From contig NC_049982.1 in the NCBI RefSeq assembly GCF_000003815.2, positions 18,405,534 through 18,469,533 of the forward strand: DNA of 64,000 nt. The letters are read 5' to 3'. The stretch comes from Branchiostoma floridae. Lineage: Eukaryota > Chordata > Leptocardii > Amphioxiformes > Branchiostomatidae. Below, piece by piece: positions 1 to 64,000 of the stretch. The notes below the pieces were generated by a model. The model was not told the origin of the DNA and did no database searches. It worked only from the letters and a program-made list of their open reading frames with translations. A program made the position numbers and the translations under genes. Each line of letters starts with the position of its first letter. Position 1 is the first letter of the stretch.

Positions 1-825
1 CATTAAATCCTCTTAATTCACACGTATATGAGAAGTAAATAGGCTTTAGATCAAATAAACGTGAAGTTTAAACATGTCTTAAGGGCGTTTTAATAGATAT
101 TTATGGCGAATTTAAGCTACTGAAAAGGCACCTAAACACGTTATAATCCACTTAATGCACACGTATATGAGACGTAAATAGGCTTTAGATCAAATAAACG
201 TGAAGTTTAAACATGTCTTAAGGGCGTTTTAATAAGTATTTATGGCAAATTTAAGCTGCTGAAAAGGAACCTAAACACACATTATAATCCACTTAATGCA
301 CACGTATATGAGACGTAAACAGGCTTTATATCAAATAAACGTGAAGTTTAAACAAGTCTTAAGGGCGTTATAATAGGTATTTATGGCAAATTTAAGCTGC
401 TGAAAAGGCACCTAAACACACGTTATAATCCACTTAATGCACACGTATATGAGACGTAAATAGGCTTTAGATCAAATATACGTGAAGTTTAAACATGTCT
501 TAAGGGCGTTTTAATAGATATTTATGGCAACTTTAAACTGCTGAAAAGGCACCTAAACACACGTTATAATCCTCTTAATGGACACGTATATGAGACGTAA
601 GGAGGCTTTAGATCAAATAAACGTGAAGTTTAAACATGTCTTAAGGGCGTTTTAATAAGTATTTATGGCAACTTTAAGCTGCTGAAAAGGCACTAAAACA
701 CACGTTATAATCCACTTAATGCAATTGTATATGAGACGTAAAGAGGCTTTAGATCAAATAAACGTGAACTTTAAACAAGTGTTAAGGGGGTTTTAAAAAT
801 CATTTACGACATCTTTAAGCTGCTG
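1..825. repeat. Satellite array, ~140 bp unit, about six copies
   Basis: A unit of about 138-142 bp recurs from the window edge to about position 825. The motif ACGTATATGAGA recurs near 22, 160, 302, 443 and 585, with a decayed copy near 724. Each unit also carries GGCTTTAGATCAAATAAACG and CTTAAGGGCGTTTTAATA. Copies differ by scattered substitutions, and the last is the most diverged. The array probably continues upstream of the window. No open reading frame spans units, so this is read as non-coding satellite or minisatellite DNA. Confidence 0.9.
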
Positions 826-2446
826 AAAGACAACGGGAAAACCGGAAAATAAGGACTAACACGGACCTACAGAAAGACCACTTAAAGGCAATATTTACGT
901 ACTCGTATAAGTGGTGTATAGATCCGTAAAGGAGGAAAATACGTCAACATTACGCATGGTTTCAGCATCCTTAAATACCGTTTTTCGTGCCGTGTAAGGA
1001 CAGGAAAGGCATGTGCGCTGTGTGATAGTTTGTTGCACTACATTCCATATCTGCAGCTGGTGGAACGAACGATTGGCTCTAGAGCACCTGCCTGGTATGT
1101 TTGGTTGAAGGCAGAACTTGACGAATCTATGAGAAAATGGGTGCACTTTAGATTAAGGTCAGCGGTTGGTACAATTTTTAAATCATTTTCTAGGGTTTTC
1201 TGTGCATTGTTTTTCGTCTCCTAGTTTCCATCGGCATCGCAAAGCACACGGTGACCTGATAAGGCCTTTAATATGATAATTGTACTATCATAATCCAATC
1301 GATGTATGAAACGGATCTTGCTTTTGAAGGGCCCTTCTACATCAAGTGGAATCCATGTTCTCAACCAGAAATCACGCCTATATATGTACGTATGGACGTA
1401 ACCAAGTCATCTCTGTTTAAAAGTCATGTTACAATACTAACGTAATAGTTAGGGTCCTTGTCTACGCTTTATGTGTCTACCACTGGTGCTGCTACACAAA
1501 ATCTATCAGTGACGCCCATGGCCCTCCCTGTCGATTGTCTTGCCTCGGGGCTTTGACGGGATAGACAAAATCCCCGTTCTTGATATAATAACCAGGGAAG
1601 GGACCTTCCGCCCTGTGACGCACAGCGCAGCCCAGGGCGAGGCACGGGGAGCCGGTAGAGCAGGCTGTGAGTTTGTAGGTCACACTAGGGGCACACGAAA
1701 AGTCGGTGTTGTTATATCTACACCAGAATGCTACTAAAATGGCATGGGCGTACTGTAATGAAGTCGTTTTTGATTTGTTTCACAACTGGCTTGCACATTA
1801 ATGAGGACATCTATAAAAAGAGAGCATCTTAATCTTTGATAAAGAATAGGAATCTTTATTGCCAATAAATCGCCTTTAGAAATGGGATACACGTAAGCAG
1901 AAAATGAAGGTTAATCCAGTGATATTATCTCTGTGGCCTTCGGCAAATGACTGCCTTAGTAAAAGTATGCTGATCCAGACAAAAGCTGTCTCCGTCTAAA
2001 TGCATGTGACTTTTCATCTACAGCTCTACTGTGCACATGTCGGTGTGTACTATACAGGACTGGAATACGCACGCTCCGTTGAAATATGACGTCATCCGCA
2101 GGTTTTGAGAGATATATTAGTGTATAGCACTTTAATAATTCGAGAAGGCATGAATGACGTTGTTAGTATCGAGGGACTTTCCTCGCGGCCCAAGAAACTT
2201 TCTGGAACTTTAACAGTTTCGATGTCGTATTCAGGCCTTTTCCAAGAGAGTTTCGTACTAGTGAGAGTTTCTGAATTCGTCAACATCAAAACTGAATCAG
2301 TTACGCTCTTTTTTGGTAACATAGGAGCAGACACGAATTTGTTCAAATTTGATGAGGTCCATTTCTTTACTATGACTCGATAAGCCTCGATTAGTATCGT
2401 TATATCTGTCACGACATAATACCGACGGTTTTTCAACCTATTCTCC
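826..2446. other. No gene recognised
   Basis: Only short overlapping frames occur here, on both strands, with no recognisable domain and no convincing splice-site pairs. A diverged tail of the upstream satellite may reach about 850. Nothing else is supported. Confidence 0.5.
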
Positions 2447-2549
2447 AAGCAGAGGTTGGGTCGCGGAGATAGTAGTGGTCGGGGAAAGCGATCCAGTAAA
2501 AATCCCGACCACTACTAATAGTACTATCTCCGCAACACAACCTCTGCTT
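2447..2549. repeat. Foldback (hairpin) element
   Basis: Two arms of roughly 40-46 bp face each other around a short AT-rich centre. The left arm starts AAGCAGAGGTTG and the right arm ends CAACCTCTGCTT. Inside, GCGGAGATAGTA pairs with TACTATCTCCGC and TAGTGGTCGGG with CCCGACCACTA. This is the shape of a small non-autonomous foldback or MITE. No target-site duplication could be assigned. Confidence 0.8.
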
Positions 2550-3879
2550 AATGAATATTTCCAACCCACCCCATCACCCACGCCCGACCTCTCAAAGACT
2601 GTTTAACCCTACTCTGTTCACTGAAAGTGGCTTCCCAGAAATATCCAAGTAAATTCCTAGAAGAAGATGGTCGCCTGCCAGAACTGACGTCAAGCGCTCA
2701 GCGTGTGATAATGTATGGCACTCTTTGATATCTTAGCTGTTAGGCGGGTTCTTTGTGCGCCACTAATCGGCAAACATGTTCAGAGTTCACTTCTGTCATG
2801 CACCAGCTATACCCGCAAGAACGGAACACATTGGACTTTGTCAAGTTAACGTTTGTAGCATTGGCGAATTGAAATACGCCGCCTGTAATCTGTTAAGATT
2901 TCGGGAATGGCCATGGTAGTGAAACTAAAGGGTAAGTCCGTAGTAATTTTGGATTTCTATTGAATTCAAGATTTGGATTAGGTAGTAAAGTAGTCAAGTC
3001 TTTTAACGTTACGGTAAGCTGTTAAAGCGACGAGGACCAGTTAATCTCCCAATAGTTCATCTTTAATCATTCAATAAACAGAGCCAGGGCCAGTCGACAT
3101 GCGTTATCGATTTCGGCACAGTCTCATTTCAAGATCGATCCCCACAGAGAGAACTTTATTGCACGACATTTGTACATGGTACAATGTATGGCAACGACTA
3201 ATATACAAAGTACAAAATAGGTGTATAGAATAAGACTTAACATTCTAATTAGCATAAAAAGTAGGGATAACACAAGTCTTTGATATACTGTTACAGTCGA
3301 GTTGGGCTAATCATTAGTTTCAGTATTCTTTCTAATAGCAAAGCAGTCTTTGATGGAGTTTATTTGCCTATCTGAGTTGTGGCATCTAAAGATATATATA
3401 TCTAGAGTGTGTTCATGTGTTCCTGACTTTGTTACTTTGTGTGTATTAAAGTAACATGCCTTTGTGATTGGTCTCAGATGATCTCAGATCTGTTGATTAT
3501 CCATTGTGTAATCATGGTGTAACCTAGTGGTCGCGCCCAAGCTAACGCTGTCCTTACGCACGTCGGCGCCTATCCACTCCAGCGCCCCTCCCCCCAAGAA
3601 CCCTGTTTAGTTTTTGCGGTCTGCTCCGGTGCACCCCTGTCCCTCGTTGGCATTTTCCACCATCCGAAGATCAGAAATGCGTGGGCTGCATGCGTCACAG
3701 ATTGCACTTGCATATACGTCATTGAATTTATTACTAATTGTATTATACTAATTACGTCCACGAACTTGGGCATCTACTGCTAGCATGCTCAGTCAGTCCT
3801 TTGTGGATAGCAATGTATAAATACTTTATAGATATTACGTTTGACGTTAACTTTGACATTAACTTTCGTCTTCTACAGA
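2550..3879. other. Spacer upstream of the Pointed-domain gene
   Basis: No coding feature is recognised. The 3' end (CTTCTACAG, ending at 3879) is a good splice acceptor for a 5' UTR segment that starts at 3880, so the promoter and first non-coding exon of the next gene may lie somewhere in this interval. They could not be placed. Confidence 0.4.
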
Positions 3880-3903
3880 CGTCGCTTCTCCAGCATTGGA
3901 ACC

Positions 3904-4426
3904 ATGAGTTCAGAGCCAAACACGTCTTCTTCTGAGGACGAGAGGGAGTCAAAAACAAAGAGAAGGCCCCGGATGAGGATCAAGAAAGAACCCAAGTGGT
4001 CGCAAAGTGATGACGTCATGAGTGGTGATGCCACCTGCAAAGTTCCAAACGGTACGAATATACTAACGTTACTGTAGGCTGTTGTGTTTGTTATAGTACG
4101 GATAGTACGGATAGTACCCAGGCTATGGTGATTGTACATTTTTAACTAAATAAAAGGCTATGTTCGTATTTTTGTTAACTGAAACTCTTGTTTTGACAGA
4201 CCCACGAAGCTGGTCTCGTGAGGACGTTCGTACGTGGTTGGAGTGGGCGCAGGCGCACTACACAGTAGGAGAGTTGGATGCTGGGAAGTTCATCATGAAC
4301 GGAAAGGGACTTTGCCTCATGGACAAAAAGGGCTTTGTCTACAGAGTTCCTGGAAAGGGGGAAGTACTATATCTGGATTTCCAGGAAAGACTGTTTCAGG
4401 CCCTGAAGGCGCAGAGAAAACTGTAG
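3904..4426 (+). CDS. Stand-alone Pointed (SAM_PNT) domain protein, TEL/Yan-like, no ETS domain
   Basis: Two-exon model: 3904-4051, then 4200-4426. The donor follows base 1 of a codon and the acceptor supplies bases 2-3 (GAC, Asp), so the frame is kept. The product is about 125 aa. Residues 1-50 are acidic Ser-rich, then basic (KTKRRPRMRIKKEPK, a likely nuclear signal holding a SUMO-type I-K-K-E site). Residues 50-125 form a Pointed domain: DPRSWSREDVRTWLEW, then MNGKGLCLMDKKGF and YRVPGKGEVLY. This most resembles the TEL/ETV6-Yan subgroup (WSRDDV..WL, MNGKALLL, GDVLY). A stop follows at once, so there is no ETS DNA-binding domain. In Drosophila, Mae/EDL is such a PNT-only protein and it binds and depolymerises Yan; a similar role here is inference. 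A GTAAGT just after the stop (about 4431) could start a 3' UTR intron. Confidence 0.75.
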
Positions 4427-4531
4427 AAAGTAAGTTAAGAAAGGGGACGTGTTTTGTGATTTTGGAACATGCTGGATTCCTACACGAAGGCGTAAAGCCA
4501 CTCCTTTTACTCACCGTGATGGTCATTTATA

Positions 4532-4716
4532 CCCCCCTCACATTAGGCGCGATTCGATCGGACGACGAGTCTGCGAGCTCTAATTTACGAGGAGGCATGA
4601 CCCTGATGCCGACGAAGAAATGGCTGAGTTCCCCATTCCCGTCAGGGTTATGCCTCCTCGTAATTTAGAGATCGCAGACTCATCGTCCGATCGAATCGCG
4701 CCTAATGTGAAGGGGG
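4532..4716. repeat. Foldback element just 3' of the Pointed gene
   Basis: A long inverted repeat: the left arm reads from about 4532 (CCCCCTCACATTAGGCGCGA) to about 4608, and the right arm from about 4642 to 4716 (CGCGCCTAATGTGAAGGGGG). Arms of about 70 bp are nearly perfect around a centre of about 35 bp. It is probably a MITE-type foldback inserted about 105 bp after the stop codon, perhaps in the 3' UTR. The frame that crosses it is not taken as a gene. Confidence 0.85.
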
Positions 4717-7700
4717 TGATAGGAACACGCTGTTAACCAGGGTAGAAGAAGTCTAATCAACGGAGGTGAAAGAAAACATCGTCGGGAAAAAAAATCTAGA
4801 CAATCATGGGTAGAGAAAGGAGGATCATAGAATCGATGTTGTGACACTGGGTATTCTTGTCCCTTCCAATTATGAATTGATGCCATTGGATGTTATATTG
4901 GGTGCATGAAAAACATGGAGACATAGTCCTGTATTTATACTCTCGTTTTTGGTTAGAGTTAAACGAGAAGAAGGGTGCAAAATCGAGCATGTGACTTGTA
5001 GGCATCGATTGACGCTCGTAATAGCACCCTTTAGAGCTTTTGTTTTTGTTAGAAGTAGAAACAAGTTCTGTTCTAAAACACTCAACAGTGTAAATTCACT
5101 TTACAAGCTGATAAAAAAGGAAACTAAACATACCAACATACCAACTCACGATTATTGCATGACTGGGTTTATCGTATATAACCCATTAGAATGTCTGAAT
5201 AGTAGGGATTAACAGGTGGTTGACATGATTTTATGCTTTTGTTCTTCCTTTTGGAAATCATTTTGTAGAAAGTTACATTTACATAACTTGCATGTTCTAT
5301 AAAACAGCACAAAAGACATACATGATAGCTTGTGTATAGCTGCTCTATTATAGTGACGTCATCAATCCGCCTACTTGGCTATTCGTAAATGTGTTGGTTT
5401 GCTAGCCACCGATTGGCAGTATTGTTGATAGATTTAGTTTGGACTGGTACTCATCGTTATCGGATATACTTATTTAGATGATGAGTTTTATTCATTGATG
5501 TAAAAAGAACAAACAATATCCAAAGAAGTATCAAAATCAAGTATTCCGATCAATCTCATTTAATCTATTACTAATTGGATGGGTGAAAATAATGAACAAA
5601 TCTTTTATGGTATGCGTATACTATACCAGGCATTTGGCTACGAAAGCGTAATAAAAGACTCAAACATAATCCAGGCATGGAAATAGTCTTCAGGTCAGTT
5701 TAAAGTGCCGGATCGTAAACTTTATTAATGGAATGGATCTTTGTCATTCTAAAATGAGTTCTGTATATATTGCTGTTTGGAACCAATTACCTTGTATCTG
5801 TGTATCTTGTGTGTTGGAAATAAATATTTTCTATAAGACGCGATCTCTGAGTATTTGCCGTCGATCGAGCTGTATTAGCATGGTGCTGTTGTTATTTATA
5901 TATGGAAGCGAGTTCTACAGAATCAACACTGAAACTTGTTTCACTGGTACACATACATCGTACTTTGAAGTGAGGTTTTACAGGCACACACGCATGCACA
6001 CAAACACACGCACAAACACACGCACAAAACACACACAAACAAACACACAAACACTATAGCACAAGCCTTCGATCGTATCAAGATCTCTGTAAACATTTTT
6101 GCAAAGGAAAATGAGTCATAGTTGTAGCTATATATCGAACACCATTGGCTTGATTTATCTGTAACCTATTATCTATAATTGAATCGGCCCGATGCTGAAT
6201 ATTTCCAAGCTGCTGTGCACGAGATAACCGTTCTGACGTCAGTGGGGATCATGCTTCATATCCGCTCGAGTAAACAGTAATTGATTTCTGAGTCTGAGCT
6301 ATGACTTATCCACACCACAACTAGTCTCTATCTAATCGGGTATTAAATGCAGCGCCCCGTACGTAAGTGGAGTGAAGTAAACTTGAATATTGGCTATATA
6401 TTTACCAAACTCAATTGATGTTTGCCCAATTCTATTGTCGAATCGACTAAACAATATGTTGTTATCAAACGTGGTTATAACTTATAGACATCATCGGGGA
6501 GCATTCATCATCAAGGATATCAAGGATATTTTAATCTCCTTGGTACGACAAAACGCTTAACGATGCATATATATAAATATATATATATTCTATGGCTCCA
6601 GTAACTCTGACCGCGTGTAACGATTAATTAATTGTAGAACGGTTTGTCCTTGAACGTATCATCAATAAAAAGACATTAAAGGCTCGAGTAGTCAAGTTCC
6701 AGTGAGTTCATTCATGGATTTTCCATTACGCGTTGGAATTTTCCCTCCCCGTTGTCTAGCAACCAGTGACGTAATTATCTGGTTGAATGAAGGTACTTCA
6801 GTATGTTCGAGGAAGGTGTCATTCACATAGTGGGTGAGGACCAGGAACAAACGGGGATCTCTCTTTGCCGTGTACGATTCACAGACCACTGTAGGGTAGC
6901 AGACACTCTGAAGGCCAGCTTCATTGTGAAGCAAAAGGAGGAATGGAGACATCCGTGTAGAAGCTACTTGTCCAACAGAGAAGGTACGGGAACTTTGATG
7001 TTCGTTTTGTATTTTAACATTGACGTTACAGAAAAACCAATGTCACTATCTGTGCTTCCATCAATATGCTGCAAATTGTTTTCGCGGCCTTTGATACTTC
7101 ATTTTGCCCTTAATGCCTTCGTGCTGTTAAATGTGTTTCTGGCCTTCGCTCACTTTCTTGCGACAAATCGCTGTTTTACATTTTGTTTGGTTGCATTGTG
7201 GACGATGTGAAATCCAGTGTATAGACAAGTTTGACAAGTTCGGTAATGTAAAAGCTAACCCTGTTAGTGTTTTTTTAATCAAAAATGATCATGAATCTTC
7301 TAGATTTTCCTTTTGCTGATTGAAATAGCCCTAGATAACCACAGCAATTTGGTAGTGTGCACACTAGTGTGATCTACATGTATGTAGGGTACGCTAGCAT
7401 TAGAAGGGAGGCGGTTCCGCGTTACCGTTAGATTAGCCATTAACGATGACTCGGATCCCCGCACCTGGGGCCCAGACCGGTTTTAACCGCCCTCCCAGTC
7501 ACATACACTGAAGGTTCCAGTGGTTTCGTTGCAAGTCAGCTTAGTCAAGGTTCTACACATACTATTTTGCAGTTAGAACTGTTAAGTACATGTGTGAATA
7601 AGGTGATACCGCGATACTGATTCTTTCCGTGAATGGATATCTAAGAGCACACTATATAGATTTTCTGTATCATCTCCCACGGTTTCCCTAATCTCCAGGC

Positions 7701-8028
7701 AGTCACCGGCTGACGGCACTCCTTGGCAGGCTATATACTCTTTGGACAGCTTTGATACTATCTTATGCCACCGATAAATGCGCTTGGAGATTACGGTTTC
7801 CCCACGTTTCACCACTTCTGCCATTCTCTCTCCAATGCTGTGAATATTAATTGAAGGGAGTGGAAAACATCATCACTACGAGTGTACCAGGGATATGTAG
7901 TGGATTAACTGGACCAACATGTTTTTCAGTTGACCTTATTCGGCGGTGTGCATATTGTTAACGCTGTCTACAACTTCCTGTGTCTCAGAAATACATGTCT
8001 GACAGTCCATTCTTTTAATTTGTTACAG
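4717..8028. other. Spacer, no gene recognised
   Basis: Contains a CA-rich microsatellite (about 5982-6052) and a TA-rich patch near 6568-6590. A 60-codon stretch starting at 6803 ends at a donor-like AAG|GTACGG at 6983, but its phase does not fit the next gene and no domain is recognised. An 80-codon minus-strand frame (7582-7824) has no recognisable features either. The upstream exon or promoter of the LRR gene may lie here. Confidence 0.4.
5982..6052. repeat. CA-rich microsatellite
   Basis: Runs of ACACAC and ACAAACACAC, in an interrupted (CA)n / (CAAA)n pattern. Simple sequence only. Confidence 0.85.
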
Positions 8029-9384
8029 ATGATGCAGTTGGAACACAAACCCTTGATTTCCAGTCTGTCTGGAGGTACGGCGGGGCCCGATGTCCAAGGA
8101 GTTGTCTTTCCGAGGGACTCATGCTGGGCGAGAACCAACGTAGACGTTGACGAGGAGATCAGAGCCACACGGATAGATGATATGGAGTACACCTATCCAC
8201 ACGGCACGTTCTACGTTCGTCAGGAGTCGACAACGGAAGAAATCATAAAGATTATGCCACCTGAACAATCGGAGAAGGGGGAATCGAAAGTAGTTGGGGA
8301 GAGTATGAATGTCCCTGTAGGAGATACACACCAGACGGATGATGGCCATAAGAACTGTGAACCATCACTCAACTTTGCCGTCACTATATCATCTCTTCAG
8401 CCATCGAGATCGCATTGTCATCATAGACAGTCACACAGAAACAAGGAAAAGCGAAATGTTTCCTCACAGGTTTCCTACGTCAAATGGGTCTCACAAATTA
8501 CACCTATTACCCACGACAAAATGATCGGCCAGCGTTTGGTCACAATACTTTTCTATCCCCCGGACTGTAACGGACTAAAGGCATTACTTCTGTCCATGGA
8601 TCCAAAGGAAGACAACAAGGACAAGTTCAAGTTTTTCCCCAACTTTGTTCTCTCCGTCCGTGATTTGGAAATTCTTTGCTTGGACAACAACATCATCCGT
8701 GATCTGCCAGCTAAGATTGACCGCCTGGCATGTCTGAAGGTTCTGGACCTCGACAAGAATGTCATTGAACGTCTTCCAAAACAACTGGGGAAACTGAGAA
8801 ATCTAGAAGAACTCTACATCGCCAATAACCACCTACAGGAGTTGCCAGAAGAAATGAAACATCTCGCGAAGCTACGTCTCCTGAATCTCAGGAACAACAA
8901 CTTAAAACGTTTCCCCAGGGTACTGCTCCAGTTGACCAAGTTGGTAGCCCTCTTGTTGGACAACAATGGTATAGAGGAAATTCCAGGCGATGTCGACAAA
9001 TTCAAGGATATGAAAGTCTTACTTTTGAGAGGAAACCTTCTCGTCACACTACCTGAGACGTTATGGGCCTTAACAGAGCTCAGTTGTTTGATGTTGTGCT
9101 ACAATGCAATCGAAGAACTTTCTGACGGCATCCTCAATCTCAGGAATCTTCACACGTTTGCCATAAACGGCAATAAGATAGTGCGCCTTCCGGAGAAACT
9201 TTCTCAGTTGAAAAGTTTGAAGATTCTTAGTTTTACAGGCAACCGGATCGAACACCTGCCTGATAGCTTTGAAGCACTTGAACTTGTTCACCTGTTATTG
9301 GAAGGAAATCCTTTGACAGCACAGGAGCAGCATGGGGGGAGCACAGGAGGCACGTCTATAAATGACCAGGGTTTCTGTACCTGA
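8029..9384 (+). CDS. Leucine-rich repeat protein (short-LRR, SHOC2/ROCO-like repeats)
   Basis: An open frame of about 452 codons. The chosen start is the first of two adjacent ATGs (8029, 8032). TTGTTACAG lies directly before it, so the ATG could instead be the first codon of an internal exon, with the true start upstream. Residues 1-200 show no domain I recognise. From about residue 205 to 430 there are about ten 23-residue repeats of the pattern LxxLxLxxNxIxxLPxxIxxL, for example LEILCLDNNIIRDLP and LKVLDLDKNVIERLP. This plain spacing is typical of intracellular LRR proteins. No signal peptide, transmembrane helix, kinase or GTPase is visible. The C-terminal tail is short. AATAAA sits at 9436, about 50 bp after the stop. 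Function is unknown beyond protein binding. Confidence 0.8.
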   Translation: MMQLEHKPLISSLSGGTAGPDVQGVVFPRDSCWARTNVDVDEEIRATRIDDMEYTYPHGTFYVRQESTTEEIIKIMPPEQSEKGESKVVGESMNVPVGDTHQTDDGHKNCEPSLNFAVTISSLQPSRSHCHHRQSHRNKEKRNVSSQVSYVKWVSQITPITHDKMIGQRLVTILFYPPDCNGLKALLLSMDPKEDNKDKFKFFPNFVLSVRDLEILCLDNNIIRDLPAKIDRLACLKVLDLDKNVIERLPKQLGKLRNLEELYIANNHLQELPEEMKHLAKLRLLNLRNNNLKRFPRVLLQLTKLVALLLDNNGIEEIPGDVDKFKDMKVLLLRGNLLVTLPETLWALTELSCLMLCYNAIEELSDGILNLRNLHTFAINGNKIVRLPEKLSQLKSLKILSFTGNRIEHLPDSFEALELVHLLLEGNPLTAQEQHGGSTGGTSINDQGFCT

Positions 9385-9435
9385 CAGAACATCTTTACTG
9401 TAGGCTGACTGAAAACGTTGAAATGAGTATCGTGC

Positions 9436-9441
9436 AATAAA
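9436..9441 (+). terminator. Polyadenylation signal of the LRR gene
   Basis: AATAAA 52 bp downstream of the stop codon at 9384, in the expected orientation and distance. It was assigned by position alone. Confidence 0.6.
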
Positions 9442-10167
9442 GATGATCAAGGACGATATATCAAGGACAACTTAAGAATGGCATGGTAGCCTGCAGCTGG
9501 CTATCATTCATGGCATTGTCTTGATAGTAAGCCAGAATTCCCAGCCGTGAGCGAACCATGCCATGGCAATATGGAAAACCCGTATTACTCAATCATATGT
9601 TCTTGTGTTGACTTTATTAATTAGGTATGTCAATGTGACGACAAGAGAAGAGTGTAATGCTGAACTAAACGAAGTATTGCTGTCATTAATTAAAGACTGA
9701 AATTATAATTGCACTGTAATTTTTCATGGCTGTCGTGATTATTATCACAGCAAAGGATTATCTGACTGTTCACTTTTACTGCTATTATGTAGAAGAGAGA
9801 CACTTGATTATTATTTTCATTACAAACTTCTTCGTCTACTCTGAAGTTGACATTGACCGTTACTTATATATAGGTAAAATAACTCTTCCGTATCTCCTCT
9901 GTGAGCCTTCCTTCCTTATTCCAAGCAAACATTGCACACACATTTCCTTGTTTAAGGCACGAGATTTTGGACGAGAGCCTAGTTTAAATGTAATCATGTC
10001 CATGACTCACGCATGAATGATCTTGTCCAAGTTGTCGTGCCTATCGAACACGTCAGAGGACGCTGCGCGCCGCGGGTTGGCTAGCAGAACAGAATCCCGC
10101 TGAACAAGCCGGATTCGCGGCGCGGAAACCAAAAGCAGACCTCGTTTTCTTCAAGAAAGGGGTCAGG

Positions 10168-12786
10168 ATGTTTCGTTCTCCTTACTTTGATGGCTACACC
10201 GACATCTCAGTGCAGGACGAACATGGGAAGAACCGTTCTGTGGTGGGATGCCTCTTCCTGATAGTGGTGAGAAGTTTTCTCCTGTCAAGGACGTTCGAGC
10301 TCCTAGATCCTTGATTTTAACCTCCTTGCTTATATTCAACACATGTAGCCGTGTAGTATATTGTTACCATAGCAAGGAAGTTTCGCTACATGTCACCTTA
10401 CTCTAGACTTCTAAAGCAAAATGTAAGAAACAAATTTGATTTTAGGCCTACCAACGGTTGTGGAAGTTTGTCCCATCTTCAATATGTATGAGTGTAGCCT
10501 CACATGGTTGTCACGCGGAACCAATTATAGGGTTTCCTGGGGGGATGACGGGCCTGTCTAATACAGTCTCGGGTGTTTGGCATAAAAGTTTCTTTTTAGT
10601 TCTCTAACTATTCAACATGTCCCAATTTTCACTATAGCTCCAGTACAGGAGGGTCAGTGCGGTCATTCCCAATTTTCGCAATTTTCAAAGAGTATGAAAT
10701 GAATCCAATCAATGGGATAACTGATATTGATGAGGATGTAAAGAGATGTGGGCGCGAGAGTTTTTTACTTTTCTAACATTATTTCTGTCCATACCCTTTG
10801 GTTTTCGGAAGGAATGGAAAGCATTCAACCCCTGCCATTTCCAGACAGATTTCATGGTCAATTGGACGGTCGGTGGTAGAGCTAATCCTTGCTCCACAGG
10901 AGGGGAACAGGCAAGACCTAATCAACAAGCAGATGTTGGGGGTAAGGTTTCTTGAGTGGCATGTATGTCCAGCGTCCGATCCATACAATATCAATGAAAG
11001 ACAGATATGTTCATCAGCTAGTTATCATATTGCGTGTGTCTGCACACACCAATTGTCTGCAGGATGTGGAAATACCGTTTTCCCTCGCTCTCTCCAGATC
11101 GGCTCGTGTGTTCTGGTTGGCTATGGGATCTGGACTCTTCAGAACAAATTCTTCTTCGCACCCCTGCTCGACAGCCCGCTGTACAGTCTGGGCCTGCCCG
11201 TTATGATAGCGGCTGGGGGAAGCGCCCTGGCTGTATGTATGCTGCACGTCTGTGTCATCTGTGCAAGGAGCGGCTGTAAGAAACCGGTGAGAAGTCCACA
11301 AGAACGGAGCAAGAGCAGGGCAGATACATCTAATGTTTTTAACGTATACGTATGACCTTTCATTGAATGACTTGTCACTAACCTTAAACACATCTGAATT
11401 AATGAAGATACCCCTACAGTAATGAGGATGCGCCTAGACGTCTGATTTTATATCCATTACCACAAGCAGTGCTATCTTCTATCCCTCTACACAGTTCCTA
11501 GGTCTTCTTGTTGCCATCACCTTCCTGGGACTAGCTTCGGGAATTGTACTGTTCATATCGAAGAACGAGGTAAGGCATTTTTAGGCTTTGTTGTGCTAAT
11601 TGATCAATGAAAATATCATCATATACTTTTAGCTATATACTAGGAACAATCTAGTCCACAAGAGCATTGTCTCAAATCGACACTGTGATTGTGATATAGA
11701 AACCTGGCTGATAAAGACACTTTCATTTCCCTACTCTTTGGAGCAGGTTGATGGCACACTGGCGGGTAGACTAAGAATGTCTCTTGAGCTGCAATACGGA
11801 CAGCCAGGAGAAGAGGGCTTGACTTTTTCTTGGGACAGAACACAGGAAAAGGTGAGACCATCCGGCCATTCTTTGTCTGACGTTTGTCATCATTTCCCAG
11901 GAAAAATGGCGTCAACTGTTTTCCATACACATACGATCACACACAAAATTGTGAGTCTCCCTAGTGATTGATTAATGAAATAAAAGACTTACATAACCGT
12001 AAGTTGAACTTCGGTAACTACCCCAGAGATATCCTCCCAAATCATGCAGCTGCAGTGTTGTGGAGTAGGTAATAAGACGTCAGGGTACCTTGCCTGGAGG
12101 AGCAGCACGTGGTACCTGAACCAGACACAAGTCCGCCCCAGTGCGCAGGTGCCGCAGAGCTGCTGCACTGTTGATGACGACACGGGACAAGCCCGCGAAT
12201 GTCAGTTTGATGTACCGAACCAGTTTCTGAATGAAAAGGTTAGTACATACATTTCAATGTTCAACCTAGTCAAATAACCATCCTAGTCGAATAATCAACT
12301 TTCTTGGAGTTGTGTGTGAAACGTTTTGCCAGGAGAGAAGTTTGGTGGGATTCATATTTTGAAATAGGCATATTCATTTAGTTACTTCTGATTTAGTGGG
12401 TTGCCCATCTCAGTGACATGACACTACTTTTCATTTCTGTCTAATTTGCGTTCTTCAGGGATGCCAAGACGATGTCCAAGAAGTGTTTTTCGATCACGCT
12501 AGAGAGTTGGGGATAGTTGCAACTGTGGTCAGTCTTTTGGAGGTGCGTAAACACATGTCTTTCACTTTGAAAGTTGAAAATGTCAATGTGATAATCGTGG
12601 AGCAAATTTGACAAATTTTGTTACTTTTTTGTTTTAAATTTGTATCAACGTAAAAACACAAGAATAGAACCACGCGTTAGTATGGATTTCATTATCTAAT
12701 CACTGCCCCTCACCGCATGGGTATTTTTTTCTCCCCTACAGCTGATGATTCTTCTGGTGACGCTCAGCACACTCCGACATCTATAG
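10168..12786 (+). CDS. Tetraspanin, seven coding exons
   Basis: Exons: 10168-10266, 11098-11286, 11495-11569, 11747-11851, 12050-12238, 12459-12542 and 12742-12786. All junctions are GT-AG and every intron is phase 0; the product is 261 aa, a normal tetraspanin length. TM1 straddles the first intron (VVGCLFLIV then IGSCVLVGYG). TM2 and a Cys-rich basic tail follow. Exon 3 is TM3 (FLGLLVAITFLGLAS). The large extracellular loop spans exons 4-6 and carries the family's hallmark CCG (LQCCGV) and PxSCC (PQSCC) motifs plus two more Cys. TM4 is ELGIVATVVSLLELMILLVT, ending with a very short tail. Tetraspanins organise membrane microdomains with integrins and other partners; which paralogue this is cannot be told. 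A possible extra exon near 10900 was not used. Confidence 0.93.
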
Positions 12787-12789
12787 CTG

Positions 12790-12829
12790 TCATCATCATC
12801 ATCATTATCATCATCATCATCATTATCAT
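12790..12829. repeat. (ATC)n microsatellite in the tetraspanin 3' region
   Basis: CATCATCATC... interrupted by ATTATC, starting four bases after the tetraspanin stop codon and so probably transcribed in its 3' UTR. Confidence 0.9.
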
Positions 12830-13127
12830 TTGAACTTCATTGATACATATCAAGTTGCAAGCATGACGTAAAGCTGATTTGTCTTCACCGTTTTTCCATT
12901 GATGTTACATCGATACATTGCATGTTTGCAAGCTGCACGTCAATGTAACACAAACATGTTCACTTCGCTGTGATAGCTAAGGCTTTACATGAGCAAAACA
13001 TAATTGCATGATCAATACATTCAATATCGAAATAAGAAACATCCGACCGGCTTGGATGAGTGTTTGAAAATGGGAAAGACGTTGATGATATGCAAACGCG
13101 ATTTACCTAGTCTGTGCAATGATCTGT

Positions 13128-13235
13128 GTAACACAAACGCTGATGCCCAGGGGTGTAACTGACCCACAGAGGAGGCCGGTCGGATGTTGGGCGGACTGCT
13201 GTAAGCGAGATTTAATCAGAATACGATTTTCCCAG
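13128..13235. repeat. Dispersed repeat copy 1, upstream of the ankyrin gene
   Basis: Similar to 16386-16480 in the same orientation. Shared blocks include AACACAAA, GTGTAACTG against CTGTAACTG, GGATGTTGG, CTGCTGTAAG against CTGCTATAAG, and GAGATT. The copies are diverged, so this is an old interspersed repeat of unknown class. The two copies flank the ankyrin gene. Confidence 0.6.
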
Positions 13236-13909
13236 CTCGACCAAAAACAAACAAGCTTGTTAGGCGAAAATTTTCTTGCTTTGGCCTTATAGTCAAATAA
13301 ACTTTTGTGACAATATAAGCCTACCGAAATTCTTCTTTTCTTCATTATTTCCTGAACTTTTATTCGGTACAAATGCAATACATGTGTATACTGTAACGTT
13401 ACAGTAGCGACACATGAATAGTCAAATATTGCTTCACGCACACTCGCACCAAAGACAATGCTAGTTGCCATCCCTTGAATAAATAGTTAGTGGAATAACC
13501 CGTCCCATGGAAACCACGTACGTGAATACAGTGGAAACATTATGTGACGTCAAAGGTCACGGAAATGGAGGCTATCATTGAGATATTTCAGACACTCGCT
13601 ATTCCGACATACAATACAAACATCAGTTAATTTTACATTTACATATTTGTAGGGCTATGACCCCGAGCATTTCTATCTCATTTGTACTGTAAATATTACG
13701 CTTTCGTGCAGTATTGCACAAATCTGCCCTGTATCCAAATTTGTACTTGGTGGCCCTGAAACCTCTTTATTAGCCTCATAGTAGCATATTGCGTCATCCA
13801 CATTGTGGAATTTTCCGCCACTGCATGTGGAAGGGCAAAATCGGCATCAAGATCAGTCGTGCAGTAATTTTGATGGACTTGACCGTGAAATAGTGTCTGT
13901 TCGTTAAAA

Positions 13910-16169
13910 ATGTCGTGGTTAGATCCTGTAGAAACGACTTATCAGGGTGTAACGGAGAATGAACAGGCGCTGCTGGCGGCGATTCTGCAAGGTGACGCGG
14001 AGAAGGTGAGACAACTGTGTACACAGCCTGACGTGGACCTGCACAGAAAGGTGACGCGGCATGGAGAGGGCGATCTCGCCTCCCTACAATGGGAGGACTC
14101 CTTCCTGTGCACCGCAGCCGAGCTGGGGCACGAGGGGATCGTCAGGGAGCTGGTGTCAGCCGGGGCCAGGGTCAACCTGCTCTGCCGGGACAGGGACGGC
14201 TTCACGCCGCTGATACGTGCGATCGTGCACGACCAGGTTAGTACCGTTACCGGGTCATGACATCTGTGGTCAGCCAAGTAGGTTAGAACCCCCTTGGGTC
14301 AACCAACCTCCTTGGGTCTTTGTGGGCGTGATGGCGCTGTACAAACAACAGCTAAATGTCAGTTTGATAGGGAGGGCGTGAGTTACCAGACTCCACTGGT
14401 TAATTCAACCGTTGCCCAGGCATTATATCTCCTTTCAGACGCCCAATTGATTGAAAGAGAAAAGTTGGTTTCAATATACATTTGTATTTGCAGGAAAGGA
14501 TAGTCAAGGCAAGGAGGTTAAAAAAGGAGGTGGTTCAATCAGAAGTCCCTTTGTATTTGTATGTGTATGTGTTATAGTTCCCTCCGAAGACCTTGGAGCA
14601 GCCGGTTCTGTTTATCAGAGTAGCCAAGCTGTCCTGCTCCACATTTGGCTGAATGAGTAAATCTGGTGACCAGTGTATGACTCACATGAGCTGAGCATGA
14701 TGAGGTTGCATTGTTGCCTACACCATTCATATTGAGCCATCATCCCATCAACAAAGTAATAGAACATTAGGGAGTGGAAGACATCATTGGCAAATGTCCC
14801 CCAAACTGAGACAGGGAAAGTAGAAATGTGGTCGATATAGGACCTGGATATCGGGCTAGCCAATAAAGATGATGAGCATGTTTACATTGTATTTTCACAG
14901 GTTCCAGTAGTAGAGGCTCTTCTGAGAGACCTCGGGGCAGATGTCCACCTGGCAGACAGCTGCGAACAATCACCCCTGCACCACGCCGTCCGTCGTGTCC
15001 ACGAACAGAAGCGACTACGGATCCTGCTCAAGTATGGGGCAACCGTCAACGCGCAGGACATGTGGGGGTACACACCACTGGTGGCAGCCATCCAAGATGC
15101 AGGACCAGTGCTAACAGTGGAGGTACTGCTGAAGGAGTATGGCGCAGACCCAAACCTAGCTGATAACAACGGCCGCACTTCCCTGCATTGGGCCATGCGC
15201 TCGGATCATGCTGACAAGCTGCTGCCGTTGTTGAAAGAAGCGGGGGCCGACGTGAACGCCCAGAACAAGAATGAAGCTACGCCGCTGATCAGAGCAATTC
15301 TGTTTGACCGCGTTTCAGCTGTAGAAACCTTGGTTCGAGATTACAAGGTTGATCCCAACGTACCTGACGACATGGGACTGACACCTTTACACTGGGCTGC
15401 CAAATCCAGACATGCTACCCCATTGGTGAAAACTCTCCTGGCCGCAGGAGCAGACGTGAATGCGAAGGACGGACAAGAGCAGACACCCCTGCACGTTGCG
15501 TCTGGTTCAAACTCTGCAGAAACAATCTCACTTTTAGTGGATGCTGGTGCAGAAGTGAACTCGGTTGATGTGAAGGGTAACACAGCCCTCCATATTGCCG
15601 CACGGGAAAATGCCAACACTGAAGTTTTCAAAGCCCTTATCAGCCACGGCATCAACATTAATGCAAAGAATGAAGAAGGGGAGACATCATTGTTGTTGAC
15701 TATGCAGACACAGGCCAGTGACGCCTTCCAAACATTGCTTGACTCCAACGCGGACCTGCAGATTGTGAGTGATACGGACGACTCCCTCTTGCATATGGCA
15801 GCACGAAGGGACGCCAAGGACCTTGTACGGATGCTGCTACAACAAGGGGTGGACGCCAACACCAGTAATGCTGTGGGGGACACCGCTCTTCATGCCGCAG
15901 CACGCAGAAATGCTGACGAAGCCGTCCAAGAACTGATCCAAAAGGGCTGCAGCGTGAACGCGAAGAATGCGAGTGGGGACACACCTCTCCATCTGGCTGC
16001 CAAGTGTGCCTACGCTGGATGGGATGAGACGCACATCGTTCAGATCCTAGTGGAGAGTGGTGCTGACCCCAGTTTGAAAAACAAGGAGGGAAAAACACCA
16101 TATGAGGTTGCAAAGGACAGCAACTTTCCGGAAGCCACAGAGTACATTTACAAGGGACTGGAAGAGTAG
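13910..16169 (+). CDS. Ankyrin-repeat protein, two exons
   Basis: Exons 13910-14236 (109 codons) and 14901-16169 join in phase 0 (GACCAG|GTTAGT; TTTTCACAG|GTT), giving 531 aa. Almost the whole protein is ankyrin repeats of about 33 residues, roughly 13 in all, with typical cores such as DGFTPLIRAI, GLTPLHWAAK, QTPLHVAS, NTALHIAA, DTALHAAARR and DTPLHLAAK, each followed by xxLLxxGAxxN. No SOCS box, kinase, Death domain or membrane segment is visible, so it is best called a pure ankyrin scaffold. The intron cuts inside a repeat, just after RAIVHDQ. The 3' UTR is about 570 bp if AATAAA at 16739 is used. A specific partner or pathway cannot be named from the sequence. Confidence 0.9.
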
Positions 16170-16385
16170 ACTCCAAGTCTTCTCCAAGTAAAGGCCAAGC
16201 CCCCATACGTACCTGTGGGGGCCCAGATAGGATAGCCTGGCATGGTAGCCAGATCTAGTAGGCAGGCATCCTGGCCTTTTCTGTAAAACCAACTATTTGT
16301 AATGTTGTATGTTGATATGGTCCAAAAGTAGATGCTGTGACATGCATTAATTCATGATGTCATTATGTATCATTCCAGTCTGTTT

Positions 16386-16480
16386 AACACAAATTCTGCT
16401 GTCCAGGGCTGTAACTGGTCCCTCCCTGCAGGATGTTGGATGGGCTGCTATAAGTGAGATTCAATTAGGCAATATCATTC
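16386..16480. repeat. Dispersed repeat copy 2, in the ankyrin 3' region
   Basis: A diverged match to 13128-13235 in the same orientation. Here it carries TCCAGGGCTGTAACTGG and TGCTATAAGTGAGATTCAAT. It lies between the ankyrin stop codon and its likely polyadenylation signal, so it is probably transcribed. Confidence 0.6.
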
Positions 16481-16738
16481 CAGTTTCAAAATGACTTGTT
16501 ATTTGGTGATTTAAAACAGTGAGAACTGTTTTTGTGGATGGACTGTTTTTGTGCTGCTGGCTTGTATATGTGTATGGAAGATACATTTGCACCAGGAACA
16601 GACTTTGGCTTATATGTTATTGTTGGTTATTTTCAATGAGCAGTGGACTCTCAATAATAGTAGATTAATGATCAGTGGAAGTATCATTTTTAATTTTACC
16701 ATACTTTTCTAATGTGGATGTTTATTGTGCCAATGGTA

Positions 16739-16744
16739 AATAAA
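16739..16744 (+). terminator. Polyadenylation signal of the ankyrin gene
   Basis: AATAAA about 570 bp after the stop. A second AATAAA occurs near 16787. It is the only plausible signal before the palindrome cluster. Confidence 0.5.
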
Positions 16745-16801
16745 GATGTCATTTTATGTTGAAGTTGAATTCTTTATAGAATACTTAAATAAAGTTAAGT
16801 G

Positions 16802-16837
16802 AAAAGCCCCTGCTGTTAATTAACAGCAGGGGCTTTT
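16802..16837. repeat. Perfect 36 bp palindrome
   Basis: AAAAGCCCCTGCTGTTAA is followed at once by its exact reverse complement, with no spacer. It lies at the 3' side of the ankyrin gene. In RNA it would fold as a strong GC-rich hairpin followed by U residues. Confidence 0.95.
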
Positions 16838-16848
16838 TACTTAATATA

Positions 16849-16882
16849 TTACATCCAATCTGTTATAACAGATTGGATGTAA
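16849..16882. repeat. Perfect 34 bp palindrome
   Basis: TTACATCCAATCTGTTA is followed directly by its reverse complement. It lies only 11 bp after the preceding palindrome and is unrelated to it in sequence. Confidence 0.95.
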
Positions 16883-16911
16883 AATATGCCAAAAAAGCAG
16901 TTACTAAAGCA

Positions 16912-17053
16912 ACGCCAAGCAGCAGTTACTCAAGCAGTTATTAACGGTTTACGTCCCTGACACTGACGAAAGATAGTGGATGCTATCTGAAATATTTGTC
17001 AGTGACCTTTTCCAAAATAATATCCAGTTGCTTGAGTAACTGCGGTTTGGCGT
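16912..17053. repeat. Imperfect inverted repeat (foldback element)
   Basis: The left arm ACGCCAAGCAGCAGTTACTC (16912 onward) pairs with the right arm GAGTAACTGCGGTTTGGCGT (to 17053). A diverged extra copy of the arm motif (GCAGTTACTAAAGCAACGCC) precedes the left arm. The inner part carries a smaller stem (GATAGTGGATGCTATC). This is the shape of a non-autonomous foldback transposon. With the two palindromes upstream it makes one structured block. Confidence 0.8.
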
Positions 17054-17784
17054 ATCTTATTACCTGGATGTCTAACCTCCACTTTGAAATGTTTTTTGGG
17101 TGGTATTTGAAGCCTAGCCTACAAAATGGAGAGATATTATTGATTTATTGGGAGAACATATGGCAAACACTGCAATATTGAAAGTTCCCTACATTATGAG
17201 CAGGACGGCTTAAAACGCTTGAACAGATAAAACAGGAACACCGTCTTTGGACTGAGAGAATAATGATAAATCAAAGCCCTATGGAAAACTATATTGTATG
17301 ACTTGTATGTGTGATGGTGATGATTCATTTTCAATGGTTCTGTGGCCTACACCATTGCTAGCCAAGGGGTAATAGTTCATCATAGATAATGTTTATTTTA
17401 CTTATGCAACTTACATTAATAAACTTTGCATCACATTAATCAACTTTTACCATTGTGATCTACACTGCAATGTATACCATTATTTCTGTACGCCAGTACT
17501 AGTAATATTTTTCTGTCACCACCCCACCCCTTAAAATTGAATAAACTATTCCAAGAACATGGCGAAGGTGGTGAAGAAAGTTTCGGTTCCCGACTCGCAA
17601 AGTGTATAAACTTCGGTCTGATGTTAGGGGTTTGGTGAAATGCAGAAGCCTGTTATACAGCAGATCACAGGGAATATATGGAAGCTCCAACTTAAGGCTG
17701 AGGAGCATGAAGACAGAGCATGAAGTGAGAAAATAGATTTTGCTCGGGGACTTTCCAGTTTAGGGGATTCCCCTCGTCGTATTA
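17054..17784. other. Spacer before the CARD-TIR gene
   Basis: AT-rich, with no domain or splice structure. A 69-codon minus-strand frame at 17499-17708 is not recognised and is not called. Confidence 0.4.
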
Positions 17785-18150
17785 GGCCACACCAATTTAA
17801 TTTCTTGGTTCACGGATTTTTTCATAAAAAATATGGAGCGAGAGGGCGAAATAAAAATAAGAATAAAAATTGTAAAATGGTTGGGGTAAAGGTAACGGCT
17901 AATCCAAAACATAAAGAAAAAAGTTTTCAGCTTGAAAAAAGTACAAAAACACTATTATTGTACAGTAACAGCACCTGTACCCACACTTTAAGGAGCTTAT
18001 AATATAAAGGCCAATTTGCTACACCAGAAAGATGGTGAATGGTTTCATTAATGGTGAAAATTTGCAGAGTGGTAATCTTTATTTTTATTTTATTTTCCAA
18101 AAAATAGGAGCGAGCGAATCCGTGAACCAAGAAATTAAATTGGTGTGGCC
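17785..18150. mobile_element. Harbinger-like MITE, copy 1 (366 bp)
   Basis: Terminal inverted repeats of about 34 bp: the left begins GGCCACACCAATTTAATTTC and the right ends GAAATTAAATTGGTGTGGCC. Both flanks are TTA, giving a 3 bp target-site duplication. GGCC-starting ends plus a TWA-type duplication are the known signature of PIF/Harbinger elements. No transposase is present. It ends 130 bp before the ATG of the CARD gene, so it may contribute promoter or 5' UTR sequence. A second, inverted copy is at 31625-32074. Confidence 0.88.
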
Positions 18151-18280
18151 TTAGGGGCCAATTTTACAGGTACTGTTACTTTTCCCCCTGGTATGTCTTT
18201 CCATTTATCGAATGTAGTCAAGATCAATAGCCACTAAAAGTGCCTTAAAGTACTTTTGAATATATACTGGGGCATTTGTA

Positions 18281-18695
18281 ATGGATCCTCAACATCTGCG
18301 TGCCTTGAGAGACCACCGTGTACAGCTGGTACATGGAACCAAGCACATTCCCACCATACTAGACTATCTTGTACAGGACAACATCATCACAGAGGAAGAT
18401 GAACAACAAGTACAAGAAAAGGATGGACCAAATCAGATCCGCAAACTACTGGCCATATTGCCATCCAAAGGGGACAGAGCATTTCAGTCATTCTGTCAAG
18501 CACTAGGGAGGACTGGGCATAGTGGATTGGCCAGAAGACTTAATACCTGTAGTAATGATGTAGACAGGACAGGACAAAATGTTATCTTTGACCCAGGAAG
18601 TTCTCAACATTCAAGGTTACATGACCAGAACAGCAATGCTGTCAGCAGCTGTGCACATGATCTCCAGACTGTCAATAAACCAACAAGAAAGAAAG
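18281..18695 (+). other. CARD exon
   Basis: Residues 1-90 match a CARD: six predicted helices with the usual spacing, beginning MDPQHLRALRDHRVQLVHG, then ILDYLVQDNIITEEDEQQV and LLAILPSKGDRAFQSF. Acidic patches (EEDEQQ) and basic helices suit homotypic CARD-CARD binding. The last 48 residues are a polar linker ending KPTRKK. The donor (AAG|GTGATT) leaves phase 1. Confidence 0.85.
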
Positions 18696-21600
18696 GTGAT
18701 TCTTTACGTCTTCTTCTGACATTCTGTAATCAGTTAAACTTGTTGAATCAGTTGAAGTGTATCCATTGGCATAATACCGGCAGTAATACTTATAAGTTAT
18801 ACCGTCAAATGACATAAACGATAAATTTTCGGTGATCCACTAGCGAGGCAACAGTAATTTCCGAGCACACTTCAGACATCCACGTATTTCACACATTTTC
18901 AAAAAGGCTTTGATAACAGTGCATTCGAAGACAACAAGGCCAAAAGTTTTCACATCATTTTCGGGGCAGGCAAGCTCGTCATGGGATGAACACACTGTCA
19001 CGTTCATCGCAAGATTTGTAGATAATAATCGCACATGCTCACGGCACAAGACGAGCATGATTCAACAGCAATCTTGAATTTCTTTTGGTGACCAACAACT
19101 CGTGTAAAAGTGTGAAGAACCGTTGCATTATTGCCCGGATCTACGGCTGAATGGGTCAAATTGAACGTACGCCGCCATTTTCCCGCCATTTTTAATGCTA
19201 TGCCAGCAGTAAAGTTTGACGTCATAGCGGTTGTGACGGACCAAAATTAAATGAAAATTCTTGATAGTAAACGCCCATTTTTTCATGACTTTTTGTATGC
19301 TCACGCAGGTTTTTGTTTTGTGCAATTACTAACAGCAAAGGAAGGAAAAACAGAGGATGTATAAAGGTACATAGCGGCAGTTAGTTGTGCCGTGTTTCGT
19401 TCTGCCGGTATTATTGCACCCCCTTCCAACCACGCGCCCGTTCTTCGTGCAATTCCGTGGTGTGTTCCAATTACGATATTATGTTTTTAACAGGACAAGA
19501 GAGACAAAAAAATATACACAGAAGAAGTGGCAAAGGTAAGCTGTAACAGCAACATGTAACTGGAGAAAATGATGCGTTGATCATTTGCCAAATTAGTATT
19601 GCTTGAGAAATTGCAGTAAACCTGCCGGTATTATGCCAATGGATGTTAATGCTTGAGACAAAGCTTTATGATATATCAGTGTTGATATCCGTGTTGATAT
19701 ATCATGCACTATTAATTATGCACTATTATTTTATATCATGCACTATTAACTGATAAATTAAAATGTAGTAAAAACTATGCTTATGTATAGTCACAGTTAC
19801 AGCTCCTTTTACTATCAAAGTAATATATAAAGTATAATGTTAGTACGTACCAATTACACATGGCATCATATGTTTGCTGTTACAAGTGTACATTGTGAGA
19901 TGTATCTTCATGATGTGTAATGTTACTAGGGACATTTTTTCCTGTGTACAGTTTCAGGGGAGCATGTATTCATTGTGCATGCAGGAGAAGACAAGGATTC
20001 CTTTGTCAGGCCACTTGTCCAAACCCTCCAGGATAAGGGTATCGCCCAAGAAGACATTTTCTATGATGAACTGTCCATCAGTACTGGGGAAGTCATCCGA
20101 GACAGGATCATGTCAGCCCTAGCTAGTGACAGTATGGAAGTTGTTGTGATTGTAGCTAGCAAGAGTCTGCTGAATCACAAATACTGGCCAAAACTGGAGC
20201 TAGAAACTGCTCTCAGACACAACAAGAGACTGTACCCTATCTGGCTTGATGACAACCTGGATTCATTCAAGGAGTTTAGTTCCTTAGTCGGCCAGTATTG
20301 CCCAACACTGAAGCAAATCAGGGCCCACTGTGTACTGACTTCAAAGATATCAGAAGAGATGGCTGTAATTGCCTCTGAACTCATGTCCATGATATCATGC
20401 TCAATTGTTCAAGAAAATGGGCATAAATCAAAAGATTCTCATACAGGTAATGCAGGAAGCTCCATGACTTCAAACTTTAGTAGGTTTGTTGCAGAGTTGC
20501 CCGATATGACTCAAGGTTTCACACAGTCAGGACCAACTACCTCCCCTTGTCAGTTATCCAGTGAGTCATCATCAACAATACTTAGTGGTACTGTTGAGTC
20601 CATGGGCTATGATCAATTTGATGCCTCCCAAACAACAGCTACTAGTGCAGTGTCATCTGGAATGAACAGTGTTGGGCAGGAGTTCATCACTCAAGCAGGA
20701 CCCAGTACGTCTCCCTTACAGGGATGCAATGGACAAAGTTCAGTTCAGTCTAGACACATTAAGTCTCCTTTCATGTTGGAGGATGCTAGTGAGGATGAAA
20801 AGTTCATGAAGAAGATGCATAGTGGAGTAAGATCTGCTCATAGCATTTCTGGAAATCAGCATCAGCTACATGGAGCAGGGAAGAGACAATCCACAAGCAG
20901 AAAGCCAGACAGTCCTTACATGAGCCCATCAAGACTGCTAGACATAGGTAAGAACTGATTAATGTCAGGCTCTTAATGTGGATCTTATTGATGCGCTGTG
21001 TGGATATGGGCCAGTACCTTGTACAAATGTTGTAGGTGGATGTTGTAGGTTAAATACAAATACTATGTGTCATGCACAAAAATGTAAATATTGGAATTAA
21101 TGAAGCCATCAAATATAAGAAATACAAGTAGAAGTTGTACAAATTAGTGTACATTATGTAAATACACTTGTCTGAATTACATCATGGTAGGATAATAAGA
21201 TGCTTTTCAGGTTTGCAGTTTGAAAGCAAGTCAGCATACATGTAACAGATATCAGTCCTTCCAACTGTCCAACTGATAACTTAAGATTCAGAGCACTCCT
21301 GAATTTTTTTCATGTATTATTGCAGACTTAGAGGCAGCTATGGAGGTTGTGGTGGCCAGCATCATTAGTGATGAGTGGAGAACCCTCCTCCATCACCTGG
21401 GTCTGTCTGAACTGGAACTGGAAACTCTGCAGAACAAGGAGACGCCAGAGGCAGCCTGTGAGGCAGGACTGAAACTGTGGAGGGAGACCAGAGGTCAGGA
21501 AGTCACCACAGAGAGACTGGTCAGGGCTGTCAAGGACACTAAGGTCAAACTACGGAATGGTGCAGGTACCACATAGTCATGCATTAAATAACAATAATGC

Positions 21601-24600
21601 TATCAAGAAGTTTACACTAGGTTTGGAGTGAGAATAAATGATTGTTGCCTTTACTACATGTATAATACATTTCATTTAAGAGATATTTCTACATCTTGTG
21701 ATTATACATTATTTATATTATCTTACCTTATGGCCAACACAAGAATGCATATGCATATAGGGCTGATGTATATGCAGAGCGATGCATATGCAGAGCTTCC
21801 TTGGTAGAATACTTGATAGAGATATCTCATAACTCCATATTTAGTCAGTGTTTTTTTAAAGTAGTACCGCGCCATTGGGTAATGTTAATGAGTTAGTGAC
21901 GTCACTGCCTTGACTGTCAGGGATCCCATGATCCTCTTCGCCCTCTTCTATCATGGCTGTACTTGAGTGAGCTTCATGGAATAAACGCCTCTTCCAATCA
22001 AGTTGCATCGGCTCCTATGATTCACTATCGCGTCCCCTTGTCAATGTTGGCGTGGTGTGCAGCGGCTGGGAAACGATACCCAGGCCCAAACCCGAACTTT
22101 GCGCAGGGGAGATCGCACTCTGAGTGGACGGGAAGCCACTAGCAAATGAGGATGTAGGTCAACAATGGCGTCATCACAAGTGCAGGAGGGGATCTGGTCT
22201 TAGCTCCCCAGCGGAGCCCTTGGTCGGAAGTTATGCGTGACTACACCTCATCCTTGCGCCAGCTTCGCTGAACAACCCCCAGAGGACTCATAGAAGTCGC
22301 AGGGAGTAGTACTCAGCTTACCTATCCGGCAAAACCCCGAATCTTCCCAGTGTCCCCCGGCCGTGTGAGTACAACGTCAAAATTCACCAACCGCCATGTT
22401 TCTTTCGTTCAACCTTCAACATAACGTTCTACCCGATTTGACGCGGACCGCCCACGGACATGCCCACCTACGAACTCCGCTCTACAAACTTCGTCTGATC
22501 ACCGCTGAACTGTGCCAGCTCAGAAGAATATCATCTACGCTGAACTGTATACCAGCCAAGAGGCACTTTATGCTCCAGCCGAGAAGAACATCGCTCACGC
22601 CGAACTGTAACTGTTAACACCTCCGGCCAAGAGAGTCACAGAACTTTGACAGTCACGAACTTTGCCCAAACAGAACTCTGCTTTACCAGTATTTTTTTTT
22701 TCTCCTGCAGATAATCGATATTGTATTCGTCCCCATTTTATGTTAGCTACGACATTGGTATCTCACAGAAAAACATTGACAATTTATTTCAGTCCAACTG
22801 TTACCTTCATTCGTACGTAATGTATTCACAATCTGATGTTACATAATTGTTATCTTTCATATTATGTTTAACAAACCTTACCTCATTAGTCAACACTCTT
22901 CTTCACGTACATTGTAATGTTATATCTGTCTTTTCATTAGATCTAGATTTCCCAAGTATTGTTAAGGGGATTATTTCATGGACTTCACTATTGTTAATGC
23001 ACACCTTGCAGATTTTTAGTATTTATACCATTCATTACGAAAAGTAAACAACAGGCTTTGATTTTTTTAAACATTGCATCTATTGTTCTTCCCAATTTTT
23101 AGCACACGATAGTTTTGTAAAAAGGAGAAAGAGAGAAATAAGAGGATAAAGAGAAATCACGCCATTGGGTAATGTTAATGAGTTAGTGACGTCACTGCCT
23201 TGACTGTCAGGGATCCCATGATCCTCTTCGCCCTCTTCTATCATGGCTGTACTTGAGTGAGCTTCATGGAATAAACGCCTCTTCCAATCAAGTTGCATCG
23301 GCTCCTATGATTCACTATCGCGTCCCCTTGTCAATGTTGGCGCCGGTATAAATAAAGGTATTACCTGGCAATTCAATTATCATCCTTACAGTCTGATCCT
23401 TATTTGTCAGATGTGAAGATTAAACTATCCATTAAAGAAAAGTGGACTGACTGGCTCAACAAAAAGGCTGACATCATCTTCACAGAAGAGGTGCTAAATG
23501 ATCCGCAAAGGTTTGACTCTGCCATGCTAAGGTTTGACAAGCTAAAAGGTTCCATCAAGGATTTGTGGGAGGGTAGTGTGTGGTGCCTCCTTACATTCTA
23601 TCGATGGAGCAGCGTGCAAGAGTTTGTGGGTGGCTGCAGGGAGGGAGCCTTGACAGAACTCCTCACAGAAGATTATGTGGATGAGCAGATGATGGCAGCC
23701 TGTGGAGGGACAGAGCTATATGTCTGTGTGGAGATAGACCAGACAGACCTGCACAAAGCCTGGAACTTCTTCCATGCAGGTCAGTTCAAGTTCTTTGCTG
23801 TAGGTAATCATATAAACAAAGTGACATGATTAGTTCTGGTCCATAAATGTCATAAAAGTTAAGGGTCAATAAAATGTTTTCCTTGGCAGATTGTAACTCC
23901 CCTGATGAGGATCACCCCCCTTCTGGTGACTGGCAGGCAGAGACCATATCAGCACTCTCCTCCTCATCATCCCCTGATGGAGAGCCAATGGACATAGACA
24001 CACACATCAGTGTCAAAGAGGAACCGATGGATTTTGAGTCAGGTTAGATCTTTGTCTCCTTTATGTTGATTTCCCTACCATGAAGAATGTATTTCATCCA
24101 CTCCATTTTCTTTCCCATTTTGCTTTCTGCAGATGTTTGGCAAAGTGACAAGTTAAAAGTGGCAAAGTGGAAATTGCCTGAATGATCTGATTGATTGAAT
24201 TAGTAATAATATGTATCAATGATATTACTAATTCCCAATATTATATTTATTCACCAACATCACATTTTTTATTCAGATCTTGACACAGCCTTTGAGATAG
24301 TGTCCAAAGACCTGTGGTCTGACTGGGAGCGGCTGGCCCGTACCATGGGCTTCACGCAGTCTGATGTAGACAGCATAAAGTCAGGGTCACCTGACCAGCC
24401 ATACGAGCAGTGCTGGCAGCTGCTGTACAGATGGAGGGACAGGGAGGGACAGAGGGCAACTCTACAGGCACTGATGCAGCAGCTGAGGGTGGCAGGGTTC
24501 CATGAGACATCAGGTAGCCTTCTACACCACCAAAATGTATTCATTGGTTATATCAAATGTCAAGTCTGACTCCATGAAGGTTGGTTGCATGCGAGAACCT

Positions 24601-27600
24601 ATTAGTTTTCTTATAAGGTATAATGTATACAATTTCAGGTTTTTCATTGCTTTCACCTCTGTGCACTGGGTACAATGTTGAGTCCATAAGATTTCTTGCG
24701 TTTTGATTTTTAGAAAAGCTTGACATTGGAGACATGTCTGACCAAGAGGAACATGGAGCAAGCAAGAAGTCCTGGGATGACAGCGAATCATCCTCAGACA
24801 GTGACAGTGATTCTGATGGAGGTGAGGTCAAGAAATTAAGATGGGGCTGAAAAAAACAACTTATTTTGAACTCTATTTCATAACATAACAGCATTTATAT
24901 TTTCTGCATTGGTGAATTATGTAAAAAATAGAAAAAGTTGGCTTTGTTGATTTCAAGGTCAATATGAAGTCTGACACAGTGTGTATGTACAATTAATATG
25001 TATACAGGATTTGGTTTGGGTCTACCCTTTTCTGTTTGTACATTTATATGCTGTCTGTAAATTGGTTGACATCGTTTGTTTCCACCCATGGTTGTGCAAT
25101 CACAGATGACAATTCTATGAAAGGTGCAGTATCAATAAGATCCAAGATGAAGCAGTTGAAGAAGGGGAAACGTCAAGTTCCTGACCCTCAGTGGTCCACA
25201 GTCAAGGGAGTGAAGAGGAAGAAGATGGAGGATGATGGTGATGTGGAGATGCATATGGTGAAACAAACAGGTACCTGCACTGTAAAGCTTTTACCAACTA
25301 AAGAACACAATGAGTGAACATAAAGAATACACTTTGTACATAATAAACCACATTTCAATTCTTCTTCTTATTGAATGATTGTCCTTATATGATAGGAGCT
25401 TATGTATCCTTATATGATAGTATCATGTTGGAGTATACAATGTATTTTGTGTCTCATACTTCAGGTCAGTATTGGTTGTTTCTCTTAGACTCAGTAAATA
25501 TGTCTCTTATATTCTTCACTCAATATGACAGACAATATCTGCTTCATTGATAGCTTGGTCTTCAAAAACACAAGAGACCTCTATGCATGTAGTTGTTTGA
25601 AGTTTCTACAATCCCTGAAAATCTCTCATCTTACCTTAGGTGTAACAACAAGTGACAGCACAGTACCGGCTGAGGAGGCCACTGATGACCTGTCCTTCAT
25701 GTTGACCCCTGCTGACATCAAATGTTGGCAGGATGCTATGAAGACGCATGTTCTGTCCACTAGTAGAGTTTCACTGGAGGAGCAGTTCCGCTTCAACATG
25801 TTGGTGATGCACCTCATCAAAGATGAGTACTACCACAAACATCTGTGCTGTTACTGGAATGATAAGGGTTCTCTTCCAGTAAGGCTTACACAGTTTGTGT
25901 CTTATGTTGTTACAAAATGTGGTCATGAACACTGTATCAAAGGAAATCTTGATAAAGAAGTGTACGATGGCATGGAGCAAGACATACAATACCAATTGGG
26001 TAAATTGCTCTTCAAACAGGATGCCGCAGGTGTATGTAAGCAATTGTCACGTGACAGTCTACAGTCTTGTTTTACTAATGACCAGTTGAAGTATGTGCAG
26101 GCCTGGCTAGAGCCAACCTCTGACTCAGGGTCCTCTGTTGCTCCATACTACAGATTCAAGCATGAGTGTGTACGGCAGTACATAATGGCTGTATGGGTGG
26201 CAGGGACAATTTATGAACAAGGAGAGACTATCAGGGCTAATGATTTTTTGAGGCAATGCTTTGATATTTCCTCAAAGTTGGACACCATGGCATACCTTGT
26301 TGCAGGACATATGGCACAGAATGACCAGGTAGAGCTGTTCTCCTATCAGCTGTCCAGAATCTTATTCTCCATGGATACAACAGATTTTTCTGTCATCCAG
26401 AAAGTTGCCATATGTGTTGCAGAGACAGGGCAGGTTGATAGATTTGAAAGTCACACATCACAGATTTTTCCAGGTAATGTCATTGATCTAACATCATGGC
26501 CAAGCATGAGTTACTTAGGAAAGCTGTCACTGGCACATCTGAAGGAAACATTTCCTTTGACATGTAAACTTTCCCATGAGGATGATATCCTTAAGCTCCT
26601 GTTCAAGTCCAAACAGAACAAAGCAGAGGCACAGCTTGTATTGTCCCTTATGAAGTCCAGACATAGGTCTGTTGTCTTGTACCCACACTACAAATCTTTG
26701 TTAGAAGGCAGCACAGCTCTGGTTTCCCAGACACCATGTCGCATTGATAAGCTTTACCTGAACAACCTTGCACTTGCTGACCCTGACTTTAGCAACATCC
26801 TCCCACTGCTACAGTTTGTACCTGGACTGAAGCATTTGAGTCTTCAAAAGACTAAATTATCTATCTTTGGTATGTCAAAAATATGTGACTTCTTGTCTTT
26901 CATCCCAAATATTGAACATCTTGTCTTGTTCAAATGTAGAATTCCCAAAGATTCTTTTCTTACTCTCACTGAACATTTGCAATGCCTCAAAAAGTTAAAG
27001 CATCTAAATCTGTCACAGACAGTTTTGACCAATGAGGGAGTAAACCTTTTTGCACATAACTTGTCAAGCCTGAAAGCTATAGAAGTTTTAGATCTAAGAA
27101 AAACTAAGGTTGGAAAGGATGAGGTGGCAAATTTGTGTGAGTCCATTGCTAATATGGACAACATACCACAATTAATTCTTGGTTCCCAAACATCTTCCTA
27201 CAGATTCTTCCTTGGTATTACTAACAGTAGGGGCAGCAGGCTCATCATCCAGACTAGTGACTTGAACATTGTTTCCCTAGTAAGTAAACTTTCCTCTCAG
27301 GTCTACAGAGTGCAGTTAAGCCACCAGGGCAAGGTGTTGTATTCAGTACAGGCAAAGGAAGGAGAGAATAAAGACATGACATTCGATCTCACATGTTCTG
27401 GTAACATTACTGAGAACATCCATGCTCTTTCTTTAGTACTGCCTGTAGGACATCGTGTGCAGCAGGCAGATGTGGAGCAGCTCGAGCTGGGTGTTTGTCT
27501 CATTGGGGATGAGGAGGTGGCACTCCTGGCTGAGATGTTTTGTTATTTACCATGTCTCAAACATCTAGACTTGTCCAATAACATGATCACATCTTCAGGT

Positions 27601-28059
27601 GCCTTAGCTGTAGCTGCTCACATATCACACCTACAGCAGCTGGAGTGGTTAGATTTGAGTGGTAACAACATTGGTGAGGTTGGTGTCACAGCTATGAATG
27701 AAAAGTTGGTCAATCTTGAAAAGCTGAAATATGTTAACTTCAATATGAATAGTGTTACTGTTAACATGAGAACATGTCTGCTTCTCACACTCTCTAACAT
27801 GGAGAACCTTTCAGAGGTAAACCTCAGCACAGAGAGGTCATTTTATCTGTATCTCCTGGGTGTGTACAACAACAAGGGCAACAGGCTGACCATCAGGACC
27901 GGTGATGCTGATGTTGTCTCATTAGTTGATCAGGTGTTCTCTCAGGTGTACAGAGTGGAGCTCAGCTGGAGGGGCAAAGTTTTGTATTCAGTACAGGCAG
28001 ATGGGGGCCTTAGGGGAGAACCCACCCAGGATGACATTAGATCTGACATGTGCTGGTAA
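18281..28059 (+). CDS. CARD-TIR-Death-TRADD_N-Death-LRR protein lacking a NACHT NTPase
   Basis: Exons: 18281-18695 (CARD), optional 19494-19535, 19952-20947 (TIR), 21326-21565 (Death), 23411-23779 (TRADD-N-like), 23890-24042 (acidic), 24277-24513 (Death), 24714-24821 (Ser/Asp), 25106-25270 (basic) and 25640-28059 (NLR remnant plus LRRs). Every junction is GT-AG and phase 1; the model gives 1,700 aa, or 1,714 with the optional exon. By domain content it is a cytosolic innate immune or cell-death receptor/adaptor. The last exon resembles an NLR from the winged-helix region onward (LPVRLTQFV, then FKHECVRQYIMAVWVA), but no GxxxxGK[ST] P-loop is seen in any exon, so NTP-driven oligomerisation is unlikely. 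The start is the first ATG of the CARD exon. The C terminus is affected by a frameshift (see 28009-28720). The order is unlike textbook NLRs. The full transcript is inferred; the exons could instead belong to two genes. Confidence 0.75.
18761..19644. mobile_element. 884 bp terminal-inverted-repeat element in the CARD-TIR intron
   Basis: The ends are inverted copies of ATCCATTGGCATAATACCGG (about 23 bp). A related internal motif (TGCCGGTATTAT) lies near 19402. Overlapping minus-strand frames cover 18840-19325 without a recognised transposase. That part holds AAAATGGCGGC on the minus strand, the core of a YY1 site, as in the first exon of many genes. It may be a non-autonomous element that captured a host promoter/first-exon fragment. 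No target-site duplication could be assigned. Confidence 0.65.
19494..19535 (+). other. Candidate 42 bp micro-exon inside the transposon
   Basis: TTTTTAACAG|GACAAG and GGCAAAG|GTAAGC are good splice sites around 42 bp. The length is a multiple of three, so inclusion keeps the CARD-TIR frame and adds a basic 14-residue linker (about GQERQKNIHRRSGK). In phase 0 it would instead read DKRDKKIYTEEVAK, which looks more like natural coding sequence and suggests it came from a captured gene. Use by the host gene is uncertain. Confidence 0.35.
19952..20947 (+). other. TIR exon with long Ser/Thr-rich linker
   Basis: The TIR domain covers about the first 140 residues. Box 1 is HVFIVHAGEDKDSF, followed by DIFYDELSISTGEVIRDRI and VVVIVASKSLLNHKYWPKLE. 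The Glu pair in the helix after YWPK sits where NAD-cleaving TIRs keep their catalytic Glu; animal TLR adaptors instead carry an RDxxPG box here, which is missing. The sequence is closer to the TIR_2 type, so NADase activity is possible but only inferred. About 190 Ser/Thr-rich residues follow, without a domain. The acceptor TGTACAG gives phase 1, matching the CARD donor. Confidence 0.85.
21326..21565 (+). other. Death domain exon 1
   Basis: Eighty residues encode a complete Death domain: ISDEWRTLLHHLGLSELELE, then AACEAGLKLWRE and TTERLVRAVKDTKV. The W in the first helix and the ALxxWR-type motif are the family markers. The exon is symmetrical (phase 1-1), so it can be gained or lost without a frameshift. 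Confidence 0.85.
21870..23342. mobile_element. TRIM-like LTR element (1.47 kb) in the Death/TRADD-N intron
   Basis: Direct terminal repeats of 183 bp at 21870-22052 and 23160-23342 read the same base for base by eye. Each starts CGCCATTGGG, ends CAATGTTGGCG and holds an AATAAA. A TGG-initiated stretch at the inner edge of the left repeat could be a tRNA primer-binding site. A polypurine run (AAAAAGGAGAAAGAGAGAAA and more) lies just before the right repeat. No gag or pol is visible in the 1.1 kb between, so it is a terminal-repeat retrotransposon in miniature or a heavily deleted element. The repeat ends are not the usual TG...CA and no target duplication was found. Identical repeats imply a recent insertion. 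Confidence 0.75.
23411..23779 (+). other. TRADD-N-like domain exon
   Basis: About 123 residues. The core WCLLTFYRWSSVQEFVGGC followed by REGALTELL, and then a strand ELYVCVEI, resembles the N-terminal TRAF2-binding domain of TRADD (LRF..R..C..FL..YREGALR...L, then a strand rich in aliphatics). The link rests on the REGAL motif and the strand/helix pattern, not on an alignment. An alternative donor at 23803 is also phase 1. Confidence 0.6.
23890..24042 (+). other. Acidic linker exon with SUMO-type site
   Basis: Phase 1-1 exon of 51 residues, rich in Ser, Asp, Glu and Pro. It ends with SVKEEPMDFES; V-K-E-E fits the SUMO consensus. No domain. Confidence 0.65.
24277..24513 (+). other. Death domain exon 2
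   Basis: Seventy-nine residues with Death-domain features: LWSDWERLARTMGFTQSDV, then SPDQPYEQCWQLLYRWRDRE and ALMQQLRVAG. It is clearly diverged from the first Death exon. Phase 1-1. Confidence 0.85.
25640..28059 (+). other. NACHT remnant and LRR exon
   Basis: About 806 residues in one exon. Residues 1-290 resemble the NLR region after the nucleotide-binding domain (winged helix and helical domain 2). LRRs of ribonuclease-inhibitor type follow (LKHLSLQKTKLS, LKHLNLSQTVLTNEGV, LKHLDLSNNMITSSGA). From about 27200 an internal unit of about 640 bp recurs at 27840 and, in part, near 28610. The frame ends at 28059 because of a shift in a run of five G (28003-28007). Confidence 0.7.
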
Positions 28060-28720
28060 CATTACTGCAAACATCCAGGCTCTTTCTGCAGTCCTGCCTG
28101 TAGGACACCGTGTGCAGCAGGCAGATGTGGAGGAACTCAAGCTGGGTGGGTCTTTCATTGGGGATGAGGAAGTGAGACTACTGGCTGAGATGTTCTGTTA
28201 TTTACCATGTCTCAAACATCTAGATTTGTCTCATAATGGGATGACATCTTCAGGTGCCTCAGCTGTGGCTGCTAACATGTCACACGTACAGCAGCTGGAG
28301 TTGTTGGACTTCAGTTTTAACACAATCGGAGATGGCGGTTTTATAGAGTTGGCTGACAGCTTCAGTTTTATCCAAGAACTCAAATATCTAGACCTGTCTC
28401 ATAACTGGATCTTATTCACTACTAGTGATAGTATTATTGCTATGAATGAGAAATTACCCTATCTTTGGCAACTGAAATGTTTGAAAATTGATACAATAGG
28501 TCTGCATTACAACACCAAGAAATCACTGCTAATCACATTATCAAACATGCAGCACCTATCACAAGTGCATGTCAGCTCCAGCTGGGGTCCTCATGTGATT
28601 GATGAGGTTGAACGTTGCTTGTTTGTTAACAACTGCAATGGCAGTTTACTCACTATCAGAACAAATGACACTGATGTTATATCACTAGTAACTCAGCTGT
28701 TCACACAGGTACAGTTGTGA
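28009..28720 (+). pseudogene. Frame-shifted LRR tail of the immune gene
   Basis: After the G run at 28003-28007 the LRR coding sequence continues in another frame to 28720. It matches the preceding unit closely (LTCAGNITANI, GHRVQQADVEELKLGG, LAEMFCYLPCLKHLDLSHN). One extra G in the run would explain the shift, so it is either a real truncating mutation, an allele difference or an assembly error. A third partial unit begins near 28610 (LLTIRTNDTDVISLV) and stops at TGA near 28718 within degraded repeat sequence, so the end of the array is itself decayed. Confidence 0.75.
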
Positions 28721-28856
28721 TGGGGATCCAGAGTTGTGTTCAGTATGGGTGGTGAATGGTGTCAGAATTTAAACACATTCAGTTTCATTAAACCCAATAA
28801 AAGTCTATCAGTTTGTCCTCAGGCTACCCTGTAAAAAAATTCAGCTGTCATTTCAG

Positions 28857-29158
28857 ACAGTGATGTGAAGTTTGATATTCTGAATCCACTCTGGGATAAA
28901 AAGGTAGTAACATCAATCGTGGTAAAGTTTCTGAAAGACAGGATTGTTGATATTGATGCTTCAGCAGCTGCTGTACCTCCTGATCACAGAGTATTCTGCA
29001 ATGTGCCTCATGTGGGTATTCCTCCCTGCTACATTTTACCCCCCCCCCCCCAAGTTCTTATGCTTAGGTGTCCATTTTTTTTCTGGTTACAACATCATAT
29101 CTTGTACCCTAGTGACAAGCTGCATGTATGCTTTAGTGGTAAACATGACATTATGTAA
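28857..29158 (+). other. Candidate trailing exon, phase 1
   Basis: CATTTCAG|ACAGTG is a fair acceptor and would enter in phase 1 like the exons upstream. The frame then starts DSDVKFDILNPLWDKK, echoing DVKIKLSIKEKW at the start of the TRADD-N-like exon, and runs into a poly-C tract (29041-29052). No domain is recognised. It may be an orphan exon from a related gene copy. Confidence 0.25.
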
Positions 29159-29793
29159 TCAGCTTAAAATATCTTGTTGCATCAGCTGATCTAATCAAAT
29201 CATCATCTCTTACTACAATGTATTAGTTGCCTTGAAAGCTCTTAGACATTTGTCAGCTACTTTCAGTGTATGACTGAACGCATCAAATCCACACGAGTGG
29301 TCTTGTGCAGCATCTTGTAGCATACATACTCTGAGAACCAACAAGGATTTAGATAACAGTAAGTCAATTTGAGATGAGCTGATGTTGTACAGTGTACATT
29401 TTTATTACATATTGTAAATATAGCATCTCAAACAGACTATTTTTGTACAGAAGAAAGATGTTTAGGAGCAGCTATTACATTGTCTAGTTTGGTACACACA
29501 ATATTTGGCAACAGACCAAGACTGTTGTGACAGTGTTGTGACAGTGTATTGAATAGTCTAAATAAATCTGCTTCAGAAATATAAGTCATTGTGTTCTACA
29601 TGTACCATCCGTAATTCTTCTAGGCCCATCCCTAACTGGAGTCATACGTATTTACAGAATGGAAACTAACTGCATACATAAAAACATATCATCACCTGAT
29701 TACTATAACAGCGTAATGCAAATTTTACTTAAGCTATGGTTTGATTTGGAAAGAAACATACATATATAGCTGGAATATTGCAACGTTACCAGC
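29159..29793. other. Spacer, no gene recognised
   Basis: AT-rich sequence between the end of the immune gene region and the next MITE. Several AATAAA-like motifs occur (for example near 29560) and could end the upstream transcript. No coding signal is seen. Confidence 0.4.
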
Positions 29794-29953
29794 TACTGTA
29801 AATGCATTTAAGTTCGCGGGGATTTAGTTTTGCGTTAGCGGGGATTTAGTTTTGACTATTCGCGGTGGTTTTAAGTTCACGGTATCACTACCACTGCTAT
29901 GGAAAAATGTTAATGAACATTGATCCACCGCAAAAGTTTCTGCATTTACAGTA
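29794..29953. mobile_element. 160 bp MITE with TACTGTAAATGCA ends
   Basis: The ends TACTGTAAATGCA and TGCATTTACAGTA are inverted copies, and both begin or end with TA, as expected for a TA target-site duplication of the Tc1/mariner kind. The inside carries GCGGGGATTTAGTTTTG twice in tandem, and a stem of CGCGGTGG against CCACCGC. No coding capacity. Confidence 0.75.
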
Positions 29954-30016
29954 TATCATAAGACTTCCCCAGGTTTATAAATAGTTCCAGCCCAAAACGT
30001 TAATCTCTCTGTCCCA

Positions 30017-33000
30017 TTACACAACCTTGGCCATGATGGGCTGCACCCAGCTGACCACCAGCCCTGTCACCACCAGGGTCACCTGTAACATGATCCCTGA
30101 CATGCTTCCCAGCATGCCTCGCAACCACTGCAGCATCAGTCCCAGCATACTCTTGGGCTTTTTGGAGGAGGCTTTTCCAATCGGTTCCTGGAACACAAAC
30201 CAGTATATCATAAATTTATACAGTAACCATGATTTGTAAAATCTGTACCAGAAATGTGCCTGCACAATGAAAAAAGAGTGTTCTGACTGGCCTCACTGAC
30301 ATACAGTTCTGTCACCAGACTCTTATGTTTACATGTGCCTGCACTCATTTTATACTCGAGGACAATAAAAAGGACAATAAACAGTGATTGCACAAACCAA
30401 GAAAGAAATGGAATTCTCTTTCATTCGCCTGAGTGTTTACTAACCATCATAAGGTTGTGGTGTGTGAGGAACTTCAGCAGTGAAGGGTCGTCCTTCTGTA
30501 GCGGGGGAAGGTACTCGGATTGCCGCTCTCGCCTCCACCATGCAGAGCTGGAGAACAAGGGCTCATGGTGATGTCCTACATTTGTATGTCTGACTAATCA
30601 AAGCTGTACACAGAAGCATAACTCTGCAATTGTACAGTATCCTTGGTTTCATCCTGATTTTCGTAAGGTTTCTATTAAGAGTATTAATTATGATAACAAC
30701 AGTTACATCCGGGGGCTTTTACTGCCTATTTTGTAGACTGCTTTATTTCACATGGAATATAAAACATCAATACCCCTTTTAAGGGAAATGCCATACCTAT
30801 TTTTGCCCCAGTCAGTGAAGTGATAATGGTACAGCGTAGCCCGGATGTACTTTGGAGGTTTTCCGTTAAATGGGTCGGAGTCCATGAGTGCGAGAACATT
30901 CTTGTCTCCATGCAGCAGCCTGTGCACCATGTTGACAAACCAAGGGTTGTGTCCGTAGCTGCCCAGCGCTGCAAACCACAGCTGCCAGTCTAGTCTGGGC
31001 TGGTGAGGGGCTGGGGTCGACACAGACATACATGTACATGTACAGGTGCAGTGACATGTGGACTGTTCATTCAAAAGGTCAGCTATTCTATCCATGAAGG
31101 TAAAGGACAATACATTGGGGGAAAGTTTAAAAAGGAAACTATTGTTACAATGTAGATGTATCTGAATGACTTAGCATTATGTAAGTGATCTGCTTACCTA
31201 CAACAGGTGGGGCCACCTTCACATTTCCTGGCTTGTACAAAAAGTCATACTCCTGGGGAAAAAGGAAACAGTGTAACTACTCAAGACAAGCATATTTCAC
31301 AAAAATTATTAATATAACATGATGTTTTTCCTTCATAGTCAATTGCGCCCCTTCAAAGTCTCTGAGAAGCTTCAGGAATTCTGTTTTCCATGAGCCTTGA
31401 ATACTTCTTTCCTGTAGTAAACAATAAAAAGCTCAGGTCACAATCATTATCAAGTTTGAATAGAAGTGAAGTGTCTCTGCCTCACCTTCCATCCCAGCTG
31501 TAAGGAGTTACTGCCCTCCACGATAACCTCAGGTCGCCCTCCCACCCCAGTCATTCTGTAGGGGAAACAAAAGAGTCATGAGTCAAACATACCATTGCCA
31601 AGATAGGGGGATAGACAGGCTTTAGGCCACACCAATTTAATTTCTTGGTTCATGGATTTGCTCGCTCCTATTTTTTGGAAAAAATAAATAAAAATAAAAA
31701 TTACCACTCAGCAAATTTTCACCATTAATGAAACCATTCACCAACTTTCTGGTGTAGCAAATTGGCCTTTATATTATAAGCTCCTTAAAATGTGGGTATT
31801 ATTATTGCAGTTATATTTTTCATTCATGAAGAATGGGATAAACATAAAAACTGACACTACTTTTGTAATTTTGAACGAACAGGCGCTGTAACTGCACAGT
31901 AATAGTGTTTTTGTACTTTTTTCAAGCTGAAAACTTTTTATTCTTTATGTTTTGGATTAGCCCTTACCTTTACCCCAACCATTTTACAATTTTTATTTTT
32001 ATTTTCATTTCGCCCTCTCGCTCCATACTTTTTATGAAAAAATCCGTGAACCAAGAAATTAGATTGGTGTGGCCTTATAGTAAAAAAAATAACCAACAAC
32101 CAGTTATTACTTTTCCCACATGTAAAGTGTGTACAAAAATACATAAACATGAAGCACTTCACTAATCAGCATAGCTCCAAAGTTTTTGTAAACTAATACA
32201 TGTATTTCATTATCATTCATGTTTCATATACTGTTACAGTGATTTCATCTCACCGTCTGAAGAGCCCATAAGAGTTGACCAGTTGAAACTTGTCCACTCT
32301 CTGGTTCCACTGTTTGACTATAGGCCACAGGTTGTTGTTTGACTGCCAGTCTATCACTGTGTGGGGCACCTGAAAGGGTACAGGGCAAACTGATTTTCTG
32401 ACAAGTCGTGCATAATTGTTTTTCTGTCTGAAAGCCATTCATAAGATCAAAATCATTATCACAGAGCAAGGAAGTGTTATCCATAATTCTGTTAAAATCT
32501 GTAATTACACATTACCATCAGAATCATGACAATCATTTTAACATGTGGATTCAAAATGTTGGCATTCCTTTCTTACATGATTGCCTCTACAACTTTTGAA
32601 TCAACAAGATGTATGGCAACATTTCTTGATTAGATTTAATAGGGGAAAAACTACAGATACTTTTATGAAGAAATAGCAATGATGCTTTAAATTCTAGTAG
32701 TATGAAACAGAACTTGTTCTTTCCAGTTTTCAATATATGTAGAACAGATCTATCCACAGATCATTTTATCATTGATGATTGTGTTATTTTATTGACGTGA
32801 AGTTCCATCAATGTTGTTACTCACCAGACTGATAGTGAACACGAACACGGCTACAGCTGAGAACAGAAGGCACCTGATGCAGGTGAAGACTTTTCTTCTT
32901 AAACTGTCTTCACCGGTAAAGGACCTTTATCAGAACAAACATAAAACAAACAGTTAAAGAACTAAATCTTAAACAGATAGTTTGCAACAAATCTTAATTA

Positions 33001-36000
33001 CTTGTAGCTTTTTGATTTCATGGGACTGAGGGAAAATTTGTATCTCCTCAACCTAAACAGTGCCAACGCTAAAGATAGAGGCTCTCGGTGAACTGCTCTC
33101 GGCATGCATGCATCTGTAACCCTTATTACCTGATGGGTAACAACAGACAATAAACCAGATAACGAGTGTGTAAGCGGTACAAAATTTACAGCAAACATAT
33201 ATAAACCAAGATGTGCTGATTTCACGTCTTGTAAAATTCTTGGATTACAGTTGTCATAGGGACTAGGTGCAGTTAACAGGGTACACACTAACCTTATCAA
33301 GGCTGATCCTATGCGGTAAAACAATGATCCAACTCCTATCCAAATGGTCACTGGCATGACTCTGGTCAGGGCACTGTGGAACTGGTCTGATGTAAAACCT
33401 ACACAAGTGTGGACACAAGTACAAATAACTATAATTTCAACTTCTTGGCTAGATGAGGTCTCAAGTCTACAAGCATACAACAGTACTAGTCTAAAAAATT
33501 TTTCCACTGAAAGATGACCGATAAACTCACTTGTCACTTAAACTGCCACAATTCAAATCTCTTACCAACTTTTGACTGTACAGTGAAGCCAGTGAGCCTG
33601 AGTTTGAAAAGCACACATGTCCAGTAGAACAGCCCTGAGTACACCAGGACTTCTGTACCACGGGTCAGAACACTCCTGCACCTCTGCCAGGGGGTGCTTT
33701 CTGTAATGTTACCTCCAGGCATGGTCTTTTCTGGGGACAGGAAATAAATAGTTATCATCTTTGGTAGAATATTCTCAGACAAAACCTGTAGCACAGGAAA
33801 GATGATACATTTTAAGCAGTTTGTTTGCTTGACTTCAAGTCTGTTCAAAGACAGAAGAATATGAAACTACCTAGTCACATTACATTGTATTATCAATCAT
33901 TAAAACCATCTTTTAAATTACATTGTGTATTTACAAAACATAGGGTAAGGCTACTGGAGACTTTAATTCTTAACTAGAAAGGCCGACATTTGCTTGAGAG
34001 CAAATACAGCATATTTCAGCCATCTCCCTCATGCAACAATAGGTCTTGAGGTCGTGGACCCCTTTGGCCATTGGAAAATGGCCAAAAAAATCCCAAATAT
34101 ATCATTTTAAAGTGGTCCATGCCAAAAATTATACATGGGTCATTTGAATAGATATCTAGAGCACCCCTTTACCAATTTACGGGTCATTAGGTTGTAAATC
34201 GAGGGAACAGGAGCCAAAAATGTCCAAATTTTGTCAAAAAATGGCCATAAAATCGCAAAATTAAGCATTTTGTTGTACCGTATGGGAAAACTTTTATTGA
34301 ATTTATGTGCACATAATTGAAGGGCACTTTTATACCAAATTTCAGATCATTTGGTTGTAAAACGAGGCTACAGGAGCCAAAAATGTCCTTTTTTTGGTCA
34401 AAAAATGGCCAAAAATCGCAAAATTAAGCATTTTGTTGTACCGTATGGGAAAACTTTTATTGAATTTACGTGCATATAATTAAAGGGCACTTTTATACCA
34501 AATTTCAGATCATTTGGTTGTAAAACGAGGCTACAGGAGCCAAAAATGTCCTTTTTTGGTAAAAAAATGGCCAAAAATCGCAAAATTAAGCATTTTGTTG
34601 TACCGTATGCCCAAACTGTTATTGAATCTAGGTGAGCATATGATCAAGGCACCTCTGTACCAAATTTCATGTCATTCGGGTGTAATACCAGGGTACAGGA
34701 GCCCGAAATATACATAAAAATTGACAAAAACCTCAATAAAATCATTTTAAAGGTAGATATGAAAAAAATGAAAAAAACACCTAGGGGTATTGGCTTACTC
34801 TACCTTTGTGCCAAATTTCAAGTCAATCGGTTAAAAAATGGCGGAGTTGATTCGATTTGAAGATTTGACAGGAGAAAGAAAGAAAGAAAGAAACATTACG
34901 AATACTAGAAAGGCCGACATTTGCTTGGGAGCAAATACAGCATATTGCAATCCATCTTCATACAATAAAGGACTCTTCCAGAACACCCCAATCTATGCAA
35001 AATGGACCAGTCTATGTGGCCCATTTCCCATTCATAGTGCTAAAGCTACCCCAACACCAAATTCCAGATCAGTTGGCTTTCTCATGACACAGGAAGCAAA
35101 AATGTACATTTTTGGTCAATAATGGCAAAAAATCCAAAAATTCACAATTTTTGATTGATGTACACCATAGGTGTGGATAGAGCCCTGTGGCTACATACTG
35201 TACGCACCTTCATACCAAATTTCAGACCATTTGGTTTTCATACATAGGCACAGGAGCCAAAACTTAACATTTTTAGTCCATAAATGGCAAAAAATCCCAA
35301 AATTCAACAATTCAAGGTAATGTATGCCCAAAGTGAAAATGAGGTACTGTGGGCACATACCAGACACACCTTCATGCCGAATTTCAGGTCATTAGGTTTT
35401 CATACAATGGTATAGGAGCCAAAAATAAACATTTTTAGTCAAAAATGGCCAAAAACCCCCAAATAACTCATTTTTGAAATGATCGATAACAAAAGCGTTG
35501 ATATGGTCCTGTTGTCATATGTCCAATGCACCTATGTACTAAATTGCAGGTCATTTGGTTTCCATATAAGGGCATAGGAGCCAAAAATAGACATTTTTAG
35601 TCAAAAATGGCAAAAACACCCCAAAATAACTAATTTCTAAGTAATCTATGACAAAAATGTTGATGGGGTCCTGTGGTCATATGTCCAATGCACCTCTGTA
35701 CCAAATTTCAGGCCATTAGGTTGTAATACCAGGGCACAGGGTCCCAAAATATACATAATTGGTCTAAAAATGACCAAAAACCCTAAATATCATAAATTCT
35801 AAGGCCTTTATGAAGAAAGTGAAAAAAACACCTGGGGGTATTTGCTATTTCTACCACCCTGCCAAATTTCAGCTCATTTGATCCAAAAATGAAAAAGTTG
35901 AATCAACTTGAAGATTTTGACAGGAGGAGAAGAAACGAAGGAAAAACAATATATTGCAATCCCATACTATGTATGGATTGCAATATAACAATATATTTCA

Positions 36001-39000
36001 CCATACCTATGGTATGGCTGAAATATAATGATACTGTACCATCAATTCAAACAAGACATCTAGTTTTTCTGTAGGTTGTGGATTTTACTTGACAAGTATT
36101 TTCACATTTCCCCACCTTGTTTTGCCTGTAACCATGGGAACAGGTAGGTCACGTGTTTGTCGTCCAGCAGGGGCAGACACAAGGTCAAGGTCAGCAGGTT
36201 GAAGAAGTTGTAGTTCCCAGACAGGATGATCAAGACCTGAAGCAAAGCCTGTGTGGACAAACAACAGTACTTATTATTCTCATCTTCACACACATGACAG
36301 ATAAAAATGGTCTTTGTGATCACTAGGGATACAATTGAAGAGTTTTGGATGGGAGATATGCCATGGATTGGAGAAAAAATAGGAAAAAAGATTTACTAGT
36401 AAGAGATAAATGTCTGTGCTTTCAACATTTTCCATGCTTAAATTGAGATCAAAAACTATGTGTCTGTAATAAGAAACAAGGAGTTTCTATGACTTCAGTA
36501 ACGAAAGGGATATAACTAGGGTAGTCACTTGCAGGACAAAACAAGACAATATTGAAGGCTGTGAATGGCCATCGATCACTCCTCTCACCTGGGCATAGAA
36601 GGAGAAAATGCGAAGAGACCGGACCGGTGCAAAGAACAGCAGCGGGATGGGGATCTCGATAATGTAGGTCGCCACGACAGACAGCTTCTGGAACCACTCT
36701 GGCAGCTGGTGGGCAAACCAGGCCAGTGGGGTGGGGATGCACTGGGACTCATAGTGGTAGTTCAGAGCTGGGGACACAGGGTCTACATTAGTTCATGGTA
36801 CTGTCACAAGGGAAAGATTTCTTTGTTAGGACTGTACCCTTCCTAGCCTACCGCATACAACTCATGATCTTACCTGCATGTTGCTACATGTACCATCTAC
36901 AATGCACAATATATATGTTTGACATGCCTGAGATGATGAGGCACACATCCTGGTGAGTTTGACACACCTGTCCTCACCTGTAAGTTCTCACCAGGTGGGA
37001 CACATGCTGGTGAGTCTGACACACCTGAGACACACCTGTCCTCACCTGTAAGTCCTCACCAGGTGGGACACATGCTGGTGAGTTTGACACACCTGAGACA
37101 CACCTGTCCTCACCTGTAAGTCCCCACCAGGTGGGACACATGCTGGTGAGTTTGACACACCTGAGACACACCTGTCCTCACCTGTAAGTCCCCACCAGGT
37201 GGGGCACATGCTGGTGAGTTTGACGATTCCCGATGCGAACATGAGTCTGAAGAGCAGCCAGCGCACCAGCCACAGCGCCACGTTGTCGTGAGGCAGTGGG
37301 GAGGGGGGCAGCCACTTCATGGGGTTGAGCGGTGCAGCCAGCACAGCGAGAAACCCTGCCTCTAACAGCAGGATGTCCCACTGGAACCACAGGAATGTCT
37401 GCCCAACCTACAGGGGTGGGCAGGAAAATTTACATACATGGATTTTTCTCTTTGTGGCAAGCACTAGGCATAGCACTTTCTTCGTGTAATGTACATGTAG
37501 TACATTTAAGTCAATAGTATAGTGTTAAGTGAAACTCTAGAGGAAAGATATTTGTTGACCGATACAGCATCAGTCGTGGGGGAATCTTAAGTTTAAGGTA
37601 AGGTATAGTGTACTACATAGAGGCTATGGCAAATACTTACTTGATTAACAGAACTACCAAGACAGCTTTTGACTTCCATTGACTTGATCTGTTGAAAGTG
37701 CCATGAAATCTAGATAGGAATTCGCGGTGTTGCTGCAAATTAACTAAATTGGTGTCTAACTGCAGAAATAAAGGAAACTGTTGAGAGAGGATGTAGAAAT
37801 AGAATTAGATTGTTATAGCTAGCTGTAACAGCACTAGTCATTATGGATTATGCTTATGATTCGTCTGCTGTCTTTCATGTTTCATTTGTACTTATATGTT
37901 CCAATGTGCATGTCTATTTATTATGTATGTGAAACTGGGCCCTATTGAAAATCAGTTTGTGTAAAACTGAATAGGCCACCCAGGCATTTGAAAATAAACA
38001 AACAAACAAACAAATCATGTATTCCCAACTGCCGCTACCTGATACACTGAAAAGTACAGAATCCACAGCATCAGGAAGGCGGGGACATCTCGCATGACCT
38101 CGGTTACCATGGCAACAAGAGAGATCAGCATGCCAGCCAGACACAGCAGGTCCATGCCGTGTTCTGCGGTCAGTCCGAGGGCCGGTGTGAGCCACAGCAG
38201 AGTGGGGCGCTCTGAGAAGCGCTCGTGGGGAGTTTTACCATCTGGGTGTGTGGAACATATATCATGACATTACCTACAAATAAGTACAATGTCATGTGAA
38301 AATTGTGACCTTTTTGATATGACTGTCAGTCATATCAAAAAGGTCACAATTTTCACATATTGGCTGTTCCGGGGAGAGATCCCACCCCGCTAATCACGTG
38401 CGAGCAAGGCCCTCTCGCGTATGTGTTTACATTTCAGCGCGCGGGAACGCAAGGCGATCCCGAGTGGGAGGGGCTGCGAGCCAGCGGTACGGCGGGCCGG
38501 TGCTGTAAAACACCTCCCTTCGAGCTGATAACTTCCTGAAACAGCGAAGGCACGTGCTTGGCGCGTGCCAATATATTTTTACTACGATATTTTTCTTTTA
38601 TTCCCCATTTTTTTTGCCGCTACGCTGGATGAAAAAGCAGCGTAGCGGGCTTTTTACAGCGTCAATTTTCCAGCCCACAGCGTATCAGCCCGCTATGCTG
38701 AAAAGGCCTGGCGAGAACACTGACTGTTGAGATATGTTCATGAATAAGATGAGCAATTCGATACACGGTGACCTAAGCAAGGTGACCAATCTCCAAGCAG
38801 ATCCTCGGCTAATAGAGCTTGCTTGGCCAATGCCGATTGTTTCAGTACATACATACTGCCTGCTTGCCACTGAAGATCTGCTTGGAGATTACAATGTGAC
38901 ATCAATTCATGCTTTAATAAATAGCACATGTAAAGAATGTTGTTAGTGTTAGCCCCTTGGCTTACAAAAATGCCAAAGCAAACTTCCAAAGTGGTACATG

Positions 39001-39481
39001 CAAAATATGAAGAAACTACTTTTTCAACACTTACCCAGCTTCAGTAGTCTGTTGGCTGGTAGGATCCCTGTGCTGCCGTATAAGCCTGAAATAAAGAAAA
39101 AGCGATGGAATTTTAAAAATATTTTCAGTGTACGTTAAATCAATTGGCATCAATTCCTATCAATAGTGCCCCAAAATTCTTATTGGCAAGAACATCCAGT
39201 CAATAGTGCCCAAAAATTAATTGTCCATGGCAAATATTGATAGGAACATCCCATTAACGTCACAGCGCCAAACAGATTTCAGTGACAGTAAAATCCTGTC
39301 CACTGCCTTAGCCTTTATCGACTTCACCAGATATCTTCCCCGGCCGGGTGCACACACGACTTGATGACATGATGAGGAACACACCTGGTATCTGCACGTA
39401 CAGCGATGAGAAGGCCAGCAGGTAGATGACAGACATGCACCACAGGAAGGAACTCCTGACTGCTGCTGTGGATACCACCAT
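30017..39481 (-). CDS. LMF2: Lipase maturation factor 2-like ER membrane protein
   Basis: Fifteen coding exons on the minus strand: 39385-39481, 39035-39085, 38039-38241, 37182-37407, 36589-36767, 36116-36248, 33566-33730, 33293-33398, 32825-32924, 32254-32369, 31486-31555, 31198-31252, 30797-31010, 30445-30547 and 30017-30187. All phases agree; the product is 662 aa (the vertebrate protein is about 700). Family matches: [18 protein letters not shown], then [96 protein letters not shown] and [11 protein letters not shown]. These favour LMF2 over LMF1. Several hydrophobic helices fit the multi-pass ER topology; LMF1 is needed for lipoprotein-lipase folding, while the LMF2 role is less settled. 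ATG 39481 is used; an acceptor-like site at 39508 suggests an upstream 5' UTR exon. The introns hold two MITE/Helitron insertions and a 68 bp repeat. Confidence 0.93.
31625..32074. mobile_element. Harbinger-like MITE, copy 2 (450 bp)
   Basis: Same ends as the copy at 17785 and again flanked by TTA on both sides. It lies inverted relative to copy 1 and carries about 85 bp more in the middle (around 31800-31900). It sits in an LMF2 intron between the exons at 31486-31555 and 32254-32369. Confidence 0.88.
33974..36028 (-). mobile_element. Helitron-like element A1, interrupted by element B
   Basis: Lies in the LMF2 intron. Segments 33974-34904 and 35989-36028 together equal the uninterrupted element A2 (42065-43035). 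Read on the minus strand the element ends GGCCTTTCTAG, with a hairpin (ATTTGCT/AGCAAAT arms) about 12 nt before that CTAG end, and with a T as the next genomic base, as in Helitrons. The other end carries a palindrome and the motif ATTTCAGCCAT, whose inverted copy lies inside the hairpin end. A GAAA microsatellite is near 34873. No Rep/helicase gene, so it is non-autonomous. Confidence 0.7.
34905..35988 (-). mobile_element. Helitron-like element B nested in A1
   Basis: Starts CTAGAAAGGCCGAC like A1 but is otherwise diverged. Comparison with A2 shows it split the sequence GAATA/CAATAT without any target-site duplication. Its palindromic end and its subterminal motif both read ATTGCAATCC where A has ATTTCAGCC, so the two paired sites changed together. 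It contains several degenerate internal repeats of about 160-200 bp (recurring phrases CCAAATTTCAG, GGAGCCAAAA and TTTTTAGTCAAAAATGGC). No coding capacity. Confidence 0.65.
36960..37210. repeat. 68 bp tandem repeat containing an exon end and splice donor
   Basis: CCAGGTGGG recurs at 36991, 37059, 37127 and 37195, an exact 68 bp period. The copy nearest the gene is the real 3' end of the LMF2 exon 37182-37407 with its donor (minus strand GGACTTACAG|GTGAGG). The other three copies carry the same exon-end sequence and a donor. Because 68 is not a multiple of three, each copy is read in another frame, yet the frame stays open through all of them. Confidence 0.9.
38294..38358. repeat. 65 bp perfect palindrome
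   Basis: ATGTGAAAATTGTGACCTTT and the bases up to a single central T are mirrored exactly by the reverse complement ending GTCACAATTTTCACAT. It lies in an LMF2 intron about 50 bp upstream (in transcription order) of the exon 38039-38241. It could extrude a cruciform or be a problem for cloning and assembly. Confidence 0.92.
38360..38700. other. GC-rich island of unknown origin in an LMF2 intron
   Basis: Sequence from about 38370 to 38560 is clearly richer in G+C and CpG than its surroundings (GCGCGCGGGAACGC, GGTACGGCGGGCCGG). The stretch 38618-38650 holds a small stem (CCGCTACGCTG / CAGCGTAGCGG), and similar words recur near 38690. No coding frame is recognised. It may be a transposon fragment or an internal promoter. 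Confidence 0.4.
38788..38890. repeat. Short foldback element
   Basis: AATCTCCAAGCAGATC and GATCTGCTTGGAGATT are exact inverted copies about 100 bp apart. The inside is not structured. Probably a small MITE; no target duplication was assigned. Confidence 0.6.
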
Positions 39482-40014
39482 GTCTTCTCTGGTGCTGGCC
39501 TTGGACTCTACAGGTGACAAATTTGTATCATATTCTAAGTTATGATCCTTTTGGAAGGTAATTGAATGCAATATTTAAAGGAATATAAAAACGTATAACG
39601 ACCTGAGTCAATTTAAGAAAAAATATGAAAACGAGCATTGATTGGCCTTGGTGAAACATGATATCAATTTGGCATGCGTGAAATGTTGATCAATAATTCA
39701 AAACATATTGTAACTGGTTATCAGGCATCATTCATGACTTTTCCTTCTAACTAGTTCTAAAAACAGGTCCTGAGCAAACTTGGAAATGAACAAACGCAAA
39801 AATCAAAGACAAGTACATGTAACATACATGTATCATTGTATTAACTCTGTAAGCAACAGGCAAAAGATAAAAGCGTCTCCTGGAAGTTCAAAATTGTCAG
39901 CTGTCATCAATGCCCCCCTCCCCCATAATTTCTCCTGCAATAATTTCAGTTCCCAGTCGGATACCCATAGAATTCAATCAGTATTAATATCTAAGAAATT
40001 TCCCTTGGACTTAC

Positions 40015-40110
40015 CCGTATATGCTGTCCAATATCAGCACATCAAAATGTTGCCTGATGGCGTTTTATTTGTATGATACCGCTCACAGTTCGATTACGGT
40101 TCCTTTTCAG
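40015..40110 (-). promoter_or_regulatory. Candidate 5' UTR exon / promoter area of the LMF2-like gene
   Basis: On the minus strand ATACGG|GTAAGTCC (exon end at 40015) is a strong donor with no matching coding frame. An acceptor (CCTGTAG, exon start 39507) lies directly before the first coding exon. Together they suggest a non-coding first exon near 40015-40110, with transcription starting not far beyond. No TATA box is evident. Confidence 0.3.
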
Positions 40111-40417
40111 TACACGTGTGACTCTGTAGTGCACTATTGATTAGCCTCGCTAGGAGGCACTCGTGAGCGGTCAGAGAGTGGGTGCAATCAAGATGTCTCT
40201 TGAAGACCCTTGAAGACCTATTGGACTGATCCTCCTTTTGTAAACAAGAGTTTGAACAGCGTGGTGCAGATTCATGGCTTTCCTCAGTTTTCTATATCTT
40301 ATTGCCAAAATCCTTATCATCGTTGGACAGTCAAATTAATACATGTCCTTAAAAGTGTGACAGGCGACTAGAAATTTAATCTGTGCTGGTACATTTAGGT
40401 TTAACCTCCCTGGTTGG

Positions 40418-40636
40418 TAACGCTAGTTCACCTTTATCCGGTGAGTTACCTATATCCGTTGCTTTTAAAAACAGGGTATTTGGGGATATCACGTCGACGG
40501 ACGTTAGTTTCAAATTGCAATATTTTCAGGATATTGCAGTTTAAAACTACCAACTGTCGACTTGATGTGCCTACGTACTCTGCATTTAAAAGCAACGGAT
40601 ATAGGTTACCCAACGAATAAAGGTGAATTAGCGTTA
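40418..40636. mobile_element. 219 bp MITE with ~50 bp inverted ends
   Basis: The left end TAACGCTAGTTCACCTTTAT is mirrored by the right end ATAAAGGTGAATTAGCGTTA. The inverted match continues inward through GGTAACCTATATCCGTTGCT-type sequence. No coding capacity; the target-site duplication is unclear (TAA/TTA are part of the ends). Confidence 0.75.
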
Positions 40637-42064
40637 ATTGTCATTCTTCATGAAGCTGAACTGTAATTTCCAACACAAAAAATTGGACCCAAATTTTCGA
40701 CTGAACTCCAGTGTTTGACATCACAGAAGCAGTGGCTTGTCTGTTACTTGACACATTTTGTAGATACATTTTGTAGCATGTGACTCCTTGAGCAGTGGAT
40801 CATACTTTGTTGTAGAAAGTCTGGGGCACCCTCCATTTCTGTTTAGAGATTGGTTGTAAAGATCTGATGTAGATTACATTACAGAGGCAGTGTATTGTCC
40901 ATTTCTTGACAAAGACTGGAGTCGATCAGATGAAAATTTTGTGTGTGTTGGAAATTACAGTTCAACTTTATCCAGAAGTGTAACAGGTGTTTCTTGGAGT
41001 GTTGTCATGTATCTGTCCTTTTCATAGTGATATTGTAAAGTGATTTGAGCAGTGCATAAAATAATTCATTGAACAGGCCACTCGGTTATTTATGAATAGT
41101 ACGATTTAATCGTCTGACACACTAATTTACATGTCATATATGGGAAGTACAATACCACAAATTTTACAAAAATATTTCCATCTTTCACAACTGATTATCA
41201 ACAACTGGTTATCTCTTCAGATTCTTTCATTCAAACAATATGATATTTTAAAGCAATGTATCATACTATCAACTACAACTGATGTAAAGAACATCAAAAT
41301 AATCTAGGTTGTCCTGAACCAGAAAATCTTCCTTTAATAATGGAACATAATGAATATATTACTACATTTGAACTCTATCTTACTAATACTAGAGAAAGCA
41401 GCAAGCAAGGCATTCTAGCGAGCACAAAACACATCACTTTGGTCCACTGGTGGCATATTACACTACAGAAAGCACCACTTTATGACTAGTTGAGAGGCAC
41501 TACGGAGTAGACATTATCCATAATATCATACATGCACACAATCCATAAATAAATGCTAGAAGATGCTAAAATAGACACAACTGAATGTAAGTCCATCAGC
41601 CATCTGGCATACCTGGAACAATGGGCATCCCATACTTTCTATACCAAGGTATTGTAAAACAGGCACTCTGGAAAACACCTGTAAGATAACATCCTAATAT
41701 GACCACAAACACCCAATAATGTTGTCATTGTCGGTTCATACATGCAAATATCAGGCAAAAATGTGTTAGTTTATGTGCATGCAGGTACAAGTGATTTATG
41801 GACATGCCAATAGCACCCCACAGCTCACATGCAATTTACTACCTTAAAGCAAGGTTTTAAAATAATTCTTCATAACAGAAATCACATATTTTCAAAATAA
41901 TTCTTTTGTCATACATATAATCTTTAAGTATACATGCCTAAATACATTTCATAAAAATTTACAACTACTTTAGAAATTAAGTAGCAGAAATACAAAGGAT
42001 CATGTTACAAGCTGTCATAATTCAATCTGCAATATTTTAAGAGTCACATGAAAGTATAAATTAA
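40637..42064. other. Spacer between two divergent transcription units, no gene recognised
   Basis: AT-rich. Short duplicated phrases occur (GGAAATTACAGTTCAACTTT near 40950 echoes GCTGAACTGTAATTTCC near 40655 in inverse orientation, which may mark a larger foldback of about 320 bp). No coding feature. Confidence 0.4.
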
Positions 42065-43035
42065 CTAGAAAGGCCGACATTTGCTTGAGAGCAAATACAG
42101 CATATTTCAGCCATCTCCCTCATGCAACAATAGGTCTTGAGGTCGTGGACCCCTTTGGCCATTGGAAAATGGCCAAAAAAATCCCAAATATATCATTTTA
42201 AAGTGGTCCATGCCAAAAATTATACATGGGTCATTTGAATAGATATCTAGAGCACCCCTTTACCAATTTACGGGTCATTAGGTTGTAAATCGAGGGAACA
42301 GGAGCCAAAAATGTCCAAATTTTGTCAAAAAATGGCCATAAAATCGCAAAATTAAGCATTTTGTTGTACCGTATGGGAAAACTTTTATTGAATTTATGTG
42401 CACATAATTGAAGGGCACTTTTATACCAAATTTCAGATCATTTGGTTGTAAAACGAGGCTACAGGAGCCAAAAATGTCCTTTTTTTGGTCAAAAAATGGC
42501 CAAAAATCGCAAAATTAAGCATTTTGTTGTACCGTATGGGAAAACTTTTATTGAATTTACGTGCATATAATTAAAGGGCACTTTTATACCAAATTTCAGA
42601 TCATTTGGTTGTAAAACGAGGCTACAGGAGCCAAAAATGTCCTTTTTTGGTAAAAAAATGGCCAAAAATCGCAAAATTAAGCATTTTGTTGTACCGTATG
42701 CCCAAACTGTTATTGAATCTAGGTGAGCATATGATCAAGGCACCTCTGTACCAAATTTCATGTCATTCGGGTGTAATACCAGGGTACAGGAGCCCGAAAT
42801 ATACATAAAAATTGACAAAAACCTCAATAAAATCATTTTAAAGGTAGATATGAAAAAAATGAAAAAAACACCTAGGGGTATTGGCTTACTCTACCTTTGT
42901 GCCAAATTTCAAGTCAATCGGTTAAAAAATGGCGGAGTTGATTCGATTTGAAGATTTGACAGGAGAAAGAAAGAAAGAAAGAAACATTACGAATACAATA
43001 TATTTCACCATACCTATGGTATGGCTGAAATATAA
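42065..43035 (-). mobile_element. Helitron-like element A2, uninterrupted
   Basis: A 931 bp stretch (42065-42995) equals 33974-34904 with no difference noticed by eye, followed by the palindromic end ATATTTCACCATACC / GGTATGGCTGAAATAT. It serves as the empty-site reference for the nested element B. It lies 3' of the KIAA1549-like gene. The near identity implies a very recent copy event. Confidence 0.75.
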
Positions 43036-43431
43036 ATAGTCACAAAATTTGCAGTGCCCTTAGTTAGCAAAACTTTTATCTCTGTTCTTACAGAAACCTG
43101 AAAAAAATCTATAGATACTGAAGCCATCTAAACATTAAAGAGGACTTGGTGCCTATTTTTTGTTGCCTGGATTGTACATGTGATGAATCTGTAAATATCA
43201 AATTCTCTACTCACTGCCTAAAACATCACAGAGCTATCACAATATGTAATAAACTGTTTAAACTTTCTTGGAACAAACTACAAACAGTGGTCACTTATAC
43301 AATCTATGAGTTGAAACATTTTACATCCTCAAGTCTGTACAAAATACAAGAATATAGTTAGCAATGCATATTACGTATATTTCGTTTCTACAAAACTTTG
43401 ATAATTGTAGCCAGCACTAGACACTTGTCAG

Positions 43432-46400
43432 TTATAAAGTTGTTACTGGTGTCTTTCCAGAAAGTCTTTTGAGTTCCTCCTTGATGGCCTGTATAAGTGG
43501 TTGTGCAGAATCCCCTGTACGGATGCCACTCATAATGTCAACCTCATCTGCATCTGGATCCTGTCCAGGTCTCAATCTGCTGTCATCTAATTGGCTGGGA
43601 GGGTTGGATCCTGCTCCTGATTGGTCAGAGCCTGGGGAACTTCTCACTGGGGTGAATGCAGATTGGCCAAGAGTTCTCATTCCTGGTTGGCTGCTGGGGC
43701 TGGACCCTGGTTGGCCGATGAAGGGACTGCCATATCCTGATTGCCCAATTGGAGAGGGTGCAGGGAAGGTGGTAGTCTGGGAGGGGGTGAGGTGGGGAGG
43801 GGTCACACTGGGGAGGGAGGATGTGCGGGTCATGGGGGTGGACTGGAGACGAGACAGGAAAGGGGAGGCATCTAGACCGCCAGGTAGACTCGCCTGTGGG
43901 AAGAAAGAAACATTTACAGAGTTGGTATTTGTACAGAAAGAAATATTTTGGAATTGGACGCCAGTGAAGCGACTTTAGGCGTGTGTTACAATGTTTTGTA
44001 GTTGAAGTGGAGAAAATGGTGTTTTTTGGTCTTTATTATATTTTCACTGATAGAAAATGGTGTTAGATTAAGAGCTGATATACATGACATTGTGTGACTA
44101 CACTGGTGTATAACATTGGAGACCCAATACCTTTCATGCACCACCTGGAGATCTTCAATGTTAATGTTGTTATAAAGATTTGCTGTTAATTTTGTGGAAT
44201 ACCAATATTTCTGTGACAACAAAAAAGACATAACCTTTATGTATGTAGTAGCCCAATCCATTAAACAATTATTACACCATATATGTATGTGTTACTTTTG
44301 TGTGCATCTTTCACCAATTGTACAATGAGGGGCCATCCGCATCAGCCTACCGTATTCCGTAACCTGAACTCTAATGGACCAATATCATCTGGGGAGAGGG
44401 GTGTCTGCGACAAGAGAGTGAACACCAACAATTCTGGTCAGAAAGTACACTAACGTCTTGGATACAGACCGCTGTCATGGATAAATGACTTCCAAATACA
44501 GTAAACCACATTGCTCTGTTGACACATACCTGGTCTGCTGAATTGATACACATCAAAATCTTTGAATATTGAAATTGTATTTGTAATCATCATATTGAGG
44601 TGTAGAGTCCTCTTTAGTCCAGTAATATTCATTGTCAGAATGCCCTTTTCTCCTGAACATACACTGTACTAGCTACCAATGAAGTACTGAGGAAAAAACC
44701 TTTGCATCCAAACATGCAGAGCTGTCAGTAGTTTTTTTTTATATCATAATAGGCAAAAGTCACAGGTGACATAAGCCTGCAGTAAGTTTTCTATCAACAC
44801 ATTAAGTATAGTTACACATCACTGGATACATACTGGTTCTCTGGTTGGTGACATTTTGGCCACCTCATCCTCAGCGTTGTACAGGCTCCACAGGACACCA
44901 CCCGACCCATCCGGCCTCTGCTGCACGGGGGTCACGAACAGGGGCTGCTGTGGGGTGCCCATGTTTACACTGGCAGGGGCAGCCTGGGATGTTCGTGCTG
45001 AGGGAAGGGCAATAAAGGTTGCTGCTAGTTAGCAGATGGCTTCATTTACCTAAGTGGCTAAGCAAAAAAATCCAAGTAACCACAATGTATTTACTGATCA
45101 GAAGTAGTTCATCTTAGAAACTTCTTATTAAATCTCAATAAGATTATCAAAATTTCCTGTGATAAGAAATCATTATAATATCTTGCCAAGATTTGCTACA
45201 AGTACATATTCAAAACCAGGAAGGTCTGATTCTTGTTTCACTACACAATGATCGAATGGAGTACTGCACAAAACATCACCATGAGACCAGGTAAGCCCAG
45301 TTCTCTATCAGACAGAAGCTGACAGGTGCTCACCCCGTGGGTCAGGTGCCGGTGCCCTGCCTGCCGCTGCCTGCTGGTACTGCTCAGGACTGAACACCAC
45401 CGTGGGCTGGCGGGTGAACAGGGGCTGCTCTCCTGATGGCTCCCTGCAATGGGAATTACTACACACGTCAGGTACCACACTTCCAGGAACGCATCCCCAG
45501 GAAGTAATGCTATGAGACAAGCCCTTTGTAATGGCCATTGGCTAGTTGTGCAGGCCTGGTTGTATGTCTGTAATAGCCAAACTGGTAAATGAATAAATAA
45601 GGAAGCACTGTATCATGGAAATGTAATGTAATGTCAGTGCTATGCTACTGTGGAACAGTAAATCCAAATATTGGCATACAGATTCAAGCATCCCCTTCCT
45701 GAAAAGCTACGTGAACATTCAATGTAATGCACATTTTTTGCGCATGTAATTCTAAGCAGCATCACCCCACCCACCTGTCGGAGCTGGAGGCTGACTGCCC
45801 GTTGAATCTCCTCCGTGCCCGTGGGCCAGCGGTGGACGCCCGACCGTGAGCCGGGGGTGGGACAGGGCCCTGGGGGGTGCGGACATCCTGGGGGTAGGCT
45901 GCCTGGGGCTGGACAGAAAATCACATAATTCATGACTACAGGGCATGTTTTTCCATTGTTAATACAGTTGTTAAAACATGAAAGATGAAAAAGTCTAACA
46001 TAAAATTCTGGCTTTTACTTACCGTCATGTATGCAGCAGGCTGTGCGTACTGCGGCGCGCTCTGGACGGGCTGCACTGTCGTGACGTTAGGAGCAGGGGC
46101 CACAGAGTTGCGTGGGGCAATGCTGGGCGAGATGAGCGAGAAGGCCTCATCTAGTAGCTGGTGAATTCGCTCTCGCGCCTGACTGATCGGCATGGTCTCA
46201 GGGTCACTTTCAGTGTAGGACTCATCCTCTACCGACCGTCCTTCAGATTCAGCCTGTAGTACATCACACACATACATGAGTTTGAGGACTTGATATCATT
46301 CACGTATATATGACATTGTGAGACTTCACTGGTGTATAACATTGGAGACCCAATACCTTTCATGCATCACCTGGAAATCATCAGTGTTAATGTTGTTATA

Positions 46401-49400
46401 AAGATTTGCTGTTAATCTAGTGGAATACCAATATTTCTGTGACAACCCTTATATATGTAATAACACCATATGTGTTACGTCTGCGTGCATCTTTCACCGA
46501 TTATATAATGAGGGGCCATCCACATCAGCCTACCGTATTCCGTAACCTGAACTCTAATGGACCAATATCATCTGGGGAGAGGGGTGTCTGCGACAAGAGA
46601 ATAAACGCCAACAATTCTGGTCGGAAAGTACATTTGGATACAGACCGCTGTCACACACATACATGTACCTTTTAGGACTATCATAATGGATATGCCTTTC
46701 TTAAATTCCAAATCAGAGTTAAAGTCCTTCCTGCACCAGATGGTGCATAGGGTGGCACCCATCTCTAGTTTCAGTAGTTTTGGGGATGATCATGACATGG
46801 CTGGGGATTGAACTCACTGTCTACCAAATGCAAGGCAAACACTCTACCCACTCAGCCACTGCACTGATATACAAATTTCAAATGCCATCACCAAAAAAAA
46901 TACTGTCAAACAACATTTACTAATGTTGTCAGCCTTTAGTTTAAAGGGGCATTCCACTCCAGACGGGACTGTTATTTTCCGATAGATATTAATTGTAGAA
47001 GTGACAAATGTATGCTATGTACCATTATACGAAAGAGAAGCCATTAGCCCCAAGCGCATCAAAAAGCATTCAGTCTTCTACAAAACTCCCCAAGTACCCT
47101 CTAATTAAATTAAATCAATCTCAGCCAATAGCTGAATACAATGTGCCTGACTTAAGTTAGGACAAGGAGGTTGGTTAGGATAATTTCAGGGGCGCTAAGA
47201 AAAACACGTCTAGATAGTGTTCTTTGATATCTTGTGAACAATTGACCTTCTTGGTGTGCTAAGCGCCCCTCATTTATGCCGAAAATATTCACGACAAAGG
47301 AAGTGTCTACACGTATAGGGAATACATGGGTAGGGTCTGCATGGGTTTAGTGAGTGTCATATTGTTTTACAAACACACGTTGCATAATTCGCCACAAGTG
47401 GAATTCCACAAAAGGTCGGCAGATCATGTATTCATTGATACATTATCTATTGGAAAATAACACTCCCTTCTGGAGTGGAATGCCCCTTTAAGGCTAAGAT
47501 GGAGAAAAATACCATTTAGTGCATGGAGATGGTTTGGATTGTTTATTGCATGTACAAGTTACTATAATTGTATAATATAATTTCTGAGCTTACAGGCATT
47601 GGTGGCTGAGGCCCCAGTGGTGGCACACCGTTCATGGGCCTGTAGACACCCTGTGGCTGCTGCCCAAACTGCATGGCGAGCTCAGGGTCATGGGGCGAGG
47701 TCACCCCCTGTATGTCATGGCTGCCGTGCCTCTTGTGGGGCCGCTTCATCCTCCTCCTGATAAACACAAATTTTACATGTTCTGTTGGCATCAAAAACAC
47801 CAAGACAAGAGCTACTGTGAAAGTGCAAAATAAAACAAGATGGATATTCTATTGCAAAATCAAATAACATGTACATCATACATCAACTCATGAAGCCCCA
47901 CCTTCTGGATGGCTCCAGTAGTGCAGGTATCTGGCTGCTAGGTTCCAGGACTGAGTCTATCTGTTGCTGTGCTCTCTTGTACGCACGCCGCTGGTCCTTC
48001 GTATCTCCCACCGCCGTGTGTTCGTACCCTCCCCTGGGTGAGGACGGCTTCCTGCGTAGCGACCGTTCCCTCTGGAGCTGTTTGTTTCGCCAGTGTTCAA
48101 TGTCCGCCTTCTGTCGCATGGACTGGGACAGCTGGAGTGGTGGGTGCAAATTAGATACACATTTAGAACAAATAATGCTTTGCTTCTTATTACATTGTAT
48201 GAGTAAAATAGAATGGACATCCTCAACTTCTTTAACATAATACTGATGTCCAATAGCACATTGTAAGAAAATAAAGATATTGTGCAAATGGTTTATTTCC
48301 TATGGTAATAACTTAATTATGTCATTGCCAACAGGCCTCCAGATAACACTAATGAGACATGACAGGCCAACTCTCATGGATATCTAACGTATAATTCCTT
48401 CTCAGATCACCAGTAAGACATGACATATCCACTCACAAAGAAATGGGAAAAGTAAGCAGACCTGTTGGTTTTCCTTGATGGACTCCCTGAGCCTGTCTGT
48501 GACCAGGGGAGTGCGGAGGGGCGGGAACTTGATGGGGTGGACCGACGAGTGGAAGGCACGGGAGGCCGGCTTCTGGGGCGTCGGCTCAATAACTGCCGAA
48601 AGTTTGGCCACGTGTTCAAACAGCCCTGCCTTGGAGCCTGCATCTGATGGAAAGTCATCTGTACAAAGGAATGGAGAGTCATCAATTAGCGATATCTAAC
48701 GAAATTGTTATATATGCATCAACTTTGATAACTACACTTCCATGCAAAGATCAGTCATAGATCTGAAGTCAAGCAAGAGTTCCTTACTTTGTCACCACAA
48801 TAATTTCAATTCACTTGCTGTGTTTGTCATAATTTATTACTACATTAAACATTGGTACTCTAGTCTATGGGTGCCGTACAGTACGGAAAGTTAGAGAAAC
48901 GAAGGTTAAGACACTCCTATTTACGTACCCCCAGTGTCAGATTCCAGCAAGGATTCTGGAGATTTCTTGGACCTGGGCTTGCTGCTCCGCTCTGTCACAC
49001 TTGTGAAGGAACTGTCCTCTGATTCTTCTGTTGATCTTCTACAGCAAAAGACATTTCGAAAAATGAGCATAAGTTTTCAATGAAAATTTCTACAAAAAAA
49101 CAAAAAAAAAACATCAAAACCGTCACAATGGTAGTGTTGACATTTTTTCACAATTCACTGCGAAACATAAATAAAAGCTGTGTATTGATACAAGTCATTA
49201 TGACTGTGTAGACTTAGGCCTTCTCACAAATATATTTACACTGGCCACACCTTTTTGTGTGTCTGCGCTTGGATGACTTCTGTCGCCTGTCCTTAGTCTT
49301 GGCAGACCGTCTGGGTTGAGCAGGCTGTCCGCGTCGTGCAGGCAGGGGCGGGGCATCACGTGACTCTGCCGGTACCTTCACCACGTAGGAGCCAGGAGGG

Positions 49401-52400
49401 ATGAGGGTGTCCGTCATCACCTTCTTCTCCATCTCTGATGGGGCAACTCCCTACAGTGGCAAGACTCATGTTACTTATGGATACTTGTCTTTGTTTAAAG
49501 CCTATTGATATTGCTATAAACTATGCAAAAATATCTGACAGAGAACAGGCATTGGCAATTAAAAGGCAAACTTGATGTATATCAAATTCAAATTATGTCT
49601 CATCTTGTCAATGGAATAAAAAATTCTAGCCTTGATGAAAATACTGAAATGGATTGGGATCTGTTTAATGATACTAATACTTTCTTCACTCTGTCTGCTT
49701 TTTCTTCATTCTTTACGAAAACATGTTCCATTGTCATAGCTAAGGTGACACTTACCCGTGGTGTTCCTTTCTTTTGCAGCTCGCCAACCGTGTCCGGTGC
49801 CATTTCCGTGCGCTTGGTGCGTTTGCAGCAGCACACCAGCCAGATGACAATGATGATGATAATGAAGAGGGGCCCCAGCACAGCTGCTATGATCCAGTAC
49901 ATGGGGTCGGCTGGAGCAGCAACGGGCTGGTATTCTGCAGGGGAGATTTACATGTTTTATCACCATCTCTAATAAAGAACAATCAATAAAGCTGAGGTGT
50001 TATCTCCCCAAACAGAGGCACAAATGTTTCAATTAGACAAGGAAAAAAAGCACCATCACTGACATGTTCAATCAAAATGTTGTTTTGATCTGATCATACA
50101 AAGATTACTGTTACATGATGCTACAGGTTACGTGAGTTAGATTCGAAAGACAAGTTGGCTGACCCAGGGACCAGTCTTGGCCAGCTGTTGCCATATGCAA
50201 ATGCAAAAAGATAAGAATTACCTTCGGTTTGAGCGACGAAATACCCCAGCTGCAGGGCCACCTCCTGCTCATCCAGCAGTGCCAGGTCTGCCACAGCCTG
50301 TGATGCTGGGACGGCCGCCCCCTCGTACATCACGTAGTACGTCAACGTCACATGGTCATTTCTACCTGTGGAGTTGTCTCTCGTGGCATTTATAACCTAC
50401 AAGCACAGGAAAGAAAAAAATCAAAAATTGAATCAATTACTAAAAATTCACTGGAAGTTTGTGACAGTTACTTCTAGATTCTAGTATTCTAACTTGAAAA
50501 GGAAAAAGAACAAAAAAGTCTGCAAAATTGAGGTAAACATATCAAAGTAGATGTATAAAATGCTGTTAACAAAGAGTGCTTTAGATCATAGAAAATAAAG
50601 TACCTTTCTCCCCAACTCTTTGAAAGCAAATTGTGACAAAAAATTATTATTATTATAAGTGAAGCAGAGAAATAAATTCCGGTATCATTCTGACCTGACA
50701 AGTAACATTCTCAAATGTTGCTGCTCGTTTTCTCCTGAGGATAGGGTTCTGTGCCACGTCCATCCCAGCCTTTCTCTGCCTTGCCTTAGCAAAGGCTCGT
50801 GCCAGCCTGGCCTCCATGGTGAAGTAAAACTGCACTATGGTGATGTCAACAGTGTCGGGGATAACCAGGACTGTGGAGAGAGAGTAAAGAAATCATTTAT
50901 CTGATTATCTAAAAAAACATCCATCAACTTTTAAATAAACAGAGTGGTATATGTCAGTCTTAAGGGAAAAAGGATTTTGTTCAAGTCAAAATGTACAAAT
51001 TCTAGGTAGTATATATTAGACTGTCTCTAGTCGTGGTGATAAAAGTAATTTAGCTATCAACTCATACAAAATATGTTCCAGTGAGGAAACACATACAGAG
51101 AACCCGGCTACTAGTATTGACCCAGGTTAGCACCAGTTCCACAGATAGATTTGCTGTGACATAGTTGAATGTTGTAGCTGCAGGACGTTGAGTCGTTGGA
51201 GCTTGTGTTGTAGGTGCTTGTGTTGTTGGAGCCCGAGTTGTTGGTACCTGTGTCGTTGGTGCTGACGTTGTTTGAGCCTGTGTGGTTTGAGCCTGTGTGG
51301 TTGGGCTTTGTGTTGTGACAACTGCTGATGAGCTAACCACTACTGCTGTGGAAGAAGGTGCTATCATACTTGGGATCTGTGTCAAGGATAGCACAACTTG
51401 AGTGGACGACACGACTTGAGTGGACGACGCAGCTTGAGTGGACGACGCAACTTGAGTGGACGACAGGGAAGATGCCACCGGCAATAATGTTGGTACAACA
51501 GAACTGGGAACAGCACTTCCTGATGACTCCGTGGGTGAAGCTGACATTAGTGTTGTGGTCTGTAGGGCCGATGTGGGAGTCCCTGACTGGGATGGAGATG
51601 CTGCAGTTGATGATGCAGGTTGAACTGAGCTGGATGAGATTCCCACTGAGCTTTGCTGGGACACTACGCTTGTGGCAGATGACATCACACTTGCTGTGGA
51701 GCTGACTACAACAGACCCTACTGAGCGGCTGGCTGCAGCAGTACTCATGGAGGGGAGCAGGTCTACAGTAAAACTGGGAAGGACTCCAAAGGATGTGGAC
51801 CTCACAAACATGCTGGACATCACCGAGAAGGGAGGTAAGGAAATGTCTTCCAAAGATGAAGATGGTGTGACTGTTTCCTGTGGTGATGGAGACAGAGCTG
51901 GTGTGGAAGTTTCAATTGGAGTTGATGAGCTCATCACTGGTGATATTGCTGGTGTTGAAGTCAGGGAATCCAGACTTGTGGCTAGTGTGAATGTCATGGT
52001 TTCTGAAAAGGCTTCAGTGATAGACATCCCCGACCCCTCAAACTGTTGTGTTGACTCAAAAAAGGCTGTTGAAGCAGGGAAGTCCATACTGAAGCTAGGA
52101 GTTAGCAAAATTTCTGACATACCACTAGAAACTGTCATTGGTATGCTGACACTAGAGGAGGCTCTTGAAATTGATGTTGGAATGGAACTGAGGGCAATGC
52201 TCGGGGTTGATTCCAGCTGGAGGAATTGTGATGTCTCAAAGTCCCCTGACCCTTCTGGTGTTGGTGTTGGCTCCACAGAAGAAAACACGGATACAGTCAG
52301 TGGGGTCATCACAGGTGTGACACTGGTTGTAGCCTCCATTGTGGAACTGGTGGTGACAGACGTATCATTTGGTGCTGAGAGTGAGACACTTGCTGAAGGC

Positions 52401-55400
52401 TGGATGGATGTACCAAGTGTTGAAGATGGGGTAATAAAGTCCAGGCTGACGGAAGGTGTCTGACTTGATATCGATGCACTGGCTGAGGAGCTGAAGATCA
52501 AGTCTGTTGCTGGTCCATCCCCTGACCCATCAAAGCCTGGAGAGGACTCCAGGACAGGTACTGATATGGTTGATAGAAGTGGCAACAAAGATGAAGCAAG
52601 ATCAGGTGTATATGAAGGTGTCAGGCTGAGTAGTTGCAATGATGAAGAAGGGCTGAATGAATCAATGATGTACGATTGGCTGGGCTGTAATGACGGTGTC
52701 ATGACAACAGTTGGTGTTACAGTTGCAGAAGGAACTGACGATCCCAAGGTGTCAGCAACTGTTGAGGCAAGGGAAGATAATGGCTCAACTGTACTGAAAG
52801 AGTCAATACTGTATGATGGGCTTGGACTCAGTTGTAGTGATGTTGCTGATGCAGTTTGGGTCAGCACTGGGACTGTTTGTGAGAGGAAGGGGAGGTCAGA
52901 GCCTGACCCTTCAAAGTCATCACTGCTCATGGAAACCGATGATCCTGATGGTGAGCTGATGAGCTGGGGTGTTGCCGTCATGCCATCAGCCAGACTTGAT
53001 TCAGATGTGCTGAGATCCAATGTTTGCAATGACACAGTCTCCAAGACCTGCAATAATTTAAAAGTTGACAAATTTAATCATCTGTAAAAAGAAGTTAGTC
53101 GGTTGATGTGTGCTATGTTTTTGTCCTGTTTGAAATATCAAGTGCAATGGATGCAAGATGACAGAAACACACAGAGACACTTACTTGCATGGACAAAGAT
53201 GGCAGAGGTTCCAGCTGAGACAAGCTTGAAGGAGACGGCACAGGCAGAGACGGTCCAGTTGGGAAAGAAGCAGTAGTTTCGGCAGAGAGAGGAACTACGG
53301 ACAACACTACTACTGGTACAGAGCTAGCTGACAGCTTTACAGGCAACAAGGATGCAAGCGCAGAGGACGGCACATGAACAGACATTGATGGAAGCTTGGA
53401 TGATGACAGATGGATTGGCAATGCAGATATTGAGGATGGACTATGTTGGTGTGTGGTCATTGAATGAATGTATTTTGGAATCAATGTATAGGTTACCATT
53501 GCTTCTGGCAAGATAGTGGCTGGAATTTCAATGTCAGATGATGGCACTTGTAGGAAAGAAGATGAAATGGCACTTGGTGCTCCGGTGAGGACAGGAGAAT
53601 TTGTTCTCTTTCCTTCCAAGGTCGACATTGTAGTCTCAGACAGTTCAAGTGATTGAGGTAAATCTGATACCAGTTGAAGCGACATAATGTCAAGAGGTTG
53701 TCTGTTGGTGGTGCTTGTCAGACTTGTTGTGTGGTACATTGGAGATGTTTCTAGAGCGTCTGACAGTGAGAATATTTCAGGTGAAAGGAGCAACAACTGT
53801 GTGTCAAGAGATAATGATTTTGTAGGTTGGACTTTTAGCTGCTGATGTAGTCCAGACGGTACAGATGCAAACTCACTTGTAGATGGTTCTATAGGATGAT
53901 TTTGCTTGGAGGTGAAACTATTGGTTTGCATTGTGACTTTCAGCATTTGTGGTTGATCAGCAGAAGAAAGAGACTCAATAGGAAATATCTCTGACATGAT
54001 AACTGATTGATCTGTCACACTGTTTTTCAGAGTTGTTGACATGGGAGCAAGTGATGCTGGCACACCTGACAAGGTTCCTGGAGAAATCAAGGAGGGAGCT
54101 TCTGACAGGTGTTCAGACAAGTATGCTTCTGTAAACTGCATTTTGAAATTGGATGTTTTTGGCAGTATTTGTGAAGAATAAATTGCATGTATGCTAGTAG
54201 TTCTAGGCAAAAGTTCTGTCTCAGATGGATGTAGGTTGTATTGAATGCTTCCTGACACCACCTTGGTTTGTTTCTCTGATGGTATGAGTTTTTCTACAGA
54301 GGAAAAATAGTGCAAATCTGGGGTAAATGTAACTTCTGTACGTTGTAAATCTCCTATAGTCTCAAACACTTGCTGAGTTGACTCATGATCATATATCAGG
54401 GTAGTGTCAACTGGTGTGGCAGGAGGGGGTGATTGCACATTGAAAGACTTGGATGCAGTAAATACAGATCTTGAGTGTGTGAAGTGTTGATATGATGAAG
54501 ACAGATTTCTGGATAGATGAGATGGTGAAAGTGCAGGACCTGGTGTAGATGATGGTGTCACTGTCTGAGACAGATCTTGAGTAACAGTGGTGTCTGATAT
54601 TGTTTGGTAAGACAGCACTGTTTGCTGAGTTGCTGAAAGTATCTGTATGGGCAGAAAACTTGCTTCCATGTACACAGATGAAGTTTGAGTGTGTGACATG
54701 TCAAGACTTGCTGATAACAAAGACTGTGGACTTGTGGGTAAAGGCGATGTTGAAATGATATTTGAAACAGCTGATTCCAATGATACTGGCAAGTATGGCA
54801 GGAAAGTTGGCAGTTGTTGTAGTGTGAGTGAGGATGGAAAGTGTTCTGATGGGTACAGTGTATTCATAATCTCAGTTCTTGTTGTTGGCCCCACTAGTGG
54901 TAATTTGTTAGTGGAAAATGGCATGACAGCAGAGGTACTGAATATTAGTGAAGGGTTAGAAGCCAAGTAGTCAAGTGTATCAAGGTTTGATTTTGTTGTA
55001 GTGAGTCTGTTTTGTAATGTGTTACCCTTCCCTGCAACTGCTGTAGCTGATTGATGTGGCTGTAGCTGGAATGAAGATACGTCAGCTTTGGTTATAACTG
55101 CGGTCGCCACTGGCACTGTTTGTGATTGGTACTCAGTGAAGATCTGAACATCCTCAGTTCTTTGCAACATAGAATTAAGCGCATGCAACGACACATTCAC
55201 AGACACTGATGGCAAGACAGACGGCACAAGCACAGATCCAGAGGCATTCTGGTTCAGTCTTTCTGTGATTAATGATGGCAGCTCATTGATGGATGACAAT
55301 GATGGAGTCATGTTGAGAGCAGCAGTGTTGGATGAGAGGGAAGAGAGAAGGATGCTTGGCTGATTGACAATCGCTTGAAATGATGTCACCATGAGCATTG

Positions 55401-58400
55401 TCAGGGTCTCGGGAAATGATGGGGAAAGCAATGACAGACTTCCTTGTCCTGGGGATAGCATGAGTGGAATGGTTTCAGTCACATGCACAGATGACAGAGA
55501 TAAAAACAAATCATCTAATACCTGTGCTGATGTAGTCTCATATTGCAACATAGTCCCAAGTGAAGACATTCCACTTGCCACCACAGATGAAGCAGCTGGA
55601 GATGCTACAGAGGTTCCTCCCATCAGTAATGGTCCCAAAGATGCTGATGTCCCCAATGCCGCCACAGCACCAGAAGAAGGCAGCAGCAAAGCTTCTGATT
55701 GCAGTGTACTAGAAATCATCTGAGTTTTCATTGGCTGTGTTGTTGCAATCACTGATTGTGGCAGGGCAGAAAGGGACGGCAAACCCATACTAATCGATTC
55801 ACTTGCTGTGCCCATGCTAGTGGTCGTATTTTTTGAAACAGCCAATGTTTCTAAGGCTGTCAATGTGGGAGTGTATAACAGGATACTTTCAGAGAAACTC
55901 ACAAGGCTGGGGCTTCCCAGGGGAACACTGAAGATAGTTTGGCTTGGCATAAGTAGGACTGATCCATTTGTGCTCATGCTTGGAGTCTCTGACAATTCTA
56001 GTGATGGTACAGAGGGGGTCATGAAGTCAACAAGACTGTCAGATGGAAGCAGAAACTCAGTGAAATTTATACTGACTGTTTCTGATACTAGGCTACTTTG
56101 GTCATACAGAGACAATAGGGTGAAGTCTGGAGTACTTGGTGCTAGTGTTACACTACTCATGTTGAAAGGTAGACTTGGGGTTTCAGTAATAGTTTGAGTC
56201 ACAGTAAGGTTCAGGACTGAGGTGGTTAAAGGTTGCATGTCTGGCAGGCTCAGAAAACTAGAAGTGTCTAGTACCGATTCTGTTACATTGAGAGTCTCCA
56301 GAACGTCAAAACTTGTGGTTGGCGTGCCTACATCTGACACTGACAGAGTAGGCAAGACAGAAAAGATTTCAGAAATGGCTGGCTGAATTGTTTGAGTTGG
56401 GAAGATAATAGATGTATTCAAAACAGTGGTCATCTTCAGAGGTGAACTGGTCATCTGTGCAGTTTCAGAAGACAGCACATCAGCCAATGACAGTGTCTCT
56501 AGACTGGGTAGTAGTGTGAAGTCTTGGAGACTGGACATAAAAGTTGTCTGCACAGATTTGGTGGGTTGCATACTGACAAATGACACTGTCTCTGGACTTA
56601 GAACATCTGAAGCATTTTGAACACTAAGTGAAGACATTTCACTCACAGTTTCCGATGGGGTTAAAATGCTTGCCAGAGATAATGTATAAGAACTTGGAAG
56701 GGCACTAAAATCTTGAACACTGGCTGTAGAGGTAAGCTGTATGCTCTCTGAGGGAAGCAACTCTAGTGAAAGAGTCTCTAGATAAGGGGGGCTTTCTGAC
56801 ACGGTTTCTGTCTGCAGATTTACAGACTTGGACACTCCCAGGCTTGCTGTAGCAGAGGGGACGGCAGAAGAGCTCTGTAAGATGGATGCGGGGATTGCCA
56901 GGGATTGCAAAGCACTTGAAGCTGGCAGGCTCTCCAGGAACTGTAACAGTGGGGAAGAAATGTCCAGCACTGTTAAACTTGAGGTAGCCATTATAGTTGT
57001 TGATACAGGGAATGCAGATGACAAATCTACTGAGTTCAAACTAAAATCTGGCATGGCTATCATAGACAAGGACTCATCAAGACTTACTTGTGAGATAGAC
57101 TGTAATGTAGGTGATGATGAGATGGAGTCAGAAGGGAGGATTTCAATGGAAGGTAAGCTCAGTGTTTCAAGGAATGGTGGGTAAGTGTCTGTTTCTGAGA
57201 TGAAGGTGTCCAACTTAGAGGGGCTGACAGTCTGAAATAATGTCTCGACAGATATTGCACTTGTTGGAGACAATGTTTCCAACATAGGATATGTTGCTGT
57301 CTCTGGCTGCAAGGTTACAGCTGGAGGGAATACTTCAAGAGATGATGTATCCATGGAGACAGAAAAAGACAATGGTTCAGTCTGTACCAGTGTGATGGAT
57401 ACTGTATCTGCCATGTACAAACTTGGAAGGGACAAAGTTTCTAGGTCCACAAAGTCTGGGGTCTGGGTTAGTTTGCTCTCAGACTGCTTAGCAGATGAAG
57501 GATACAAATTAGATGGTGCTAACATTGTCGGAGTGTTTGTCCTAGACTGGTCAAAAAAGGTGCTTGAAATTTCATCAGCCAAACTTGGTTGGGCAAAAGA
57601 CAGCATTTCAGTTCTTGTGGCCAGAATTGGTACCGACAAAGGTTCAGACAACATTGATGTTGAAATGTCAGAAAACTGTGGAAAGTCCGTCAGCTGTATG
57701 GTGGGAAGAGACATCAAAGAAAAGTCAATTTCTGATGATGAGGTACTGTTCAGTTTTGCTTCGCTTGTCAGACTTATCAAAGATATGTTTTTTGAAATGA
57801 GATGACTAGGCAATAAAGTTGTGTCCATGTCCTGTAAAGTCGTGAGCTGAAGTGTCTCTAACAGAGACAGAGAGGTTGGTAAAATGACTTCTGATGGTAG
57901 CAATGTAGCCACTGCAGAAGATGATGGAGTTTGAGATGATTGAAAAGTAGTGAATTGCTCTGGCAGCTGGCTACTTGTAGCCAGGTGTATTGATGATACA
58001 TTTTCAGACACTGGTAGAAATGGCAATGAGAAAGTTTCCAAAGGCAACACTGTGGGGGTGGTTGGAAAGATCTCTAAAGATGACATAGACAATAGAGCAG
58101 GCTCCAAGGATGGCAGAAGTGTCACAGAGACAGTGTCTATTGCTTCAATGCCCGCTGCAGTAGATATGCTTGATAGCAAATGACTGGTAGGAATGGGCTC
58201 TTCCACTAGGAGGGACTGGGTTAGAGGGTCCACAGTCTGCGATATTGTCTGTATGTCTTCAAATGGTGAACGTAACAGTGTTTCAAAGGAATCAAGTTCT
58301 GACTTGGTCTTCACAGATGATAGTGGGAGAGTTTCAGACATCAGTGGAATGTCTTGTAAGGTTGTTACACTACTTCTGACAGGCTGTGAGGAAACACTTG

Positions 58401-61085
58401 ATGCTGCTCCTAAGAGCTCTGTCAGAGGATATAGACTGGGCAGGCTCAGACTTTGGACTGATGAGGGCTGGAACAATTGGTGAGATGTAGAGGGAGATGC
58501 GGAAGGTTCCACAGTTGTGTCAAATGGGCTGAATGTCGATTCTAAGGTGAAAAGTTCTGACAGATGTATGGACTCAAAGATTCCATCATCAGTAGCTAGA
58601 GATGACTTGGAAATCAAACTAGATGTGGGTTTCAAAGGCCGTGAAATACCCATAGTCTCTAATACAGCCATGTCTGATTTTGATGTGATCATGTAAATTT
58701 CACTGTCTGACATTGCAAAGCTTGGAAAAGATAGTGTTTCCAGTAGTTCTACATCAAAACTGTCAGAAATGGGTTGACTTGGCTCTACAGAGGATGTGGA
58801 AAGTTGAGTGGCTGCTAAACCAGAGCTGACAGAAACAGACATTTGGTTTTCAATTGTCTTTGTCATAGACATGGATGGAAACTCTGTCAGTGGTAAGATA
58901 GACGGCTGTAGGGAGGGAACAACAAGGGATGAGGTCAGCAGTTTGGGACCAGCAGTCGTTCCTGTTGCAGATAGTGGAAACAGTTCTGACAGACTTGTGA
59001 CAGACAGCAGTTCAAAATCGCCTGGTATTGTTGTTATGACTGAAGAGGGCAGCATCTCTTCAGACAGGGAAGGGGATGAGTACATGGAGGACAGAGGCAC
59101 AGTTGAAATGCCTTGGGTCTCTGTGTTGGACAGGGAGCTGACAGGGTCTGTATTAGGCAGGGACAGGCCAACAGATTCTGTTAGTGGCACACTGGGTAGC
59201 ATACTCACTGTGGTACTGGCAGGGAACTGGGCTGTTGTTTGGTACAAGCTCTCTGTCTCTAGCACTGACAGTTCTGACAGGCTCAACATGAAACTTTCTG
59301 TAAGGCTGATGTATGATGGGTTCACTACACTCGTTTCACTTGGGACTAATTTACTCAAAGTAACTGAGGTCGAGAAAGGGCTTGGTACTCTTGTTGCTTC
59401 ACTGCTTGGACTGGATGATGGGCTTGGTACAGGTACTGTTGTTGATAAATTTGTCGCTGGAACTGAACTTGTTTCACTTGCAGTTACTGCAGTGGAGTTC
59501 AGAGCAAACGATGGTGTTGCCACAATGTCAGGTATTCCTGTTGTGTTGATGGACAGGGTTGTAAGACTAAGAGTTAGAAGTGAACCTGATACAGTTGGGC
59601 TGGGAATATCTGAATATAGTGCCACAGTGGCTCCACTTGATATCAATCCAGATGTTGAAATTACTGCAAACGAGCTTGAGGCTGCAGCTGTCATGGAGAT
59701 ATTCAGTCCTTCGGCTGCTGGTGTGCTGGTTAAGTTGTCTGAGTATGAAATGGATGTAGCAGTAGCGACACTCACTGAAACTGGAGTGGTCACTTTCGTG
59801 GAGCTTGCTACTGTGTCCATGGTTAGACTTGTCATGATTGAAGTAGACATAACAAAATCACTTAGATTTGATATTGTTAAGCTTGGTGTTATCTCAGATG
59901 GCAAAGTTGTTGAGGGGAATGGTATCCCTGTAGGTTGCACTGCTGTACTGCTTAGATTCATAGTGGGAAGAATACCAGAGGAAACTGAAGAATCCAGCAA
60001 GACCTTTGTCGTTGTCAACTGCACTGATGTTGCACTTGGTATGGAACTGGTTATGTTAGTGTCAGCTATTGAAGATGATGGAACTTTAGTTGGCTGCACT
60101 GCTGTCTCATTCAGCAACAAAGTGGACACAGTGTTCATAACTGATGCTGGAGTTACTGTGATCTGTGCTGGCATATCACTAGAAGAAAAAGCCACTGCAA
60201 AACTTTTAGAGCTTGAAAAGGCAGCACTGTCCGGCATAGTTACTGCTGTTGCTGCAGGCGTACTCACAGAGTCAGACACAAAACTGCCAGAAGGTTGCAA
60301 ACTCTCAAACACAGATAACAGCACACTTGAACTTGTGTTAGGAGATGCTGTAGATAACACAACTGATGGCAAAAAGCTCAACACACTGCTCAAACTTGCA
60401 CTTAAAGTCTTTGATGGCTCCAAACTAGAGCTCAACTCAACATCACTGAACAGCCGTGCAGTAGAATCCACACTTGGTGAGATAGCGGAAACCAACGCCA
60501 CACTCGGGCTTACCGTATCCTGTGGTCTCACAGCAGTGTTCGAGCTCATGGCTGATGTCAGTGCTGATTGTGTGGACATTTCTGATGGAGAGGATGGCAC
60601 AATGGTTAGAGTTCTGGCTGATGAAAAACTGCCACTCAAAGTCAAACTTGGCAACACACTTGTTGTTGTTTGTTTCAGATCTACCCCTACTGACAACGAT
60701 GGCGTAGCTGTTACTGGTGATATTTCTAAAACTGAAATAGTTGGTGATGGATCCAGCATCGTTGTTGTGCCTGACATACTGGATCTAGTATCAGATGTTG
60801 CCATGGTACTTGCAAAATCTAAAATGCCCAATGAAATGGCTGAGAAGTCTACATTGCTTTCGGTTGGTATAAATGTTGGCGACAAAGCACTCTGAGAATT
60901 TGAAGGAAAAGTACTGCTGGGTGATACTGAGGCAGCTTGGCTGTCTGAAGCAGTTTCAACTGTTGGAATGGACGTTACAACTGGTTCCACACTAAAACTA
61001 AGAGAAGAGCCACCTAGACTACTTGGCGAGGGCTGCAGGGTTGAACTTGATGGACCAGCCACCGAGGTTGAGTTCACACCAGCAT
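43432..61085 (-). CDS. KIAA1549-like type I membrane protein with giant mucin-like ectodomain (5' partial)
   Basis: Exons in order: 53185-61085, 51097-53047, 50695-50870, 50222-50396, 49756-49934, 49251-49450, 48929-49038, 48462-48658, 47902-48131, 47594-47756, 46534-46587, 46023-46253, 45775-45908, 45334-45443, 44834-44997, 44351-44404 and 43432-43893. Phases agree throughout, giving at least 4,162 aa. The first exon listed enters in phase 1, so the start and signal peptide are upstream, probably outside the window. The ectodomain is about 3,280 Ser/Thr-rich residues, then a folded SEA-like module (RVLFLVIPDTVDITIVQFYF, then VTLTYYVMYEGAAVPAS). One TM helix (YWIIAAVLGPLFIIII) is followed by CCCKRTKR. 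The tail has family motifs: AQQQIDSVLEPSSQIP, ISQARERIHQLLDEAFSLI and the C-terminal LIQAIKEELKRLS. These match KIAA1549/KIAA1549L (DUF3827). The donor at 49251 (GTGTGG) is weak. Confidence 0.88.
44351..44404 (-). other. 54 bp exon, copy A
   Basis: Encodes TPLSPDDIGPLEFRLRNT between the exons at 44834-44997 and 43432-43893, in phase 0 on both sides. Splice sites are TGTCGCAG and ACG|GTAGGC. It is identical over all 54 bases to copy B at 46534-46587. Confidence 0.8.
46534..46587 (-). other. 54 bp exon, copy B
   Basis: An exact copy of the exon at 44351-44404, with the same splice signals, in the intron between exons 47594-47756 and 46023-46253. That intron is also phase 0, so inclusion keeps the frame and would repeat the same 18 residues 5' of the ARERIHQLLDEAF motif. 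The duplicated block is about 350-400 bp (roughly 46306-46650 against 44085-44480), and its non-exon parts differ by indels and substitutions. Confidence 0.7.
46941..47491. mobile_element. 551 bp MITE with TTAA-flanked inverted ends
   Basis: The ends TTAAAGGGGCATTCCACTCC and GGAGTGGAATGCCCCTTTAA are inverted copies, and the match runs on through TGTTATTTTCC / GGAAAATAACA. TTAA at both tips may be a target-site duplication, as in piggyBac-type elements, or part of the inverted repeat. An inner stem pairs GGGGCGCTAAG with CTAAGCGCCCC. It lies in an intron of the KIAA1549-like gene. Confidence 0.8.
51097..53047 (-). other. Second mucin-like exon with Thr-Gln-rich repeats
   Basis: About 650 residues of the same Ser/Thr-rich composition. 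It ends with tandem runs: SSTQV(A/V) about four times (51400-51470) and TTQAPTTQ-type repeats (51180-51300), followed by the first strand of the folded juxtamembrane module (FNYVTANLSVELVLTWVN). The acceptor ATTGCAG (minus) and donor TTCTCT|GTATGT are in phase. Confidence 0.8.
53185..61085 (-). other. 7.9 kb mucin-like exon
   Basis: A single exon encodes about 2,633 residues, dominated by Ser, Thr, Pro, Val and Leu with Cys almost absent, as in heavily O-glycosylated stalks. A degenerate module recurs around the core LETLSLPS (for example LETLSLPSLYMADTVSIT, LETLSLPSIEILPSDSI and LETLSLADVLSSE), spaced irregularly. N-glycosylation sequons are also frequent. Borders: TTTCTGCAG|ATGCTG at the 5' side and ATGCAA|GTAAGT at the 3' side. 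Confidence 0.85.
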
Positions 61086-64000
61086 CTGCAGAAAGAAAGA
61101 AAGGATGCCTTGTTAATGAAGTTGACAAGTGTAAAAAAAATTGTGCACAAAATCTATATCATATATTATGAATATGAAAAATTTTGCCCCATGTTTTGAT
61201 ATTTGCACAATCTGGAAAATCTTATATATGATATCCTCCAAAATGATAACATATTATCAACACATTAGGTAGGTAGTGTGTGAAGTCTGATATCTTAAGA
61301 CAATTTGTGAAAGCACTAAAATCATCTGAAAATTTTTGAATGGAAATATCTATATTTCTAAGAGAAGTATTGATCATTAAAATTGGAAGTCTAGATATTC
61401 AAATACATCCCTTAGTTGAGTAGTGTACCAAGGCATGAAAAGTATTTCAGATTCGGAATGGCCAGATAGTTACTCAGGAAAGTAATGTTAGAAGTGCAAA
61501 ATGTCCATTGAGATTGGCTATTGAATTTGACCATATAACATGTAACACATGGCATATGGAGATTGACAATAAACTTTTGTGCTAAAGAATATTCATCATC
61601 TTTATGTTTCAGTGGCTATGACAAGAACACAATCAGAGTGTAACACATGGCACACAAACTTAGAATGTCATAGTTCCTGTGCATGATATATATGGACTCA
61701 TTGTTGTTGTTTGATACTGACAACAGCTTGCAAGACAAGGAAGGAGGAATCTGTTTGTGAGAACTTGGTTGCAATTCTATTGGACAGCTTGTGCACTTTT
61801 TCTACTACCTGACTACAGTAAACTCGACTTTACATTTGTTTATCATTTGGTTCAGTCACTATCCAGTTGATTGTCTGCTGTCCCCCGACAGCCTAGGCAA
61901 ATGTTTTTAAAGTTATTATACAGGTTGATATTAATGTTTAATTTGTTTCTCCATGAAATATAGCCAGTGCCTGTTGAGATTATGTAAGGCTTTTGCACTA
62001 TGAAAAAGTCTCCCAAACAGCTCATGTTCAACAGCAAATTTCCAGTAGTTTAACTTACATTTTTTGTACCAAAAATAATTTATTGCCTTACTACAAATGT
62101 AGTACTCTTGGAATAACAAGCAATACTAGTTTTACTAGTGCTACATATGTACCAGTTAAAAACTGTGGCATCATAAGACCAATGATACTAGTAAATATCA
62201 CTTGTTAACAGCAGTTTGACCTGAAGATTAACATAAACCGTACGGCTATAAGTATAACTGGACTGAAGCCTTATACTCAGCAATAGCAGGTGCACTGATA
62301 ACACAGGTCAGAACAATAGATTTAAGGTGTAGGCTCTTAACAATGGTATCATAAAAAATACAACAGGGCCCCTATTGGCAAACAATCGGGAGCAAAATTG
62401 ATGAGGGAATTCCGTGGCAGGCATAAGCCATTGTGACAGTATGTGTGACTGCACAAAAAAATAGACATGCATAAACCACATCTTAGCTATAGATCTAATT
62501 TCCCACCCCAATCCTTAAGCTCCATATCTCAATCAATCAATAAGTCAATGAGTACAGGTACTTTGTCCAGCTATTGATAAAAAATGTGTTTTCAACCTTG
62601 GATTACTGACTGAGTTGGAGCCTATAAAAAGTTTGTATTGAAAAAGTGCATACCGGTAAATGATAAAGGAGTCAGTATTACTATTAGGATGGTCTCTGAG
62701 AGATTCCATCTGACAGGTTAAAAATTGCCGGGCAAAAATTGCTGGTGCAGTACTACTTGCTAAAAAGGCCTTGTAAGTATTTATCAAATGCAGTCAAAAT
62801 ATGCAGATATATTGTGTTCAGAAAAGCTCAACAAAGGATATTAGTACTGCAAGTTTTCAGACACAAAGCAATTTGCTACATAAATGTAAGTCTGACACCT
62901 TTTAGCTATAGTGGACATAAATATTATAACTGGCAACTGTAATTGTGTAAATGTCAAAACCTTGTCATTTGTATCTATCAATAGAGCTGGAGGTCTGAAA
63001 TATGGGCTCTATTTGAAAACTGCTGAGTTACTAAAATAAGACTCACATTTATCATTAGAGAGCACTATCTGCACTCAAATCATTACCAGTAGAATGATAT
63101 ACACATGGCCATGGTTCCACTTGATTTACTACCAGGCTCCAATCCAATATTCGCACCTCAAAAAAATTGACAAAACTATCTCGGACAAACATAAGGTGTC
63201 AAGCTTTCAAGTGTACTGTGATGCCGGGTGACTGGTACAATGTGTATTTTGTACTATATATACACATCAGGTCATGACGTAATACTTAGTCCACCAATGA
63301 CTAACAAATGTTTGCTCAACAGAGACATATCCTTATTCCAGAACTCTGTTCACTATGGAACATTTGTACCATAAGTTAGCAAAACCAGCTTATCAAAATG
63401 TGGAGTATTGTGAGCTGTGGTCTAGAATAAACTCCCACAAAACTGACAATGACCTTTCTACAATTAAGAAGAAAAAAACAAAACAATCATGCTTAGAATA
63501 TTCAAATCAAAGATGGCTTACTCCCGTTTGAGTTATGCAAGTTCTATGCCAACAAATATCTGCTTTGATATAGAAAAACAGTCTTTCATAGAATCTGGCA
63601 ACAAGTCAAAATGCAGGCCTTGTTAAATCTCCATGTGCGCAAAGTTCCTTAGCAACAAGGGTTTAAAGAACGCTGTTCTGCTTGACTGGGCCCTTCACAG
63701 CCAGCTGCCAGTACAAACTAACCTGCTTGTCTTGGGTACAAAAGGGACTCATGACCACTTGTGCTTTACAAAGGCTTAACTTGAATCATCTAGGATATTC
63801 AGAAAAATACCACCTGGAAAAAGTAACTGGTAACCAATAATAATAAGCTTTCAATGAAAGTCCTTGCACCAGTGAAAATCATAAATGATTTAATAATCTG
63901 AGGAGCATGCCACAATTATATTCAGTAGCAATCATACTCAGTGTACAACTTTCTTTCTTGCAGAATTTCTACATGCATTTCTCATACTGAATCCGTATCT
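61086..64000. other. Intron or 5' flank of the KIAA1549-like gene
   Basis: The acceptor at 61086 enters the mucin exon in phase 1, so a coding exon must lie upstream. No minus-strand exon with a signal peptide and a phase-1 donor was recognised in these 2.9 kb. The sequence is AT-rich and repeat-poor by eye, and the first exon is probably beyond 64000. Confidence 0.5.

Follow-up and report, generated by a model that had tools for sequence, protein, structure and literature searches.

NLR immune receptors are defined by their ATPase, which serves as the switch of the receptor, and CARD, TIR and Death domains are established as families that assemble homotypically. Among the NACHT-LRR receptors of amphioxus, TIR-NACHT and Death-NACHT genes are known from the portion of the literature consulted (PMC2575513). 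The TRADD-N domain is described, for TRADD, as a bridge to TRAF-type partners, and the pairing of TRADD-N with a GT4 domain was described by Kaur et al. and placed in the DEDD2 clade (both from the available text of PMC8195603). Here we analysed a 64-kb stretch of amphioxus DNA (the window; C4:18405534-18469533 in the genome-wide scans) that holds a predicted gene of an NLR-derived family. This family would lack the nucleotide-binding domain while keeping HD1-WHD-HD2 and the LRRs, and the reading that we favour on balance is that the gene encodes an ATP-independent sensor scaffold.

Like NLRs, the gene has an HD1-WHD-HD2-LRR tail and N-terminal CARD, TIR or Death domains, and its TIR is of the same family; unlike NLRs, it has neither a NACHT/P-loop nor the HD1 proline, and it carries five adaptor-type modules per chain. 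With the cephalochordate DEDD2-clade TRADD-N proteins, as far as the available text of PMC8195603 presents them, it shares Death-like domains, variable flanks, LRR fusions and the uS motif, whereas CARD-TIR-Death ahead and an NTPase-less NLR tail behind set it apart. The closest relatives of its TRADD-N-like exon also adjoin GT4-conflict exons, a likeness by neighbourhood and not by tree. Vertebrate TRADD likewise has TRADD-N followed by Death, but the window gene adds CARD, TIR, another Death domain and HD-LRR, and the direct similarity is weak. The TIR resembles those of SARM1 and the bacterial TIR NADases in that it matches TcpB and AbTIR and has the aligned Glu; in contrast to SARM1, the Pfam scan of the gene's exons gave no SAM or ARM. 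The initial annotation, which was made from the window's letters, was aware of no described protein with this domain order. This stands for the literature searched, where no account of an NTPase-less NLR tail or of this order was found; the supplementary material of PMC8195603 and the data behind its Figure 4, which lay outside that search, may list such genes. It does not extend to multi-domain expansions of TRADD-N in amphioxus, which are already published (Kaur 2021; PMC8195603, as available).

Exon chain of the window gene

Nine exons between 18281 and 28059, spliced by prediction, form a single open frame of 1698 codons, and all introns between them are GT-AG and phase 1. The domains follow each other along the gene in the order CARD, TIR, Death, TRADD-N-like, Death and LRR exon:

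Exon 1, 18281..18695, + strand: start codon, CARD and linker (Pfam CARD 4.9e-18); donor in phase 1
Exon 2, 19958..20947, + strand: TIR domain and Ser/Thr-rich tail (Pfam TIR_2 4.7e-11)
Exon 3, 21326..21565, + strand: Death domain 1 (Pfam Death 5e-9)
Short LTR-type (TRIM-like) element, 21870..23342, + strand: in the Death1/TRADD-N intron, outside the coding parts of the gene
Exon 4, 23411..23779, + strand: TRADD-N-like domain, identified via relatives; GS motif
Exon 5, 23890..24042, + strand: acidic linker with VKEEP motif
Exon 6, 24277..24513, + strand: Death domain 2 (Pfam Death 5.7e-15)
Exon 7, 24714..24821, + strand: acidic Ser-rich linker; splice sites in phase 1
Exon 8, 25106..25270, + strand: basic linker, possible nuclear localisation stretch (basic stretch judged by eye)
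Exon 9, 25640..28059, + strand: HD1-WHD-HD2 and LRRs (LRR_6 2.6e-9); ends at the frame break
LRRs in a different frame, 28060..28720, + strand (LRR_6 1.7e-12)

The open frame of exon 1 starts slightly 5' of the exon, at 18260. The other two frames of each exon are interrupted by stops, save that one of them is open in the exon at 24714-24821; the CARD and LRR exons have one open frame apiece. From the one frame and the phase-1 sites, a single gene is predicted. The exons that the initial annotation had assigned to a CARD, a TIR, two Death domains, a TRADD-N-like fold and LRRs were thereby recovered, with GT-AG phase-1 joins and with Pfam matches to CARD, TIR_2, Death (twice) and LRR. Of the profiles it had proposed, TRADD_N and NACHT were unmatched in the window exons, and the TRADD-N identity comes via relatives. 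The NCBIfam scan of the gene returned partial or below-cut-off matches only. In-frame ATGs lie 5' of the acceptor at four exons (23874, 24219, 25048 and 25525), so alternative starts or shorter products are possible. A 42-nt exon candidate at 19494..19535 (+) has fitting splice sites, yet it is probably no exon because an element's inverted repeats (18761-18790 and 19615-19644) flank it.

Against the PF01582 TIR model, exon 2 scored 6.3e-4, which is under the cut-off of that model. Among solved structures the TIR matched eight distinct sequences (E 1.4e-11 to 6.4e-5) including TcpB and the NAD(+) hydrolase AbTIR, while no TLR or MyD88 chain was found among its PDB matches up to E 0.1. The Glu aligned with that of the TcpB and AbTIR chains is kept. 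As this Glu occurs in more than 70% of all TIRs and is no proof of activity (PMC7075850, as available), NAD cleavage is putative, and the resemblance hints only faintly that the TIR may be an NADase. Death domain 1 matched FADD in the PDB (2.4e-3) and had just two further matches genome-wide, both weak; the PDB matches of Death domain 2 include CRADD, FADD and RIPK1.

The TRADD-N-like exon by itself gave no Pfam match at E up to 10. Genome-wide it has 36 other matches, the best of which are three exons on C19 (E 5.6e-24 to 1.0e-21); at one of these (L033), the adjoining exons encode a GT4-conflict glycosyltransferase (Pfam 1.1e-72) and TPR repeats. A profile was made from nine of the 37 TRADD-N places (A3). 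PF20694 TRADD-like_N was matched by five of these nine aligned members (best 4.1e-7), the window member not among them, and the TRADD_N model was matched weakly by two of the nine (best 0.085). Hence the predicted TRADD-N identity of exon 4 is transitive, through its relatives only. The tiny-Ser/Cys motif that the TRADD-N superfamily has between strands 2 and 3, located here by sequence alone, reads GS in the window exon and GS, GC or AC in the relatives. A PDB sequence search with the exon gave no match; with the alignment, TRADD (1f2h) appeared at E 0.41, outranked by three GTR1 chains (0.2), which are unrelated. A single-sequence AlphaFold model of the exon was unusable (pLDDT 42.7), and a scan of prokaryote genomes with the exon gave no match.

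The tail and the absence of a nucleotide-binding domain

The HD regions of 15 of the 21 places described below (regions like 25642-26720; L015 partly masked) were aligned as A1. From 10 of the genome's 104 listed NACHT places, all true NLRs, the stretch after the NACHT was aligned as A2 (L042 partly masked). Profile-profile comparison of A1 with A2 by hhalign gave a probability of 97.4 (E 1.2e-11) over 247 columns starting in HD1. The value was 97.1 for the family minus the window gene and 47.1 (E 2e-4) for the window sequence by itself; by part, HD1 gave 67, WHD 87 and HD2 4.1. The controls stayed low, with 0.3 for the reversed profile, 0.1-0.5 for 20 shuffles and at most 0.8 for unrelated TRADD-N profiles and 60 shuffles. 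Judged from these profiles, the homology of HD1 and WHD is strong, and the HD2 assignment rests on colinearity. Since the start of exon 9 is homologous to the HD1-WHD-HD2 of NLRs, the absence of the nucleotide-binding domain coincides with a domain boundary, in agreement with the earlier claim that the last exon enters right after the place where this domain is expected.

In NLRs the HD1 proline faces the nucleotide, and this proline and the WHD histidine have nucleotide roles. The proline is present in 10/10 true NLRs and in 0/15 family members, which have E, R or S instead, and the histidine is retained in 12 of the 13 members whose sequence covers that column. Pfam NLR models gave no match to the 15 HD regions. 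The 10 true NLRs of this genome were themselves matched weakly (NLRC4_HD in 3/10, best 0.0019; NOD2_WH in 3/10), and this poor recognition may explain why the tail escaped the model search. The PDB sequence search returned a single chance-level match for the HD region and none for the HD alignment, and the single-sequence AlphaFold model of 25642-26820 was unusable (pLDDT 37.4).

A NACHT-type NLR has a NACHT domain with Walker A/B and C-terminal LRRs. The window gene carries the LRRs in exon 9 and lacks such a NACHT domain. Pfam NACHT had no match among the exons of the gene. The strict Walker A pattern (G....GK[ST]), scanned in six frames of the 64-kb window, gave one match, which is antisense and contains an internal stop. 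The relaxed pattern added three matches, one sense (49443) and two antisense (15198, 31346), none of which lies in the gene. When 17500-29400 was scanned in its three sense frames, the relaxed pattern gave no match. Similarly, none of the NACHT matches listed genome-wide lies inside the window; these number at least 104 in the 513-Mb genome, a lower bound as 103 of 152 first-look candidates were scored. A scan covering eight of the 20 other HD places found no Walker A 5' of HD1 in seven, and the eighth locus (L028) had one relaxed match that is not NACHT-like by eye. These scans show, at the level of the predicted exons, that no ATPase stands between the phase-1 domain exons and the HD1-WHD-HD2-LRR tail; the initial annotation had likewise seen no P-loop in any exon.

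The LRR open frame is interrupted at 28059. The interval originally given for the gene, 18281..28720, thus holds for the frame open to 28059 and crosses a frame break beyond it. Positions 28031-28330 are a tandem copy of 27376-27675 (85% DNA identity), the second LRR frame meets a stop after 28717, and the 3' region of the gene is single-copy in the assembly, which leaves nothing to compare the break with. Because of the break, the allele may be damaged or misassembled. Further downstream, an exon-like stretch at 28835-29158 was rejected: its sole match is PCDH15-like and under the cut-off, and by eye its phase does not suit the point where the LRR frame ends.

Related loci in the genome

A genome-wide search showed that the gene is no one-off. 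Besides the window, the HD region is matched at 20 places, which makes 21 HD places in all, and 14 of them lie on one 729-kb scaffold, C215. In the 9 kb 5' of an HD place, same-strand TRADD-N was found at 14/21 HD places, Death at 13/21, CARD at 2/21, TIR at 2/21 and NACHT at 0/21. All HD (21), TRADD-N (37) and CARD (28) places entered this count, and for TIR, Death and NACHT it was computed on 42 of 61, 32 of 150 and 6 of 104 places; a comparison by eye put none of the remaining TIR, Death and NACHT places within 9 kb of an HD region. As predicted from these neighbourhoods, the window gene is the most elaborate of the 21 HD places found. At three outliers (L030-L032), an HD-like region and LRRs share one open frame. 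At L031 an exon that Pfam recognises as CARD (5.1e-9) lies upstream, and no NACHT is among the matches listed near the three (part of L031 reads N).

The closest paralog, at C215:175899-184372 (~175.9-184.4 kb), consists of CARD, TIR, TRADD-N, linker, Death (Pfam 7e-10), two short linker exons and an HD-LRR exon, which is the window order minus Death1. Identities to the window gene are 41% for the CARD (at C215:175899), 65-66% for the TIR, 30% for TRADD-N and 42% for Death. Phase-1 acceptors or donors, chosen by eye among candidates, are present at the checked borders; no donor for the paralog TIR was found among the splice-site candidates. By eye, this paralog also has an exon that looks like the exon 7 linker. 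Between the two genes, dN is 0.29 for the TIR, 0.52 for the CARD, 0.58 for Death2 (dS 1.9) and 0.84 for the HD region, and dS is saturated for the TIR, CARD and HD region. The predicted TIR is clearly under constraint, while for the putative HD region the dN/dS comparison says little. Taken with the HD homology and the lack of a P-loop exon, the repeated domain order upholds the original proposal of an NLR-derived protein that has no NTPase.

On the same scaffold, the gene at C215:709300-718300 has TRADD-N, three Pfam Death exons (1.2e-5, 8.7e-17 and 4.2e-15) and a NACHT (2.2e-23) that carries GEPGVGKT, with an LRR-like tail by eye. From its predicted exons, it is an NTPase-bearing version of the TRADD-N-Death arrangement.

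Proposed mechanism and alternative explanations

Lacking an ATPase, the window gene has no access to the ATP-gated wheel that NLRs use. What remains is a helical-LRR sensor or partner part together with assembly modules, which makes a scaffold the most likely function and a regulator of intact NLRs the next. In such a scaffold the HD-LRR part would bind a ligand or partner, and the signal would pass through CARD, TIR and Death domains that assemble homotypically, and through the TRADD-N bridge, instead of an ATP-gated wheel. As the initial annotation proposed, such a scaffold might recruit caspase, NF-kB, RIP or TRAF branches.

The regulator would be an NTPase-less protein that attenuates or adjusts NACHT receptors by binding those whose TIR, Death or TRADD-N matches its own, for which the plant NLR fragment NRG1C is a precedent. 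In favour of this, the same TIR family adjoins NACHT at C4:18634307, C16:15036581 and C6:1839273 and the C215:709300-718300 gene combines TRADD-N and Death with NACHT. We consider this function unlikely, as the gene retains several signalling domains and a TIR conserved despite saturated synonymous change, which a plain decoy would not need. A decaying copy that is no longer functional is improbable. The frame break at 28059, the stop after 28717 and the retroelement in the intron fit such decay, but the 1698 upstream codons are open with good splice sites, synonymous differences per site from the paralog far exceed nonsynonymous ones in the CARD, TIR and Death2, and the LRR units have a dN/dS of ~0.48.

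Less probable still is a division of the locus into two neighbouring genes, a CARD-TIR-Death adaptor and a TRADD-N-Death-HD-LRR gene, split in the long intron that bears the LTR-type element. The terminal direct repeats of this element are 183 nt long (21870-22052 and 23160-23342) with zero mismatches, and further copies occur elsewhere in the genome. Both repeats contain AATAAA poly(A) signals, so transcripts could end in this intron, and an in-frame ATG precedes the acceptor of several internal exons, the TRADD-N exon excepted. A CARD and a TIR match, the latter interrupted by two stops, also adjoin each other at C6:494460/494937, with no TRADD-N or HD among the matches listed on C6, and 19/21 HD places have no upstream CARD or TIR match. 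Against a split, there is no last or first exon at this point: the flanking exons are open and have phase-1 splice sites. In the C215 paralog, moreover, ~2 kb hold CARD, TIR and TRADD-N, ordered as in the window gene, and no element copy is among those listed on C215. Block copying of a tandem gene pair could look alike, hence the paralog supports one gene and does not prove it. The finding that most HD places are without CARD and TIR also counts against the scaffold reading that we prefer.

Tentatively, a whole amphioxus branch of NLR-derived receptors may have given up the ATPase switch, with a chain of death-fold, TIR and TRADD-N modules in its place, possibly nuclear and SUMO-controlled, through which a single molecule calls several death and NF-kB branches without nucleotide control; we hold this wider reading with less confidence than the scaffold itself. 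If true, it would become directly testable whether NLR-type sensing works without nucleotide exchange, and in what way phase-1 exon shuffling remodels receptors. The parts around the switch are kept at ~20 places and the signalling domains are conserved in two; natural comparisons are at hand in the C215 paralog and in the TRADD-N-NACHT gene on the same scaffold. The nuclear and SUMO idea arose from the basic stretches and from the motif [VILM]KxEP, which is well above its shuffled expectation. When all sense frames of each locus were counted, with linkers not singled out, [VILM]K.EP occurred 16 times at 7/9 family loci, once in the window gene, whereas 200 shuffles yielded 1.4 on average and never more than 5. 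The motif is a possible SUMO site.

Repeat-bearing elements and tandem repeats in and around the gene

Several repeated sequences were observed in and around the CARD-TIR-Death-TRADD-N-Death-HD-LRR gene. A short LTR-type (TRIM-like) element lies at window 21870-23342, in the intron between the first Death exon and the TRADD-N exon, and its 183-nt terminal repeats show zero mismatches. By eye, the left repeat is followed by TGG and the right repeat is preceded by a purine tract. When the inner 1094 bases of this element were searched, full-query matches of 87-95% were found at 10 other places. Immediately upstream of the start codon of the gene, a foldback element with perfect 35-nt inverted repeats occupies window 17784-18151, and its 16-nt end motif was found again at window 31628. 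Intron 1 harbors another element (window 18761-19644), the 30-nt inverted repeats of which are 90% identical.

At window 27376-28330, LRR units are arranged in tandem with a spacing of 655 nt and an identity of 85% across 300 nt. The dN/dS between these units is about 0.48, and the reading frame shifts from one unit to the other.

Other features of the window

14841-16169, ankyrin-repeat exon upstream of the gene
30748-31170, minus strand, lipase maturation factor C-terminal exon downstream of the gene
53113-61158, a 2681-residue open frame on the minus strand with a very high Ser/Thr content, accompanied by long antisense frames

Related loci elsewhere in the genome

Fourteen matches to the HD1-WHD-HD2 region at an LRR exon start (HD places) were located on scaffold C215 between about 175 and 720 kb. 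TRADD-N was present upstream of 11 of the 14, and Death likewise upstream of 11. [VILM]KxEP motifs were identified in five of the seven C215 loci scanned; the two scanned loci that lie on C3 and C204 each contain such motifs as well.

On C19, the TRADD-N exons of loci L033-L035 are flanked by GT4 glycosyltransferase and TPR exons; these neighbors were confirmed by Pfam for L033 only (GT4-conflict, 1.1e-72; TPR_12, 6.4e-30), while those of L034 and L035 were judged by eye.

In locus L031 (C16:3335000-3344000), a short HD1-like stretch and LRRs share a single exon, upstream of which lies a Pfam CARD exon. Among the listed matches, no NACHT was found near L031, part of whose sequence consists of N. 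A third CARD-TIR pair was observed at locus L049 (C6:494000-496500), where the TIR shares 63% identity with the window TIR and contains one internal TGA and one internal TAA.
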